DNA of 64,000 nucleotides, from positions 1,054,001-1,118,000 of the forward strand of contig NZ_CP049838.1 of assembly GCF_013085465.1 (NCBI RefSeq), read 5' to 3'. The translations under genes were made by a program, and so were the position numbers. Of this stretch, positions 1-64,000 are shown piece by piece; position 1 is the first letter of the stretch; every line of letters starts with the position of its first letter. The notes below the pieces were generated by a model. It did no database searches. It was not told the origin of the DNA and saw only the letters and a list, made by a program, of their open reading frames with translations. This DNA is from Streptomyces asoensis (lineage in GTDB: Bacteria; Actinomycetota; Actinomycetes; Streptomycetales; Streptomycetaceae).

Positions 1-2
1 CC

Positions 3-269
3 AGTGGTGGTCTCGACGAGTACGCCGTGGACGACCTCGTGCGCTCCGGGGCACCGATCGACACGTACGCCGTGGGCACCCGTGTCGGCGTGTCGGCCGA
101 CGCACCGTACCTGGACTCCGCGTACAAGCTGGTCGAGCCCGACGGCCACCCGGTGATGAAGCTCTCATCGGCGAAGGTGACGGCACCCGGCCGCAAACAG
201 GTCTTCCGCCGCCCCGGCTGCGCCGACGAACGAACCCCGTCCGGATCGCATCGGCCCGTACCGAGGTGA
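3..269 (+). pseudogene. pncB: Nicotinate phosphoribosyltransferase, C-terminal part only (cut by window edge, tail degenerate)
   Basis: The open frame runs in from the window edge and matches the conserved core of nicotinate phosphoribosyltransferase, which makes nicotinate mononucleotide for NAD salvage. Seen: a YAVGTRVGVSADAPYLDSAY segment followed by PVMKLSSAKVTAPGRKQVFR, typical of the phosphate-binding C-terminal half. After the FRRPG motif the protein becomes unrelated Ser/Pro/Arg residues and stops within about 17 residues, where the family normally continues for several dozen more. I therefore read it as a truncated gene, although the upstream part cannot be seen. Mycobacterial pncB2 belongs to the DosR dormancy regulon, and the next gene is also of a DosR-regulon family. 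Confidence 0.7.
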
Positions 270-280
270 GGAGGAAAGCG

Positions 281-568
281 ATGCCACATACGTTGGAATG
301 GACGGTTCGTCTTCATCTGTTCGAGGACGACGCGGGAACGACGAAGGCACATCTGACCCTGGACACCGGCACCACAGAACTCACCGGTCACGGGACCGCG
401 CACTGCCATCCGGCGGACTCGAACGTGCCGGAGATCGGTGACGAACTGGCAACGGGCCGGGCCATGAACGACCTGGCCAGGCAACTACTGAAGACCGCAG
501 AGCGCGACATCAAGGGCATGGGCGCACCGCAGCCACACGGCGGGGAGGTCGCCGGGTGGCCCACGTGA
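281..568 (+). CDS. DUF1876 protein (Rv1738-like dormancy protein)
   Basis: This is a 95-residue protein with one DUF1876 domain. Seen: an LEWTVRLHLFEDD opening strand, then HPADSNVPEIGDELATGRAM, which closely resembles the NPADRNVPEIGDEL segment of mycobacterial Rv1738, and a C-terminal helix ending near DIKGMG. Rv1738 is strongly induced in hypoxia and folds like ribosome hibernation factors; a ribosome-silencing role here is inference from that. The start is the ATG at 281 because GAGGAAAG lies just upstream. A longer in-frame extension to 266 would put the ribosome site inside the gene. It lies 11 bp after the broken pncB fragment. Confidence 0.85.
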   Translation: MPHTLEWTVRLHLFEDDAGTTKAHLTLDTGTTELTGHGTAHCHPADSNVPEIGDELATGRAMNDLARQLLKTAERDIKGMGAPQPHGGEVAGWPT

Positions 569-767
569 CCGACGGCGATCCCCAAGTCAGAAGTCGAGGG
601 ACCAGCCATGACACCTCCCGCGCACGGCACAGCAGAGGTGGGCTTCCGGCAGCCCTGCGGGAACTGTAGTCAGTCGGCGCAGCCTCCCAGGCTGATCGGT
701 CCCGTGCGGCTGCCCGTCGCGCGTGGCACGTTGGATACAGCACCATTCTGCGGAGAGGGCGGACGTC

Positions 768-1676
768 ATGCGAGCTCACCTCGGCGACCAACTCGTCATC
801 GAACGCACGACGACCGGCGCCGCCAAGCGCGACGGCGAGATCGTCGGACTCCATCACGAGGACGGAACGCCTCCTTACGACGTGCGCTGGTCGGACACGG
901 ACGAAGTGACGCTCGTGTTCCCCGGGCCCGACGCACACATCCGCCATCTCGAGCACGGCCGGCCCGAGAGCACCGGCACCCCCTCCGGCCCCGACACGGC
1001 CGAGGCGGAGGCCATGCCGGCCAGGGCCCCCGGCCCCGGTGACATCGGCCGACGCGTGGCCGTCGAACGCCACCGACAGCGGCTCAGCCGCGAGGAGACG
1101 GCCCGCCGCGCCCGAATGTCCCCCGGATACCTGGAGTACCTGGAGGAGCGGCCTGCCGACCCGAGTGTGGCGACCCTCATCAGGCTGGCCGACGCACTGG
1201 GCACCACGGTCACCACGCTGCGCGGCGGAGGAATGGATCTGCCACCCGGCCAAGGACAGGCACTGCTGCATCCTGAACTGCGGGACCTCGGCCCGGAGGA
1301 ATGCCGCACGTTGCTCTCCACCCACGGCGTGGGGCGCATCGCGGTGTCGGCGTCCGACGGCCGCCCGGCGGTCGTACCGGTCAACTACGAGGTCGTCGAT
1401 GACGCGATCGTCTTCCGGACCGCGCCGGACTCCACGCCCGCGGCAGCCGTCGGAACCGAGGTCGCCTTCGAGGTCGATCACATGGACGAGGCCCTGAGTC
1501 AGGGCTGGAGTGTCCTCGCCGTCGGCCCCGCGAGCGTCGTGACGGAGCCTGACTCCGTGCGCAGGCTCACCGAACACGCCCACACCACGCCATGGCCGGG
1601 TGGTGAACGCGAGATGTGGGTGTCGATCCGGCCCGCGCACCTCACGGGCCGCCGCATCACTCCAGCCGATGGATGA
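768..1676 (+). CDS. DUF1918 / XRE helix-turn-helix / pyridoxamine-oxidase-like protein
   Basis: This 302-residue three-domain protein begins with DUF1918 at residues 1-60 (MRAHLGDQLVIE, then EIVGLHHEDGTPPYDVRWSD). A XRE-type DNA-binding domain follows at about 85-150 (RRVAVERHRQRLSREETARRA, then SPGYLEYLEERPADPS). The last domain, about 165-300, is a split-barrel of the pyridoxamine 5'-phosphate oxidase type (GVGRIAVSASDGRPAVVPVNY). The ATG at 768 is chosen because DUF1918 starts there and GGAGAGGGCGG lies upstream; a GTG at 723 adds residues without homology. The family is common in Streptomyces stress clusters. The fusion suggests a flavin- or F420-responsive regulator, but the ligand is unknown. 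Confidence 0.85.
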   Translation: MRAHLGDQLVIERTTTGAAKRDGEIVGLHHEDGTPPYDVRWSDTDEVTLVFPGPDAHIRHLEHGRPESTGTPSGPDTAEAEAMPARAPGPGDIGRRVAVERHRQRLSREETARRARMSPGYLEYLEERPADPSVATLIRLADALGTTVTTLRGGGMDLPPGQGQALLHPELRDLGPEECRTLLSTHGVGRIAVSASDGRPAVVPVNYEVVDDAIVFRTAPDSTPAAAVGTEVAFEVDHMDEALSQGWSVLAVGPASVVTEPDSVRRLTEHAHTTPWPGGEREMWVSIRPAHLTGRRITPADG

Positions 1677-1753
1677 CCAGGCAGTCGCGGGCCGGGCCAG
1701 TGAAGAGCGCTTCCGTCCCGACTGCTGTTATCTCTGGCAGAGCCGTGCTTTCC

Positions 1754-2542
1754 CTGTTGAACCTGAGGGCCGCCGTCGCCCACGCGGGCTGGCACCCGGA
1801 AACCCTGCTGCTGCCCGACCTCGCCGACCGGGCCACTCCTTGCGAGCGTGCGGTTGGCCGGCCGTACGAACGGTGTGAGCGGCCTCGGCGCGCTGTATCC
1901 GGCGATCCGCCAACGGCACAGCAGCCGCTACCCGTTCGAGGAGAGACAGATCCCCGAGGTCGTGCGGGCGGCGCTCGCCGCGAGTGCTCGCGTCGAGGGA
2001 GCGGCACTGGCGTTTCCCGACTCATGGCATCTGTGGGAAGTACTGGAACTGGTTCAGGAAGCCGAGGCCCGCAACATCACCGACCGCGGCAGCGACCAGG
2101 ACCTGGCCCGGTGGACGCGTATCGACGCCCCGTCGGTGAGCACCGCCGACGACGGAGTCCCGCACTACGCCTTCGGACCGCGCAAGCGCGGGGGCAAGGC
2201 GCCCATGCGCGACTTCGCCGGCCGCCGGCACGCGGCGGGTCGTTACGCGGCGGACTTCGAGCAGAACCCTCAGCTGGCTCTCGTCAGCACGGATCACGAC
2301 CGCCCGGAGGACTGGCTCCGCGCCGGCCAGGCGATGGAACGCTCCTGCTGCTGGCCACCCACGAGGGCCTCGCCAGCTCCTTCGTGACCCAGCCTCTCGA
2401 ATGGAAGGACCTGCGCTGGCCTTTGCGTGACCCGATGGCCGGGACCGGCTACACACAGGTCCTGCTGCGCCTGGGCTGCGGCCCCAACGGTCCCGGCACG
2501 CCGCGCCGCCCTGTGTCGGAGGTACTCGACATCGAAGCCTGA
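1754..2542 (+). pseudogene. acg: Acg-type FMN nitroreductase, frameshifted and N-terminally truncated
   Basis: Three frames must be joined to read this gene. The first piece, NLRAAVAHAGWHPETLLLPD, starts near 1757. The second runs from about 1848 to 2335 (MRLAGRTNGVSGLGALYPAI, then YPFEERQIPEVVRAAL). The third runs from about 2340 to 2542 (LLLATHEGLASSFVTQPLEW, ending VSEVLDIEA). Together they match the C-terminal two thirds of the Acg (Rv2032) nitroreductase-like family, an FMN-binding dormancy protein. Frameshifts lie near 1840 and 2340, and the N-terminal FMN-binding part is absent. The gene is clearly inactive. It lies directly after the DUF1918 gene and before an insertion-sequence remnant. 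Confidence 0.8.
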
Positions 2543-2643
2543 CCCTGGACTGTCCACGTCCGGGGTTCACACCCGGACGTGGGGGCGGACCGTGACCCCG
2601 GGAGTGGTCATGTGCTCCTGGGCGCTCACCGCCCTCTCCTCGG

Positions 2644-3480
2644 CTAGCTGTATTGACCCGCAGGGTTGTTGACACGGCTGATGGGTGGTTGGCCGTCGAG
2701 TGCGGTGTGGCACCGGTGGTAGTTGTAGGTGTGGAGGAAGTCCGCCAGGGCTTCGGTGCGTTCGGCGTTGCTGGAGTACGGGCGCACGTATGCCCATTCG
2801 TCGAGCAGGGTGCGATTTAGGTGCTCCACCTTGCCGTTCGTCTGCGGGCGATAGGGGCGCGTGCCCTTATGGACGATGTCGGCGGCGCTGAGAGTCTGGC
2901 CGAACAGCGGGATCTGTAGCAGGAGCCGTTGTCGGTAAGGACGCGCTCGACGGTGATGCCGTGCTCGGCGAAGAAGATATTCGCACGCTGCTAGAAAGAG
3001 GCCGCGGTCTCTTTGCGTTCGTCGGTCAGAACCTCGCTGCACGCGAGCCGGGAGTGATCGTCGCCGGCTGTGTGGACGAACCTGTAGCCGATCACGGGAC
3101 TGCCGCCCCTACGCGCGTCGGTTGTGGCCTGCCGATTGCCGGCGGCCTGCTGGCGGGGCATGATCCGATGTCCGCCGCCGTCGGGAATGTTGCCGAGCTT
3201 CTTGATGTCGACGTGGACCAGTTCGCCGGGACGTGATCGTTCGTAGCGTCGGACGATCTGACCGGTGGGTCCAGCCGACCCCTGACGACGCCGGTCCATC
3301 CAGCGCGCGGTCATACAACCCCGGATCGCCTTCGGCTCGCCGGCGCCGTACCCATTTGTGGGCCGTGGTGCGGGAGACGCCCATTTCTTCGGCGACGTGG
3401 GCGATGGGGCTGCCAGCGCGGACCCCATCGACCAGGAGCCGTCTGCCGTGGATGGTCAGCCGGGCATGGGGATGGGGCAT
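2644..3480 (-). pseudogene. IS481-family transposase, broken by a stop and frameshifts
   Basis: Reading from 3480 downward, the N-terminal helix-turn-helix (MPHPHARLTIHGRRLLVDG, then HVAEEMGVSRTTAHKWVRR) is in one frame. The first catalytic Asp (GELVHVDIKKLG) is in a second frame. The C-terminal segment (RPYRPQTNGKVEHLNRTLLD, ending VNNPAGQYS) is in a third. Between them, just after KETAASF, is an in-frame stop near 2993. The second Asp (VLTDNGSCYRS) precedes another frameshift. The DDE residues are thus recognisable but no full protein can be made. I could not find convincing terminal inverted repeats, so element ends are unknown. Confidence 0.85.
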
Positions 3481-3616
3481 GGGAAACCTCTGGGATGGTG
3501 TGGAGTCTGGGCTTGTGCCCGAGGCCGCCGATCTGGTGATCGACGTCCTCGGGCGACAGAGGACGAGCCTTTGTGGGCGGCGAGCCAGGCCGGGCTGTCT
3601 GCGCGCCCCACTGGAT

Positions 3617-4477
3617 CTATTCGGCCCAGGCACGCTCCAGCTGAGTACGGAACGTGGCGGGCTTTCGCCCGATCAGCTCGGCCAGCGTCGAGTCGACGGC
3701 GGTGAACTCGCCATTCCGCGACGCGGCGAAGATGCTCAGCATCAGGTCGGCGATCGGGACCGGGGCGCCGTGCGCCAGGACCTGCTCTCGGAAGACGTCG
3801 TCGGGGACGACGGTGCGGGTGAAGGGCCGTCCGGTGGCCTCGGACGCGATCTCGGCGATGGTGTCGAAGTCGAGCGCCGCCGGGCCTGTGAGCGGCGGGG
3901 TGGGCCCCTCGAAGCGGGCCTCCTCGGCGAGGATCACCGCAGTGGCCTCGGCGAGGTCGTCGTGGGCGGTCCAGGCGACGGGGCCGTCGGCAGGGAGGGC
4001 GATGTCGCCGGTGTGGCGGGTGGGCTCCAGGAACTGCAGGGCGCTGGAGGCGTAGAAGCCGTTGCGCAGCGCGGTCCAGGGCAGGCCGGTGGCGTGCAGC
4101 AGGTCCTCGGTCTGGGCGTGGTCCCGGCATGCCTGGAAGCGGGCGTCGTGGGCGGCGCCCATCTGGCTGGTGTAGAGGATGCGGCCGACGCCGGCCTGCA
4201 CGGCGGCGTCGATGGCGGCGCGGTGGCCGCTGACGCATTCCTGGCCTGTGCGGTCGAGGGAGACGAGGAGCAGTTGCTCGGCGCCCTCGAAGGAGTGTAC
4301 GAGCGAGGTGGGGTCGTCGAAGCTGCCCTGCCGGACGCGGACGCCGCGGTCGGCGAGGTCCTGGGCCTTGGCGGGGTCGCGGACGCTGATGCCGACGCGG
4401 TTGGCGGGGGCGCGCTCCAGGAGGCGCTCGACGGTGCGGCGGCCGAGCTTTCCGGTGGCTCCGGTGACGATGATCAT
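3617..4477 (-). CDS. NmrA-like NAD(P)-binding oxidoreductase (quinone-reductase-2 type)
   Basis: This 286-residue protein starts MIIVTGATGKLGRRTVERLL, with the GxxGxxG dinucleotide-binding loop at residues 6-12. YTSQMGAA and the substrate-region NGFYASSALQFLEP follow, as in the NmrA/YtfG (quinone oxidoreductase 2) group of atypical short-chain dehydrogenases. These act as NAD(P)H-dependent quinone reductases or redox sensors in the cytosol. The ATG at 4477 has a GGAGAG site. It is divergent from a TetR gene 90 bp away, with two near-identical palindromes between them, so it is probably the regulated target. It is intact, unlike its neighbours on both sides. Confidence 0.85.
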   Translation of the reverse strand: MIIVTGATGKLGRRTVERLLERAPANRVGISVRDPAKAQDLADRGVRVRQGSFDDPTSLVHSFEGAEQLLLVSLDRTGQECVSGHRAAIDAAVQAGVGRILYTSQMGAAHDARFQACRDHAQTEDLLHATGLPWTALRNGFYASSALQFLEPTRHTGDIALPADGPVAWTAHDDLAEATAVILAEEARFEGPTPPLTGPAALDFDTIAEIASEATGRPFTRTVVPDDVFREQVLAHGAPVPIADLMLSIFAASRNGEFTAVDSTLAELIGRKPATFRTQLERAWAE

Positions 4478-4496
4478 TGAGCTCTCCGTAAACTGT

Positions 4497-4543
4497 TTCC
4501 GACGGAATCACAGTAACGGTAACACTGGAAATTTCCGATGGAA
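4497..4543. promoter_or_regulatory. Pair of TetR-type operators between divergent genes
   Basis: TTCCGACGGAA at 4497-4507 is a perfect palindrome around a central base. TTCCGATGGAA at 4533-4543 differs by one base. Their centres are 36 bp apart. They lie in the intergenic region of the NmrA-like gene (start 4477) and the TetR gene. The second site covers the upstream ATG at 4538, which supports the 4568 start for tetR. Binding by the adjacent TetR protein is inference. Confidence 0.65.
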
Positions 4544-4567
4544 CCAGATTCTCGGTACCATCGATTC

Positions 4568-5296
4568 ATGGCTACGCGCGACTCAACCGACAGCCCTCGG
4601 CGCCGCATCGTCCAGGCCGCCGTCGAGCTGCTGGAGAACGGCGGCCCTGACGCGGTGAGCACCCGCGCGGTCGCGGCCGCGGCCGGAATGCAGCCGCCGG
4701 CGATCTACCGCCTCTTCGGCGATAAGGAGGGGCTTCTTGAAGCCGTCGTCGAGCACGGCTACGCGCAGTTCCTGGAGAGAAAGCGCGCGCAGCTCGACCC
4801 CGCCCCACAGGACCCGGTGGAGGAGCTTCGCCGGGGCTGGGACATGGTGGTCGAGTTCGGGGTCTCCAGCCCCGAGCTGTTCGCGGTGATGAACCGGGCC
4901 GTCGGCCGGGGACCGGACGCAGCACACCGCGCGGGCTTGGAGATCCTCCATGGGCGGGTGCGTCGACTGGCGGCCGGGGGGTGGCTGCGGGTCGACGAGG
5001 AGCTGGCCGCCCAGATCATCCAGGCAACCGGCCAGGGCGCGGTCACCACCTGGCACTCCACCCCTGCGGACCGCCGCAATCCGGCGCTGTTGACCGTCCT
5101 GCGCGAGTCCATGGTCGCGGCTGTTACTCGCGCCGAGCCGGTGGTCCCCGCCTCGGAGTCCGGTCCCCCCGCGGCGGCCCGCGCGCTGCGCGCCGCCCTC
5201 CCCGACGGTGCCGATGTCCTCAGCGACGCCGAGCAGCGCCTGCTGCGTGAGTGGCTCACGCGCCTGGCGGCGGACGGTGGCGCGCCACATGCCTGA
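4568..5296 (+). CDS. TetR family transcriptional regulator
   Basis: This 242-residue repressor has an N-terminal helix-turn-helix (RRRIVQAAVELLENGGPDA, then STRAVAAAAGMQPPAIYRLF, residues about 10-60) and an all-helical ligand-binding C-terminal region. The ATG at 4568 is preferred over 4538 because the earlier ATG lies inside a palindromic operator and the homologous region starts at 4568. It is divergent from the NmrA-like reductase gene and probably represses both itself and that gene. The inducer is unknown; a quinone or electrophile would fit the neighbour. Confidence 0.88.
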   Translation: MATRDSTDSPRRRIVQAAVELLENGGPDAVSTRAVAAAAGMQPPAIYRLFGDKEGLLEAVVEHGYAQFLERKRAQLDPAPQDPVEELRRGWDMVVEFGVSSPELFAVMNRAVGRGPDAAHRAGLEILHGRVRRLAAGGWLRVDEELAAQIIQATGQGAVTTWHSTPADRRNPALLTVLRESMVAAVTRAEPVVPASESGPPAAARALRAALPDGADVLSDAEQRLLREWLTRLAADGGAPHA

Positions 5297-5673
5297 TCAC
5301 GCGTCAGGCGCCCTCGTGCAGGTTGAACCTCCCGAGGAGAGATCGTGCGATGAAGCGGCGTCCACGGGATGAGACGGTGGGCGACCACGCGACTCCGGCT
5401 GGCTTCCCCTTGCCCATAACGTGCCGCCAACCTTGATCACGCCGACTGTTAACAACGCTCGTGGTCAAGACACATCACATGTCCAGGTCCTTGAGGAGCG
5501 CGTCGGGTGGTTGGTCGGGCCGTACGTCTCCAGCGTTGTCGCGACCTGGCGCACCGCAACCCGCCGACGGCCACCCGATCCGAGCGCCCGCCCGTATGTC
5601 GCGGCGGCGCGCGGGGGGTGCGACGGTATTCACAGGGGGTCTGTCAGCAACGGGACGGAAGGCGGTGCCCCCG
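5297..5673. other. Gap without a recognisable gene
   Basis: About 380 bp between the TetR gene and the universal stress gene. An ATG at 5350 opens a frame of about 28 codons ending near 5436, with a GAGGAGA-like site upstream, but it has no recognisable homology. I see no clear promoter palindrome or terminator. Confidence 0.4.
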
Positions 5674-6573
5674 ATGGAACTCCCGCTGGTCGTGGGCGTC
5701 GACGGATCGGAATCCAGCCTGCTGGCGGTCGACTGGGCGGCGGACGAAGCCGCACGCCACGGACTGTCGCTGCGGCTCGTCCATGCCTCCCTCTGGGAGC
5801 GTTACGAAAGAGTCAGGCCCTCCTTCAGCACCGATCGCCCCGCCGGAGAGGTCATGGCGCAGGACATCGTCGCCTCCTGCGCGGAACGCGCCCGGCTTCG
5901 CGACCCCGACGTGAAGGTGTCCGCCGACGTAGTGGCCGCCGATGCGGTCTCCACGCTGCTGCGGGCCGGGTCCGAGGCGTTCGCCCTGGCCACGGGCGCA
6001 CGTGGGCGCGGCGAGGTCGCCGGGCTGCTGCTGGGGTCGGTCAGCCTCACGGTGGCGGCTCATGCCATGTGCCCGGTCGTCGTCGTCCGAGGCGAGGAGC
6101 GCAACCTCCGGGGGTCCCTCGGCCGGGTCGTGGTGGGAGTCGGCGCTGTGACCGGCGGCACGGGTGCCGTACGGTTCGCCGCCCGCGAGGCCGAGGCGCG
6201 GGGCTGCGCCCTGACCGCCGTACGGGCCTGGCGCAGTCCGGACCACGCGCCGGGCTCCCCTCCCGCGGAGTCCGTCCCGGGTGACCCCCGGCTCGCGACG
6301 GACACCGCGGGGACGCCCGAGGAGCAAGTCTCGGCTCACCTCGACGACGCGCTGCGCGAGGTCGTACGGGAGCACCCCGAGGTCGAGGTCAGCCGGCGCG
6401 CGGTCGAGGGCCCCGCCCACCGTGTCCTGCTGGAGGCATCGGCCGATGCCGACCTGATCGTCGTCGGCGCTCAGCGCCGGCACGGGCACTTCGGTCTGCA
6501 ACTCGGCAGCGTCGCCCACGCGCTGCTGCACCACTCCGCCTGCCCGGTCGCCGTCGTCCCTCACCTGGTCTGA
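5674..6573 (+). CDS. Universal stress protein, tandem UspA domains
   Basis: This 299-residue cytosolic protein has two UspA folds. Domain one (residues about 1-145) starts MELPLVVGVDGSESSLLAVD and ends in the ATP-binding pattern GARGRGEVAGLLLGSVS followed by CPVVVVR. Domain two (about 150-299) starts VVVGVGAVTGG and ends GAQRRHGHFGLQLGSVA, then CPVAVVPH. Both carry the G-2x-G-9x-G(S/T) nucleotide signature. The ATG at 5674 follows GGAAGGCGG and is where homology begins. Tandem UspA proteins such as Rv1996 and Rv2623 are DosR-regulon members, which fits this cluster. Confidence 0.9.
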   Translation: MELPLVVGVDGSESSLLAVDWAADEAARHGLSLRLVHASLWERYERVRPSFSTDRPAGEVMAQDIVASCAERARLRDPDVKVSADVVAADAVSTLLRAGSEAFALATGARGRGEVAGLLLGSVSLTVAAHAMCPVVVVRGEERNLRGSLGRVVVGVGAVTGGTGAVRFAAREAEARGCALTAVRAWRSPDHAPGSPPAESVPGDPRLATDTAGTPEEQVSAHLDDALREVVREHPEVEVSRRAVEGPAHRVLLEASADADLIVVGAQRRHGHFGLQLGSVAHALLHHSACPVAVVPHLV

Positions 6574-6625
6574 GGTCGCCGTACGGGCCCGGCTCCCCCG
6601 ACTTCCGAACTGAGGAGGGCCACGG

Positions 6626-9037
6626 ATGGCGGAGTGGACGTGGGAGTGGAAGGGGTACGACCCCGCTGCCGAACAGCTGCGGGAGTCGCTCTGCACGCTC
6701 GGCAACGGCTACTTCGCCACACGAGGTGCGGTGCCCGAGTGCCGGGCGGGCCTGGTGCACTACCCGGGAACCTACGCGGCCGGATGCTACAACCGCCCGG
6801 AGTCGACGGTTGCGGGACGACAGGTGGTGAACGAGGACCTGGTCAACCTGCCGAACTGGCTGCTCCTGCGGTTCCGCCTGCGCCGCGCCGAGGGTGCGTG
6901 GGGCCCCTGGTTCTCCCCTCATCCGCGCACCCTCCTGGACCACCGGCACACCCTGGATCTGCGCCACGCCACGCTCACCCGCGCCTTCCGCCACCGGGAC
7001 GAGAAGGCAGGTGTGGTCGCTGTCGAGCAGACCCGCCTGGTGCACATGGAAGATCCTCATCTGGCCGCGCTGCGGACGGTCTTCACCGCCGAGGACTGGT
7101 CGGGAGATGTCGAAATCGAGTCCTGCCTCGACGGTGAGGTACACAACGGCAATGTGCACCGTTACCGTGCCCTCAACCACCACCAGCTGACCCAGGTGCG
7201 GACCGGGGCGCGGGAGCCCAGCACGGTCTGGCTGACATGCCGGACCAGCACCTCCGACATCGGTGTCGCCATGGCCGCCCGGACGGTCGTCGCCGACCTG
7301 CCACCGGCCTCGTCGGAGCTCCGCCCAGGCCGCCACCGTGCCGTCCACCGCCTGGTGGTCCCGCTCGCTCCCGGCCGTCCCGTCGCCGTGGAGAAGACCG
7401 TGGCGGTCCACACCTCACGCGACACGGCGATCAGCGATCCTCTCGGGGCGGCGGTCGACCGGGTGTCCTCGGCCGCGGACTTCGCGGGCCTGCTGAACTC
7501 CCATGTCGCGGCCTGGGAGCGGTTGTGGCGGCGCGCGGAGATCCAGGTACCCGGTCAGTCCGGGCGAGTCCTGCGCTTCCACCTCTTCCACCTCCTACAG
7601 ACGCTGTCCCCGCACACCGCGGACCTGGACGTGGGCGTCCCGGCCCGGGGTCTGCACGGCGAGGCGTACCGCGGCCACGTCTTCTGGGACGAGCTGTTCG
7701 TCGTGCCGTACCTCAACCTGCACTTCCCGGAGGTCTCCCGGGCCCTGCTGAACTACCGGTACCGACGCCTCCCCCGGGCCTGCCGGGCCGCCGCCGCGAT
7801 CGGCCGGGCCGGGGCGATGTACCCCTGGCAGAGCGGCAGCGACGGCCGCGAGGAGACCCAGCAGTGGCACCTCAACCCCCGCTCGGGCCGCTGGCTGCCG
7901 GACCACTCCCATCTCCAGCACCACGTGGGCTCGGCGATCGCGTACAACGTGTGGCAGTACTGCGAGGCCACCGGTGACACCGAGTTCCTGCACACCAGAG
8001 GTGCGGACATGCTGCTGCAGATAGCCCGCTTCTGGGCGGACCTCGCGGTCTTCGACCCCGCGACGGAGCGCTACCACATCCGCGGAGTCGTCGGCCCCGA
8101 CGAGTACCACGACGCCTACCCGGGCGCCGCTCAGCCAGGGCTGGAGGACAACGCGTACACCAACGTCACCGCCGCCTGGGTGCTCGGCCGCGCCCTGGAT
8201 CTACTGCGGCGCCTTCCCGTCTGGCGCCGGGAGGAGCTGCGCGATCGCATCCGGCTGGACGACGACGAACTTCCGAAGTGGGAGGAGATCTCCCGACGGT
8301 TGTGGGTGCCGTTCCACCGTGGCGTGATCAGCCAGTTCGAGGGCTACGACGATCTGGCCGAGCTGGACTGGGACGCCTACCGAACGCGCTACGACGGCAT
8401 CCGGCGGCTGGACCGGATCCTGGAGGCCGAGGGCGACACGGTCAACCGCTATAAGGCGTCCAAGCAGGCCGACGTCCTCATGCTCGGCTACCTGTTCTCA
8501 CCCGGCGAGCTGCGGCAGCTGTTCAGGCGTCTCGGCTACGACCTGGACGACGAGGTCTGGCGCGGGACCGTCGACTATTACCTCCGGCGCACCAGCCACG
8601 GCTCCACACTCAGCGGCCTCGTCCACGGCCTGGTCCTCGCCAAGGCCAGACGAGCCGAGGCATGGCAGTACGTCCAGGAGGCCCTGGAGGCAGACATCGC
8701 CGACATACAGGGCGGCACAACTGGCGAAGGCATTCATCTCGGGGCCATGGCCGGAACCCTCGACCTGGTCCAGCGCGGCCTGACCGGACTGGAGACGCGC
8801 GAGGACGCGCTGTGGCTGGACCCCGTGCCTCTTCCCGCACTCTCCGAGTACGGATTCTCGCTGCGCTATCGCGGCCACTGGGGGGTGCGCATACGGCGCC
8901 TGAGCGGGCGGCTGGAGATCGGCGTGCCCGACTCGGAGGAGTCAGCGATCCGCGTGGTGCTGGCGGACCGGGCCGTGACCGTGGCACCTGGGGAGACCTG
9001 CACGCTCGTACTGTCGGCGGATGATCCGAGCGAATGA
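6626..9037 (+). CDS. Glycoside hydrolase family 65 protein (kojibiose/trehalose/maltose phosphorylase-like)
   Basis: This 803-residue cytosolic protein has the family layout: an N-terminal beta-sandwich (LCTLGNGYFATRGAVPE at about 25-40), an (alpha/alpha)6 barrel and a small C-terminal beta domain. The catalytic acid is expected at Glu493 in VVGPDEYHD. Nearby family signatures are GHVFWDELFVVPYLNLH and YRRLPRACRAAA. Members phosphorolyse or hydrolyse alpha-glucosides; which one cannot be told from the sequence. It follows the universal stress gene by 52 bp with a GAGGAGGG site. A role in mobilising trehalose-type reserves during dormancy is inference. Confidence 0.88.
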   Translation: MAEWTWEWKGYDPAAEQLRESLCTLGNGYFATRGAVPECRAGLVHYPGTYAAGCYNRPESTVAGRQVVNEDLVNLPNWLLLRFRLRRAEGAWGPWFSPHPRTLLDHRHTLDLRHATLTRAFRHRDEKAGVVAVEQTRLVHMEDPHLAALRTVFTAEDWSGDVEIESCLDGEVHNGNVHRYRALNHHQLTQVRTGAREPSTVWLTCRTSTSDIGVAMAARTVVADLPPASSELRPGRHRAVHRLVVPLAPGRPVAVEKTVAVHTSRDTAISDPLGAAVDRVSSAADFAGLLNSHVAAWERLWRRAEIQVPGQSGRVLRFHLFHLLQTLSPHTADLDVGVPARGLHGEAYRGHVFWDELFVVPYLNLHFPEVSRALLNYRYRRLPRACRAAAAIGRAGAMYPWQSGSDGREETQQWHLNPRSGRWLPDHSHLQHHVGSAIAYNVWQYCEATGDTEFLHTRGADMLLQIARFWADLAVFDPATERYHIRGVVGPDEYHDAYPGAAQPGLEDNAYTNVTAAWVLGRALDLLRRLPVWRREELRDRIRLDDDELPKWEEISRRLWVPFHRGVISQFEGYDDLAELDWDAYRTRYDGIRRLDRILEAEGDTVNRYKASKQADVLMLGYLFSPGELRQLFRRLGYDLDDEVWRGTVDYYLRRTSHGSTLSGLVHGLVLAKARRAEAWQYVQEALEADIADIQGGTTGEGIHLGAMAGTLDLVQRGLTGLETREDALWLDPVPLPALSEYGFSLRYRGHWGVRIRRLSGRLEIGVPDSEESAIRVVLADRAVTVAPGETCTLVLSADDPSE

Positions 9038-9144
9038 GCGTGGCGTCGGCGCATCCGCACCGTCACGCGCCGCACACGGCCTAGGCTTGGCCCGGGCTCC
9101 GCAGCGGGTTTCCGTTTCATGCCAGAGCGCCGTGGGAGACGCGG

Positions 9145-10023
9145 ATGAAGTGGTTGGTCTCGCTGGTCGGTGTCGGACTCGTCATGGTGACCCTGCGGGA
9201 CCTTTTCCACACCCTCTGGCACCCCACGCGCCACGGTGGTCTGAGCCGCCTCGTGATGACGGCACTGTGGCGCCTTGCCCGGCGTTTCCGTCCGCCCGGC
9301 CGCGTGGTCGGGCTCGTCGGGCCGCTGGCCATGGTCACGGTCGTGAGCATGTGGGCCGTCACCGTCGTCCTCGGCTGGGCGATCGTCTACTGGCCCCACA
9401 TGCCCGGGGCGTTCACCTTCGCCCCCGGTTCCCAGGCGGCGCAGGAACCGGCGCTACTCGACTCCGTGTATCTGTCGCTCGTCACGGTGGCCACCCTGGG
9501 GCTGGGTGACATCGCACCCGACGAGGGCTGGCTCCGTCTGGTCTCACCGCTCGAAGCCCTCATCGGTTTCGCCCTCCTGACGGCCACCGTCTCCTGGGTG
9601 CTGGAGATCTATCCGGCGCTGACCCGCAGGAGGGTCCTGGCCGTCCGACTGGCTCTGCTGCGCGACGCCGAGCCCACAACGCGGCAGATCGACTGCACCG
9701 CAGGAGCACTGCTGCTGGACAGCCTGGCCACCGACGTCTCACGCGTCCGCATCGACTTCACCCAGTACGCCGAGGCGTACTACTTCCACGACGGGGAGGA
9801 CCACTCGTCGCTGGCGGCCATGGTCGGCTACGCCGCCGTACTCGCCCAGCGCGGGCAGGCGGCGGAACGGCCGGAGGTGCGACTGGCCGGCGCGCTGCTC
9901 GCAGGCGCGTTGAAAGACCTCGCCGCCATCCTCGACCAACGTTTCCTCCATACGGGCGGCCCGCCGACGGAAGTGTTCGCCGCTTACGCCGCCGACCACG
10001 GCCGCGACGGCGCTCAGCCGTGA
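9145..10023 (+). CDS. Two-pore-domain-type potassium channel family membrane protein
   Basis: This 292-residue membrane protein has three hydrophobic segments: residues about 3-20, 53-75 and 130-155. Between the last two lies a pore loop, SLVTVATLGLGDIAPDEGWL. Its selectivity filter reads T117-L-G-L-G-D122 instead of the usual TVGYGD. The C-terminal 130 residues are cytosolic, helical, and contain FTQYAEAYYFHDGEDHSSLA. Ion_trans_2-type channels conduct potassium; whether LGLGD keeps selectivity is unknown. It follows the GH65 gene by 107 bp and is the last intact member of the stress cluster. Confidence 0.8.
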   Translation: MKWLVSLVGVGLVMVTLRDLFHTLWHPTRHGGLSRLVMTALWRLARRFRPPGRVVGLVGPLAMVTVVSMWAVTVVLGWAIVYWPHMPGAFTFAPGSQAAQEPALLDSVYLSLVTVATLGLGDIAPDEGWLRLVSPLEALIGFALLTATVSWVLEIYPALTRRRVLAVRLALLRDAEPTTRQIDCTAGALLLDSLATDVSRVRIDFTQYAEAYYFHDGEDHSSLAAMVGYAAVLAQRGQAAERPEVRLAGALLAGALKDLAAILDQRFLHTGGPPTEVFAAYAADHGRDGAQP

Positions 10024-10097
10024 ACGAGCAAGGGTGGCAATCCGAGAAACGGGGTTCCGTCCTCAAGGGGCGGCCAGTCAAAGGGACGGGAGCGGTT

Positions 10098-11020
10098 ATG
10101 GCACCCAGCACGCAGAGCCGTCCGGGCACACCTCAGCGACGGCCGTGAACCGCCGCGGTGACAGCCAGCGGCCCGCTGCCGAGGCAAGCCGACGCTCGGA
10201 GGCGACTCCCGCGACAGGTCTGTCGTCGGAGGAGGCCGCAAGGCGTCTGACGCGCCATGGGCCCAACGAGATCCCCTCGGAACTGCGGACCCCGGTGTGG
10301 CGGCGGGTGCTGCAGCAACTGCGTGACCCGCTGATCCTCGTCCTGCTCGTGGCGGCCGCCCTGACGGTCGCCACCGGCGATCTCTCCGACGCCTCCGTCA
10401 TCCTGCTCGTGATCACCGTGAACACCGTGGTCGGCGTCGTGCAGGAGGTGCGGGCGGAAGAGGCGGTACTGGCCCTGTCCGCCATGAGCGCCCCGGCCGC
10501 CAGGGTCGTGCGAGACGGTGAGGAACTCTCCGTCCCGGCATCCGAGGTGGTTCCGGGCGACCTGGTCCTGGTGGCCGAGGGGGACATCGTCCCTGCGGAC
10601 GGAGAGGTGCTCGCTGCGACGTTGCTGCCGGCGGACGAGTCGTCGTCGACAGGTGAGTCCGCTCCGGTGGAGAAGGCCCCCAACAGTGGCGGGACGAAGG
10701 GGGTGCTGTCGGCTGGGACGGTCATCGTTCGGGGCCGCGGACGGGTCGTCGTGACCGCCACCGGTGCCGACAGCGCCCTCGGCCGGATCGCCGCGCTCAT
10801 GGGCGCCGCGCCCGGTCTCACCCCGTTGCAGCACCGGTTGGCGAACTTCGGCCGTACTCTCGCGATGGTCACCGTCGCACTGTGCGCGGTCGTGCTCGCC
10901 CTCGCGCTGGTGCGCGGACAGCCCGCGGAGCTGATGATCGTAGCGGCGATCAGTCTTGCCGTCGCTGCCGTTCCGGAGTCCCTCCCGGCCGTGGTGACGC
11001 TCGCTCTCGCTCTACCGTGC
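10098..11020 (+). pseudogene. P-type cation-transport ATPase (CtpF-like), N-terminal part only
   Basis: Seen: an N-terminal actuator region (GLSSEEAARRLTRHGPNEIP), the first two membrane helices, VPGDLVLVAEGDIVPADGEV, the SSTGESAPVEK loop and the fourth membrane helix with the VPESLPAVVTLALAL ion site. The gene then breaks at about 11018, before the phosphorylation motif DKTGTLT. The rest, some 550 residues, is missing. The best start is the ATG at 10098 (GGGAGCGG upstream), but that frame stops at 10148. The ATPase frame is entered only by a shift, so the 5' end is damaged too. Mycobacterial CtpF is a DosR-regulon calcium-type ATPase. Confidence 0.8.
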
Positions 11021-12102
11021 GGGTCTGCGCCGGCATCGGGTGGCACGGCAGGCCCTACACCGAAGAGGTGGTCCTCGCCGACCTCGATCTCAGCGGCGAC
11101 TCCGGCCGCTCCGGCGCCCAGGTGTTCGCGGGTCGTCAAGGACTGCTGTTCCTCTTCCCGCTCGGAGAGCAGGCCGCCTGGCGGCTGCTGGCCACACGGG
11201 CGTCCGCCGGCGGGTCCGGACTGGACTTCGGCCAGCTCGGAACCGCCGTCCCGCATACCGATCTGCAGCGACTTCTGAGCGACGTCGGGCTGGACGCCCG
11301 GATCGAGCGCCTCGCGTGGTCCGCGCGGGTGCCCCTCCAGTGCAGCCTCGCCGCACGATTCCGCCGCGGGCGGCTCTTCCTCGCGGGGGACGCGGCTCAC
11401 AACTGTTCACCGGCCACCGGCCAGGGCATGAACGCCGGCATCCAGGACGCGGTGAATCTCGGCTGGAAGCTCGGCTTTGCGGCGAACTGTTCCGGAGGCG
11501 AGGCCGCGGGCGGGCTCGGTGCCGAAGTGCTGCTCGACTCCTACGACACGGAGCGCCGGCCGGCCACCCACCGACGGCTGATCCTCACGCACACGGTGTT
11601 CTGGGCAGAGGCATCGACCGGCCGGATCCCCTCGTGGCTGCGCGCGGTGGCCGCTCCGCGCGCAGCCCCGGCCGTGCCGATCCTCCTGGACCGGCGACGG
11701 CTGGTCGCCGAAGGCATCCGCTTCATCTCCCAACTGCGGGTGAACTACGGGCACAGCGCCCTGTCGGTGGAGGGAAGACCGCGCCTGCATGGTGCACCTC
11801 GCCCGGGAGACCGCCTACCGGACGCGACCGTCAGCGTCGGGGGGCCTCCACAACGGTTGCACGGGCTGCTCGCCGGTGCGGGCGTGCACGTGCTGCTACA
11901 GCGCGACGCCGCCCCGCCGCCGGACGCGGTGCTCGGTCCCCAAGTCACTGTCCTCCGGCTGAGGAACAGCCCCGGCCGCGGTCTGATCGCGGTCCGCCCG
12001 GACGGGCATGTCGACTTCCGGTGCGGAACCACCGACGCGGCCGGGCTGAGCAACTGGCTCTCACTGATCGGCGCATCGGCATCACCATCAAGCCGACCGT
12101 GA
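11021..12102 (+). pseudogene. FAD-dependent aromatic monooxygenase (PheA/TfdB type), C-terminal part
   Basis: From just after the ATPase break, in a different frame, the sequence reads VRVCAGIGWHGRPYTEEVVL, then FRRGRLFLAGDAAHNCSPAT and GQGMNAGIQDAVNLGWKLGF. This is the second FAD-contact motif and following helix of class A flavin hydroxylases, ending in a thioredoxin-like domain (VRPDGHVDFRCGTTD). The N-terminal GxGxxG half is missing and there is no start codon of its own. A single deletion joining two genes explains the junction. Substrate cannot be assigned. Confidence 0.8.
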
Positions 12103-12302
12103 ACGCCGCGAAAACGTCCGATGCCACGACGTGTCGGACATGGGCCCGATGGGAAAGCCCGCCCTGAAAGGCTCAGTTCAGCGGCGTTCTGCCCCTGAGT
12201 AGCCCCCGAGCCTGAGGTCATGAGGAGCCCGACAACCTGTGACTCTCCCGGTTGCCCGGCCTCCTTCGAGAGCGACGGTGGAAGAAGGTGGCCGAGGCGG
12301 CC

Positions 12303-12665
12303 ATGCGAGCACTCGTCTACCACGGCCCCGGACTGACGTCCTGGGACCCGGTCACGGATCCAGTCGAAGCCCCGCCCGACGTGATCGTACGCGTCGACGC
12401 CATAACCATCTGCGGCGCTCACCTACGCATCCGGCGCGGAACCCTACCCGAGGTCCTCGGAAACCTGATCAACGGAACACAGGCCGACGTCGTACAAGTG
12501 CCCTTCGCCGAAAACTCCTCCACCGGCGGCCCGGTGCCCTGACGCTGGAGGACGCAGTACTGCCCGCCGAGATCCTCCTCACCGCCTACGAAGTCGGAGT
12601 ACGGAACGGACACGTGGGCCCCGACGACACCGTCGTCGTGGTGGGCGCCGGTCCCGTGGGCTGTT
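12303..12665 (+). pseudogene. Zinc-dependent alcohol dehydrogenase, internally deleted and truncated
   Basis: Three pieces of one medium-chain dehydrogenase are recognisable. The N-terminus (MRALVYHGPGLTSWDPVTDP, then VIVRVDAITICGAHLRIRRG) runs to about 12450. After a missing stretch there is NLINGTQADVVQVPF. In another frame follow LEDAVLPAEILLTAYEVGV and VVVVGAGPVG, ending at about 12665. The catalytic His region, the structural zinc loop and most of the cofactor domain are absent. The normal CGTD motif reads CGAH. Zinc alcohol dehydrogenases are frequent in Streptomyces dormancy-type clusters. The gene is dead. Confidence 0.75.
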
Positions 12666-12687
12666 GCTGGGGCTCGCTGGTGTTGAG

Positions 12688-13390
12688 TTATGCAACTGGA
12701 ATGGGACTTGAAGCTGCGGGATGTGTATCGATCCAGGACAACCCCCCTAGGTCGAGTCGTCGGCGTGCACGCGTGACGGCGACGTATGCGAGGCGGGCGT
12801 CAGTGTCGTTGACGGGTTCCGGGATGGGACGGCCCTCGGCGTCGTGCTGGTCGGTGTCCTTGGGAGGTGGGAAGTCGTCGCCGATCCGGACGGTTGCCCA
12901 TTCATGCCCCTTGGCCTTGTGGGCTGTGGACACGGTCACGTCAGCATGGTCCTCGTCGGTGAGTTCGTCGAGTGCGGCCAGGATGGCGTCGGGGCCGTGC
13001 GTATCGACGAGGTCGACGAAGGGCTGGAGGTCGCCTCCTGCCGGATCGTAGGTCACGTAGTCCTGTACTTCGCCCCAGGAGGCGAAGAGGACGAGTTCGG
13101 GGTGGCTGGTGCGGCGTCCTTCCTTGAGGTCGCGAGCTGCGAGCGCCAGCGAGGCGAGCGTGTGCCCGCCGCGAGCCAGGGCGACGCGGCGCCCTTCGGA
13201 GAGGAGGCGCATGACTTCGGCCATGGCGCCGATGTTGGCGCGGCACAGCACTGCATCCGGGTTGGCCACGTCTCCGACCTCGGTAGGGATGGTCTCGCTT
13301 CCGGTCAGGCGGATGGGTGCCTCCGCAAGTTCGAGCCAGCGGTTGGCTTGTTCGGCAAGGAGAGGGCCGAAGCGGAAGGACGCTGTTGGG
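12688..13390 (-). pseudogene. UvrD-like DNA helicase, C-terminal fragment
   Basis: Reading downward from about 13390: FRFGPLLAEQANRWLELAEA, then APIRLTGSETIP, NPDAVLCRANIGAMAEVM, VTVSTAHKAKGHEWATVRIG (helicase motif V region) and DARLAYVAVTRARRRLDLG (motif VI). These belong to the C-terminal helicase lobe of a UvrD/REP superfamily 1 helicase. There is no start codon with a ribosome site and the motor's N-terminal ATP-binding lobe is missing. Its upstream end is joined out of frame to a KAP NTPase gene. The C-terminal end (WIDTHPAASSPIPVA) seems near the natural end. Confidence 0.7.
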
Positions 13391-14225
13391 CGTGCCCGAC
13401 CAACTGCTTGTAGTCATCTTCCTGTTCACACCGGCGTTGTGACAGCAAGAGGGCGATGAAGGCGCCCGCCTCGTCCGTGCTGATGCGCGGCAGCGACAGC
13501 GGGAGTTGAACGATCTTCTCCAGGTAACGGAGCGCGAACTGCTCTCCGCGGCCCGTGGCGTCAAGGCTGACGGCGATGGACTCCCGCACCATCTCCTGAT
13601 CAGCCGCCAGGACGAACGCCACCTTCTTGACGGACAGGAACAGCTTGATGGCCTCCAGAGTGGCCATCACTGCGTCCGGCAGGCACCGGTCGAGATCGTC
13701 CACCAGAACAACCAGACGCTTTAGGGGCGCCAAGTCCTGGAGCAGCTTGGCGAACTCACTGCGGAATCCCGCCAGGCTCTTGGCGTCCTCCCTAGACCGG
13801 GGCGTGAACGCTTTGACGAGCTCTTCGGTTTGTGCCACCAGTCGGCCGCGGGCCACGCTGGCCGCGACACGTGACCAACTGATGCGCTCCAGCAATCCTT
13901 TGACGGAATCCCCGAGGTCTTCGTCCGGGTAGGCGGTCAGCAGATCCTGCAGGACCTCACCGATGACAGCGCCGCGCACGTCGAACTGGTCGTCGAACTC
14001 CCACGGATCGAGCCGGATCACGCGGTACCCGGATTCCTGGTCCAGCGCTTCATGCAGGAGGCCGAGGACGGTGGATTTCCCCCCGCCCCAGGGAGCGTTG
14101 ATTCCGATGGTCACGGGGTCCAAAGACGGCGAATGCAGGGCAGCCACAACGGTGTCGACGATCGAGGTGAATCCCAGAAGATCAACGGTCGTCGGATTGT
14201 CGTCCCACAGCTGCAATTCGCTCAT
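13391..14225 (-). pseudogene. KAP-family P-loop NTPase, 3' end lost
   Basis: The protein starts MSELQLWDDNPTTVDLLGF. A Walker A motif, GINAPWGGGKSTVLGLL, lies at about residues 42-58 and a Walker B, LKRLVVLVDDLDRCLPDAV, at about 163-181. LFLSVKKVAFVLAADQEMV follows, all typical of KAP (PifA-like) NTPases. After EDDYKQLVGHAQQ, at about 13390, the homology ends and the frame runs 30 residues into helicase DNA before stopping. The usual C-terminal half is missing. KAP NTPases often occur in mobile or defence contexts. The N-terminal half could still be expressed, but function is unlikely. Confidence 0.7.
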
Positions 14226-14871
14226 CAGGTGCCCCCCGGCAGGCCGATCCGCGCGCTCACCGCTTCACCTCGCCGCCGGTCGGGTCTCAGCGACCCTCTC
14301 AGGAGGCAACGCAGCGCTACCCCGGTAGCCGCCGAGGTGATCGAGTACATGCAAAAGAATTCGGTGCCAGCATCACCGCCGCCTTCTGCAACAAAGCCAT
14401 GCGTATCACAGCACTGCCGTGACCTCAGGATGCGACACACCACCCGGCGTGCCGACGTTGTGATCAGCCCTGACGACGCCGCCCCACCCAGCCGGCCAGA
14501 CGACGTGCGCCTGGCCGCGCCCGAACAGCCCCGCACCGGCGCCCCCGGGTACGAAGCGCTCGTGTCGGCGCACCCAGCGAGGCCGACCTTGGCCGCGGCC
14601 ACCTATTCCGCTTACATCGACGACGAAGTCTCTACGCGGCGCAACTCGGCAGGTTTTGTGACCAGAACCTGCCGCTTGGCGCCTCTGCGGCCTCCAACAT
14701 CGCCGAGGGGACACATACACACCACTTCAGCGCGATAAGCCGTCCACCGAGAGCAGCAGATCAGAGTCGGTGGCGCACACGGAGAGACTCGGCGCCGATC
14801 AGACCGAGCCGCCATCGCCAGTGCCAACTATCCCTCTTTTGTGCCAACTAAAAATCCTCGTCACAAGCAGG
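14226..14871. other. Gap without a recognisable gene
   Basis: About 650 bp between the KAP remnant and the acyl-CoA dehydrogenase. Open frames exist on both strands but none matches a known family or has a convincing ribosome site. The short direct repeat GTGCCAACTA occurs twice, near 14820 and 14841. Given the debris to its left, this is probably degraded DNA. Confidence 0.4.
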
Positions 14872-16050
14872 CTAACGCCGTACCCGTGGCATCCCCAGGC
14901 CGATCCACGAGATGATCTCCCGCTGGATCTCGTTGTTGCCGCCGCCGAAGGTGAAGATCACGGCGGAACGGTAGCCGCGTTCGAGTTCGCCATGCAGGAC
15001 GGCGCCCGCCGAGCCCTCCTGGAGTGCGGCGGGGGCGGCGACGACCTCCATCAGCCAGGCGTAGGCGTCCCGGCGGGCCTCCGAGCCGTAGACCTTGACG
15101 GCGGAGGCGTCCTGTGGGGTGAGGGTGCCGTTCTGGAGGGCGCCGACCATCTGCCAGTTGAGGAGCTTGAGCGCGTCGAGCTTCACATGGGTCTGGGCGA
15201 GCCGTCGGCGCACCCAGGGCAGGTCGACCACCCGGCGGCCGTCGGCGAGTTTGGTCTCCGTCGCCCAGCGCTGCACGTCGTGCAGGGCGCGGATGGCCAT
15301 CGTGCCGTGCGCGGCGAGGGTCACCCGCTCGTGGTTGAGCTGGTTGGTGATCAGCCGCCAGCCCTGGTTCTCGGCGCCGACGCGCCGGGAGACGGGGACG
15401 CGCACGTTCTCGTAGTAGCTGGCGGTGGTGTCGTGGGAGGCGAGGGTGCGGATGACCGTGCAGGAGTATCCGGGGTCATCGGTCGGCACGAGGAGCATGG
15501 TGATGCCCTTGTGCGGCGGGGCCTCGGGGTCGGTGCGCACCGCGAGCCACACCCAGTCGGCGGTGTCGCCGTTGGTCGTCCAGATCTTCTGCCCGTTGAC
15601 GACGTACGTGTCGCCGTCGCGCACCGCGCGCGTCTTGAGCGCGGCGAGGTCGGTGCCCGCGTCGGGTTCGCTGTAGCCGATCGCGAAGTCGATCTCACCG
15701 GCGAGGATCTTCGGCAGGAAGTACGCCTTCTGCTCGTCGGTGCCGTACCGCATGATCGTCGGCCCGACCGTGTTCAGGGCCATCAGCGGCAGCGGCACGC
15801 CGGCCTGGGCGGCCTCGTCGAAGAAGACGAACTGCTCGATCGGGGTGAGGCCGCGGCCGCCGTACTCCTCGGGCCAGCCGACGCCGAGCCAGCCGTCCGC
15901 GCCGAGCCGACGGATCGTCTTGCGGTAGAAGCGTTTCGCGGCGACCGGGTCGATGTGCCGGGCGTAGGCGTTGTGCGGCACCAACTCGGCGAAGTAGGCG
16001 CGCAGTTCGGTGCGCAGCCGCAGTTGCTCGGGCGTGTGGTCGAGGTGCAC
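14872..16050 (-). CDS. Acyl-CoA dehydrogenase family protein
   Basis: This 392-residue flavoprotein catalyses alpha,beta-dehydrogenation of an acyl-CoA. Seen: an N-terminal helical domain (LDHTPEQLRLRTELRAYF), then GWLGVGWPEEYGGRGLTPIE, the flavin-contact GEIDFAIGYSEPDAGTDLAA, the middle beta domain (NGQKIWTTNGDTADWVWLA) and a C-terminal helical domain ending GGGNNEIQREIISWIGLG. The start is the GTG at 16050 behind AGGAGG; the longer open frame upstream is antisense noise. A KstR-like operator lies 45 bp upstream. The sequence resembles actinobacterial FadE proteins, but the substrate is not deducible. Confidence 0.9.
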   Translation of the reverse strand: MHLDHTPEQLRLRTELRAYFAELVPHNAYARHIDPVAAKRFYRKTIRRLGADGWLGVGWPEEYGGRGLTPIEQFVFFDEAAQAGVPLPLMALNTVGPTIMRYGTDEQKAYFLPKILAGEIDFAIGYSEPDAGTDLAALKTRAVRDGDTYVVNGQKIWTTNGDTADWVWLAVRTDPEAPPHKGITMLLVPTDDPGYSCTVIRTLASHDTTASYYENVRVPVSRRVGAENQGWRLITNQLNHERVTLAAHGTMAIRALHDVQRWATETKLADGRRVVDLPWVRRRLAQTHVKLDALKLLNWQMVGALQNGTLTPQDASAVKVYGSEARRDAYAWLMEVVAAPAALQEGSAGAVLHGELERGYRSAVIFTFGGGNNEIQREIISWIGLGMPRVRR

Positions 16051-16094
16051 GGCGCCTCCTGGCTCCCCAAGGCCGGTCCTGACGGCGCACACGG

Positions 16095-16108
16095 TAGAAC
16101 GTGTTTCA
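16095..16108. promoter_or_regulatory. KstR-like operator upstream of the acyl-CoA dehydrogenase
   Basis: TAGAACGTGTTTCA fits the 14-base actinobacterial KstR consensus TnnAACnnGTTnnA at every defined position. It lies 45 bp from the acyl-CoA dehydrogenase start, where a repressor would block the promoter. KstR-type TetR repressors control sterol or lipid catabolism genes. No such regulator gene is in the window, so it would act in trans. Confidence 0.6.
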
Positions 16109-16160
16109 GAAATTGGGAATGGCGGGGGCTCTTTTCCCTCAGGTCCCGGGCGCCCTGGTG

Positions 16161-16553
16161 TCAGGCCAGCGTCCCGATGAACTCCGTGCAGGCCTTGGCG
16201 CAGGCACGGCAGGCGGCGGCGCCGTCCTCGGCTCCCGGGTGCTTGTCGAAGACGTGGGCGGTCTCCAGGCACACGGTCCGACACCACTCCAGCTGGGCGC
16301 GGATGCCGGCCTCGTCCAGGCGGTTGTCCTCGGACAGCACGCGACAGGTCGCGTCGCACACCTCCGCGCACATGATGCCCTTGCGGCGCAGCAGCGCCTG
16401 ATCGTCGGTCCCGTCCGGATCCACGAGGCTCGCGCGCAGCGCACTGGCCCGCGCGCACTCGGTGCACGCCTGGGCGCAGGCGAAGCGGTCCTCCAGGAAT
16501 CGGAAGAGCTCCTGTTGCGATGTCTGGTACGTCTGAGATGTCGTCGAAGTCAC
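16161..16553 (-). CDS. Four-helix-bundle copper-binding (Csp-like, DUF326) protein
   Basis: This 130-residue cytosolic protein has 11 cysteines, in the groups FACAQACTEC, MCAEVCDATC, WCRTVC and ACRACAKAC. They sit mostly on helix faces with CxxxC spacing, as in bacterial copper-storage proteins. Those proteins are four-helix bundles that pack Cu(I) ions inside the bundle. There is no signal peptide, as in the cytosolic Csp3 group. The GTG start at 16553 precedes TSTTSQTYQTSQQELFRF. The gene is shorter in Cys than the best copper-storage members, so ferredoxin-like annotation in databases is common and probably misleading. Confidence 0.8.
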   Translation of the reverse strand: MTSTTSQTYQTSQQELFRFLEDRFACAQACTECARASALRASLVDPDGTDDQALLRRKGIMCAEVCDATCRVLSEDNRLDEAGIRAQLEWCRTVCLETAHVFDKHPGAEDGAAACRACAKACTEFIGTLA

Positions 16554-16699
16554 CCCGGACGGGTAGCCGGGCAGCGCGGCACGAAACCCGTGGAACGGGC
16601 CGGAGGCGGCGCCGATCGCCGCGCGCGAGCTGCCGTCGACGGAGGGTCACGAGCCCGGTGTGGCGGGTTCATGCCCTCTTTGGTGGGTATTCGCCTGAT

Positions 16700-17065
16700 A
16701 TGACTACCGCAAGCGTTCAGCTGGCCGCCGCGAGCGGCCTGCTCAGCCTCGTGCTGTTCGTGGTCGCGCTGGCCGTCCTGGCCGTGCTGGGCGGCAGCTT
16801 CTGGCTGGGCACGCGTGTGAAGTCGCGCGAGCCGGCCCGGCCGCGCCCCGAGGAACAGCCGCACCTCCCGCCGGGCGGCGCGGTCCACGAGGTCCGGGAG
16901 AACCGGGAACCCGACGAGGTGCCTCGGACGCCGAAGGGCGGCCGTCCCCTCACGCCGTACGAACTGACCAACATGCAGACCCGGTCGAGCGGGGACAAGA
17001 CACGGCCGCGCTGGAGCCGCGGCAGCAGTGGCTCGTTCGGCGGGGGCGGCATCGGATCCCACTGA
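16700..17065 (+). CDS. DUF6479 membrane-anchored small protein
   Basis: This 121-residue protein has one transmembrane helix at residues about 5-33 (LAAASGLLSLVLFVVALAVL). A positively charged stop (RVKSRE) and a Pro-rich cytosolic part follow. The C-terminal motif RPLTPYELTNMQTR precedes a Ser/Gly tail. This matches the actinobacterial family DUF6479, whose role is unknown. It is divergent from the Csp-like gene and convergent with the UvrA-like gene, with a strong hairpin between the latter two. Confidence 0.75.
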   Translation: MTTASVQLAAASGLLSLVLFVVALAVLAVLGGSFWLGTRVKSREPARPRPEEQPHLPPGGAVHEVRENREPDEVPRTPKGGRPLTPYELTNMQTRSSGDKTRPRWSRGSSGSFGGGGIGSH

Positions 17066-17132
17066 CCCGGACCGGCGCGGCGAGCGAAGGGCGACCGCGG
17101 CCGGTCGGCAGCAGGCCGCACGGGAGGAGTCG

Positions 17133-17172
17133 AGCGGGGCGGGCCGTCACGGTCGTGACGGCCCGCCCCGCT
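17133..17172. terminator. Bidirectional hairpin between convergent genes
   Basis: An 18-bp perfect stem (17133-17150 with 17155-17172) encloses a four-base GGTC loop. It lies between the ends of the DUF6479 gene (17065) and the UvrA-like gene (17216). It is very GC-rich and lacks a T run, which is usual for Streptomyces. Confidence 0.8.
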
Positions 17173-17215
17173 GCACCCCTGACGGCCCGTCCCACCGCGC
17201 CCCCGGGTGCCTCGG

Positions 17216-19600
<2,385 letters not shown>

Positions 19601-19827
19601 CGTCTCTCCATCTGCTGTCCGGGACCGCCTTCGCGGGCTGGGCGTCGCCTGGCTCGATCTGACCGACGCAACGCTAGCTCCGACCCGATGGCCGGCGCTT
19701 CTCGAATACTGATCGGTTCGGTCGCGTTCAGGTTCGGACAGGGGGCGGACAGTAAGCGACAACGCGGGGCGCGGGCGGGCCGGAGGCGCTGAGATGGCCT
19801 GATTCGTCGTGCGGGATGAGGTGGAAG

Positions 19828-21831
19828 ATGGCCGACGTGATGCGGGCGGAACCAGCGCGGCGCGCGGGCACGGGGGCAGGCGCGGGAGCGGACACCGCGA
19901 AACGGAAGGTGAAGCAGAAGGCTCAGCAGAAACGGTGCGGCTGCGGGGCGCCCCCGTCGGAGGGCGCGGTCGGCGGGGCCGAGGAAAGGTTCCGCGGACT
20001 GCTGGAGGCGGCGCCGGACGCCATGGTCATCGTCGACGACTCCGGCATCATCAGGCTCGTCAACGCCCAGACCGAGGCCCTGTTCGGGCACGGCCGCGAG
20101 GAACTGCTCGGCCAGCCGGTCGAGCTGCTCATCCCGCACCGGTTCCACGGTCAGCACACCGCGCACCGCAGCGGCTACACGGCCAACCGACAGGTGCGTC
20201 CGATGGGCGCCGGGCTCGAACTGCACGGGCTGCGCAAGAACGGCACGGAGTTCCCCGTCGAGATCAGCCTGAGCCCGCTGGAGACGGCGGACGGGCTCCT
20301 GGTGTCGGCGGCCGTGCGCGACGTCAGCGAGCGCAAGGCGGCCGAGGCGCGCATCAACGAGCTCGCCGCGCTCGTGGAGTCGTCGCAGGACGCGATCCTC
20401 GCGCACACCCTCGACGGATACATCACCTACTGGAACGCGGCCGCGCAGCGCCTGTACGGCTACACGGCCGATGAGGCCATCGGCCGGCACGTCTCGCTGC
20501 TGGCCCCGCCGGAGCTGCGGGGCGAGATCCGCGAGCTGCTCCGGCGGCTGCGGCACGCCGAGAAGGTCGAGCACTACGAGACGCTGCGGATGACCAGCAC
20601 CGGGGCACTGCGCGACGTGGACGTCACGCTGTGGCCGACCCGGGACACCCACGGCACCGTGGTCGGGGCGTGCGCGATCGTGCGGGACATCAGCGACCGC
20701 AAGCGCGCGGAGGCCGAGCTCACGGCCCTGTACGAACAGCAGCGGCACATCGCCCTGACGCTCCAGCGCAGTCTGATGGGCACTCCGCCCGCCCTGCCCG
20801 GTCTGGCCACCGCGAGCCGCTACCGGCCCGCCACCCAGGGCGCCGGTGTGGGCGGCGACTGGTTCGACCTGATCCCGCTGGGCGCCGACCGGGTGGGTGT
20901 GCTGATAGGCGATGTGATGGGCCGCGGGCTGGAAGCGGCCGCCGTGATGGGCCAGTTGCGGTCGGCCGCGCACGCGCTGGCCAAGACCGGTATGCAGCCG
21001 CGGCAGTTGATGCGGGCACTGGACACCTGCGTCGCCGACCTCGATGTGCCCGACCAGCTCGTCACCTGCTGCTACCTGGTGATCGCCCCGGACGCGGGCA
21101 CGGTGACGGTGTGTTCGGCGGGACATCTGCCGGTGCTGGTCGCCGGGGTGGGCGAGGGCATCAACGCCCTGCCCAGTCCGGTCAACGCACCGCTCGGCGT
21201 GGGCGACATCCTGTACGAGCAGTCCAGTTCGGAGATACCGCCCGGAGCCACCCTGGTGCTCTACACGGACGGCCTGATCGAGACACCGGGCAGCGACATC
21301 GAGGTACGGATCGGTGAACTGACCGTACTGCTGGACAAGTTGTTCGTCGGAACACCCTGTCTGGAGGCCGCGGCGGACCATGTCCTCGCGGGTCTGCTGC
21401 CGGACGCCGACGGCCACAACGACGACGTCACGCTGCTGCTCGCGCAGCTGCCGGCCGCTCCACTGGCCGCCGTCACCACCCACTTCCCGGCCGCCCCGGC
21501 CTCCGTCCCGGAGGGGCGGGCCTTTCTGCACAAGGCGCTGACCTCGTGGAACTGTGCGGACCGGGCCGACGACGCGCTTCTGCTGCTGTCGGAGACCCTG
21601 ACGAACGCCGTGCAGCACTCCGAGGGCCCGATCGCCCTGCATCTGCACCGCACCGCCACCGACCTCACGGTCGAGGTCAGCGACCCCAGCCCGCAGCTCC
21701 CCCAGCCGCGGGTGGCGGTCGAGGACGCGGAGTCGGGCCGCGGCCTGATCCTGGTCCGTGCCCTCGCCGCCGGCTGGGGGGTGCGGCCGACGGACGAGGG
21801 CAAGACGACCTGGTTCACGCTGAAGCTGTGA
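19828..21831 (+). CDS. PAS-PAS-SpoIIE phosphatase fused to an anti-sigma-type ATPase
   Basis: This 667-residue cytosolic regulator has two PAS domains: residues about 57-170 (LLEAAPDAMVIVDDSGIIRL) and 178-300 (SQDAILAHTLDGYITYWNAA). A PP2C/SpoIIE phosphatase follows at about 310-545 (GVGGDWFDLIPLG, IGDVMGRGLEAAAVMG, then LVLYTDGLIETPG). A HATPase_c domain of the RsbW/SpoIIAB type ends the protein, about 555-667 (LLLLSETLTNAVQHSEGPIA, SGRGLILVRALA). One protein thus carries both enzymes of a sigma-factor partner switch. The ATG at 19828 follows GAGGTGGAAG. Its anti-sigma-antagonist substrate is not encoded nearby. Confidence 0.9.
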   Translation: MADVMRAEPARRAGTGAGAGADTAKRKVKQKAQQKRCGCGAPPSEGAVGGAEERFRGLLEAAPDAMVIVDDSGIIRLVNAQTEALFGHGREELLGQPVELLIPHRFHGQHTAHRSGYTANRQVRPMGAGLELHGLRKNGTEFPVEISLSPLETADGLLVSAAVRDVSERKAAEARINELAALVESSQDAILAHTLDGYITYWNAAAQRLYGYTADEAIGRHVSLLAPPELRGEIRELLRRLRHAEKVEHYETLRMTSTGALRDVDVTLWPTRDTHGTVVGACAIVRDISDRKRAEAELTALYEQQRHIALTLQRSLMGTPPALPGLATASRYRPATQGAGVGGDWFDLIPLGADRVGVLIGDVMGRGLEAAAVMGQLRSAAHALAKTGMQPRQLMRALDTCVADLDVPDQLVTCCYLVIAPDAGTVTVCSAGHLPVLVAGVGEGINALPSPVNAPLGVGDILYEQSSSEIPPGATLVLYTDGLIETPGSDIEVRIGELTVLLDKLFVGTPCLEAAADHVLAGLLPDADGHNDDVTLLLAQLPAAPLAAVTTHFPAAPASVPEGRAFLHKALTSWNCADRADDALLLLSETLTNAVQHSEGPIALHLHRTATDLTVEVSDPSPQLPQPRVAVEDAESGRGLILVRALAAGWGVRPTDEGKTTWFTLKL

Positions 21832-22792
21832 GCCCCCGGGGCGGGCCGCCGAAGGCCGGCGCGAAGGCGTCCAGGTGCGCCTGGACGTACGGCACGGCCA
21901 CCGCCCGGAGTTCCAGCTCGCCGTCGACGAAGGCGGGCTGGACGTTGACCTCGAAGACGACCCCGCCGTTCTCCACGGCCAGGTCGACACCGGCGAAGGG
22001 GAGCCCGACCGACGCGGTGGCCGCGACGGCGAGTTCGGCGAGCCGGGGCTGGAGGTCCTGCGGGGCGATATGGACGGCGGTGGCGCCCTGGCAGGTGTTG
22101 CACGGGGTGTCGGTCTCCGGCTGGAGGTGCTCGCGGGCGTGCACGACGCGGTCGCCCAGGACGAAGACCCGGAACTGGTGACGCCGGCCGTCGGCGGTGA
22201 TGTTGCCGGCGTCGCGGGAGAGCAGCCAGTCGGTGCCGCGCTCGGCGTAGTAGGCGGCGGCGAGCTCCAGTTGGGCGGGGGTGGTGACATGGAAGGTGTC
22301 GTTGCCGCCGGTGCCGACGACGGGCCGGGCCCAGGTGTCGCGGCCGAGCCGGTCGAACGTGTCGGCGGCCTCCCGCGGGGAGGGCCGGGACAGCACGGCG
22401 GTCTCCATCTGGGCGACCCCGTCCCGGACGAAGCGTTCGACGGTGAGGTTCTTCTCGGTCGCGGTCCGCCAGGCGTCGGGTCCGGCGGCCAGGGTCACCA
22501 CGTCGTGGCTCTCCAGGAGCTCCTGGAAGCCGGCGAGGGCCCGCCGGTGGTGCGGCGGGATCTCGTACAGCAGTACGACGTCGGGTACGAAGTCCAGCCG
22601 CTCCTCGGGCACCTGGAGCCGTAACCGGCCTCCGTCGCGGACGCCCCGGCCGGTTCCGCCGGTCGCGAAGTGCCGGGAGTCGACCCGGACGGGCGGGGCG
22701 CCGGTGAGCAGTTCCACGGCGTCGGCGAGGTACTCACGGCAGCCTTCGGGCGAGGTGGGGTCGGCGATCAGGGCGATGCACGGTCGGGACAC
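21815..22792 (-). CDS. ATP-grasp domain protein (RimK-like ligase)
   Basis: This 325-residue protein starts MSRPCIALIADPTSPEG. A central region (RTATEKNLTVERFVRDGVAQ) precedes an ATP-grasp core: FRVFVLGDRVVHAREHL, then GLPFAGVDLAVENGGVVFEV and NVQPAF, where the E-N pair should bind magnesium. The family joins a carboxylate to an amine or thiol using ATP, as in glutathione or RimK-type ligases. CNTCQGATAVHI holds an unusual CxxC. The 3' ends of this gene and the phosphatase gene overlap by 17 bp on opposite strands. The substrate is unknown. Confidence 0.75.
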   Translation of the reverse strand: MSRPCIALIADPTSPEGCREYLADAVELLTGAPPVRVDSRHFATGGTGRGVRDGGRLRLQVPEERLDFVPDVVLLYEIPPHHRRALAGFQELLESHDVVTLAAGPDAWRTATEKNLTVERFVRDGVAQMETAVLSRPSPREAADTFDRLGRDTWARPVVGTGGNDTFHVTTPAQLELAAAYYAERGTDWLLSRDAGNITADGRRHQFRVFVLGDRVVHAREHLQPETDTPCNTCQGATAVHIAPQDLQPRLAELAVAATASVGLPFAGVDLAVENGGVVFEVNVQPAFVDGELELRAVAVPYVQAHLDAFAPAFGGPPRGLTASA

Positions 22793-23150
22793 AGCGGCCT
22801 CCAGCGGCTCTCGACGCGCGCTCGTACCGCGGACGGGCCCTCACACGGCACGAGCGGTGTCACGGATGGTGTCTGTCGCGCGGGTGGTCGTCGCACCCTT
22901 CACCCTGGGAGCCGCTCCGGTGCGCGGAGCCGTGCCCGGGCCCGGACGCGTGCCGTGCAGGGGACGAGGACGACTGGTGACCACGGGGGGTGGGACTCGC
23001 CCCGCCGGATCCGCGTGCAGGGCTGGCCGACCACTGTAAGCACCGGGCGGGACGCCGTACCAGGGCGCACGACGGCCATCCCGCTGCCCCTCCCTCTGCG
23101 CCGTCCGCCCCGGTCCGTGCGCCCTGTCCGGTCGCCGGTGAGCTGCCGTC
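22793..23150. other. Gap upstream of the ATP-grasp gene
   Basis: About 360 bp between the ATP-grasp start and the phosphoketolase end, both on the minus strand. It should hold the ATP-grasp promoter. I see no conserved operator, and the open frames here are spurious. Confidence 0.4.
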
Positions 23151-25535
23151 TCACCCGTCCCAGATCCAGTCGGTGACCTCGGGAAGGTCGGTGCCGTGGG
23201 CGCGGATCCAGTCGTGGTGGCGCAGTCGCACGTCCTCCATCCGCTGCCGTACGGCCGCGGCGCGCACGGCGAGGCCGGGGACGCGGTCGATGACGTCCAT
23301 GACGAGGCGGTAGCGGTCGAGGTCGTTGCGGACGACCATGTCGAACGGCGTGGTCGTGGTGCCGAACTCCTTGTAGCCGCGCACATGCAGGTGCTTGTGG
23401 CCGGTGCGGCGGTAGGCGAGGCGGTGGATCAGCCACGGGTAGCCGTGGTAGGCGAAGACGACCGGCTTGTCGGCGGTGAACAAGCCGTCGTACTCGAAGT
23501 CGCCCATGCCGTGCGGGTGTTCGCCGCTCGGCAGCAACCGGGCGATATCGACGACGTTCACGACCCGGACGGCGAGTTCCGGCAGTTCGCGGCGCAGCAA
23601 CTGGGCGGCGGCCAGCACCTCCTGGGTGGGGACGTCGCCCGCGCAGGCGAGAACCACGTCGGGTTCGCGGGTGCCGTTCTCGGTGCCGGCCCAGTCCCAG
23701 ACGCCGGCGCCGCGGGCGCAGTGGGCACGGGCCTCGTCCATGCCCAGCCAGTCGAAACAGGGCTGCTTCCCGGCCACGATCACATTGACGTAGTCGCGGC
23801 TGCGCAGGGCATGGTCGGCCACCGACAGCAGTGTGTTGGCGTCCGGCGGCAGATAGACCCGTACGACCTCGGGGCTCTTGTTGAGGATGTGGTCGACGAA
23901 GCCGGGGTCCTGGTGGGAGAAGCCGTTGTGGTCCTGGCGCCAGACGTGCGAGGTGAGCAGGTAGTTGAGAGAGGCGACGGGTGCGCGCCAAGGCAGTTTC
24001 CGGGTGACGCGCAGCCACTTGATGTGCTGGTTGACCATCGAGTCGACGATGTGCGCGAACGCCTCGTAGCAGGAGAACAGGCCGTGCCGCCCGGTCAGCA
24101 GATAACCCTCCAGCCAGCCCTGGCAGGTGTGTTCCGAGAGGATCTCCATCACCCGCCCGTGCCGGTCGAGGTTCTCGTCGACCTGGAGGGTCTGCGCCTG
24201 CCAGGCCTTGCCGCTGGCGGCGTAGACGGCCTGGAGTCGGTTGGAGGCGGTCTCGTCGGGGCCGACCAGACGGAAGTCGCGCCGGCCGGCGGTGGAGCGC
24301 ATGACGTCCTCGAGCAACCCGCCCAGCACCGCGGTGGGTTCATGCCGGGTGCCGCCCGGCTTGTCGACCGGGACGGCGTGCGACTCCAGGTCGGGCAGGG
24401 GGAGTTCACGAAGCAGCAGCCCGCCGTTGGCGTGCGGGGTGGCGCCGAGGCGGCGGGTGCCTTCGGGAATCCAGGCGAGGACGTCCAGGCGGGGGGCACC
24501 ATGGGCGTCGAAGAGTTCCTCGGGCCGGTAGGAGCGCAGCCAGGCCTCCAGCTGGCGCAGGTGTTCTGGGTTGTCGCGGACGGCGGACAGCGGCACCTGG
24601 TGGGCGCGCCAGGTGCCCTCGACGGGCAGCCCGTCGACGTGGGCGGGGCCGGTCCAGCCCTTCGGGGTGCGCAGCACGATCACCGGCCAGCGGGGGCGCT
24701 CGCCGGAGCCGTCCTCGCGGGCGGCGCGCTGGAGGGCGGCGATGCGGTCCAGGGCGGTGTCCATGGCCTGGGCCATCGCGCGGTGGACGGCGTTCGGCTC
24801 GTCGCCGGTGACATGGATCGGATCGTGGCCGTAGCCGCGCAGCAGCTCGTCGAGCTCGGCTTCGGGGATCCGGGCCGGCACCGTGGGGTTGGCGATCTTG
24901 TATCCGTTGAGGTGCAGGATCGGCAGGACCGCTCCGTCGTGGACGGGGTCGAGGAACTTGTTGGAGTGCCAGGAGGCGGCCAGTGGCCCCGTCTCGGACT
25001 CGCCGTCGCCGATCACGCAGGCGACGAGGAGGTCCGGGTTGTCGAAGGCGGCGCCGTAGGCGTGCGAGAGCGAGTAGCCGAGTTCGCCGCCCTCGTGGAT
25101 CGAGCCGGGCGTCTCCGGGGCGACATGGCTGGGGATGCCGCCCGGGAAGGAGAACTGCCGGAACAGCCGGTCCATGCCGGCCGCGTCGCGGGTGACGTCC
25201 GGATAGGTCTCGGTGTAGGTGCCCTCCAGCCAGGAGTTGGCGACGACCGCGGGACCGCCGTGGCCCGGTCCCCACACGCACAGGGCGTGCAGGTCACGGG
25301 CGCGGATGACGCGGTTGAGGTGGGTGTACACGAGGTTCAGCCCCGGCGAGGTCCCCCAGTGGCCCAGCAGCCTCGGCTTCACGTGCTCGGGCCGCAGCGG
25401 CTCGCTGAGGAGCGGGTTGGCCATGAGGTAGATCTGGCCGACGGAGAGGTAGTTCGCGGCGCGCCAGTGGGCGTGCAGGGTCCTGAGCTCGTCGTCGGTG
25501 AGCCGGGCGGATGTCGCTTGCGGGTGGACGGACAT
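23151..25535 (-). CDS. Phosphoketolase (XFP family)
   Basis: This 794-residue thiamine-diphosphate enzyme cleaves xylulose 5-phosphate (or fructose 6-phosphate) to acetyl phosphate plus a shorter aldose phosphate. Family signatures seen are [70 protein letters not shown] and the cofactor motif [26 protein letters not shown] and [14 protein letters not shown] lie in the C-terminal half. Length fits the family. The ATG at 25535 follows GGAAGGAA; the longer frame upstream is not homologous. The next gene upstream encodes an RpiB-like pentose-phosphate isomerase, which supports a pentose-phosphate shunt. Confidence 0.93.
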
Positions 25536-25702
25536 CTCGGGTTCCTTCCGGATCGGGTCGCTGGGAGGTACGTGCCCGTACCTCCCCACCCTCTCCGGCC
25601 GCCGGGTACCCGACTGGGGCGAGCTACCCATACGGGCGAGCGAAGCCGTCCGTATGAGGGGCGCGCCCTGGGCCGTGTCCGCAAAGTCCCGCCTGGCCGG
25701 CC

Positions 25703-26164
25703 CTAGGAACCCGAGCGCGCCCGGTCGGCGTCGAGGCCGTCGACATGGGCCACGTTCCGCCGGTCCTCGGCGTCCCCGCCGGCCTCGGCGGCGAACCAGG
25801 CGTCGAGGATCTCCTTGAGCAGCGGCTCGGACGTCAGACGGAGGCTGAGGGCGAGGACGTTGGCGTCGTTCCAGCGGCGGGCGCCGTCGGCGGTGTAGGC
25901 GTCGGCGCACAGGGCGGCCCGGACGCCGGGCACCTTGTTCGCGGCGATCGACGCGCCGGTGCCGGTCCAGCAGCACACCACCGCCTGCTCCGAGGTCCCG
26001 TCGGCCACGTCCCCGGCCGCCGCCGCCGAGCACACCGCCCATCGGGGGTCGTCGCCGGGCCGCAGCGCGCCGTGCGGCACCACGTCGTGCCCTCGGCCGC
26101 GCAGTTCCGCGACGAGGGCGCGGGCCACTGGTTCGTCCATGTCCGAGGAAACGGAGATCCGCAT
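25703..26164 (-). CDS. RpiB/LacAB-family sugar-phosphate isomerase
   Basis: This 153-residue enzyme would interconvert ribose 5-phosphate and ribulose 5-phosphate or a similar pair. It starts [20 protein letters not shown]. The key loop reads [20 protein letters not shown], where the family has CGTGIGMSIAANK; the catalytic Cys66-type residue corresponds to the CW position. [20 protein letters not shown] is the C-terminal signature. The start at 26164 coincides with the homology boundary; the ribosome site is weak. It lies 167 bp upstream of the phosphoketolase on the same strand and probably serves the same pathway. Confidence 0.85.
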
Positions 26165-26464
26165 GCCGGAGAGCCTACTGAGGAAAGGGCGCGGCGGCAC
26201 GGGCCGGCGTCCGCCCGGCCGCACGGCGAGCGCGCACCCGGCGAGCACGAGGGACGCCCGCGCGGTGGCGGGGCCGAGCGGGACCCTCGGCACACCCGCC
26301 GTGCCGCCGCCCCGCCGCGCCGCCCCGCCCGGGCCTCATTGCCGGGGCCGGGGGCGACTTCCCGCCGTTCGGGGAGTTCGTCGTCGTGCTGTGCCGAAAC
26401 GGACCGGCACCGGCCCTGCACGGATATGGACGCCGCCGTCGACGCTGACCTAGGGTGCCGAGGG

Positions 26465-26476
26465 GAAAGCGCTTTC
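26465..26476. promoter_or_regulatory. LacI-type operator upstream of GH115
   Basis: GAAAGCGCTTTC is a perfect 12-base palindrome with the central CG typical of LacI/GalR-family operators, 53 bp before the GH115 start. It is probably bound by a glycan-responsive repressor. No LacI-family gene is in the window. Confidence 0.65.
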
Positions 26477-26528
26477 TAGCATGGTCATGCCACCGTCGTA
26501 GATGTCACCGCCCAGTCCAGGAGCGTCG

Positions 26529-29513
26529 ATGCCGCCCACCGCACCGCAGGACCCCTCGCAGCCGTGGAGCCGAAAGGCGTTCCTGCGGGGCATGACGGCC
26601 GCCGGGCTGGCCCCGCTGCTGCCCGCGGTGCTCCCGACGGCCGCGCATGCCGCGGCGGCGTCCGGCCGTCCCGGTTTCGACCTGGTACGGGACGGCGTCG
26701 CGGTCGACGTGTTCGTGGACGCCGCCGACGACCCCGCCGTGATCCGCGCGGCCGGCGACCTCCAGGCCGACGTGGAGCGGGTCTGCGGCGTACGGCCCGG
26801 ATTACGGCACACCCTGGCGGAACGGTCCACGGCACTGGTCCTGGTAGGCACCCTCGGCGCGAGCCCCGTCATCGACCGGCTCGCGGCGCAGGGCCGGCTG
26901 GACGTCCGGCGGGTGAAGGGTCGCTGGGAGGCCTCCGTGACCCAGGTGGTGGAGCGCCCGGCGCCCGGCGTGGACCGCGCGCTGGTGATCGCGGGCAGCG
27001 ACCGGCGCGGCACGGTCTACGGGATCTACGACACGTCGGAACGCATAGGCGTCTCACCCTGGTACTGGTGGGCCGACGTACCCGTGGAACAGCGTGACAC
27101 CGTCACCGTGCCCGCGGGCCCCTTCGAACGGCGCGAACCGTCGGTCCGTTACCGGGGTGTCTTCATCAACGACGAGCAGAACCTGACCACTTGGTCGCAG
27201 CGCACGCAGGAGACGGACAAGAACATCGGCCCGAGGACGTACCAGCGTCTCTTCGAGCTGCTGCTGCGGCTGAAGGCCAACTACCTGTGGCCGGCCATGC
27301 ACCCGTACTCCGACTTCTTCAACAAGTACCGGGAGAACCCCGAACTCGCCGAGCGCTACGGCATCGTCGTCGGCTCCAGCCACCCGGAGGCCCTGCTGCG
27401 CAACGGCGTGCACGAGTGGGCGCCGTGGGCCGAGGAGCACCGCGGCGCCGACGGCGGCCTGCCGGTGTACGACTACACGGTGAACCCCGCCGTCATCTCC
27501 GACTACTGGAGAGCCCGGGCCCGGGAGAACGCGGCGTACGAGAGCAGTTGGACCATCGGCATGCGCGGCCTGCACGACACCGCGCTGGAGACGAAGCACG
27601 CCACCACGATCCCGGAGAAGGTCGTGGTGATGAACGACATCATCGCCGACCAGCGCCGGATCCTGGCCGAGGAGGTCGGCGCGGCGGCGCAGCCGCAGAT
27701 CTTCATCCCGTACAAGGAGGTCCTGGACCTGTACAACGCGGGCGTCCAGGTCCCGGACGACGTCACGCTGATCTGGCCGGACGACAACCACGGCAACATG
27801 CGCCAGCTGCCGGACGACGCGGAACGCGCCCGGTCCGGCGGCAACGGGATCTACTACCACCTCTCCTACTGGGGCCGTCCGCGCAGCTACCTGTGGCTGG
27901 ACACCACGCAGCTCGCCAAGGTCTGGCAGGAGCTGCGCCGGGTGTACGAGCACGGCGTGGACCGGATGTGGATCTTCAACGTCGGCGACCTCAAGTCGAT
28001 CGAGACCGGACTGTCCTTCTCCCTGGACATGGCCTGGGACGTGGACCGATGGCACGCCGACGACGTCGGGGCTTTCCTCGCGGAGTGGTACGGACGGCAG
28101 TTCGGGCTCCGGCACGCCCAGGAGATCGCCTCGATCCGCACCGAGTACTACCGGCTCGCGGCGGAGCGCCGCCCGGAGTTCATCGACCGGAACATGTTCT
28201 CCGTGGTTCACCACGGGGACGAGGCGGGACGCCGCATGGCCGCGTACGACCGTCTGCTGGACCGGACCGTGGCGCTGGGGGCGGAACTCCCCGCGGCGTA
28301 CCGGGACGCCTACTACGAGCTCGTCCAATACCCCGTGCACGGGGCGTACTTGATGAACCTCAAGTACTACTGGGCGGACCGTAACGCTCTCGCGGTACGT
28401 CAGGGCCGTGGGGCCGGAGCCAACGTCTTCGCGGACCTCGCCGAAGCGGCGCACACCCAGGAGGCGGCGCTCACCAAGCGGTACAACACGGAGGTGGCGG
28501 GCGGGAAGTGGGACGGCTACATCAACCCGTACCCCTCGCAGATCCCCAAGGCGCCGGGTCGCCCTGCCGTCACCAGGGTCACCCGGCAGGAGACCTCGGG
28601 TCTGGGGGTCGCCTCCGAGGGGAACGAGATCGGCACGCAGCGGCCGCTGGCCTTCTCCGCCACCACCCGGGACCGGCGCTTCGTCGATGTCTTCAACACC
28701 GGTTTCCTCGCGGTCGACTGGGTCGCGGAGGCAGAACACCCCTGGGTCCGCCTGAGTTCGGCGGGCGGCACCCTCACCGAACAGACCCGGGTGTGGGTCG
28801 AGATCGACTGGGCGCGGACACCCGAGGGCACGCACGACGTCACGGTCGCCGTCACGGGTGGCGCGCAGCGTTTCGAGGTGCCCCTGAAGGTCGTCAACGA
28901 CGGGGAGCGGGCGCGTCGGCGTGCCCGCGGGTTCGTCGAGGCCAACGGCTACGTCTCGATCGACGCCGTGCACACCGAGCGCCGGGTGGCGCGCGGCCGG
29001 GCCCGCTGGCGGACCGTGCGCGGGCTCGGACGCCGTACCGCCGCCGTGGAGGCGGTGCCGTCCACGGCGGCCCCGATCACCTCCGACTTCGTCGCCCACG
29101 CACCGGAGTTGAGGTACCGGGTGCGGTTCGGCAGCACTGGTTCCTTCCCCGTGACCGTCTTCCGGCTGCCCTCGCTCGACGAGCGCGGCGCGCGGCGGCT
29201 GGCGCTCGCCCTCGACGACCAGCCGCCCACCGTCCTGTCCGGGCAGTCCGTCGCCACCGGCAACCGCGGCGACGCCTGGGCGCGCAACGTGGAGGAGGGC
29301 ATCGAGAAACTGACCGCGACCGTCACGGTCACCGAGCCCGGCGACCATGTCCTCCGGGTGTTCATGGTCGACCCGGGGATCGCCGTGGACCAGATCGTCG
29401 TCGACACCGGCGGACTGCCGGCCGCCGCCTATCTCGCACCCCCGGAGAGCTACCACCCGGTGTTCAACCCCGAGCCGGACACCGGGACGGGCCTGGACGC
29501 GCCGAGCCGGTAG
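26529..29513 (+). CDS. Glycoside hydrolase family 115 (xylan alpha-glucuronidase-like), secreted
   Basis: This 994-residue enzyme has a signal peptide with a Tat-like start (SRKAFLRGMTAAGLAPLL) ending near AAHAAAASG. Family features follow: RGTVYGIYDTSERIGVSPWY, then WWADVPVEQRDTVTV, YRGVFINDEQNLTTWSQ, RLKANYLWPAMHPYSDFF and LIWPDDNHGNMRQLP. The C-terminal part is beta-rich (WVRLSSAGGTLTEQTRVWVE). GH115 enzymes remove 4-O-methylglucuronic acid from xylan. The ATG at 26529 has AGGAG at correct spacing; 26502 is an alternative. The LacI-type palindrome upstream points to induction by a sugar. An acetylxylan-esterase-like gene lies at 53 kb. Confidence 0.88.
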   Translation: MPPTAPQDPSQPWSRKAFLRGMTAAGLAPLLPAVLPTAAHAAAASGRPGFDLVRDGVAVDVFVDAADDPAVIRAAGDLQADVERVCGVRPGLRHTLAERSTALVLVGTLGASPVIDRLAAQGRLDVRRVKGRWEASVTQVVERPAPGVDRALVIAGSDRRGTVYGIYDTSERIGVSPWYWWADVPVEQRDTVTVPAGPFERREPSVRYRGVFINDEQNLTTWSQRTQETDKNIGPRTYQRLFELLLRLKANYLWPAMHPYSDFFNKYRENPELAERYGIVVGSSHPEALLRNGVHEWAPWAEEHRGADGGLPVYDYTVNPAVISDYWRARARENAAYESSWTIGMRGLHDTALETKHATTIPEKVVVMNDIIADQRRILAEEVGAAAQPQIFIPYKEVLDLYNAGVQVPDDVTLIWPDDNHGNMRQLPDDAERARSGGNGIYYHLSYWGRPRSYLWLDTTQLAKVWQELRRVYEHGVDRMWIFNVGDLKSIETGLSFSLDMAWDVDRWHADDVGAFLAEWYGRQFGLRHAQEIASIRTEYYRLAAERRPEFIDRNMFSVVHHGDEAGRRMAAYDRLLDRTVALGAELPAAYRDAYYELVQYPVHGAYLMNLKYYWADRNALAVRQGRGAGANVFADLAEAAHTQEAALTKRYNTEVAGGKWDGYINPYPSQIPKAPGRPAVTRVTRQETSGLGVASEGNEIGTQRPLAFSATTRDRRFVDVFNTGFLAVDWVAEAEHPWVRLSSAGGTLTEQTRVWVEIDWARTPEGTHDVTVAVTGGAQRFEVPLKVVNDGERARRRARGFVEANGYVSIDAVHTERRVARGRARWRTVRGLGRRTAAVEAVPSTAAPITSDFVAHAPELRYRVRFGSTGSFPVTVFRLPSLDERGARRLALALDDQPPTVLSGQSVATGNRGDAWARNVEEGIEKLTATVTVTEPGDHVLRVFMVDPGIAVDQIVVDTGGLPAAAYLAPPESYHPVFNPEPDTGTGLDAPSR

Positions 29514-29757
29514 CCGAGCCGGCAGTCCCACGCCATGGGCACGCCACGGCGGGGCACTACCGGCACGGGTGGGAACCGATGGGCCTCGGGGGCGGGTCCA
29601 GGCGGGCGGGGGTGGGGGCCGTCGCGGGCGAGAGGTTGGGCGCGTTGTGGTCGAGGCCACGGCCGGGGTGGGGGCTCGGGCATGTCGGTCGGTGGGGGGC
29701 GCGGGCTACCGTTCGGGGAGCTCACCGTTTTGCCCGCCGCACACCTCGGACGGCTCC

Positions 29758-30285
29758 GTGCTCGCAGATCTCTCCCCCGTCATCGCCGCCACCACCGAAT
29801 GGCTGACCCGCGCCTACCCGGCGAGCGGCGGTGCGCTCGCCTCCGCCCTGTGCGAGGCGCAGGCCCGTCAGGCGGTGACCGTCGCGGCCTGGCTGCGCTA
29901 TCCGACCGCCACGGACGCCGCGCTGGTCGGCATGGTGGGCCCGGGCGGCTCGGCCCGGCTGGACCGGATCAGCGGCGCTGACGCGGACGCCGGCCGGGAC
30001 CCGGACGACTCGGCCTGGCGAAGCTGGGTGGACGAGGTCGTGGCGAGCTGGGCGGCCTGTCTGCTCACCGATCCGGCACTCGCCGCGGGCGCGGTGGCCG
30101 GGCTCGCCGGGGGCGACCACACCCGTGGGACGGCGCCGGACTTCCGGCGCCTGGTCACACCCGACCACCGCGACCGGCAGGCGGCGGCGCTGCTGCGCCA
30201 CCCCGACCTCCTCGCCCCCGTGGCCGACCTCCACCACACACAACTCCTCAGCCGCCTCGGCCGGGGCCAGGCGCTCATCGCCTGA
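29758..30285 (+). CDS. Hypothetical protein
   Basis: This 175-residue soluble protein is Ala/Leu/Asp-rich and probably mostly helical. It starts at a GTG (LADLSPVIAATTEWLTRAYP). Distinctive segments are LCEAQARQAVTVAAWLRYPT and RRLVTPDHRDRQAAALLRHP. I do not recognise the family. Codon use is typical of the genome and the frame is open on the third-position-GC-favoured strand, so it is probably real. The ribosome site is weak. It converges with the hemerythrin gene, 18 bp away. Confidence 0.55.
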   Translation: MLADLSPVIAATTEWLTRAYPASGGALASALCEAQARQAVTVAAWLRYPTATDAALVGMVGPGGSARLDRISGADADAGRDPDDSAWRSWVDEVVASWAACLLTDPALAAGAVAGLAGGDHTRGTAPDFRRLVTPDHRDRQAAALLRHPDLLAPVADLHHTQLLSRLGRGQALIA

Positions 30286-30303
30286 CGGCCACCCGGGGCC
30301 GGC

Positions 30304-30867
30304 TCAGCCGGCCTTGCCGCGGCCTGTCAGCGCGTCGCGCATGCGGTCGATCATCCCGACACCCGGGGCCAGCATCTTGTTGGCCGGGGGCTTGTCCGGG
30401 GCGGTCGGGTGCGGACGCGTCGGGGCCGTCTTCTTCGCCTTGCGGACCTTGTCGCCCAGGTCGTCGAGGGTGTCCGCCGGACACACCGCGCGCAGCCTCG
30501 GGAACAGGTTCTGCTCCTCGTCGGCCAGGTGATCGCGGATCTCCCGCATCAGCATGCCGACGAGCCGGTCGAACTCGGGATCGTCCGCCTCGCAGCCCTC
30601 CAGGTCCTTCATGATCTGTTCGGCCCGCGCGTGGTCCGCGAGTTCCTTGTCGGCCAGGGCCTCGCCGCCGGGGACGTGCTCGCGCACCGCCGGGTAGAGA
30701 TACGCCTCCTCGGCCACCGAATGCCGGACCAGCTCCATCGTGGCCTGGTCCGCGTACAGCTTGCGGTCCTTGGCGCCGGGCGGCAGCGCCTCGATCCGGC
30801 CGAAGAACTCCTCGACCTCGCGGTGATCGGTCACCAGCTCGTCGATCACGTTCCCACCATGACCCAT
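30304..30867 (-). CDS. Hemerythrin HHE-domain protein
   Basis: This 187-residue protein has the hemerythrin helices: VIDELVTDHREVEEFFGRIE, then TMELVRHSVAEEAYLYPAVR, ELADHARAEQIMKDL and LMREIRDHLADEEQNLFPRL. The His and Glu residues in these repeats should hold a di-iron centre that binds oxygen or nitric oxide. A basic Lys/Pro-rich tail of about 50 residues follows. The ATG at 30867 lies behind GGAGGTG. There is no signal peptide, so it is cytosolic. Hemerythrins of this class often act as redox or NO sensors or scavengers. Confidence 0.9.
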   Translation of the reverse strand: MGHGGNVIDELVTDHREVEEFFGRIEALPPGAKDRKLYADQATMELVRHSVAEEAYLYPAVREHVPGGEALADKELADHARAEQIMKDLEGCEADDPEFDRLVGMLMREIRDHLADEEQNLFPRLRAVCPADTLDDLGDKVRKAKKTAPTRPHPTAPDKPPANKMLAPGVGMIDRMRDALTGRGKAG

Positions 30868-31155
30868 GTCCCACACCTCCAGCCTGGCACGACGGCTCCG
30901 GATCGGACCCGCCACGCCCCGAGTGCCCCCCATAGGCGGGCCGACACGGCAACCTCCCGGCCGGGGGAGGCGGCACGGAGCGGCTCCCGCTCCCACGATC
31001 TGAGAAGGTCACCTCTCCATCGCGGTACAGGTGCCTTAGCGCTTGGTCGGCCCGGAAAAGTAAATTACAGTCACCAATTCCCTCACCCCATTCCGACTAC
31101 TTTACGTACAGTCATGAATATACATTGACCGGCTCTCCTCGGTCGCCTGCAAGGG
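30868..31155. other. AT-rich gap upstream of the hemerythrin gene
   Basis: About 290 bp holding the hemerythrin promoter. The part from about 31055 to 31130 is distinctly AT-rich for this genome. No family-specific operator was recognised and there is no convincing short gene. Confidence 0.35.
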
Positions 31156-31192
31156 AATGCGCCTCCAGTCCGGGCCGGACCGGAGGCGCATT
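31156..31192. terminator. Hairpin after the repeat-containing secreted protein gene
   Basis: An 11-bp perfect stem, 31156-31166 with 31182-31192, encloses a GC-rich loop that can form a smaller inner stem. It lies about 70 bp beyond the stop of the minus-strand secreted protein gene and is probably its terminator. Confidence 0.7.
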
Positions 31193-31260
31193 CTTGGGGA
31201 CCCGAGGCAGATTCACACCTCGGACGGCAGCTTCTTGGTGAACGACGGCTTCGGGGCGGT

Positions 31261-31998
31261 CTAGGAGTACCCCATGGCCTTCTGGAATTCCTCCAGCGCC
31301 TTGAAGGCTGCGCAGGCCGCCTTGGCCTCATTGCTCACGACTCCCGCCGCGCAGACTCCCTTTTGGACCAAGTCCCATATCTGGTCTCCGACGCCGTACC
31401 TGTACCAGCGCAGGTTGACCCCCGACGGGCGCCAACCGTTGACGAAATAGTCCTTCTCCACGGTATTGAAGAGCATCGCGTTCTTGACCGGCGACGGACC
31501 GATGGTCTTTCCAGCCTTGCCGCCGCGCACCTTCCACTGGCAGGTCGTTTTATCCAGCTTCTTCGACCAGCCCAGGTTGATGCCGCGCCCAAGGTCCCGC
31601 TTCTTGTAGACCATGTACTCCTTGACCGAAGTGTTGTAGAGAGCGAGTCGCTGGTCGTACTGGATCGGACTGGAAGTCCCCTTGCTACCGCACTTCACAA
31701 ACTTCCACTGGTGCTTGGCGGAACTGCTCCACTTGAGGGAGATCCCTGACCCGAAGCCCCACCAACGCTTTCCGTAGTAGAGGTGCTCCTTCTCGCTCTG
31801 GCTGTAGAGCGAGAACGGCACGTTCGTCTCGGCTGCACCGGAGAATCGCAGGGTCCACTGCGCGGTGGCCTTCGCGACCGACTGCGGGAGCGGCGGCGGC
31901 GCCTGTGCCGCAGATGCCTGGACCTGCGATACCGCCGTTGTCACCATGAGCGTCCCGAGGACACTCGCAATGGCACGACGTGACATGGCTCTGGACAT
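31261..31998 (-). CDS. Secreted protein with three internal repeats (beta-trefoil-like)
   Basis: This 245-residue protein has a Sec signal (ASVLGTLMVTTAVSQVQASA, cleavage near residue 32). Three homologous units lie at about 61-101, 116-157 and 173-211. Each reads aromatic-N/S...K/E-x-Y/F...I/V-N/S-L-x-W and ends Q-x-W-x-V/L-like: HQWKF, CQWKV and QIWDL. Three repeats of this size with a terminal QxW-like motif resemble a beta-trefoil lectin or toxin-binding fold. This is inference; I recognise no named family. A helical tail (AKAACAAFKALEEFQKAMGY) has Cys residues. GAGGAG precedes the ATG at 31998. Its GC content is lower than the neighbours'. Confidence 0.8.
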   Translation of the reverse strand: MSRAMSRRAIASVLGTLMVTTAVSQVQASAAQAPPPLPQSVAKATAQWTLRFSGAAETNVPFSLYSQSEKEHLYYGKRWWGFGSGISLKWSSSAKHQWKFVKCGSKGTSSPIQYDQRLALYNTSVKEYMVYKKRDLGRGINLGWSKKLDKTTCQWKVRGGKAGKTIGPSPVKNAMLFNTVEKDYFVNGWRPSGVNLRWYRYGVGDQIWDLVQKGVCAAGVVSNEAKAACAAFKALEEFQKAMGYS

Positions 31999-32149
31999 GT
32001 TGAACTCCTCGCGAAATCGAGAGGTTTTGCCGAATCGGCAGGGTTGCCGAATTCGCTGAACCAACCATCCGCGAGGAAGCAGGCGAGCGGTAGTCGCGTA
32101 ATCCCGTCTCTTGACATCCTTGCCTTTTGTTTCCTCTCAGACATCCTCA

Positions 32150-32440
32150 GCCTCGGCCTTTCGTGATTGGCCGTCAGCTCTTGCCTGGTCAGCCGGGCTT
32201 CGGAAGGGTTGCGAGTCGCAGAAGCGCTTCGGTGAGCTGCCGGATTCTGGTAGCCGGTCAGAAGCAGCACCGGCCCCTTGCCGGTCAAGTCCAACGACCT
32301 CTCCAACACGGGGAAAATCTCCAGCAGTTGAGCCCGAGGACGATGGGTCTGCCGGGCGGTCGAAGACGAGGTGCAGGCGCCGGGCGGTCAGGGTGCGCGA
32401 GTCGACGGCACCATTCGTGAATGCCCGAGGTCAGGATCCG
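32150..32440 (-). pseudogene. IS110-family transposase remnant
   Basis: On the minus strand the segment VDSRTLTARRLHLVFDR is followed, in a second frame, by THRPRAQLLEIFPVLERSLD and LTGKGPVLLLTGYQNPAA. This matches the middle of IS110 transposases, before the C-terminal transposase_20 domain. A frameshift lies near 32365 and both ends are missing. The remainder of 31999-32150 and 32440-32870 holds no gene I can recognise. The remnant sits between two lower-GC secreted-protein genes, which suggests the patch arrived by transfer. Confidence 0.65.
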
Positions 32441-32870
32441 CCGCCTGCCATGCCCGTTCGGGCAGAGCGGCAGGAGCCTGTCCCCTGCCGCTCTCCCTGG
32501 TCGACGTGCTGCGCTGGTGCTCGGTGGACCGCACCTGTACGCACCGGCCGCCGGCATCGCCCACGCCCTCAGGGGTCATCGTCGGCGGGGCAAGACGAAC
32601 GGCGTCCAGTGGCGAGCTTGCCTCCGGGCGTACACACGATTGGCAGGCCGCCGGGCCCGACAACGTGCCAAGCCTCGTAGTCGGTATGGGGATCGACGGT
32701 GAGATCTCCACGAAGTGGCCGGTTCGCCACCTTGAGCAGATGATGGAAGACGGAGGCGGCGCGGGGAATGCGCGAATTACTCACGCTAATAATTCTGCGG
32801 AGGCGAGCTCTCCGTTGATATGCAATAGAGCAGCTGGAAGCACACCTCACGACTGAGCGAGATGGTTTAC

Positions 32871-33359
32871 ATGAAAGGAAAATTCTTCCGGCGATACATT
32901 CTGGCAATTCCCCTGCTGGCAGTGCCGCTGGCTCTTGTCAGTCCAGGGTCGGCCGCCGCCGTTCCCACTCGGAAAGTCTGTGGCAGTTGGACCTCGGTTC
33001 CCGGTGCATCGGTCCAGGCGCAAGCGTGCCTGGAACATATGGTAGGCGTGAATCCGCAGGTCAATAAGGCTGGCTCCTGGCTCCGGGTCGTCACATATGC
33101 TCGCTACACCGGCGGCAAGGATGACGGATTGCACGGCATGGTAGTGACGACGTATATCTACCGCACATGGGTAGGTGGAGGAAATTTGTATGTCTCTGGC
33201 CCAGGTGGGGGTTATGACATGAAGGACTCGTACTCCTCGACGTGGCAGCCGCGCAAAAATTTTCCCAGAGCTGCCGTACGGGCAAGGGTTCTCCTCCACC
33301 TCAATGGTTCAGATACTAAAATCACTGTCTACTCAAAGTTCATGAGGGCCGGGGGCTGA
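32871..33359 (+). CDS. Small secreted protein of unknown function
   Basis: This 162-residue protein has a clear Sec signal (KGKFFRRYILAIPLLAVPLA, cleavage after AAA near residue 33). The mature part begins with two Cys about 15 residues apart (VCGSWTSVPGASVQAQACLE), likely a disulfide. It is rich in Gly, Tyr and Thr strands (RVVTYARYTGGKDDG, then TYIYRTWVGGGNLYVSGPGG). No family is recognised. The start may be the ATG at 32871 or the one at 32862; neither has a strong site. Low GC for the window suggests horizontal origin, as for the repeat protein 860 bp away. Confidence 0.7.
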   Translation: MKGKFFRRYILAIPLLAVPLALVSPGSAAAVPTRKVCGSWTSVPGASVQAQACLEHMVGVNPQVNKAGSWLRVVTYARYTGGKDDGLHGMVVTTYIYRTWVGGGNLYVSGPGGGYDMKDSYSSTWQPRKNFPRAAVRARVLLHLNGSDTKITVYSKFMRAGG

Positions 33360-33408
33360 GCTTTTGGCTTTCGGTAATCCGGCGACGACCCGCTCCACCG
33401 AGCCCGTT

Positions 33409-33816
33409 CTACTCCCGTCGGCCGTTTTCCGTGTCACTGCCGTCGCCCTCGCGCAGTAGAGCCTGGAGTTTCCCCCGGACCGCGCTCCGGACCTCTGCGG
33501 CGTCGGCCCCTGTTGCCGATATCGATGCGCCGTTCGGAAGCGTGATCGTAATGGAGTCCGGGGTGCAGGAAACCGACTCGCTCGTGCGGAACGGGCCAAG
33601 GCTGATCTCGGTCGTCCTGGTGGTCGCCGTGTACCCCGCCGGTACTCCTGTCTGCGAGATCCCCGTGCCGGCGAACCAGTCGAGCAGTCCGCGGGCCACG
33701 GTTTGGAGCACGCCCTCGTGCTGCGCAGGCGGGGTGGTGACCGAGAGGAGGGCGGCCCGAACGGCGAACGGCTGCGGCTCGCGGGAACCAGCGGGCGCAC
33801 TCCCGGGCTGTGGCAC
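33409..33816 (-). CDS. Hypothetical protein, possibly 5'-truncated
   Basis: This 135-residue frame has a convincing folded C-terminal half: VLQTVARGLLDWFAGTGISQ, then TRTTEISLGPFRTSESVSCT and LPNGASISATGADAAEVRSA. A single Cys is present. The GTG at 33816 has no ribosome site and the first 25 residues are Pro/Ser-rich, so the true start or an upstream exon-like part may have been lost. I do not recognise the family. It could be an orphan effector or regulatory domain. Confidence 0.45.
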   Translation of the reverse strand: MPQPGSAPAGSREPQPFAVRAALLSVTTPPAQHEGVLQTVARGLLDWFAGTGISQTGVPAGYTATTRTTEISLGPFRTSESVSCTPDSITITLPNGASISATGADAAEVRSAVRGKLQALLREGDGSDTENGRRE

Positions 33817-34215
33817 TTGAAGGCCGGTGAGGCGAGGAAAGGGGTTGCGCCTCGGAGTGCACTCGGAGCACTGGCAAGGTGAATGAATCCCTCACCAGGG
33901 CACGACGCCTCACCATCGCTCTCCTACCTGCCCAGACCTCCACGGGCCGCTCGCATGCCTCCCCCTCGTCCCTCCGAACACGTCAAGCCGCCTCGGCGCA
34001 CTGACAGCGGCGCCCCGGAGCGCGCCTCCAGCTCACCGAATCGCGGCCGCTCGAAACCAGCCGTCCCACCCTCCACCCACTCCACCGGTCGGCGTCTGGT
34101 AGCCGACCAGGATTTCGGGGATGCTGGGTTTGACGGGCCACAACATCGTTCTCCACCGCCGTAGCCGCTGCCGACCGGCCCGAACCGCCAAGATCGTTAA
34201 CTGGTCCAACTCGAT
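33817..34215. other. Gap upstream of dhaK
   Basis: About 400 bp without a supported gene. Minus-strand frames near 34080-34200 (for example SIPEILVGYQTPTG) look like decayed DNA, but I cannot place them in a family with confidence. Confidence 0.35.
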
Positions 34216-34239
34216 CTGACCTGCGAAAATAGAGGTCAG
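34216..34239. promoter_or_regulatory. Inverted repeat, candidate dhaKLM operator
   Basis: CTGACCT at 34216-34222 and AGGTCAG at 34233-34239 form perfect 7-bp arms around a 10-base AT-rich spacer, 34 bp before the dhaK start. It could be an operator for a dihydroxyacetone- or glycerol-responsive regulator. The regulator is not known. Confidence 0.55.
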
Positions 34240-34272
34240 GGAGTCATCTACTAGTCTCACCTGGAGGTATCC

Positions 34273-35265
34273 GTGAAGATGTTGATCAACGTTCCGGAGA
34301 CCGTGGTCGCGGACGCGCTGCACGGAATGGCGGCCGCCCATCCCGAGCTGACCGTCGACGTCGAGAACCGGGTGATCGTGCGGCGGGACGCTCCGGTGGC
34401 CGGGAAGGTGGCGCTGGTGTCCGGCGGCGGCTCGGGGCACGAGCCGCTGCACGGTGGGTTCGTCGGGCCCGGAATGCTCTCGGCGGCCTGCCCGGGTGAG
34501 GTGTTCACCTCGCCGGTGCCGGATCAGATGGTGCGCGCCGCGGCGGCCGTGGACAGCGGGGCAGGTGTGCTGTTCATCGTCAAGAACTACACGGGCGATG
34601 TGCTCAACTTCGACATGGCGGCCGAGCTGGCCGAGGACGAGGGCATCCAGATCGCGAAGGTCCTGATCAACGACGACGTCGCCGTGACCGACAGTCTCTA
34701 CACGGCCGGGCGGCGCGGCACGGGCGCGACGCTGTTCGTGGAGAAGATCGCGGGGGCGGCGGCCGAGGAAGGGCAGCCGCTGGAGCGGGTCGAGGCGCTC
34801 GCCCGGCAGGTCAACGAGAACTCCCGCAGCTTCGGCGTGGCGCTCACCGCGTGCACCACACCGGCCAAGGGCAGCCCGACCTTCGATCTGCCGGCCGGCG
34901 AGCTGGAGCTGGGCGTCGGCATCCACGGGGAGCCCGGCCGGGAGCGGCGGGCGATGATGACCTCCGGCGAGATCGCCGACTTCGCGATCCACGCGATCCT
35001 GGACGACATGACGCCCCGCAATCCCGTCCTCCTCCTGGTCAACGGCATGGGCGCGACACCCCTGCTGGAGCTGTACGGCTTCAACGCCGAGGTGCACCGC
35101 CTGCTGGCCCAGCGCGGGGTGGTGGTCGCCCGTACGCTCGTGGGCAACTACGTGACGTCCCTCGACATGGCCGGCGCCTCGGTGACCCTGTGCCAGGTGG
35201 ACGAGGAGCTGCTGCGGCTGTGGGACGCGCCGGTGAAGACCCCCGGGCTGCGCTGGGGTGTGTGA
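34273..35265 (+). CDS. dhaK: Dihydroxyacetone kinase subunit DhaK
   Basis: This 330-residue subunit binds dihydroxyacetone covalently through a histidine, seen here as His218 in GVGIHGEPG. Other signatures are SGGGSGHEPLHGGFVGPGML, CPGEVFTSPVPDQM and VKNYTGDVLNFDMA. The GTG at 34273 is preceded by GGAGGT. It is followed by dhaL and dhaM in one operon, with gaps of 52 and 7 bp. Such a trio is PTS-dependent: phosphate flows from HPr through DhaM to ADP bound in DhaL and then to dihydroxyacetone. The product, dihydroxyacetone phosphate, enters glycolysis. Confidence 0.95.
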   Translation: MKMLINVPETVVADALHGMAAAHPELTVDVENRVIVRRDAPVAGKVALVSGGGSGHEPLHGGFVGPGMLSAACPGEVFTSPVPDQMVRAAAAVDSGAGVLFIVKNYTGDVLNFDMAAELAEDEGIQIAKVLINDDVAVTDSLYTAGRRGTGATLFVEKIAGAAAEEGQPLERVEALARQVNENSRSFGVALTACTTPAKGSPTFDLPAGELELGVGIHGEPGRERRAMMTSGEIADFAIHAILDDMTPRNPVLLLVNGMGATPLLELYGFNAEVHRLLAQRGVVVARTLVGNYVTSLDMAGASVTLCQVDEELLRLWDAPVKTPGLRWGV

Positions 35266-35317
35266 GGAAGGGACAGGGACAGGCGCTCCGACCGTACCGA
35301 TCATGCAAGGAGATCCA

Positions 35318-35929
35318 GTGCTCGACGCCGACTTCTTCCGCCGTTGGATGACCGCGACCGCCGCGTCCGTCGACCGCGAGGCGGACCGGCTCACGGCCCT
35401 CGACTCACCCATCGGGGACGCGGATCACGGCAGCAACCTCCGCCGTGGCTTCACCGCGGTGAACGCGGCGCTGGAGAAGGAGGCACCCGAGACGCCGGGC
35501 GCTGTCCTGGTGCTCGCGGGACGCCAGCTGATCTCGACGGTCGGCGGGGCCTCGGGGCCCCTGTACGGCACGCTGCTGCGCCGGACCGGGAAGGCACTCG
35601 GGGACGCCGCCGAGGTGGACGAGGAGCGGCTCGCCGAGGCGCTGCGTGCCGGGGTGGACGCGGTGATGCAGCTCGGCGGTGCCGCGCCCGGCGACAAGAC
35701 CATGATCGACGCACTGGTGCCGGCCGTCGACGCCCTCCCCGACGGTTTCGGCGCCGCCCGGGCCGCCGCCGAGCAGGGCGCCGAGGCGACGACGCCGCTC
35801 CAGGCCCGCAAGGGCCGGGCCAGCTATCTCGGCGAGCGCAGCATCGGGCACCAGGATCCGGGCGCCACCTCGGCGGCACTGCTCATCGCCGCCCTCGCCG
35901 ACACCGGCGCCGACGCGGGCGGGGAGTGA
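35318..35929 (+). CDS. dhaL: Dihydroxyacetone kinase ADP-binding subunit DhaL
   Basis: This 203-residue helical barrel holds ADP as a cofactor. The metal- and phosphate-binding loop is seen as DSPIGDADHGSNLRRG at residues about 28-43; the family usually has GDGDHG. TVGGASGPLYGTLLRR and APGDKTMIDALVPA follow, ending in ARKGRASYLGERSIGHQDPG. The GTG at 35318 behind AAGGAGAT is preferred over the in-frame ATG at 35303, which would bury that site. It acts between DhaM and DhaK. Confidence 0.95.
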   Translation: MLDADFFRRWMTATAASVDREADRLTALDSPIGDADHGSNLRRGFTAVNAALEKEAPETPGAVLVLAGRQLISTVGGASGPLYGTLLRRTGKALGDAAEVDEERLAEALRAGVDAVMQLGGAAPGDKTMIDALVPAVDALPDGFGAARAAAEQGAEATTPLQARKGRASYLGERSIGHQDPGATSAALLIAALADTGADAGGE

Positions 35930-35936
35930 GGCACCG

Positions 35937-36347
35937 GTGAGCGACGAGAAACTGGTGGGCATCGTGCTGGTGTCGCACAGCGCGGAGGTCGCGTCGGCGG
36001 TGGCCGAGCTGGCGCTGGGCCTGGTGGGCGGCGGTCCGGCCGTGCCGGTCGCCGCTGCGGGCGGTACGGAGGGCGGCGGGCTGGGCACGAGCGCCGAGCT
36101 GATCACCGCCGCTGCCGCCTCCGTGGACCGGGGCGCCGGGGTCGCGGTCCTCGCCGATCTGGGCAGCGCCGTCCTCACGGTCAAGGCACTGCTCGCGGAG
36201 GGCGACGAACTGCCCGACACCGCACGGCTGGTGGACGCCCCGTTCGTCGAGGGCGCGGTGGCCGCGGTGGTGACGGCGGCGACCGGTGCCGACCTCGACT
36301 CGGTGGAGGCGGCGGCCGCGGAGGCGTACGGCTACCGGAAGGTGTGA
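35937..36347 (+). CDS. dhaM: PTS-dependent dihydroxyacetone kinase phosphotransferase subunit DhaM
   Basis: This 136-residue protein is a single EIIA-mannose-like domain. The phosphoryl-accepting residue is His14 in GIVLVSHSAEVA. AAGGTEGGGLGTSAELITAA and VAVLADLGSAVLTVKALL are family signatures. The larger DhaM of E. coli also carries HPr and EI domains, which are absent here, so separate EI and HPr must supply phosphate. The GTG start is 7 bp after dhaL. Two strong hairpins follow the gene. Confidence 0.93.
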   Translation: MSDEKLVGIVLVSHSAEVASAVAELALGLVGGGPAVPVAAAGGTEGGGLGTSAELITAAAASVDRGAGVAVLADLGSAVLTVKALLAEGDELPDTARLVDAPFVEGAVAAVVTAATGADLDSVEAAAAEAYGYRKV

Positions 36348-36456
36348 CGCGGCTCGCTCACCCACAAGGCGCGGGGCGCGACGAACCGTCACACCCGCCC
36401 GGTCACCTCACGGGTGAGGTCGCCCCGCACGCCGGACGGTCACTCGGCCACCCACC

Positions 36457-36490
36457 CCGACGCTCCGGCCATCGATGGCCGGAGCGTCGG
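36457..36490. terminator. 34-bp perfect palindrome after dhaM
   Basis: The 17-base half-sites are fully complementary with no spacer. The RNA would form a long stable hairpin on either strand. It lies 110 bp after dhaM and before the convergent GH75 gene. It is probably a bidirectional terminator. Confidence 0.8.
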
Positions 36491-36564
36491 GCCGACGGCC
36501 CTCGGCGCGGCCACCGCACGGGCTCCGGACGTGGACTCCTGCCGCCCGCGGGGCGCGACAGGAG

Positions 36565-36595
36565 GGGCGGCCCGGCCTGCACGGCCGGGCCGCCC
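36565..36595. terminator. GC-rich hairpin after the GH75 gene
   Basis: A 13-bp perfect stem, 36565-36577 with 36583-36595, has the five-base loop TGCAC. It lies 27 bp beyond the stop of the minus-strand GH75 gene and is its likely terminator. Confidence 0.75.
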
Positions 36596-36621
36596 TTCAC
36601 CTACGCGCTCCCCTCGTCCTC

Positions 36622-37623
36622 TTAGCCCTCTTCGTCCCCCTCGTCCGTCTCATCCGTCTCGTCCGTCCCGGCGTCCAGGCCCTCATCAGCCTCCGAGTCG
36701 CCCGTGTCGTCCGACGATGCCGCCTGAGCCTCGCCCTCCGCCGCCGCCCGGCCCTCCTCCGGCTCTTCGGCGGCGGTTCTGCCCTCACCCTTGGCGGCTG
36801 CGCGGCCTTCGCTTCCGGCTCCCGTCCGCCGTGCCGCGCCGCCCTCGCCCTGCGGCGGTGCCACGAGCCCGCCCGGCGCCCATTCGTCCGCGTCCTCCTC
36901 CGGCGGACGGGGCTGCTCCTTGGTGCCGCGTACGAAGAGCCGCGCCAGCCGCTCCCCCACCTCCGCCGCCGAGGCGTGGCTCTCGATGGGGGTAGCCCGG
37001 GAGTCCTTGAAGACGATGTACGTGACGCCGGAGGGGGTGCCGCCGCCGCGCGGGTCGGGACGGATGCCGAGCGCCTTGGCGGTGGCGTACGACGCCTCGC
37101 CGATGATTTCGCTCGGTCCCGTGTCGCCGACGACCGCGTACTGCACCCGGTCCTGGTAGACGACGGCCGCGACCGACCCCCCGCGCACCCCGTGGTCACG
37201 GTAGTCCCAGATGCCGCTCACCCCCGGCACCACGATGTAGGGCAGCGTCTCAGCACTCAGATAGCGGCCGTCGGACTGCTGATAAGCGGTCGTGTCGGAG
37301 AACAGCGGGTCGGTGCCGCTGTTGCACTCCGGGCCCGGGCGGCCGTCGCAGTCGATGTCCATGTCGGCCGTCCAGAACACCGCCTCATCGGTGCCACAGA
37401 CCGGGATCGTGGCCGGAGCGCCCTCGTCCGCGCGGTAGCGGCCGCGCGAGACGGTGGTGCAGTCGCGGACCCGGGACAGCAGGTCGGCGGCGCGGACTGA
37501 GCCTTCTTTCCGGGGCGCCGACGCCCCGAGGGCACCCGGGGACGGGTGCGGGGCGGCGGGTGCGGTGGTCGGGGCCAGCAGGGCAAGGCCGGCCGCGGCC
37601 AGCGTCAGCGACTGGACGCGCAC
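36622..37623 (-). CDS. GH75-type secreted chitosanase with acidic tail
   Basis: This 333-residue protein has a signal peptide (VQSLTLAAAGLALLAPTTAP). The catalytic domain (about 40-215) reads AVFWTADMDIDCDGRPGPEC, YLSAETLPYIVVPGVSGIW, VAAVVYQDRVQYAVVGDTGP and EIIGEASYATAKALGI. This matches glycoside hydrolase family 75, which cleaves chitosan. The Asp in VVGDTG and the Glu in GEASY are the expected catalytic pair. About 105 residues of low-complexity Ala/Glu/Gly/Asp sequence follow, ending in repeated DETDETDEGDEEG, which the family lacks. The GTG at 37623 follows GAGAGGG. A DasR-like site is 350 bp upstream. Confidence 0.85.
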   Translation of the reverse strand: MRVQSLTLAAAGLALLAPTTAPAAPHPSPGALGASAPRKEGSVRAADLLSRVRDCTTVSRGRYRADEGAPATIPVCGTDEAVFWTADMDIDCDGRPGPECNSGTDPLFSDTTAYQQSDGRYLSAETLPYIVVPGVSGIWDYRDHGVRGGSVAAVVYQDRVQYAVVGDTGPSEIIGEASYATAKALGIRPDPRGGGTPSGVTYIVFKDSRATPIESHASAAEVGERLARLFVRGTKEQPRPPEEDADEWAPGGLVAPPQGEGGAARRTGAGSEGRAAAKGEGRTAAEEPEEGRAAAEGEAQAASSDDTGDSEADEGLDAGTDETDETDEGDEEG

Positions 37624-37972
37624 GATACGGACCCTCTCGTGGGGGCATTGACGGACACGCGGAACAATCTGGTGTCGATCACGCCCCGGGGCCACCCCGA
37701 GGGGGCCGTACGGAGCACGAGGAGCATCCTCGGGGAGCCCGACGGTGCGACAGAGGGCCGGGGGCCCGGACGCCGTTTCGGCTCCGGGCCCCGGGCCACT
37801 TTGCCGGCGCGGGATCAGCGACGACAGCGGCCCGCGCCACCGGCTTGAACTCACCGGTGCTCAGGGTGAGTTCAGCCGTGAGGAACTTCAGCATACGTAA
37901 CGTCCGGAAGCGGTCGCCGAGGGCGGCCCCGCACATCCGCCCTCTTGATGTGTGCGCACCACCACGCCATAT

Positions 37973-37984
37973 TGGTCCGGACCA
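37973..37984. promoter_or_regulatory. DasR-like (dre) palindrome
   Basis: TGGTCCGGACCA is a perfect 12-base palindrome. It differs from the DasR-responsive core TGGTCTAGACCA only in the two central bases. It lies 31 bp before the fibronectin-III lipoprotein start and 350 bp from the divergent chitosanase. DasR represses chitin and aminosugar genes in Streptomyces. The rest of the 37624-38015 gap shows no gene. Confidence 0.55.
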
Positions 37985-38015
37985 TTGCCGCCGTGCCGGG
38001 CCGGGAGGCGAAGCC

Positions 38016-38993
38016 GTGCGACGCGTTGTGCTGTGGGTTGTGGTGTGCGGCCTGGTGGCGGCCCTGTGCTGCGGGTGCGCGGGCGGGAGCGGGGGCGGCG
38101 ACGACGGACGGGCGCCGGGCGCCCCGACCGGGGTCACCGCGGAGGCCGGGAGCGCGACGAGCGTGCACGTCATGTGGAACGCCGTCGCCGCGGACCCCGC
38201 GGTCAGCGCCTACGAGGTGTACCGCGGAACCGACAAGGTCCAGGAGGTGCCCGGCTCCTCGCACATGCTGGACGTCGTCCGCCTCGCGCCGTCGACCACG
38301 TACGTCTTCACCGTGCGGGCCCGCGACGGCGACGGGCGGCTCGGTCCGCGCAGCCGGGAGGTGCGGGCCACGACACCGGCGGCCGCCGCGGCGGACCGCT
38401 CGCCGCCGACCCCGCCGGGCGCGGTGACCGGCCGGGCGGCCGGGAGCCGGGCCGTCCAGCTCTCCTGGACGGCGTCTACGGACGACCGGAAGGTGGTGTC
38501 CTACGACGTCTACCAGGGCGGCGTGCGGATCCACAGCGTCGGCGGGGGCCAGACGGCGACGGTCGTCACGGGACTGCGCCCCGGGGCGCGCTACTCGTTC
38601 ACCGTCCGGGCCCGGGACGCGGCCGACAACGTCTCGCCCGCCGGTGCGCCCGTGCGCCTGACCACCGCGCCGGGTGACGACGAGGGGGCGGAGACCGCGC
38701 CGACCGACTTCCGGGCGAGCTCCCACCTCGCCGACGGGTCGTACTACCTCGACCTGTCGTGGGTGCCGCCCCGGGTGGACGGTGTCGTCACGGAGTACCA
38801 GATCCAGCTCGACGGGCGGCCGGCCACCTCTCTGGTGTGGGGCGGGACCCCGCCCCGGGGAAGGGCGACGTACAGCTTCTACGTGGGGCGGGAGGCAGGG
38901 GCCGGACACCGGGTGCGACTGCGGGCCCGGCTGCCGGACGGCACCTGGGGCGCGTTCTCGGCGGAGCGGACGGTGACGACGGCGCGGCGGTGA
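38016..38993 (+). CDS. Exported lipoprotein with three fibronectin type III domains
   Basis: This 325-residue protein starts VRRVVLWVVVCGLVAALCCG, a signal peptide with a Cys cluster (LCCGCAGG) suitable for lipidation. Three fibronectin-III domains follow: about 33-125 (APTGVTAEAGSATSVHVMWN), 130-220 (PGAVTGRAAGSRAVQLSWTA) and 230-322 (DLSWVPPRVDGVVTEYQIQL). There is no catalytic domain. Fibronectin domains in actinomycetes often accompany chitinases and cellulases and bind or space polysaccharide. The GTG at 38016 has GGGAGG. The DasR-like site and neighbouring chitosanase suggest a role at chitinous substrates. Confidence 0.8.
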   Translation: MRRVVLWVVVCGLVAALCCGCAGGSGGGDDGRAPGAPTGVTAEAGSATSVHVMWNAVAADPAVSAYEVYRGTDKVQEVPGSSHMLDVVRLAPSTTYVFTVRARDGDGRLGPRSREVRATTPAAAAADRSPPTPPGAVTGRAAGSRAVQLSWTASTDDRKVVSYDVYQGGVRIHSVGGGQTATVVTGLRPGARYSFTVRARDAADNVSPAGAPVRLTTAPGDDEGAETAPTDFRASSHLADGSYYLDLSWVPPRVDGVVTEYQIQLDGRPATSLVWGGTPPRGRATYSFYVGREAGAGHRVRLRARLPDGTWGAFSAERTVTTARR

Positions 38994-39015
38994 GAGTCCG
39001 TGCCGACGGGGCCGC

Positions 39016-39500
39016 CGACCGGGCCACGGCTCGGGGCCGCGGCCCAGCCGCCCGTCGGGCCGCCACTCGCGCCGCGGGGCGCGGCCACAAGCCAGGCGCC
39101 CATCGAGCCACCCCTCGCGCCGCAGGTCGCGCCGTGGCCGGGCCACAGGTCGCGCCGTGGCCGGGCCGTGGCCGGGCCACCGACCGGGCCACGGCTCAGG
39201 CCCGCGGCCCAGCCGCCCGACGGGCCGCCACTCGCGCCGCGGGGCGCGGCCACAAGCCAGGCGCCCATCGAGCCACCCCTCGCGCCGCAGGTCGCGCCAC
39301 AGGTCGCGCCACGGCCGGGCCACCGACCGGGCCATGAGTCGGGGCCGCGGCCCAGCCGCCCGTCGGGCCGCCACTCGCGCCGCAGGTCGCGCCACGGCCG
39401 GGCCGCCGGCCGGGCCAGGGCTCGTGGCCACGACCCACCCGCCCATCGAGCCACCGCTCGCGCCGCGGGGCGGGCCACGGCCGGGGCGCCGGTCGGGGCG
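39016..39500. repeat. Nested GC-rich direct repeat tract
   Basis: Copies starting with CGACCGGGCCA at 39016, 39181 and 39324 share long near-identical stretches, including GCCCAGCCGCCCG and GCCGCCACTCGCGCC. Shorter units such as CAGGTCGCGCCACGGCCGGGC recur inside them. Offsets are 165 and 143 bp; the second is not a multiple of three. Long open frames cross this tract in several frames, but they look like artefacts of composition. It separates the lipoprotein gene from the next secreted-protein gene. Confidence 0.8.
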
Positions 39501-39700
39501 GTCCTCCGGGCACGGTCGGCCGCAGGTCGAGGAGGTGGTCGGCATGGGCCGTCCGAAGGAATCCGTCACCTGGCCGGTGGCCGTCCGCATGCGGGGCGGG
39601 GCCGGGGCGCGTTGGCTGCCCGTGAGGCAGCACGGGCGTACCCGACCTTCGGCGGCGCAAGGGATGTACCGCCAACCGTGCCGCCGCCGGAGGACATCCG

Positions 39701-40243
39701 ATGCGCACTTCCCGTTTCCTCGTCCGCTCAGGGCTGACCGTGGCAGCCGCCGCCGCTCTGCCGCTCACCCTCACCGCCCAGCCGGCCGTGGCCCGGGTTT
39801 CGGGCATCTCCGTGAGCACGACCGGCTCCACGGTGTCGGTCGTGACCAGCGCCTGCGCCCAGATCAACGGCAGCTGGGGCACGGCGGCGCTGCTCGGCAG
39901 CGCCCAGGCGAGTTTCGCCCAGGGGCGCCAGGTCGCCCTGTCCGGGACCGCCGCCGGCCAGTCCGCCGCCTGGTCCGGCGTCTCCCCGGGCACGTACACC
40001 GTGGTCGTCATGTGCTCCAACGGCAGCACCGCGGGCACCCAGTCGGTGATCGTCTCGACCCCGGCCCCGAGGGTCACGGCGACCCCCACGGCCTCGCCCT
40101 CGCGGGGCGTCATGGGAGGCCTCGGCGGCGCGGCCCGCGACTACGGCCCCATCGCCATGGGGGTGGGCGGGGCACTGGTGGGGACGGGCGTCATCGCGGC
40201 GGCCTGGTTCCTGCGCCGGCGCTCGAAGCCGTACCGGCTCTAA
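39701..40243 (+). CDS. Secreted, C-terminally membrane-anchored protein
   Basis: This 180-residue protein has a signal peptide (SRFLVRSGLTVAAAAALPLT, cleavage near AVA at about 31). An Ig-like domain of about 90 residues follows (ISVSTTGSTVSVVTSACAQI, YTVVVMCSNGSTAGTQSV) with two Cys that may pair. A Pro/Thr linker leads to a C-terminal membrane helix (AMGVGGALVGTGVIAAAWFL) and a basic end. The layout is that of an actinobacterial surface protein. GGAGGA precedes the ATG. It overlaps the PadR gene end by 4 bp on the opposite strand. Function unknown. Confidence 0.8.
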   Translation: MRTSRFLVRSGLTVAAAAALPLTLTAQPAVARVSGISVSTTGSTVSVVTSACAQINGSWGTAALLGSAQASFAQGRQVALSGTAAGQSAAWSGVSPGTYTVVVMCSNGSTAGTQSVIVSTPAPRVTATPTASPSRGVMGGLGGAARDYGPIAMGVGGALVGTGVIAAAWFLRRRSKPYRL

Positions 40244-40788
40244 GCGGTCCCTTCCCCCACCACGGGCAGTTCCTCGAGGGCCTCGGTGAGCCACTGCGTC
40301 CAGAAGGTCTCCAGCTCGATGCCCGCGCGCAGGACCAGGTGCTGAAGCCTGGCCTGCGCGCTGTCGTCGCCGGGCGGGAAGTCGCGTTTCTCGATCTCCT
40401 CGTACTCGGCCAACTGCCGCCGGTGCAGGTCGAGATGGCGGCGCAGGTCGGCCTCGAGGCCCGCGGTGCCGACGACCGCCGCGGCGCGCAGCCGCAGCAG
40501 CATGGCGTCGCGGTGCGGCTTCGGGTCCTGGGCGGCCGCCGTCCACCGGGCGAGTTCGGCGCGTCCCGTGGGCAGCACCTCGTAGGCCTTCTTCTGCCCG
40601 CGGGCAGGCGCCTGGGTCGGCAGGGCCCGGATGTGCCCCTCGGACTCCAGTTTTCCCAGCTCGCGATAGATCTGCTGGTGCGTGGCCGACCAGAAGTAGC
40701 CGATCGACCGGTCGAACCGGCGGGTCAGATCCAGCCCCGACGAGGGCCTCTCGAGCAGGGCGGTGAGGATCGCGTGCGGGAGTGACAT
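40240..40788 (-). CDS. PadR family transcriptional regulator
   Basis: This 182-residue regulator has an N-terminal winged helix (SLPHAILTALLERPSSGLDL, then YFWSATHQQIYRELGKLESE, GQKKAYEVLPTGRAELARW). A C-terminal helical dimerisation region follows (HLDLHRRQLAEYEEIEKRDF). PadR proteins sense small ligands and repress neighbouring catabolic or efflux genes. It lies 31 bp downstream of the dienoyl-CoA reductase gene on the same strand and may be co-transcribed with it. Confidence 0.88.
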   Translation of the reverse strand: MSLPHAILTALLERPSSGLDLTRRFDRSIGYFWSATHQQIYRELGKLESEGHIRALPTQAPARGQKKAYEVLPTGRAELARWTAAAQDPKPHRDAMLLRLRAAAVVGTAGLEADLRRHLDLHRRQLAEYEEIEKRDFPPGDDSAQARLQHLVLRAGIELETFWTQWLTEALEELPVVGEGTA

Positions 40789-40819
40789 GCAGTCATCCTA
40801 GGGAGGCGCCGGCCGGGTC

Positions 40820-42889
<2,070 letters not shown>

Positions 42890-42892
42890 TTA

Positions 42893-42906
42893 TGCAACTA
42901 GTTGCA
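42893..42906. promoter_or_regulatory. Palindrome upstream of fadH
   Basis: TGCAACTAGTTGCA is a perfect 14-base palindrome in the fadH promoter region. Its TTGCA/TGCAA arms resemble MarR-type operators. The downstream PadR regulator or the MarR regulator at 48.5 kb could bind; which one is unknown. Confidence 0.55.
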
Positions 42907-42951
42907 CAACAGCATCGGCGTCATGTGCCGCAGGTCACCGGCGTCGCCGGC

Positions 42952-43320
42952 TCACCGGCTCTCCAGCAGGACGTGCAGCTCCCGCTCCTGGTCCCCGGAG
43001 GCCGAGGAGAGGTCGCGCACCGCGAAGACCGAGTCGAGCGTCGTGCGGAGCCGCTCGATCGCCCAGTAGCTGCCCTGCGCGTCCGCCTCCACGGAGGAGG
43101 AGAGCCGGGCCGGGCGGGCGCAGTCGTGCGTCTCGGTCACCTCGAAGGTGCCGAGCCACACCATCGGGCGGCTTTCGTGCAGCTGCTGCGGCGCCTCGTC
43201 GGTGCCGCGGTCCGACTCGAAGCACTCGTTCAGCGTGTCGAACACGATCCGGGCGTCCTCCTTGCTGCATCCGCTGATCTCGACGGAGACGGACTCCTCG
43301 TGCGGTCGTTCGCGATCCAT
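42952..43320 (-). CDS. Hypothetical small protein
   Basis: This 122-residue protein (MDRERPHEESVSVEISGCSK) has an alternating strand/helix pattern with a central VWLGTFEVTETHDCARPARL. I recognise no family. The ATG at 43320 lies behind GAGGAGCG, which supports a real gene. It is acidic, soluble and has three Cys. It lies alone between divergent fadH and a secreted-protein gene on the same strand. Confidence 0.6.
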   Translation of the reverse strand: MDRERPHEESVSVEISGCSKEDARIVFDTLNECFESDRGTDEAPQQLHESRPMVWLGTFEVTETHDCARPARLSSSVEADAQGSYWAIERLRTTLDSVFAVRDLSSASGDQERELHVLLESR

Positions 43321-43453
43321 CGTGATCGCTCCTCTCGTGGGATGTGACGCGGAGGTGCGGGTTCCCCGCGAACCGCGCCACATCCCCAGAAAAGCACCAC
43401 TTTCCGAGTGGGACCAGCGACAGGAGCGGCGCCGGAGGCCCGATCGACCCCGG

Positions 43454-44347
43454 TCAGCTCCGGGTGAAGCGGTAGGTCTTGCTGTCGGTCAGCACACAGA
43501 ACCCGGGCGATACGACGATCACCCGCAGGGTGCCGGAACGGCGGTCGTAGTCGATGCCCTCGGCCTCGAACGTGCCCGAGCAGGAGCTGCGCAGCGGAAG
43601 CTGGCGCAGGGCGGTGACGTGGCCGGTGACGTCGGAGGTGCCGTTCGGTTCGGCGGACAGGTCGATCTGGAGGAGGGGCTTGGTGATGCCGAAGAGGGTG
43701 CCCGCCGGGTCGTCCGAGGCGCACAGCAGGGTGGTCGGACCGGTGAAGTCGCAGCCCTGGACATCGCGCACGGCGTGGTCGAGGCGGACGGTCGACACCT
43801 GCGGCAGGTTCGCGGAGGGCGAGGTGGCCGAGTTGGCGCCCGGGGTCGGGAAGACGAGGAACCGGGTCATGGTGCCCCACTCGCCGGACAGCATCCACTG
43901 GCTGTTCGGGGTGATCGCCGCCCAGGAGTTGTTCAGGGCCTCACCTGAGCCGAGCGCGTGGACGTACTCCGACCAGGCGCCGCCCGGTGCCTGCACGCGG
44001 TACATCTTCGCGTTGTTCGAGTCGCTCTGGTACGGCTCGACGTAGTAGCCGTCGTAGGAGGCGTCGGGGTCGCCGACGTGGTTCCAGCCCCGGGTGGAGA
44101 CGGAGAAGGGGATGGTGCCGATGCCGGTGTAGCGGTTGGCGCTGCCCGCCGGGACCTCGACCGACGTCAGGCCCTGGCTCTCGGTCAGCGGGTCGGCGCG
44201 GTCGGAGCCGACCTCGGTCCAGGTGTCGGCGGCCGCGGCGGGCGGGGCCGCGGAGAGGACGGCGACCGTTGACACGGCCAGCGCCAGGAAGGCGGCGCGG
44301 GCGGTGCCGGCCGTGGTGCGACGGCGGCGGGCAGGACGCAGGGGCAT
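43454..44347 (-). CDS. Secreted protein of unknown function
   Basis: This 297-residue protein has a twin-Arg-containing signal (LRPARRRRTTAGTARAAFLA, then LALAVSTVAVLSAAPPAAAA). The mature part is beta-rich with propeller-like segments (WSEYVHALGSGEALNNSWAA, ITPNSQWMLSGEWGTMTRFL, GIDYDRRSGTLRVIVVSPGF). Cys pairs occur late in the protein. A beta-propeller-like fold is likely from the pattern. GAGGAGT precedes the ATG at 44347. No catalytic motif is evident. Confidence 0.75.
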   Translation of the reverse strand: MPLRPARRRRTTAGTARAAFLALAVSTVAVLSAAPPAAAADTWTEVGSDRADPLTESQGLTSVEVPAGSANRYTGIGTIPFSVSTRGWNHVGDPDASYDGYYVEPYQSDSNNAKMYRVQAPGGAWSEYVHALGSGEALNNSWAAITPNSQWMLSGEWGTMTRFLVFPTPGANSATSPSANLPQVSTVRLDHAVRDVQGCDFTGPTTLLCASDDPAGTLFGITKPLLQIDLSAEPNGTSDVTGHVTALRQLPLRSSCSGTFEAEGIDYDRRSGTLRVIVVSPGFCVLTDSKTYRFTRS

Positions 44348-44587
44348 GGGACTCCTCGTCGAGGGGGGTGGGCGCGCTCGGCGGACAGTCTGGCCCGGCA
44401 TGATGGTCATGTACAGACCAATTCCATGGACACGTGCGGGCCTTGAGGAGAACGGCGCGCGACGCCGTACTGGAGGAGCATGAAGAAGCGCGCCCAAGGC
44501 GTGGGAGAAAAGGGTTGAGCACGGTAGAACAGGGGAGTCGGCACGGGGGACGGCGTGCCGCGTCGATATGCGGAGGCGGTGCGTGGC

Positions 44588-46654
44588 ATGAACGGAGCCG
44601 GATCGTCCGCGGCTGAGGGCGGTGGCCCTACCGGGCCCAGCGGCCTGCTGGACGTGCTCAACGTGGCCTCTGTGGTGCTCGACACCCAGGGGCGCATAGC
44701 CCTGTGGAGCCCTCAGGCCGAGGAGCTGTTCGGATACTCGGCCAATGAGGCGCTGGGGCGGTACGCGGCCCATGTGATGGTCCACGAACGGCACGTCGAC
44801 CTGGTCGTGCAGCTGTTCGCCGACGTCATGGCCACCGGCGAGAGCTGGGCGGGGGCGTTCCCGATCCGGCGCAAGGACGGCACCACCCGGTTGGTGGAGT
44901 TCCGCAACATGCGCCTCATGGACGACCGGGGCGACGTCTACGCCCTGGGTCTCGCCACCGACCGGACGACGGTGCGCCGACTGGAGCGGGACCTGGCGCT
45001 GTCGACGCGCATGGTCGCGCAGTCCCCCAACGGCCTCGCCGTCCTGGACACCGACCTGCGGTACGTCTCGGTCAACCCGGCACTGGAGCGGATCAACGGC
45101 GTTCCGGCCGCGGATCACCTCGGCCGGACCATACACGAGGTGCTGCCCCGGCTGGACGCGGAAGCCGTGGAGGCGGCGGCGCGCCAGGTGCTGCGGACCG
45201 GGGAGCCGCTCGTCGACCGGTCCACGGTCGGCCGCACCCCCGCCGACCCGGACGAGGACCACGTCTGGTCACTCTCGCTGTACCGCCTGGAGGACGCCCG
45301 CGGCACCGTGCTGGGCGTGGCCGTCTCGGTCGTCGACGTCACCGACCGGCACCGGGCGGCCGTCGAGGCCGAGGCGGCGCGCCGCCGGCTGGCGCTGATC
45401 GCGGACGCCTCCGCCCGGATCGGCACCACCCTGGACCTGGAGCGCACCGCCTTCGAACTGGCCGACGTCGCCGTGCCGGAACTGGCGGACGTGGCCGCGG
45501 TGGATCTGCTCGACGCGGTGATGTCGGGCCGCCGCACCAGCCTCGGGCCCGCCGAATCGGCCGTGATCCGCGCCCTCGCGGTGCGCGCCACCGACGAGCC
45601 GGACGCCCTGCGGGCCGCCGACCAGCCCGGCCAGGTGGCCCGTTACGCGCCCGACCGGCTCGTCACCGAGTGCGTACGCTCGGGCCGGCCGGTCATGGTG
45701 GCCCAGGTCAAGGACGAGGACCTCGGGCGCATAGCCCACTCCCCTGAGGCGGCCGCCCTGCTGGCGCGGGCCGGTGTGCACTCCTATCTGGCCGTGCCGC
45801 TCATCGCGCGGGGCGAGGTGCTGGGCGCCCTCGACCTCAAACGGACCCGCAATCCGCTGCCGTTCGGCCATGACGACCTGCTGCTCGCGCGCGAGCTGGC
45901 GGCCCGGGCGGCCGTCCAGATCGACAACGCCCGCTGGTACCAGAGCGCCCGCACCACCGCGCTCACCCTCCAGCGCAGCCTGCTGCCGAGCCATCCGCCC
46001 GTCACCGGCGGCCTCGAGGTCGCCTCCCGCTACCAGCCCGCGGGCGCCACCACCGAGGTCGGCGGCGACTGGTTCGACGTCATCCCGCTCCCGGACGGCA
46101 AGACGGCGCTCGTCGTCGGTGACGTGATGGGCAGCGGTATCGACGCCGCCGCCACGATGGGCCGGCTGCGCACCGCGACGACCACGCTGGCCTCCCTCGA
46201 CCTCGACCCGACCGTCCTCCTGGAACACCTGGACCGGATCACCCAGGGCCTGGACCACTCCATCGCCACCTGCGTGTACGCGGTGCACGACCCCCGGCTG
46301 GGGAGATGCCGGATCGCCAACGCCGGCCATCTGCCGCCGGTGCACATCCGCCCGGGCCGTCCGCCGGAGCTGCTCGACCTGCCCACGGGCGCGCCGCTGG
46401 GCGTGGGCGGGGTGCCGTTCTCCACCACCGACATCGACTTCGCCCCAGGCGACCAGCTCGTGCTGTACACGGACGGCCTGGTCGAGACCCGCACCCACTC
46501 GCTCGACGAACGTCTGGAGGCGCTGCTGGCGCTGCTCGACGATCCCGCGCGGCCCCTGGAGGAGGTGTGCGACCTGCTGCTGAGCGCGTTGCACCACCCC
46601 GCCAACCACGACGACGTGGCGCTGCTGGTGGCGCGTGCGCGGGCCGGGGAGTGA
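44588..46654 (+). CDS. PAS-PAS-GAF-SpoIIE sensor phosphatase
   Basis: This 688-residue regulator has a PAS domain at about 20-135 (VLNVASVVLDTQGRIALWSP). A second PAS lies at about 140-260 (VAQSPNGLAVLDTDLRYVSV). A GAF domain lies at about 275-450 (LALIADASARIGTTLDLERT, HSYLAVPLIARGEVLGALDL). The PP2C/SpoIIE phosphatase at about 460-688 reads TEVGGDWFDVIPLPD, VVGDVMGSGIDAAATMG and LVLYTDGLVETRTHS. Unlike the protein at 19.8 kb it lacks the C-terminal ATPase. It should dephosphorylate an anti-sigma-factor antagonist. The ATG at 44588 has GGAGG at slightly long spacing; the GTG at 44555 is an alternative. Confidence 0.88.
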   Translation: MNGAGSSAAEGGGPTGPSGLLDVLNVASVVLDTQGRIALWSPQAEELFGYSANEALGRYAAHVMVHERHVDLVVQLFADVMATGESWAGAFPIRRKDGTTRLVEFRNMRLMDDRGDVYALGLATDRTTVRRLERDLALSTRMVAQSPNGLAVLDTDLRYVSVNPALERINGVPAADHLGRTIHEVLPRLDAEAVEAAARQVLRTGEPLVDRSTVGRTPADPDEDHVWSLSLYRLEDARGTVLGVAVSVVDVTDRHRAAVEAEAARRRLALIADASARIGTTLDLERTAFELADVAVPELADVAAVDLLDAVMSGRRTSLGPAESAVIRALAVRATDEPDALRAADQPGQVARYAPDRLVTECVRSGRPVMVAQVKDEDLGRIAHSPEAAALLARAGVHSYLAVPLIARGEVLGALDLKRTRNPLPFGHDDLLLARELAARAAVQIDNARWYQSARTTALTLQRSLLPSHPPVTGGLEVASRYQPAGATTEVGGDWFDVIPLPDGKTALVVGDVMGSGIDAAATMGRLRTATTTLASLDLDPTVLLEHLDRITQGLDHSIATCVYAVHDPRLGRCRIANAGHLPPVHIRPGRPPELLDLPTGAPLGVGGVPFSTTDIDFAPGDQLVLYTDGLVETRTHSLDERLEALLALLDDPARPLEEVCDLLLSALHHPANHDDVALLVARARAGE

Positions 46655-46769
46655 GCGGCGCCGCCCGTCCGATTCACAGGCTCTTGTTATCGCTTCCTTA
46701 CTGCGCAACTCGGACAATCACCGTAAGGCGTGGCAGTGGTGCCGCCGTCGTGGCCGAGGAGAGTGAGCC

Positions 46770-47450
46770 GTGATGCAGGAGCCGGACAGGCCCGAGGGGC
46801 CGGAAGAGGTCGAACTGCTCTCGGGACCGGTGGACGGGGAACGGGACCGTGCGGACCTGCGCACGCTGTGGCGGCGCCGGTCGACCCGCGGGCGGGCGGT
46901 GATCGCGGCCACCACCGTCGCCGTCCTGGCACTCGGCGGCACCGTGGCGTACGCGGCGACCTCCGGGGACTCCGGTGGCGGCTCGCCGTCCGCGTCCTCC
47001 TCCGAGGGGCCCGGTGGACGGCACGGCCACGGCGGCCCGTGGTTCGGCCTCGGCGGGGACGCGGCGCACGGTGAGGCGACCGTCAAGGACCCCGACACCG
47101 GCGACTGGGTCGTCCGCGTCTGGCAGCGGGGCACCGTGGCGAAGGTGGCCGACGACCAGGTCACCGTCAAGAGCGAGGACGGCGCCTCGTGGACGTGGAC
47201 GGTGGGTGCGGACGCGACCGTGTCCGCCGACGGCACCTCCGGCTCCGGGGCCGACGCGCTGAAGAAGGGCGACACCGTCCACGTCGTCGGCTCCCGTTCC
47301 GGTGACACCAACACCGCCGACCGCGTCCTGTCCGGCACCTTCGACGAACGTGGCCCGGGCGACCGGCGCGGCGACTCCCCGGGGCACGGCCCGTGGAACC
47401 GTGAGGACGACCGCTCCCCCGGCCCCACGGGCAGCGGAGCGGCTACCTGA
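46770..47450 (+). CDS. Membrane-anchored DUF5666-like protein
   Basis: This 226-residue protein has a short cytosolic acidic/basic N-terminus and one membrane helix at about 43-63 (AVIAATTVAVLALGGTVAYA). The Ser/Gly-rich and Gly/His-rich outside segment leads to a small beta domain (GTVAKVADDQVTVKSEDGAS, WTWTVGADATVSADGTSGSG, GDTVHVVGSRSGDTNTADRV). That pattern recalls DUF5666 domains. The tail is Gly/Asp/Pro-rich. It overlaps the methyltransferase gene end by 8 bp on the other strand. Confidence 0.7.
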   Translation: MMQEPDRPEGPEEVELLSGPVDGERDRADLRTLWRRRSTRGRAVIAATTVAVLALGGTVAYAATSGDSGGGSPSASSSEGPGGRHGHGGPWFGLGGDAAHGEATVKDPDTGDWVVRVWQRGTVAKVADDQVTVKSEDGASWTWTVGADATVSADGTSGSGADALKKGDTVHVVGSRSGDTNTADRVLSGTFDERGPGDRRGDSPGHGPWNREDDRSPGPTGSGAAT

Positions 47451-48297
47451 CCCTGGTGCCGACGACCACGTGGGCGTACAGCTCCTCGTCGTCCGCCAGA
47501 CGCACCGTCAGACCGCTGCGGGCGAACGCCTCGACAGCGGCCGGGGCCTGGCGCTCGCTGGTCTCGACGAGGAGACAGCCGCCGGGGGCGAGCCAGTGCG
47601 GCGCCTCGGCGACGACCCGGCGCAGCACGTCCAGCCCGTCACCGCCGCCGTCGAGGGCGGTGAGCGGCTCGTGGTCCCGGGCCTCCGCCGGCAGCAGGGG
47701 GACCTCGCCGCTGGGTACGTAGGGCACGTTCGCCGCCAAGATGTCTATCCGGCCCCGCAGTTGTCCGGGAAGCGCCGCGAACAGGTCGCCGACATAGGCG
47801 TGTCCGCCGTGGTCGGCGATGTTGCGCCGGGCGCAGCTCACCGCCGCCGCGTCGATGTCCGCGGCGTGCAGCTCGACCTGTCCGAGGGACGCGGCGAGGG
47901 CGGCGCCGACCGCGCCCGAGCCGCAGCACAGGTCGACGACGACGGAGGCGTGCGGCACCGCGGCGAGGGCCTGGTCGACGAGGAACTCGGTACGGCGGCG
48001 GGGCACGAAGACGCCCGGCTCGACGGTGACGCGCAGCCCGTGGAACTCGGCCCAGCCGACGACGTGTTCGAGGGGCAGGCCCCCCGCGCGGCGGGCCGCC
48101 ATGGCCGCGGCCTCGTCCGGCGTGCGGGCCGCGCCGAGGATCAACTCCGCCTCCTCCTCGGCGAACACACACCCGGCACCCCGCAGAACGGCGACCAGGA
48201 CGTCACGGGGCGAAGAAGGGGAGGAGGAAGGCGAGAAAGCAGAGGGAGAGGAAGGGCAAGAAGGAGAGGACGAGGAAGCGGGAGAACGAGGGGGCAT
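47443..48297 (-). CDS. Putative protein N5-glutamine methyltransferase (PrmC/HemK-like)
   Basis: This 284-residue SAM-dependent enzyme has an N-terminal helical domain (DVLVAVLRGAGCVFAEEEAE, LPLEHVVGWAEFHGLRVTVE) followed by a Rossmann methyltransferase. The latter shows VVVDLCCGSGAVGAALAA, the SAM-ribose segment LHAADIDAAAVSCARRN and a catalytic NVPY motif instead of NPPY. PrmC proteins methylate Gln in release factors. The first 30 residues are only Ser and Pro, from a TCC-rich stretch, and the true start may be later. It is likely a paralogue of the housekeeping enzyme. Confidence 0.82.
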   Translation of the reverse strand: MPPRSPASSSSPSCPSSPSAFSPSSSPSSPRDVLVAVLRGAGCVFAEEEAELILGAARTPDEAAAMAARRAGGLPLEHVVGWAEFHGLRVTVEPGVFVPRRRTEFLVDQALAAVPHASVVVDLCCGSGAVGAALAASLGQVELHAADIDAAAVSCARRNIADHGGHAYVGDLFAALPGQLRGRIDILAANVPYVPSGEVPLLPAEARDHEPLTALDGGGDGLDVLRRVVAEAPHWLAPGGCLLVETSERQAPAAVEAFARSGLTVRLADDEELYAHVVVGTRVR

Positions 48298-48510
48298 GAA
48301 GCCGAGATGCCTTTCGGAAGCCGAAGGGCGCTCTCACGGTCGCCTACCGGCGGCGATCCACGCTGTCACAAGAGGAGAGCACCCGACCTGACACTGCGGT
48401 AATGGGTCTCACCTCCTCGGTCTCGCGCGACTGGGAACCTCCGCAGCCGGACGGCCACCCTACCCCAGAGATCGGATGCCGTTCCTGGCGCGGGGCCCCT
48501 CGCCACTCAA

Positions 48511-48525
48511 GTTGTACTATGCAAC
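48511..48525. promoter_or_regulatory. Imperfect palindrome before the MarR gene
   Basis: GTTGTACTATGCAAC has GTTG/CAAC outer arms and lies 22 bp before the MarR start, overlapping the expected promoter. It is a plausible autoregulatory operator and shares the TATGCAAC string with the fadH palindrome region. Confidence 0.45.
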
Positions 48526-48546
48526 CAGGCTAGTGAGGGAGGACCG

Positions 48547-49008
48547 GTGGAAGCAGCCGAGGCCGTGGAGACGATCCAGCGGGAGATGACGAGCTTCGCC
48601 CGGCGGGCCCGTGCCTCGGCGGGCCGACTGCACCCCGAGCTGTCGCTGGTGTCGTACACGCTCCTCGGCCACCTGGAGGAGAGCGGCGGCTGCCGGGCCA
48701 CCGACCTCGCCGCGCACTACGCCCTGGACAAGTCCACGGTCAGCCGCCAGGTCGGCGCCCTGGAACGCGCCGCGCTGATCGAGCGACGCCAGGACCCCGA
48801 GGACCACCGCGTCCAGGTCCTGCACCTCACCGACGCGGGCCGCCGCATCCTCGCCCAGGTCACCGAGAGCCGACGTACGGCCTTCCAAGAACGGCTGGCG
48901 CAGTGGCCGCAGGCGGACCTGGAGCGGTTCGCGGAGTACCTGGTGCGCTACAACGCGTGGCGTGGGCCCGCCGCCGGGAGCGACCTGCCTCCCCCGGCGG
49001 TCCCGTGA
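48547..49008 (+). CDS. MarR family transcriptional regulator
   Basis: This 153-residue winged-helix regulator has a DNA-recognition segment (GCRATDLAAHYALDKSTVSR, QVGALERAALIERRQDPED) and the wing HRVQVLHLTDAGRRILAQV. It is flanked by dimerisation helices (IQREMTSFARRARASAGRLH and ERFAEYLVRYNAW). The GTG start has GGGAGGA upstream. It is divergent from the methyltransferase gene by 249 bp and convergent with the GNAT gene. Its effector is unknown. Confidence 0.88.
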   Translation: MEAAEAVETIQREMTSFARRARASAGRLHPELSLVSYTLLGHLEESGGCRATDLAAHYALDKSTVSRQVGALERAALIERRQDPEDHRVQVLHLTDAGRRILAQVTESRRTAFQERLAQWPQADLERFAEYLVRYNAWRGPAAGSDLPPPAVP

Positions 49009-49024
49009 CCCCCCGGCCGGCCCG

Positions 49025-49753
49025 CTACGCCACCGGGACCGATTCCCGCCCCTCCCCCAGCCGCTCCGGCACCCGTGCCGCCAGGAACGCCGTTCTGCGG
49101 CGCAGCCGGAAGCCCAGGGACTCGTAGAGGCGGATGGCGTTCGTGTTGCCGGCACTGGTGTGCAGGAAGGGCGTCTCGCCGCGTTCGCGGATGCCGTGGG
49201 CGACGGCCAGGATCAGCCGGGTCGCCAGGCCCTCGCCCCGGAAGGCGGGGTCGGTGCAGACCGCGCTGATCTCGGTCCAGCCCGGCGGATGCAGGCGCTC
49301 GCCGGCCAGCGCGATCAGGGCGCCGTCCCGTCGTATGCCCAGGTAGGTGCCCAGTTCGATGGTCCGGGCCTCGAACGGCCCCGGCTGGGTGCGGGCGATC
49401 AGGTCGAGGATCTCGGGTACGTCGGCGGGACCGAGCCGGACCGCCTCGGGTTCGGGTGCGGCGGCCAGCCCGTCGTCGACGAACTGCACGCCCTCGATCT
49501 GGAGGGTGAGCTCCCACCCGGCCGGGAGCTCACCGCGGAAGCCCGGCAGCGGGACCTCCGCGCCGGGACCGGCGAGCGCCGCGAGATCCGCCCAGTCGTC
49601 CGCGTCCGGCTCGTCCGGCAGCGCCAGCCAGGGCGACACGTCGACGGGGTAGCGCAGCACCCGGCCCCGCCGTTCGGCGAAGTGGGCGTGCGGACCGGTG
49701 AGGGAGGCGAGGGCGGGGTTGTCGAGGACGTGCCCAGGCTCGGTGGTGCTCAT
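49025..49753 (-). CDS. GNAT family N-acetyltransferase
   Basis: This 242-residue protein has a poorly conserved N-terminal half. A GNAT domain covers about 110-235: VRLGPADVPEILDLIARTQP, then WTEISAVCTDPAFRGEGLAT (acetyl-CoA loop) and LHTSAGNTNAIRLYESLGFR. It should transfer an acetyl group from acetyl-CoA to an amine. Its ATG overlaps the stop of the upstream quinone-reductase-like gene by 4 bp (ATGA), so the two are translationally coupled. The substrate is unknown. Confidence 0.85.
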   Translation of the reverse strand: MSTTEPGHVLDNPALASLTGPHAHFAERRGRVLRYPVDVSPWLALPDEPDADDWADLAALAGPGAEVPLPGFRGELPAGWELTLQIEGVQFVDDGLAAAPEPEAVRLGPADVPEILDLIARTQPGPFEARTIELGTYLGIRRDGALIALAGERLHPPGWTEISAVCTDPAFRGEGLATRLILAVAHGIRERGETPFLHTSAGNTNAIRLYESLGFRLRRRTAFLAARVPERLGEGRESVPVA

Positions 49754-50682
49754 GCGTCCGCTCCGATCTCCAGGACGACCTTGCCCCGGGCGTGGCCGCT
49801 CTCGACCTCGCGCAGTGCCTCGCCCGCCCGCTCCAGCGGGAACGTGAGGGTGACATACGGGTTCAGGTCGCCGCGTACGACCAGGTCCGCCACCGCCCGC
49901 AGAACGGCCGCGTCGCGGGCGCGCGCCACCCGGGCGCCGCCCAGCCGCTCGACCTCCTCGGCCGGGGCTCCGGCGGTGATCAGCCGGGAGCGGTCCCGCA
50001 CCAGGCCGGCCGCCTCGTGCAGCACCTCGCCGCCGACGAGGTCGTAGACGCCGTCGACGCCGTCCGGGGCGGCCAGGCGCACGCCTTCCCCCCAGTCCGG
50101 GCCGGACGGGACGTGCACGACGCCCAGCGACTCGAGGAAGTCCTTCTTGCCCTCGCTCGCGACGCCCACGACCCGCAGTCCGCGGGCGCCGGCGATCTGC
50201 GCGACGGCGACACCGACTCCACCGCCCGCGCCGGTCACGAGCAGCGTCGCCCCGGCCGGCAGGTCGAGCTGGTGCACACCGTCGTAGGCGGTCGCCGCGG
50301 CCACCGGGAGGGTCGCGGCATCGGTGAACGACAGCTCGGCGGGCTTGTGCGCGGTGATGCCGGCGGCCAGCAGCGCGTACTCGGCGTAGCCGCCCGCGAC
50401 GGCGGTGCCGAACACCTCGTCGCCGGGCGCGAACCCGGTGACTCCCTCGCCGGTCTCCTCGACAACGCCGGCCACCTCGTTGCCCAGGACCGAGGGGAAC
50501 GCCCGCTCACCGCTCTCGCCGGGGCGCCGGTAGCCCGTGCGCTGCTTCCAGTCGACGGGGTTCACACCCGCCGCGCGCACCGCGACGAGCACCTCGCCGG
50601 GCCCGGGCCGTGGGCGGTCCAGGTCGACGAGGGCCTCGGTCTCCGGGCCGCCGTACCGGGTGAAGACGTACGCCTTCGGCAT
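49750..50682 (-). CDS. NADP-dependent medium-chain oxidoreductase (quinone-reductase-like)
   Basis: This 310-residue protein lacks zinc ligands and fits the quinone-reductase branch of the medium-chain superfamily. Seen: YVFTRYGGPETEALVDLDRP, AAGVNPVDWKQRTGY, FPSVLGNEVAGVVEETGEGV, and the cofactor loop LLVTGAGGGVGVAVAQIAGA. It reduces quinones or enones with NADPH. The ATG at 50682 is used; a GTG at 50691 would leave almost no gap to its ribosome site. It is the first gene of an operon with the GNAT gene. Confidence 0.88.
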   Translation of the reverse strand: MPKAYVFTRYGGPETEALVDLDRPRPGPGEVLVAVRAAGVNPVDWKQRTGYRRPGESGERAFPSVLGNEVAGVVEETGEGVTGFAPGDEVFGTAVAGGYAEYALLAAGITAHKPAELSFTDAATLPVAAATAYDGVHQLDLPAGATLLVTGAGGGVGVAVAQIAGARGLRVVGVASEGKKDFLESLGVVHVPSGPDWGEGVRLAAPDGVDGVYDLVGGEVLHEAAGLVRDRSRLITAGAPAEEVERLGGARVARARDAAVLRAVADLVVRGDLNPYVTLTFPLERAGEALREVESGHARGKVVLEIGADA

Positions 50683-50889
50683 TGCTCCCACTCTCCTTCG
50701 CTGGCACCGGACCGCTGGACCGCTGGATCCGGAACGACACGTGCAAGAGCCGGGGCGCGGTGGCTATTCCCCCGTCGCGGGACTGTTCATACGGGCTTAA
50801 TGATCGGCGGGCGGACCGGGTGCGGAGCACGGCTGACATGCACGTACGGTTGTCTGAGTGAACAACCGCCGTCCTCCCGCTGGAATCGC

Positions 50890-51487
<598 letters not shown>

Positions 51488-51495
<8 letters not shown>

Positions 51496-52243
51496 GACCT
51501 TCACTCCCCCGACCCGGTTCGCGGTGCCCGGCCGGATCGCCGTGAGCAACCGGGCCGCCGCCCTGTGGCAGACGGCGACGCTCACCGAGATCCGCCGCGA
51601 GACCCCGCAGGCGGCCACCTTCCGGTTCGCGGTGCCGGCCTGGGCGGGGCATCTGCCCGGCCAGCACCTGATGCTGCGGCTGACCGCCGACGACGGCTAC
51701 ACCGCCCAACGGCACTACTCGATCGCCTCCGCGCCCGACGACGACGGGCACGTCGAGCTGACCCTGGACCATGTGGACGGCGGCGAGGTCTCGGGCTGGT
51801 TCCACACCCGGGCCGAGCCGGGTGACGAGGTCCAGGTGCGGGGTCCGCTCAGCGGCTTCTTCGCCTGGCCCGGCGACCGGCCCGCGCTGCTGATCGGCGC
51901 CGGCTCCGGGGTCGTCCCGCTGATGTCGATGGTCCGCCACCACCGGGCGCGCGGCCTCGACGTGCCGCTGCGGCTGCTGGTGTCCGCGCGCGGCCCCGAA
52001 GAGCTGATCTACGCGCGGGAGTACGGCGCCGAGACGACGCCCGTGTTCACGCGGAGCGCGCCGGAGGGCGTGCCCGTGGGGCGGCTCGCGGCATGTCACC
52101 TCGCTCCGCTGCTCGCCGAGGAACCGGCGGGCGGCTGGGAGGCGTACGTGTGCGGCTCCAACGCGTTCGCCGAGCACGCCTCGCGGCTGCTGGTCCAGGC
52201 GGGGCAGCCGGTCGACCGCATCCGGATCGAGCGCTTCGGCTGA
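51488..52243 (+). CDS. FAD-binding ferredoxin-reductase-like protein
   Basis: This 251-residue electron-transfer protein has an FAD domain (AGHLPGQHLMLRLTADDGYT, with RHYSIASAP contacting FAD). An NAD(P) domain follows (LLIGAGSGVVPLMSMVRHHR, then YVCGSNAFAEHASRLLVQAG). It lacks an iron-sulfur domain. It starts at a GTG inside the end of the molybdopterin gene and is thus translationally coupled to it. The pair forms a soluble NAD(P)H-driven molybdenum reductase, by inference. Confidence 0.88.
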
Positions 52244-52336
52244 CCTGTCCGGCCGCCCACCGGGCCGCTCCCTCCCCACCCGTCCCCGGCGTCCCCGGCT
52301 GTCGAGGGGCCGACGTGAACGATGCGTGAAACGATG

Positions 52337-52352
52337 TACTCCGAACGGAGTA
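52337..52352. promoter_or_regulatory. Palindrome upstream of the Rv1733c-like gene
   Basis: TACTCCG and CGGAGTA form perfect 7-base arms around two bases (AA), 46 bp before the gene start. The shape is typical of TetR-family operators. No TetR gene is adjacent. Confidence 0.6.
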
Positions 52353-52398
52353 TGACGCTCATGTGGGCACTCGTACGCGTGACGGCGAGGAGGTCGAC

Positions 52399-52986
52399 AT
52401 GCGAGGCCGGGTGCGTGGCTGGCGCCGGCGGGGCAATCCGCTGCGGCGCCGGTCGGATGTGCTGGAGGCGTGGACGGCGCTGGTCGTCGCCGTGCTGCTG
52501 CTGGTCGCCGTGCCGCTGGCCGGGGCACTCGCCGGCCGGTGGGGCCATGCAGACGCCCAGGCGGTCGCGGACCGGCTGCGGGCCGAACGCCACCGTGTAC
52601 GGGTCGAGGTCGTCGGCCACATACCCGAGACCGTGCCCTCGGTCGAGGGCGTCAGGCAGCAGACGTTCCGGGTGACCGTGCGGTGGACCCCGCCGGGTGA
52701 ACACGCGCGGACGGCCACCGCCCGGGTCCCGGCGGGCACGCGCACGGGCGAGGTGGTGGACGTGTGGTTCGACACGCGGGGCCGGAGCGTCGCACCGCCG
52801 CCGACCGACACGCTGGTGTGGCAGCACGCCTTCACCATGGGTGTGTGCGCGGCCGGGGGTACCGCCGCCGTGGTGCTGCTGGGGCACGTCGTGATCCGCC
52901 GGGTGGCGATGCGGCACCGGCTGGGCGAGTGGGAGCGGGAGTGGGCCCGCACGGAACCCCAGTGGACCCGCCGCAGGCCCGCCTGA
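52399..52986 (+). CDS. Rv1733c-like two-helix membrane protein
   Basis: This 195-residue protein begins with a basic segment and the family motif NPLRRRSDVLEAWTALVVAV. Membrane helix one is at about 22-48. An outside beta domain (QQTFRVTVRWTPPGEHARTA) leads to helix two at about 140-168 and a basic cytosolic end with HRLGEWEREWARTEPQWTRR. This matches the Rv1733c family, whose mycobacterial member is a DosR-regulon antigen of unknown function. GAGGAGGT precedes the ATG. It lies 40 kb away from the other dormancy-type genes. Confidence 0.8.
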   Translation: MRGRVRGWRRRGNPLRRRSDVLEAWTALVVAVLLLVAVPLAGALAGRWGHADAQAVADRLRAERHRVRVEVVGHIPETVPSVEGVRQQTFRVTVRWTPPGEHARTATARVPAGTRTGEVVDVWFDTRGRSVAPPPTDTLVWQHAFTMGVCAAGGTAAVVLLGHVVIRRVAMRHRLGEWEREWARTEPQWTRRRPA

Positions 52987-53073
52987 AGCTCCTGACCAGG
53001 GTCTGGCGGGGCCTCACGGTGCCCACGTACGGTGTGATCATTCGTATGGGCACTTAACAAAAGGCGGTCCTTC

Positions 53074-54042
53074 ATGCCCCTGTTCGACCTGGCCGACGAG
53101 GAGCTCCGCGCCTACCGCAGCGCGTCCATCGAGCCCGAGGACTTCGACGCGTTCTGGTCCAAGACCCTCCAGGAGGCCCGCGAGCACGACCTGGACGCCC
53201 GCTTCGAGCCGGTCGACACGGGCCTGACCACGGTGGAGGTGTACGACGTGACCTTCGCCGGGTTCGGCGGGCACCCCGTCAAGGGCTGGCTGACGCTGCC
53301 CGCCGGGACCGGGGAACCGCTGCCCCTGGTCGTGGAGTTCGTCGGCTACGGCGGTGGCCGCGGGCTGCCGCACGAGCACCTGCTGTGGGCGTCGACGGGC
53401 CGCGCGCACTTCATCATGGACACCCGCGGCCAGGGCAGCGCCTGGGGCGGTGGCGGCGGCACCGCGGACCCGGTGGGCGGTGCGCCCTCGTACCCCGGTT
53501 TCATGACGCGGGGCATCGACGCCCCGGAGAACTACTACTACCGCCGGGTGTTCACGGACGCGGTGCGCGCGGTCGAGGCGGCCCGCTCCCACCCGCTGAC
53601 CGACGCGGCACGGACCGTGGCGATCGGCGGGAGCCAGGGCGGCGGCATCACGATCGCCGTGGGCGGTCTGGTACCGGATCTCGCGGGCATCGCCCCGGAC
53701 GTGCCGTTCCTGTGCGACTTCCCCCGCGCGGCGATACTGACGGACCGTCACCCCTACCGCGAGATCGGCCTGTTCCTCAAGACACACCGCGGCCGCGCCC
53801 AGGACGTCCTGGGCACCCTGGCGTACTTCGACGGTGTGCACTTCGCGTCCCGGGGCTCGGCCCCCGCGCTGTTCTCGGCCGCCCTGGAGGACCAGACCTG
53901 CCCGCCGTCGACCGTGTACGCCGCGTTCAACGCGTGGGCGCACGAGGACAAGGAGATCGAGGTGTACGACTTCAACGACCATGAGGGCGGCGGCCCTTAC
54001 CAGGAGGCGGCCAAGTTGCGCTGGCTGCGGTCGTACGTCTGA
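53074..54042 (+). CDS. Acetylxylan esterase / cephalosporin-C deacetylase (CE7 family)
   Basis: This 322-residue cytosolic alpha/beta hydrolase has a nucleophile at Ser187 in IGGSQGGGITIA. The expected Asp lies in LEDQTCPPSTVYAAF and the His in YDFNDHEGGGPYQEA. The family's RGQGSAW segment is present (MDTRGQGSAWGGGGG), as is the VEFVGYGGGRGLPHE oxyanion loop. CE7 enzymes deacetylate short xylo-oligosaccharides and other small esters. GGCGG lies at good spacing before the ATG. It is followed 11 bp later by a SnoaL-like gene and may cooperate with the GH115 enzyme in xylan use. Confidence 0.9.
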   Translation: MPLFDLADEELRAYRSASIEPEDFDAFWSKTLQEAREHDLDARFEPVDTGLTTVEVYDVTFAGFGGHPVKGWLTLPAGTGEPLPLVVEFVGYGGGRGLPHEHLLWASTGRAHFIMDTRGQGSAWGGGGGTADPVGGAPSYPGFMTRGIDAPENYYYRRVFTDAVRAVEAARSHPLTDAARTVAIGGSQGGGITIAVGGLVPDLAGIAPDVPFLCDFPRAAILTDRHPYREIGLFLKTHRGRAQDVLGTLAYFDGVHFASRGSAPALFSAALEDQTCPPSTVYAAFNAWAHEDKEIEVYDFNDHEGGGPYQEAAKLRWLRSYV

Positions 54043-54052
54043 AGGCCGGCGG

Positions 54053-54457
54053 ATGGACACGCGTGCCGCCGCCGAGCGGTTCGTAGGGGTGTGGGAGCGG
54101 GCCTGGGCGTCGCACGACGTGGCGGCGCTGCTGGAGCTGTACGCCGAGGGCTGCGTCCACCGGTCGATGCCGTTCCGTGCACCGCACCGGGGGCGGGCCG
54201 AGCTGGAGGCCTATCTGCGCTGGTCTTTCGCGGCGGAGCGGGTGACCGACGTGCGGTTCTCGCCCCCGGTCGTGGGCGCGGACCGGGTCGCGGTGGCGGA
54301 GTTCCGGGTGCTGTCCGAGGAGGACGGGGCGCCCGGCACGCTGGCCGGCTGTGTCCTCGTCCGGTTCGACGAGGGCGGGCTGGCGGTCGAGTCACGGGAC
54401 TACTGGCACACGGCGGAGGGCCACCAGGAACCGGCGGGGCGGACGTTTCTTCTGTGA
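54053..54457 (+). CDS. SnoaL-like / NTF2-fold protein
   Basis: This 134-residue protein folds as a cone-shaped alpha+beta barrel by pattern: AAERFVGVWERAWASHDVAA, LLELYAEGCVHRSMPFRAPH and CVLVRFDEGGLAVESRDYWH. Such proteins bind small hydrophobic ligands, isomerise or hydrolyse them, or act as accessory factors. It lies 11 bp after the CE7 esterase with GAAGG before the ATG, so they probably form an operon. The activity is unknown. Confidence 0.82.
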   Translation: MDTRAAAERFVGVWERAWASHDVAALLELYAEGCVHRSMPFRAPHRGRAELEAYLRWSFAAERVTDVRFSPPVVGADRVAVAEFRVLSEEDGAPGTLAGCVLVRFDEGGLAVESRDYWHTAEGHQEPAGRTFLL

Positions 54458-54564
54458 CCCGGCACCCGTCCGGCACACTTCCGTCCAGTCCGACCAGTCG
54501 GTACGTTCGGGGTGCCCGGGCCGCAGCGTAGCGGTCCGGGGTTCCGGCGGACCACGGAGGCCCC

Positions 54565-55731
54565 ATGTCCGAGCACGTGCCACAGATCCACGGCCATTGC
54601 GACCCTCGGTTCGCGGCGGTGCGCGCGGCCTTCGAGGAGAACTTCCGGGACCGGGGCGAGCTGGGCGCCGCGGTGAGCGTCACGGTCGACGGCGTGCCGG
54701 TGGCCGATCTGTGGGGCGGCTGGGCCGACCCGGCACGCACGCGCGCATGGGAGCGGGACACGGTGGTCAACGTGTGGTCCACGTCGAAGGGGCCGACGGC
54801 GCTGTGTGCGCACATCCTCGCCGACCGGGGGCTGCTCGACCTCGACGCTCCGGTGGCCGCGTACTGGCCGGAGTTCGGCGCGGCGGGCAAGGAGCGCGTC
54901 CCGGTCCGGCAGCTGCTGTCCCACCGGGCGGGCCTGGCCGGGCTGCGCGAGCCGCACTCGCTCGAGCAGCTCTACGACTGGGAGCTCACCACCGCGCGCC
55001 TCGCGGCCACGGAGCCCTGGTGGGAGCCGGGCACCCGGTCCGGCTATCACGCGTTCACCTACGGATTCCTGGTCGGGGAGCTGGTACGCCGGGTGTCGGG
55101 GCTGTTGCCGGGGGCGTTCCTGGAGCGGGAGGTGACCGGTCCGCTGGGCGTCGACTTCACGATCGGGCTGCCGGAGAAGGAGGCCGGGCGGGCGGCCGAG
55201 CTGGTGCATCCGCCGGTCGCCTCGTCCAGCGAACAGGCCGCGATCCTCAGCCAGTTGGCACCGGCGGCCATCGCCGCCCTGACCAATCCGGTGGTGGGCG
55301 CGAGCGAGGCCAACTCGTCGCGGTGGCGGGCCGCGGAGATCCCGGCGGCGAACGGCCACGGCACCGCGCGGGCGGTGGCCGCGCTCTACGGGATCTTCGC
55401 CGGCCGGGGTGTGTACGGCGGCCGGCGCGTTCTCTCCCCCGAGGCCGCCGAGCGGGTGCGCGAGGGACAGGGCACCTGCCGGGACCTGGTGCTGGGGGCG
55501 GGGTTCGCGCACGAGACGGAGATCGGGCTCGGGCTGTGGCTCAGCGGCCCGAACGGATCGTACGGACCCAACCCACGCGCTTTCGGACACGACGGCTTCG
55601 GCGGCTCGTGCGGGCTCACCGACCCGGAGGCGGGGGTGTCGCTGGGGTACGTGATGAACCGTATGGGGCCGCACATCGCCGACGACCCGCGGAAGACGGC
55701 GTTGGTGGACGCCCTGTACAGCGCGCTCTGA
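54565..55731 (+). CDS. Serine hydrolase of the beta-lactamase / EstB family
   Basis: This 388-residue protein has the SxxK motif at Ser72-Lys75 (VNVWSTSKGPTALC), the Tyr motif YHAFTYGFLVGELV and the C-terminal RAFGHDGFGGS replacing KTG. It matches class C beta-lactamase-fold esterases such as EstB. No signal peptide is visible, so it is cytosolic and acts on esters or lactones. GGAGG precedes the ATG. It stands 107 bp after the SnoaL-like gene. Confidence 0.88.
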   Translation: MSEHVPQIHGHCDPRFAAVRAAFEENFRDRGELGAAVSVTVDGVPVADLWGGWADPARTRAWERDTVVNVWSTSKGPTALCAHILADRGLLDLDAPVAAYWPEFGAAGKERVPVRQLLSHRAGLAGLREPHSLEQLYDWELTTARLAATEPWWEPGTRSGYHAFTYGFLVGELVRRVSGLLPGAFLEREVTGPLGVDFTIGLPEKEAGRAAELVHPPVASSSEQAAILSQLAPAAIAALTNPVVGASEANSSRWRAAEIPAANGHGTARAVAALYGIFAGRGVYGGRRVLSPEAAERVREGQGTCRDLVLGAGFAHETEIGLGLWLSGPNGSYGPNPRAFGHDGFGGSCGLTDPEAGVSLGYVMNRMGPHIADDPRKTALVDALYSAL

Positions 55732-55808
55732 GCGCCGGCGCGGCGCGGGCGTGGTGCAGGTGCGGGGCGGTCCGGTTTCGGCCGATCGGGCGGCCTGCCC
55801 TTCCCTGC

Positions 55809-55820
55809 TGGTTTAGACCA
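55809..55820. promoter_or_regulatory. GntR/HutC-type operator before the GntR gene
   Basis: TGGTTTAGACCA has one mismatch to the palindrome TGGTCTAGACCA, typical of HutC-subfamily GntR regulators including DasR. It lies 66 bp before the gene start at 55887 and directly before an in-frame ATG at 55821, which is therefore not the start. Autoregulation or DasR control are both possible. Confidence 0.55.
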
Positions 55821-55886
55821 ATGCTAGATCTGGTGGCGCACCGAGTCCGCACGACCACGGCACGTCACCTACAGGAGGCGCGCGGC

Positions 55887-56645
55887 ATGGCCCGCAGCAC
55901 CACCCCCACCACCCCTCACGTCCACCCGTCCGCCGACGACCGGCCGCTGTACCGGCGGATCGCCACGGAACTGCTCGGCGAGCTGCGCGACGGCACCATC
56001 ACGCCCGGCGAACGACTGCCGGCCGAGCGGCAGTTGGCCGGGCACTTCGGCGTCAGCAGGCAGACCGTACGGCAGGCCCTGGAGGTCCTGCGGAGCGAGG
56101 GGCTGGTCGAGACCGACCGGCGGGGCAGCCACGCCGCCCTGCCGGTCGGGCCGCTCGGGACGCCGTCGTTCCTCGCCTTCCCCGTGGGCGCGCGGCCCGC
56201 GGACGATCCGTCGGCGGTGGCCCGCGCCGCCGTCAGCTGGGAGACGCCCCCGCCCGAGCACGCCGAGGCGCTCGGGCTCGCCCCGCACCGGCCGACGCTG
56301 GTGCACCGCTACGAGTCCGCCCGCGCCGACGGACGGGGTCTGCGTACGGCCGTCACGTCCTTCTCCGCGGTGGCCCTGGCCGAGGTGGAGGAACTGGCCC
56401 GCTATCGCGACCGCGCCGACTCGAACGCCTCCCCGGAGCTCCGGCGGGCCTACGACTGGATGCGCCGGGCGGGCCTGACCCTGCACCACCGGGACTGCAT
56501 CACGCACCTCGACGACGACCCGTCGATGCGGGTCACGCGGCGTGTGCACGACCAGTACGCGCGCCCGCTGGAGATCACCGACCTGGTGGTGGACACCCGG
56601 CGGGAGGCGCTGGTCTACGCGTTCACGCTGCCCGCTGCCGGGTGA
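55887..56645 (+). CDS. GntR family (HutC subfamily) transcriptional regulator
   Basis: This 252-residue regulator has an N-terminal winged helix (PLYRRIATELLGELRDGTIT, PGERLPAERQLAGHFGVSRQ, TVRQALEVLRSEGLV) and a C-terminal UTRA ligand domain (LGLAPHRPTLVHRYESARAD, ITDLVVDTRREALVYAFTLP). The ATG at 55887 has AGGAGG. Family members usually sense sugar phosphates or amino acids. An operator-like palindrome precedes the gene. It converges with a methyltransferase gene 16 bp away. Confidence 0.9.
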   Translation: MARSTTPTTPHVHPSADDRPLYRRIATELLGELRDGTITPGERLPAERQLAGHFGVSRQTVRQALEVLRSEGLVETDRRGSHAALPVGPLGTPSFLAFPVGARPADDPSAVARAAVSWETPPPEHAEALGLAPHRPTLVHRYESARADGRGLRTAVTSFSAVALAEVEELARYRDRADSNASPELRRAYDWMRRAGLTLHHRDCITHLDDDPSMRVTRRVHDQYARPLEITDLVVDTRREALVYAFTLPAAG

Positions 56646-56661
56646 TCCCGCCCGGACCGGC

Positions 56662-57390
56662 TCAGCGGTCCGTCCGGCGCGCCTCGACCATCCGGACCCG
56701 TGGACTTCCGTCGCTCCTCGTCCCGAACTCGGGCAGGGCGCGGAGGTCCACGCGGAACCCGGCGCGCTCCAGTTCGCGCCGCACCTCACCGAGCCGGAAG
56801 GCGCGGTAGTACATCACGAACGGCGGTCGCCACAGGGCGTTGCGCACCCGCATCACGGCGTCGAAGCCGAGGAGCATCCAGAACGCCGGTGAGGACCGCC
56901 TCGGCGGGGCCAGGACGGGGAACGCGAAGCATCCGCCCGGCCGCAGCGCGGTCCGCACCTGGGCGAACAGGCCCGGCAGCTCGCGGGGCAGGAAGTGCCC
57001 GAACGCGCCGAAGCTGACGACGAGGTCGAAGGCGGCGGTGAACGGCAGGGCGCGGGCGTCCGCGCGCACCCAGGACACCCGGGGGCTCGCCGGACGGGTC
57101 CGCCGGCGCGCCTGCGCCAGCATGCCGGCGCTGAAGTCGACGCCCGTCACACTCCCCCGGCACACCGTCGCCAGGACCTCCACCCCCGCACCCGTGCCAC
57201 AGCACAGGTCGAGGCCGTCCTCGTACGGGCCGGACTCCTTCAGGGCCGAGGCGACCGCGTCCAGGACGGCGTCCGGGGTACGGAAGGGTGTGTGGTCGAA
57301 CTTCGGCGCGAGGAGGTCGTAGCCGTGCTCGACGGACGACAGCGCCTGGACGGCGAGTTCGCGCAGGGTGGGGCCTTCGGGACTGAACAT
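56662..57390 (-). CDS. Class I SAM-dependent methyltransferase
   Basis: This 242-residue protein has the SAM-binding glycine loop in DGLDLCCGTGAGVEVLATVC. VTGVDFSAGMLAQARRRT, VSWVRADARALPFTAAFDLV and LFAQVRTALRPGGCFAFPV complete the fold. It is a generic methyltransferase 25/11-type enzyme of unknown substrate. An ATG at 57390 starts the homologous part; the ribosome site is weak. It follows the PadR gene by 5 bp and is probably co-transcribed with it. Confidence 0.85.
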   Translation of the reverse strand: MFSPEGPTLRELAVQALSSVEHGYDLLAPKFDHTPFRTPDAVLDAVASALKESGPYEDGLDLCCGTGAGVEVLATVCRGSVTGVDFSAGMLAQARRRTRPASPRVSWVRADARALPFTAAFDLVVSFGAFGHFLPRELPGLFAQVRTALRPGGCFAFPVLAPPRRSSPAFWMLLGFDAVMRVRNALWRPPFVMYYRAFRLGEVRRELERAGFRVDLRALPEFGTRSDGSPRVRMVEARRTDR

Positions 57391-57395
57391 CCGTG

Positions 57396-57959
57396 TCAGC
57401 CTACGGCCGTCCGCCGCTTCAGGAGCAGCAGGGCGCGTTCGCACCAGGCCAGGTTGGTCTCCTCGAAGGCGATGCCGGCCATCAACGTCAGATAGGGGCC
57501 GATCCGGTCGGCCTCGGTCAGGTACGCGTCCTCGGTGCGCCCGTCGAGGAGGCGGTCGCGCACCCGCCGGTAGCGGTCGAGCTTGGCGCGGGACCAGGTC
57601 ATGCGCTCCTCGACCAGCCCGCGGGTCACCTCGGGGTCCACGCCGTCCATCGCCTGGATCCTGATGAGGAGTTCGTCGCGGATGGCGGTGGGCCGCCGCG
57701 GCGGGGTGGCGGCGAAGGTGTCCAGGTCCGCGCGGCCGGCCTCGGTGAGGGTGAACATCCGTTTGTTCGGCCGGCGTTCCTGCTGCACCACCCGTGCCTC
57801 GATCAGGCCGTCCTGCGCGAGGCGCTCCAGTTCGCGGTAGAGCTGCTGCGGGGTCGCGGGCCAGAAGTTCGCGAGGGAGACGTCGAAGACCTTCGACAGT
57901 TCGTAGCCCGAGGCCTCGCCCTCCAGGAGGGCGGCCAGGACGGCGTACTTGAGGGACAT
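57396..57959 (-). CDS. PadR family transcriptional regulator
   Basis: This 187-residue regulator starts MSLKYAVLAALLEGEASGYE. A winged helix follows (FWPATPQQLYRELERLAQDG, NKRMFTLTEAGRADLDTFAA) and then a C-terminal helical domain. The ATG at 57959 has no Shine-Dalgarno match, so translation may be leaderless or start upstream. It is divergent from a SnoaL-like gene 79 bp away; AT-rich direct repeats CTACTCA at 57999 and 58015 lie between them. The neighbour is probably its target. Confidence 0.88.
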   Translation of the reverse strand: MSLKYAVLAALLEGEASGYELSKVFDVSLANFWPATPQQLYRELERLAQDGLIEARVVQQERRPNKRMFTLTEAGRADLDTFAATPPRRPTAIRDELLIRIQAMDGVDPEVTRGLVEERMTWSRAKLDRYRRVRDRLLDGRTEDAYLTEADRIGPYLTLMAGIAFEETNLAWCERALLLLKRRTAVG

Positions 57960-58038
57960 ATGGACACGGTAGCAGGAGGTGATTATTCTCATCGGCACCT
58001 ACTCAACAAATTTACTACTCACGCTATGAGGTGATCCG

Positions 58039-58446
58039 ATGCGCGCGTTCCGTGAGGCGGTCGAGGCCGGCGATCTCGAGGCCGTCGAAGCGCTGCTGGC
58101 CGAGGACGTGGTGTTCACCAGTCCGGTCGTGTTCAAGCCGTACCCGGGCAAGGCGATCACCGCGTCGATCCTGCGGGGGGTGACGCGGGTCTTCGAGGAC
58201 TTCCGCTACGAGCGGGAACTCGACGGGGGCGACGGGCGTGACCACGCGCTGGTGTTCAGGGCCCGGGTGGGCGAGCGGGAGCTGACCGGCTGCGACTTCA
58301 TCCATCTGAACGAGGAGGGGCTCATCGACGAACTCACGGTCATGGTGCGCCCGTTGTCGGGCGCCCAGGCTCTCGCGGCGGCGATGGGGGCGCAGTTCGA
58401 TCAGATCCTGAAGGAGGCGGAGGCCCGGTCGGCCTCCGCCTCCTGA
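58039..58446 (+). CDS. SnoaL-like / NTF2-fold protein
   Basis: This 135-residue protein has the expected pattern: MRAFREAVEAGDLEAVEALL, AEDVVFTSPVVFKPYPGKAI, DHALVFRARVGERELTGCDF and IHLNEEGLIDELTVMVRPLS. It is a putative ligand-binding or isomerase-like NTF2 fold. GAGGTGATCC precedes the ATG. Divergence from the PadR gene suggests ligand-controlled expression. The substrate is unknown. Confidence 0.85.
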   Translation: MRAFREAVEAGDLEAVEALLAEDVVFTSPVVFKPYPGKAITASILRGVTRVFEDFRYERELDGGDGRDHALVFRARVGERELTGCDFIHLNEEGLIDELTVMVRPLSGAQALAAAMGAQFDQILKEAEARSASAS

Positions 58447-58575
58447 CGTCAGGCCACGCGGCGCACGGCGGGGTGATGGCGATCACAAACGCGCTGGACG
58501 CGCCGGAGGCCGACCGCTGAGGCGCATGCCCGCGTGCCGGCCGCCGTGCCGTGCGACCCGTGCCCTGGCCGGGCC

Positions 58576-59469
58576 TCAACCCCTGAGGTCCTCCAGGGTC
58601 GTCCTCGTGTCCGTCTTCAGGTAGCCCGTGACCTCTTCGAGCGTCGGCGGGTCCGTGTCTTCGTCGTACGAGGAGTAGTAGGCGCTGTAACTCATCGTGT
58701 ACGTCACCCAGCCGTCCCGCACCGCGAGCGTGGCGTAGAGGGATCCGCTCGACGAGCCGGACGTGGTGTCGTCACTGACGAGATAGGCCTCGTCGCCTAT
58801 GCCCGTGATGGCCTCCACGTCGTAACCCGAGTGGCTGTCGGCGTAGTTCTTCCAGGCCGCGCTGAACTCCGGTCCGGGGTCGGTCTTCTTGTGCAGGTCC
58901 AGCTGGGAGTACAGGTAGGCGTCCGCGTAGCTGGACGTGGATTTCTTCAGGCTGATGCTGCACAGGCTCTCGTCGAGCGCGTCGTCCTGGAGCTTGTTGT
59001 GGGTCGGGGAGCTGTCGTTGTCCGGGTACTCCTCCTTGAAGGACGAGTAGTCCGTGGAGTTGCACAGGTTCGACGGCGCCGAGTAGCCGCGCAGGTCCGG
59101 ATCGTCTTCGGCGCCGATCAGGAAGACGCCGGCCGCCCAGGCGGCGGACGCCAGCACCGCGCCGACGGCGGCCCACAGGACGGCCTTCCCCGCGCCACCG
59201 CCGCCGCTTGCCGGCGGCGGGCCGACCACGGGGTACGGCCCCTGTTGGAGGTACGGGTTGACCGGCTGGGGCTGAGCGGGCTGCCCGACCAGGGTCGGCT
59301 GGGCGTAGACGCTCGGCTGGCCGGCCTGGGTCGCGGGGGCCGCCGGCGGGAAACCCAACGGCCCGCCGGGGGCCGGCGACTGCGGATTCGGATAGGGATA
59401 CGCGCTCGGCTGGGCCGGCGCCTCGGACGGCTGCTCCGGCTGCTGCGGGGGCTGAGGCGGCGTGGACAT
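58576..59469 (-). CDS. Proline-rich membrane-anchored protein
   Basis: This 297-residue protein starts with about 90 Pro/Gln/Ala-rich cytosolic residues (QPPQQPEQPSEAPAQPSAYP). One membrane helix follows (KAVLWAAVGAVLASAAWAAG, about 94-115). An outside domain of 180 residues is rich in Ser, Tyr and Asp (YSAPSNLCNSTDYSSFKEEY, DALDESLCSISLKKSTSSYA, TYTMSYSAYYSSYDEDTDPP), with two Cys that could pair. The layout is common in Streptomyces; the function is unknown. Confidence 0.78.
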   Translation of the reverse strand: MSTPPQPPQQPEQPSEAPAQPSAYPYPNPQSPAPGGPLGFPPAAPATQAGQPSVYAQPTLVGQPAQPQPVNPYLQQGPYPVVGPPPASGGGGAGKAVLWAAVGAVLASAAWAAGVFLIGAEDDPDLRGYSAPSNLCNSTDYSSFKEEYPDNDSSPTHNKLQDDALDESLCSISLKKSTSSYADAYLYSQLDLHKKTDPGPEFSAAWKNYADSHSGYDVEAITGIGDEAYLVSDDTTSGSSSGSLYATLAVRDGWVTYTMSYSAYYSSYDEDTDPPTLEEVTGYLKTDTRTTLEDLRG

Positions 59470-59555
59470 GACGTGAAGATAAGACAGAAATGGTGGTCAA
59501 GTCCTCTGCCGTCACGGATCGTTACCCTCTGGGGACATCTGCGATAGAACCCGGA

Positions 59556-59582
59556 AGAGGCCGGGACACTCGCCCGGCCTCT
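59556..59582. terminator. Hairpin after the MFS pseudogene
   Basis: A 10-bp perfect stem, AGAGGCCGGG at 59556-59565 with CCCGGCCTCT at 59573-59582, encloses a seven-base loop. It lies 63 bp past the stop of the minus-strand MFS frame. Confidence 0.7.
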
Positions 59583-59644
59583 CCTGTGTGTGCTGTCGGT
59601 CCGGCTCTCTTGTACGGACCACTTGTCCGGCCGGGGGCCGGTGC

Positions 59645-60775
59645 CTAGACGGTCGCCGTCTGCACCTGAGCGCCGACCGTCGCCTGCGCGGTGTTCTTCC
59701 GCACCAGCAACAGCGTGACCAGCGCGCCCAGCAGCGATGCGCAGCCGCAGATCACCACGCCGACGGCCATTCCGTGACCGAGGGCGGTCTGGGCCGCCGC
59801 GCGGGCGCCGTCGCTGCCGGCGTTGACGACCGCGAGCGGTCCCGCGGCCGCCTCCATCCCGGCGTCGGCTCCGCTCAGCCTGCCCACCAGCGCGGCGGAC
59901 GCGGCGCTCATGGCGACGGTGCTGATGACGGCGGGGCCGAGGCCCTGGCCGAACTCGCGCACCAGGCTGGTCGCACCGCTGGCCATGCCGGTCATGTTGA
60001 GCGGTACGGCGTTCACGGCGGCGGAGGTGAGCGAGGAGACCACGCAGATGAAGCCGATGCCGAGCAGCAGCACCGGGCCGATGAAGGCGGCGAGGGAGGT
60101 GGTGGCGATGGGCAGGGCGGCGATCCAGAACTGGCCGGCGGCCATCGGCAGCAGGCCGCCCATGAGCAGCCAGCGGGGTTCGACCCGGGTGAGCATCCGG
60201 CTCAGCACGGGCGCCAGGAGCAGCGGGACGAGCTGGAGGATCACGAACGGCATACCGGCCCGCAGCGCGCTGAGGTGCATGACGGCGCCGAGGCGGATGG
60301 AGACGCAGTATGCGGTGCCGATGAAGCCGAACATGCCGGCCAGCGCGACCACGGCGGCGGCCGCGAACGACGGGATCCTCAGCAGGTCGAGATGGAACAT
60401 CGGCGACTCGGCGCGCTGCTCCACGACGACGAAGGCAACGAGCGACACCGCGGCGAGGGCCAGCGAGCCGACGATGGCCGGGCTGCTCCAGCCGCGCTCG
60501 CCGCCCTCGATGATGCCCCAGAGCAGCGCGGTGAGGCCGACGGCGACGGTGATCTGGCCGGGCCAGTCGAGGGCGCGGCCCTCGGGTGCCTTCGAGTCGG
60601 TGACGAGGACCCGGCTGGTGACGGCGACGGCCAGACCGAGGACGACCGAGGGCACGAACGCCCAGCGGAAGTCGGCGACCGTGGCGAGCACACCGGAGGA
60701 CAGCGGTCCCGCGGCCGAGGCGAGGGAGATGCTGAGCGCCCAGGTGGACACGGCGTTGGCCCGGTCCTTAGGCCG
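59645..60775 (-). pseudogene. MFS drug-efflux transporter (EmrB/QacA type), N-terminus replaced
   Basis: Homology starts abruptly at KDRANAVSTWALSISLASAA, which is normally in the middle of the N-terminal six-helix bundle. It then continues through the remaining helices: FRWAFVPSVVLGLAVAVTSR, WPGQITVAVGLTALLWGIIE, GAVMHLSALRAGMPFVILQL, ending ATVGAQVQTATV. About 130-140 N-terminal residues are missing, including the first four helices and motif A. Immediately upstream, out of frame, is the start of a short-chain dehydrogenase. The frame extends to 60955 but that part is not homologous. The protein is not functional. Confidence 0.75.
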
Positions 60776-61013
60776 AGATTCCGGTCTCGATCCACTCTTT
60801 CGCACCCGCCTCGGTGGACAGGTCCACGGGGGCGTGGGAGCGCATGACTCCCCCGGCCTTCTCCACGAGTTCGACGGTTTCCGCGGCGCCGTCGCCGTCG
60901 AGGTCGCAGCCGAATACACTCGCCCCTTCCGCCGCGAACAGCAGCGCCGCCGCACGTCCTATTCCGGCTCCCGTGCCGCTGATGAAGGCGATTTTCCCCG
61001 CCAGTCGACCCAT
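60768..61013 (-). pseudogene. Short-chain dehydrogenase, N-terminal fragment
   Basis: The ATG at 61013 begins an SDR: MGRLAGKIAFISGTGAGIGR with the TGxxxGIG cofactor loop at residues 14-20, then AEGASVFGCDLDGDGAAETV and VDLSTEAGAKEWIETGI. It stops at 81 residues, where the next strand and the active-site Tyr-x3-Lys should follow. The DNA beyond the break encodes an MFS transporter. Deletion between the two genes is the simplest cause. Confidence 0.75.
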
Positions 61014-61261
61014 GATTGCCCAAGTCCCTTGTTCATGCCGCCCAAGTGCGGTGGTGGCAGCGTAGGGAGAGCCTTTCGCCGGAACAAGAAATGCGTCGGC
61101 CCGGGGGCATCGGGGGTTCGTATGGCTGGTATGCGGGGGCGACGGACGGCAGGGTCGTGGCAGGGCCGCGCAGCATCTCCGCGTCGCCCTTCGGCCGGGT
61201 GGCCGTGCCGTGGGGAACAACCGCCGCCATGGGCGCGTTGACGCCATCGGGACCGACCGGC

Positions 61262-61282
61262 GTGCTACAGTGCCGGTAGCAC
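61262..61282. promoter_or_regulatory. Inverted repeat upstream of the rho paralogue
   Basis: GTGCTAC at 61262-61268 and GTAGCAC at 61276-61282 are perfect 7-base arms around a 7-base spacer, 230 bp before the rho start. It could be an operator or, on RNA, a leader hairpin. The rest of the 61014-61514 region shows no gene I can support. Confidence 0.5.
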
Positions 61283-61514
61283 TTGTGTACGCCTCCTTTG
61301 TGGGCGCCGGTGCAAGTTCCCTTCAGTTCGCCGTATCGCCCGTCGTTTCCGACCGGTGCAGCGGCTTTCCCGCACCACCTCACCGACGGTTCGGTTCTGC
61401 CGTGGCCGAGGTGCTGTTCCCGCCGCCCGAGGCGCGCCGTGCGCCCTCCCTTCGCGGCTGCCCCCCCCATCTCCGCATGCCTCATGCCTTCCGTCCGTGA
61501 AAGGACAGACCACC

Positions 61515-62657
61515 ATGACCACCACTCTCGAACACCCCCCTGTACAACAGCAGCCTCCGGCCCGGGTCGCCGCCGGTGTCCTCGACATCGACGCGAGCGG
61601 GAAGGGGCAGTTGCGCCCCGCGGACTGCCTGCCCACGCCCGCCGACCTCCAGGTCCCGGCGGCGCTGATCCGCCGTCACGGCCTGCGCAAGGGCGACCTC
61701 GTCGAAGGGGTGCGCGGTACCCAGCGCGCACTCACCGAGGTCGCCCGCGTCAACGGCCGTACGCCCGAGGAGCTGCGCGCTCGCCGGCACTTCCGCGATC
61801 TCACACCCGTCCACCCGTACGAGCGGCTCCGCCTGGAACACCCGGCGGCCGGCCTCGCCGGACGGGTCACGGATCTCGTCGCGCCGATCGGCAAGGGCCA
61901 GCGCGGACTGATCGTGGCCCCGCCGAAGTCGGGCAAGACCGTACTGCTCCAGCAGATCGCCGCCGCCGTCGCCGGCAACCACCCCGGGGCGCGGCTGATG
62001 GTCGTCCTCCTCGACGAACGGCCCGAGGAGGTCACCGACATGCGGCGCTCCGTGCGCGGCGAGGTGTACGCCTCGACGTTCGACCGGGCGCCCAAGCAGC
62101 ACATCGCGCTGGCCGAACTCGTCATCGAGCGGGCCAAGCGGCTCGTCGAGGCGGGCGAGGACGTCGTGATCCTCCTCGACTCGCTCACCCGGCTGTGCCG
62201 GGCCCACAACAACGCGGCCGCCGCCGGGGGCCGCACCCTCAGCGGCGGTGTCGACGCGACCGCGCTGATCGGCCCCAAGCGGTTCTTCGGCGCCGCGCGG
62301 GCGGCCGAGGAGGGCGGCTCGCTCACCGTCCTCGCCACCGCCCTGGTCGAAACGGGCTCCCGCGCCGACGACTTCTACTTCGAGGAGCTGAAGAGCACCG
62401 GCAACATGGAGCTCCGCCTCGACCGCGAACCGGCCTCCCGTCGGGTCTTCCCGGCCGTCGACATCAACGGCTCCGGCACCCGGCGCGAGGAACTCCTCTA
62501 CTCCCCCGGTGAGTTGACCGCCGTACGCGGTCTGCGCCGGGCCCTTCAGACCCGGGACGGCCAGGCGAACCTGGAGACGCTCCTGGAGCGGATGCGCGAG
62601 ACCCCGGACAACACGGCCTTTCTGCGCCGCATCCAGCCGACCCTGCCCGCCGCATAG
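61515..62657 (+). CDS. Short Rho transcription termination factor paralogue
   Basis: This 380-residue protein has a complete Rho ATPase: Walker A VAPPKSGKTVLLQQIA at about 135-150, LLDERPEEVTDMRRSVRGEV, Walker B VVILLDSLTRLCRAHNN, the Q-loop LSGGVDATALIGPKRFFGAA and SGTRREELL with the arginine finger. The N-terminal helix bundle and the long insertion of actinobacterial Rho are absent. The cold-shock RNA-binding domain is present, but its GFGFLR motif reads GKGQLR, without the two RNA-stacking Phe residues. AAGGA precedes the ATG at 61515. It is probably an accessory helicase with altered RNA preference. Confidence 0.9.
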   Translation: MTTTLEHPPVQQQPPARVAAGVLDIDASGKGQLRPADCLPTPADLQVPAALIRRHGLRKGDLVEGVRGTQRALTEVARVNGRTPEELRARRHFRDLTPVHPYERLRLEHPAAGLAGRVTDLVAPIGKGQRGLIVAPPKSGKTVLLQQIAAAVAGNHPGARLMVVLLDERPEEVTDMRRSVRGEVYASTFDRAPKQHIALAELVIERAKRLVEAGEDVVILLDSLTRLCRAHNNAAAAGGRTLSGGVDATALIGPKRFFGAARAAEEGGSLTVLATALVETGSRADDFYFEELKSTGNMELRLDREPASRRVFPAVDINGSGTRREELLYSPGELTAVRGLRRALQTRDGQANLETLLERMRETPDNTAFLRRIQPTLPAA

Positions 62658-62744
62658 GGCGAACGTGCGGCATCCGGGTGCACGCACCCACGTGTCCGGC
62701 ACGGGCAGCGCGGGGAACGCCGGGTTCATTCCTAGGTTGTTCGT

Positions 62745-64000
62745 ATGACGATCGGATTCTCTTCCCGGGTCGCTGCGACGGCCTGCGCGTTCTGTGTGGC
62801 GGGCGTCCTCGCCCTCGGCCCCGCCGTGGCCGCCGCCCCGGCCGGCGCGGACCCCGGAACGCCCGGGGGACCCGGTGAACCAGGTGGTCCAGGCGGCCCA
62901 GGCGGCCCAGGCGGCCCAGGCGGCCCACAGGTGACCGTGCCCCGGCCGTCCGTGCTCTACCGCTCCGGGACGCAGGTCAGACCCCATCGTGGCGCCCCCG
63001 AGGTCCCCGACGTCTCGGCGCTGTCCTGGGTGGTCTCCGACGCGCAGACGGGTGAAGTGCTCGCCGCGTCGAACGCGCACCGCAAACTGCCCCCGGCCAG
63101 CACCCTCAAGACCCTGTTCGCCCTCACGGTGCTGCCGGTCCTGCCCGGCGAGATCCGGCACCGGGTGAGCGAGGAGGAGCTCATGGGCATCGGGCCCGGC
63201 AGCAGCCTCGTCGGAGTCGCCGAGGGACACACGTACCAGGTCGCCGACCTGTGGCGCGGAGTGTTCCTCAACTCCGGCAACGACGCCGTGCACGTACTGG
63301 CGGCCCTCAACGGCGGCTGGCACGCCACGGCCACCGGGATGCAGGCCAAGGCGCGCTCCCTGGGCGCCCTGGACACCCATGTGCTGTCGCCCGACGGATA
63401 CGACACTCCGGGCCAGGTGTCCTCGGCCTACGACCTGGCGGTGTTCGGGCGGGCGGGGCTGCGCAACGCGGACTTCGCGCGGTACTGCGGCACCGCGGAG
63501 GCGGACTTCCCCGCGGACGGGGACTGGTCGTACGAGATCGCCAACACCAACCGGCTACTGACCGGGGCGGACGGTGTCGAGCCGTACCCGGGGCTGATCG
63601 GGATCAAGAACGGCTACACCAGCAACGCCGGCAACACCCTGGTCGCCGCCGCCCGTCAGGGCGGACGCACCCTCGTCGTGACGGTGATGAACCCTCAGGC
63701 GGGCGGCGGGTTCGAGGTCTACGAAGAGGCGCGCGAGCTGCTGGACTGGGGGTTCGCGGCCGCCGGGCGGGTCGATCCGGTGGGCTCGCTGGACGCGCTG
63801 CGGGTCCGCCCCCGTCCTCAGCCGGGACCCGGGCCGGGCCCGGAGCCCGAGCCGGTGCCCACCGCGGCCTCGGCCTCGGCCGGAGCCACGGTCGCCGTCG
63901 CCGTCGCTGTCGCCGACCCTCCCGGCTGGCCGGAGGCGGCGCTGATCGCGGGCGCCGCCGCGCTGGGCGGGGCAGCCGTGGCGCTCGTGCTGCGGCTCGT
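62745..64000 (+). CDS. Serine-type D-Ala-D-Ala carboxypeptidase (PBP5/DacA family), 3' end beyond window
   Basis: At least 418 residues are visible. A signal peptide (SRVAATACAFCVAGVLALGP) leads to a Gly-Gly-Pro repeat linker at about 40-62 coded by a 9-base repeat. The catalytic domain has SxxK at Ser119-Lys122 (PPASTLKTLF), SxN in FLNSGNDAVHVLA and KNG in GLIGIKNGYTSNAGNT in place of KTG, as in many actinobacterial members. A Pro/Glu/Ala region and a C-terminal membrane helix (AALIAGAAALGGAAVALVLR) follow. It trims peptidoglycan stem peptides. The frame is open to the window end. Confidence 0.88.
   Translation, partial: MTIGFSSRVAATACAFCVAGVLALGPAVAAAPAGADPGTPGGPGEPGGPGGPGGPGGPGGPQVTVPRPSVLYRSGTQVRPHRGAPEVPDVSALSWVVSDAQTGEVLAASNAHRKLPPASTLKTLFALTVLPVLPGEIRHRVSEEELMGIGPGSSLVGVAEGHTYQVADLWRGVFLNSGNDAVHVLAALNGGWHATATGMQAKARSLGALDTHVLSPDGYDTPGQVSSAYDLAVFGRAGLRNADFARYCGTAEADFPADGDWSYEIANTNRLLTGADGVEPYPGLIGIKNGYTSNAGNTLVAAARQGGRTLVVTVMNPQAGGGFEVYEEARELLDWGFAAAGRVDPVGSLDALRVRPRPQPGPGPGPEPEPVPTAASASAGATVAVAVAVADPPGWPEAALIAGAAALGGAAVALVLRL

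Follow-up and report, generated by a model that had tools for sequence, protein, structure and literature searches.

The window analysed here is a stretch of 64,000 nucleotides, positions 1,054,001-1,118,000 on a 10.04-Mb single-contig Streptomyces chromosome. Its left edge cuts through the right-hand part of a low-oxygen/dormancy gene cluster, and the gene array described below starts to the left of the window. The array genes that are still intact all lie on the plus strand. They are a Rv1738-like gene (DUF1876; Pfam PF08962, Rv2632c-like, E 2e-29; 281..568), a gene for a DUF1918 - XRE helix-turn-helix - PPOX (flavin/F420-type) protein (768..1676), a two-domain (tandem) Usp, the array UspC (5674..6573), a GH65 glycoside hydrolase/phosphorylase (6626..9037) and an ion channel (Ion_trans_2; 9145..10023). 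A preliminary description of the window had listed these genes as intact, and all of them are open; the XRE protein was found to have a C-terminal PPOX domain as well. The Rv1738-like protein is nearer to solved Rv1738 (4wpy, 57 bits) than to Rv2632c (2fgg, 39 bits), and the solved structure nearest to the Usp is TB31.7. Domain matches in the DUF1918-XRE-PPOX protein were 6eci for PPOX and Rv2302 (2a7y) for DUF1918; it is likely to be a local redox-responsive regulator. A further gene at 52363..52986 (+) had been counted as Rv1733c. The family assignment held (NF050032, 176 bits), while membership of the array did not: three such genes were found across the genome, and this one is a paralogue outside the array, sharing 34% identity with the array Rv1733c of L058, our reference locus from a relative.

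The remaining array genes were compared with L058. One deletion, of 1.47 kb, corresponds to L058 6774-8244; it took Rv1733c, the pncB front and an OsdR box, which in L058 stands at 6937. The end of pncB, all but a small part of hsp20, the front of acg and most of ctpF were lost in other deletions. The pncB remnant (1..239, +, in a piece from window position -277 to 239) comprises codons 189-361 of 462 and has lost both ends. Left of the window, the end of a truncated usp, which also contains a TAG, runs in frame into this remnant; the fusion ORF matches family NF009131 at 193-357. Among the alignments listed for 391 other same-genus genomes, none extended more than 23 bases past either of the two pncB junctions, and the 1.47-kb deletion is private to this genome among the genomes sampled. 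Of hsp20 a 5' remnant is left (608..669, +; 432 bp deleted relative to L058), and a single HSP20 match, at 4.03 Mb, was found genome-wide. The acg remnant (1752..2542, +) lost its start via a 218-bp deletion; codons 68-329 are left, in three pieces that are not all in one frame. The N-terminal piece of the CtpF-type P-type ATPase (10034..11013, +; codons 1-236 of the 832-codon L058 frame) is cut at 11013, where it abuts the C-terminal piece of an FAD monooxygenase (11014..12102, +). Fragments of a zinc alcohol dehydrogenase (ADH) paralogue (12301..12655, +) form the right edge of the array remnants. Relative to L058, 2829 bp are inserted at 2650-5478, with an IS481-type transposase remnant, decayed and in pieces (2644..3672, -), an NmrA-like NAD(P)-binding reductase (3617..4477, -) and a TetR-family regulator (4538..5296, +), the latter two as open frames. 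The breakage of pncB, acg, the ATPase and the ADH was correctly recognised at the outset. Repeat-mediated deletion was considered and found no support: the longest words shared at five junctions are 3-5 bases, against a chance mean of 4.0 and a 95% point of 6.

The core of an OsdR/OsdK (DosR/DosS-like) regulon was found outside the window, at 1,010-1,050 kb; the DosR-like pair and the boxes lie about 12-42 kb left of the edge. Both frames are open. The best solved match of the predicted osdR (1041613-1042302) is DevR (3c3w, E 9e-81; next VraR, E 9e-42). The predicted osdK, from 1012349, has a DosT/DevS GAF match (E 7e-48) and DosT/DevS ATPase domains; it is open through to the stop and contains a DLHD H-box, and an HHPPM stretch of its GAF domain aligns with that of DosT; the kinase is a predicted haem-GAF sensor of the DosS/DosT class. 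In the core, 10 OsdR-type sites score at least 14 (0.1 expected), three of them near-perfect and also recovered by a genome-wide pattern search; the 20 kb to its left hold 1 such site. A loose box pattern gave no enrichment genome-wide (58 vs 62 for the reversed control), and only the near-perfect sites cluster. A predicted DevR/DevS-like pair with typical boxes, sought in the genome, is present next door, and the kinship to the DosR regulon proposed from the window alone stands and reaches further than that proposal. Because the window edge cut the cluster, most of the system was hidden from that description: it lacked the beginning of the array, the hsp20 deletion, the loss of both pncB ends and the 2650-5478 insertion. 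Intact copies elsewhere in the genome exist for some of these gene types, namely an acg paralogue in the core (56% identical), a whole ADH and many Usps. The best other match to the array pncB is 39%, other P-type ATPases match ctpF at 32-41%, in pieces, and by these matches the array pncB and ctpF are without a close second copy. As side observations, the GH65 copy in the core is truncated, and an OTC-like ORF next to carbamate kinase seems short by eye.

Gene order was compared with other Streptomyces clusters, gathered with the DUF1918-XRE-PPOX gene as bait. The order in relatives is ADH, Rv2004c-like, Usp, then Usp, Rv1733c, pncB, Rv1738, hsp20, DUF1918-XRE-PPOX, acg, Usp, GH65, channel, ctpF, hrp1 and SDR, the rightward run beginning at Rv1733c. 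Links of array genes to Rv2004c, Rv2006, PncB2 and Rv0569 of the DosR regulon are presumed. Collinearity with L058 was seen in 38 of 40 loci with at least 3 array members, and many loci have the bait gene without the array. Members surviving here are intact in relatives at 44% (Rv1738), 34% (UspC), 25% (GH65) and 22% (channel) of 66-67 loci, those lost here at 36% (Rv1733c), 27% (pncB, hsp20 and acg), 10% (hrp1), 7% (ctpF) and 6% (SDR); the bait is present by construction and its own retention is uninformative. Truncated or split members occur in 21 of 75 relatives' loci by a strict count in which genes cut by locus ends were not counted and 3 of 78 loci were left out (bait under 60% or deviating from expectation). 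The L058 Hrp1 is closest among solved proteins to Rv2626c (E 2e-47), and our own locus, L037, gave no match to the array hrp1. The L058 Hsp20 matched generic small heat shock proteins, with no HspX (Rv2031c) chain recognised among 20 matches. In many relatives (e.g. L061, L064, L079, L113) a CBS-domain gene on the opposite strand intervenes between hsp20 and DUF1918, which disfavours simple read-through there.

Every one of the 25 related loci examined has an OsdR box upstream of its array-type Rv1733c (0.0 expected from shuffles), and in 24 the box is placed near -170. When two look-alike training sites were removed and a score of at least 10 was required, the box was still present in 25 of 25, with 24 boxes falling between -155 and -205; as a control, 81 of 1500 random stretches reach the same score, and the 25 loci are relatives of one another and not independent trials. 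The GGGACTTT-type half box in these relatives is DosR-like, a likeness based on the mycobacterial DosR box consensus. Some relatives have boxes of their own upstream of UspA, UspC, Rv1738 or DUF1918. Among 19 relatives with other members and no Rv1733c, 8 were boxless in the examined stretch, so the array unit can exist without the box. In the present genome no OsdR/DosR-type site scoring at least 9 was found in window positions 1-13500 (1.8 expected; best site 8.8), which agrees with the earlier failure to see a DosR box. A weak OsdR-like site at 688..703 (strand unassigned), identical in L058, scores 6.6, too low for any useful threshold.

The leader of the DUF1918-XRE-PPOX gene contains a 25-bp block (721..745, +), unchanged in this genome, that is conserved with at most 7 mismatches in 44 of the 72 leaders compared (71 relatives and our own), at -47 in 38. 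It is probably a promoter or operator of this gene itself. Elsewhere in the relatives' loci only four more matches were found: one in L135, the others at -47 of bait genes that had not been used for training (L128, L129, L134). Tried as the motif of a wider regulon, the block gave no second good site in 990-1118 kb (next 2.9 vs 46.2). Plasmid records matching the DUF1918 gene numbered 33, and only 2 cover at least 80% of it; the comparison was of the gene itself, and a plasmid-borne array may exist.

It had been suggested that selective survival may show which members still matter, i.e. that the survivors are retained since they function without the rest. Survivors have dN/dS values of 0.06-0.38 against L058 and are without stops, and the 25-bp leader is unchanged. 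However, the broken genes gave similar values (0.13-0.45). Nonsynonymous to synonymous changes were 51:66 in this lineage and 32:45 in its relative for survivors (p=0.88), and 15:23 and 6:15 for broken genes (p=0.57); dN/dS and polarised changes rest on few sites, and the ion channel was left out since L059 lacks it. For acg between L058 and L059 dN/dS was 0.62, and for the ctpF piece against L059, which overlaps only in part, 0.87. Retention among relatives does not cleanly separate survivors from lost members either. There is no sign in dN/dS of relaxed constraint after box loss, so the genes downstream of the lost box may still be used; nor is there special constraint on the survivors. The data thus lend no support to selective survival, which we regard as improbable. 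The loss events may be too young for selection to be told.

Decay of the whole dormancy regulon, as the preliminary description had it, would account for the several broken array members, the truncated core GH65 copy and the short OTC-like ORF. In the core, however, both osdR and osdK are open, acg is whole and 10 sites score at least 14. Decay thus does not extend to the entire regulon; only the second array is eroded, and the wider decay is quite unlikely. A chance gathering of genes from unrelated sources, never one unit, would fit the occurrence of the bait gene without the array and the known reshuffling of Streptomyces chromosome arms; the collinearity of 38 of 40 loci and the nearly fixed box position make it very unlikely. 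Least credible of all is that the breakages are artefacts of assembly or sequencing. Small acg frameshifts could be base errors, but this hardly holds for the 2.8-kb insert or for the deletions, whose junctions were mapped, the genome being a single contig, and members are also broken in 21 of 75 relatives' loci.

Taken together, the locus is probably what erosion has left of the right-hand array in an OsdR/OsdK hypoxia/dormancy cluster; the control core of this cluster looks intact, and the array box has been deleted. OsdR control of the array is proposed from the box, the gene order and the published work on OsdR. OsdK, with its haem GAF domain as the sensor of low O2 or NO, would phosphorylate OsdR, and OsdR in turn would activate Rv1733c-pncB-Rv1738-hsp20, the genes behind being served by read-through or own promoters. 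In this genome the box went with Rv1733c and the start of pncB in the 1.47-kb deletion, and other deletions and one insertion broke the pncB end, hsp20, acg and ctpF. The surviving genes would no longer respond to OsdR, and DUF1918-XRE-PPOX would be transcribed from its own conserved leader. More tentatively, and as less likely than not, the array may be a second Streptomyces OsdR operon with 'distal' DosR members (Rv1733c, PncB, Rv1738 and Hsp20, and behind them Acg, CtpF and Hrp1) behind a near-fixed mycobacterial-style box; box loss here might have severed oxygen control, with DUF1918-XRE-PPOX and its 25-bp promoter taking over, a change caught early. The conserved box is directly testable, and the strain serves as a natural experiment: its array has lost the regulatory site and retained several genes. 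Gene loss this recent-looking should not be read as selection.

What is added here to the published regulon is the array together with its conserved box and the loss of that box. Listings of openly accessible papers showed no such Streptomyces array beyond PMC5069765, where the S. coelicolor OsdR/OsdK regulon comprises SCO0167-SCO0219 (Urem et al. 2016). The features in common with that regulon are the DosR-like regulator, the DosT-like kinase, AGGGCCGATCGGCCCT-type boxes and Usp, ADH, PPDK, nitroreductase and PPOX genes; the box AGGGACCTTCGGCCCC, before Rv1733c in many relatives, is also given there for SCO0167 and SCO0216. Unlike in S. coelicolor as described there, osdK is here some 28 kb away from osdR and divergent from PPDK, and no nitrate reductase genes were recognised by eye among the called genes. 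The target table of PMC5069765 names no Rv1733c, pncB, Rv1738, hsp20, ctpF or hrp1, and the words hsp20 and nicotinate occur 0 times in the text of the paper. According to gene tables for the M. tuberculosis DosR (DevR) regulon (PMC3095998, PMC4090907), the DevR-like regulator, the DosT/DevS-like kinase and the Rv1738, Rv1733c, Acg, Usp, Hrp1, CtpF-type and Hsp20 families are in common. The parallel between Streptomyces and mycobacterial dormancy is extended from the regulator surroundings to a second array with several signature DosR families; if true, the regulon common to both is larger than in the published 'core only' view. In contrast to M. tuberculosis, as far as those sources describe it, the Streptomyces members stand in one collinear array, in which DUF1918 is fused to XRE and PPOX and GH65 stands alone.

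The S. asoensis genome is one contig of 10,044,300 bases, and the first base of the window falls inside a gene cluster, so that the preliminary description had seen only its right-hand end. Families in the window were checked by Pfam and NCBIfam matches. The genes said to be intact were all recovered: a Rv2632c-like/DUF1876 gene (281-568), specifically assigned to Rv1738 as claimed (57 bits to solved Rv1738 versus 39 to solved Rv2632c), a regulator with DUF1918, XRE and PPOX domains (768-1676), two Usp domains (5674-6573), GH65 (6626-9037) and an ion channel (9145-10023). The Rv1733c claim also held, a member of this family being matched by the family model at 52,363. The genes described as broken are indeed so: pncB retains codons 189-361 of 462, acg retains codons 68-329 in three pieces, the alcohol dehydrogenase (ADH) is present as fragments only, and the P-type ATPase gene ctpF retains codons 1-236 of 832, this N-terminus ending at 11,013 against a FAD monooxygenase piece (family match). 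IS481 and NmrA genes gave family matches as well. Directly right of the array remnants, the stretch 12688-14264 holds a UvrD-helicase C-terminal piece (Pfam) and a minus-strand P-loop (KAP-like) NTPase read by eye.

Public genomes were scanned with the DUF1918-XRE-PPOX protein, which yielded 78 loci. Locus L058 (Streptomyces sp. IBSBF 2953), whose DUF1918-XRE-PPOX protein is 93% identical to that of S. asoensis, has every array member, in the order ADH, an AAA gene (presumably Rv2004c-like), Usp, Usp, Rv1733c, pncB, Rv1738, hsp20, DUF1918-XRE-PPOX, acg, Usp, GH65, channel, ctpF, hrp1, SDR. In a tblastn survey, 75 of the 78 loci carried the bait protein at ≥60% identity on the expected strand, and 40 of these 75 had at least three further array members. 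In gene order, the comparison suggested earlier, 38 of the 40 (L058 counted) were collinear with L058. Since truncated or split members away from the locus ends were present in 21 of the 75 loci, erosion of the array is common.

Breakpoints were taken from the alignment of the S. asoensis locus to L058. The first deletion, of 1471 bp (L058 6774-8244), covers the usp 3' end, a box at 6937, Rv1733c and the start of pncB; the others remove the end of pncB (about 275 bp), nearly all of hsp20 (432 bp) and the start of acg (218 bp). In addition, 88 bp are replaced by 2829 bp holding a decayed IS481 transposase, a reductase and a TetR gene. Because L059 and L061, two further relatives, match the L058 arrangement at pncB, hsp20 and acg, the losses fall on the S. 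asoensis side. In L059 a FAD-binding N-terminus was recognised by eye downstream of SDR, and therefore the junction of ctpF with the FAD monooxygenase may be one long deletion. A 1.3-kb query over the first junctions was run against 392 genomes of the genus, with two candidates scored per genome; 333 gave some match, S. asoensis included. Among the matches listed, only S. asoensis matched over the full length, and the alignments of other genomes ended near query positions 229 and 729, at the junctions, with an overrun of at most 23 bases. Within the 392-genome sample the deletions therefore seem confined to this lineage. In another genome, G130, the usp end is separated from part of Rv1738 by some 0.6 kb of other sequence, a spacing that makes a separate Rv1733c-pncB loss there likely.

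The search for a DevR/DevS pair was successful left of the window. Genes at 990-1,068 kb of the chromosome were called with a simple codon-usage script, some being named from translations by eye, and osdK was located by protein search. The response regulator osdR (1,041,613-1,042,302) has DevR/DosR 3c3w as its best solved match (E 9e-81; next VraR, E 9e-42). The sensor kinase osdK (1,012,349-1,014,058), open through to its stop codon, matches DosT and DevS in the haem-GAF domain (E 7e-48 and 2e-42, respectively) as well as in the ATPase domain. Among the matches listed (down to about 1e-47), osdR was the sole DevR-like regulator of this genome; many of the 61 genomes of the genus in that search have a DevR-like regulator at 65-68%, either alongside the closer one or in its place. 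With a weight matrix built from the published OsdR box (PMC5069765), the core at 1,010-1,050 kb gave 10 sites scoring ≥14 versus 0.1 expected in Markov-resampled sequence, and the 20 kb to its left gave one. By position, strong boxes lie upstream of PPDK/osdK, a CBS gene/GH65 piece, ADH, an acyl-CoA synthetase-GNAT gene, DoxX-like and Usp genes, PFL, the pair of an antiporter gene (which precedes arginine deiminase) and a Crp-like gene, GAPDH and osdR. Genome-wide, a looser box pattern showed no enrichment (58 versus 62 for the reversed control), so the argument from boxes depends on the strong sites that cluster. The core also holds a whole acg (1,039,209-1,040,195; above the curated cut-off, 56% identical to the L058 array acg) and a second GH65, truncated to its N-terminal domain (1015224-1016012; 54% identity with the GH65 of the window across 249 residues), right behind the best-scoring box. 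This core is the OsdR regulon of Streptomyces, already published in 2016 (PMC5069765), and it looks functional here. Of the decaying DosR-type regulon proposed earlier, the kinship stands, with regulator, kinase and boxes next door, and so does the breakage of the array; decay of the core looks unlikely.

In the 25 loci having a Rv1733c at least 50% identical and sufficient upstream sequence, an OsdR-type site was found within 350 bp upstream in all 25, scoring ≥13 in 24 (shuffled expectation 0.0). Its commonest form is AGGGACYTTCGGCCCY, the left half of which we take to be of the mycobacterial GGGACTT type (consensus). As two training sites resemble this box, both were removed and the search repeated: 25/25 loci retained a site at ≥10, 24/25 of them at -155 to -205, versus 81 of 1500 random stretches. 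Sites ≥11 were rarer before other array genes (UspA 6/32, UspC 8/42, Rv1738 7/40, DUF1918 11/75), yet above shuffles. Over a wider stretch, sites occurred in 24/24 loci with Rv1733c, 11/19 with other members only and 7/26 with none; among random stretches of 1.1 kb, 280 of 1540 had a site too. In S. asoensis the only site ≥10.5 within 1,048-1,068 kb is at 1,048,037, outside the array; this agrees with the earlier failure to find a palindrome matching the mycobacterial DosR box. In contrast, S. hirsutus (L060, 8798-9100), which has lost Rv1733c and most of pncB at different breakpoints, keeps an OsdR box before the pncB remnant and Rv1738.

It had been proposed that selective survival shows which members still matter. 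Pairwise dN/dS against L058 ranged from 0.06 to 0.38 in the five survivors downstream and from 0.13 to 0.45 in the pncB, acg and ctpF pieces. Changes were then polarised with L059, the channel being left out and ctpF contributing few changes. Non-synonymous to synonymous counts in the S. asoensis and L058 lineages respectively were 51:66 and 32:45 for survivors (p=0.88), 15:23 and 6:15 for broken genes (p=0.57), and 24:51 and 18:35 for the two genes that are whole on the left side of the deletion (p=0.85). Neither measure supports the proposal, and the results fit recent damage. We consider it probable that the window begins in the eroded right-hand array of an OsdR/OsdK cluster whose core looks intact, the array having lost its box by deletion. 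The part of this explanation in which transcription from the box would read through into the genes farther behind is weakened by the opposite-strand CBS-domain genes interleaved in many relatives (e.g. L061, L064, L079, L113).

A 25-bp block (≤7 mismatches) was found in 44 of 72 DUF1918-XRE-PPOX leaders (71 relatives plus S. asoensis), at -47 in 38 of the 44 and identical to the consensus in 10. It is unchanged in S. asoensis at 721-745, with no second occurrence between 990 and 1,118 kb. We infer a promoter of its own or an autoregulatory site, so the regulator is probably still made, and local control may now lie mainly with it.

No description of the array was seen among the open-access papers listed by literature searches. 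The OsdR paper states that conservation with mycobacteria is limited to the core of the regulon close to osdR; its text mentions neither hsp20 nor nicotinate, and Rv1733c, pncB, Rv1738 and ctpF are absent under these names from its target table (PMC5069765). An OsdR-like regulator or piece (≥60% identity) lay inside the fetched stretch in 5 of the 78 loci (L066, L075, L089, L115, L133), and in some sampled relatives (L049, L052) the kinase directly follows the regulator. osdR and osdK form an operon in S. coelicolor, whereas in S. asoensis they are about 28 kb apart. The links to M. tuberculosis are made by solved structures for DevR, DosT/DevS, Rv1738, Rv2626c, TB31.7 and Rv2302, by family models for Rv1733c and Acg, and for Acg also by the nitroreductase structure 2ymv, which we take to be that of a mycobacterial Acg. 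The array Hsp20 of L058 matched generic small heat shock proteins, with no HspX recognised in 20 matches. The array is presumably linked to Rv2004c, Rv2006, PncB2 and Rv0569 of M. tuberculosis as well.
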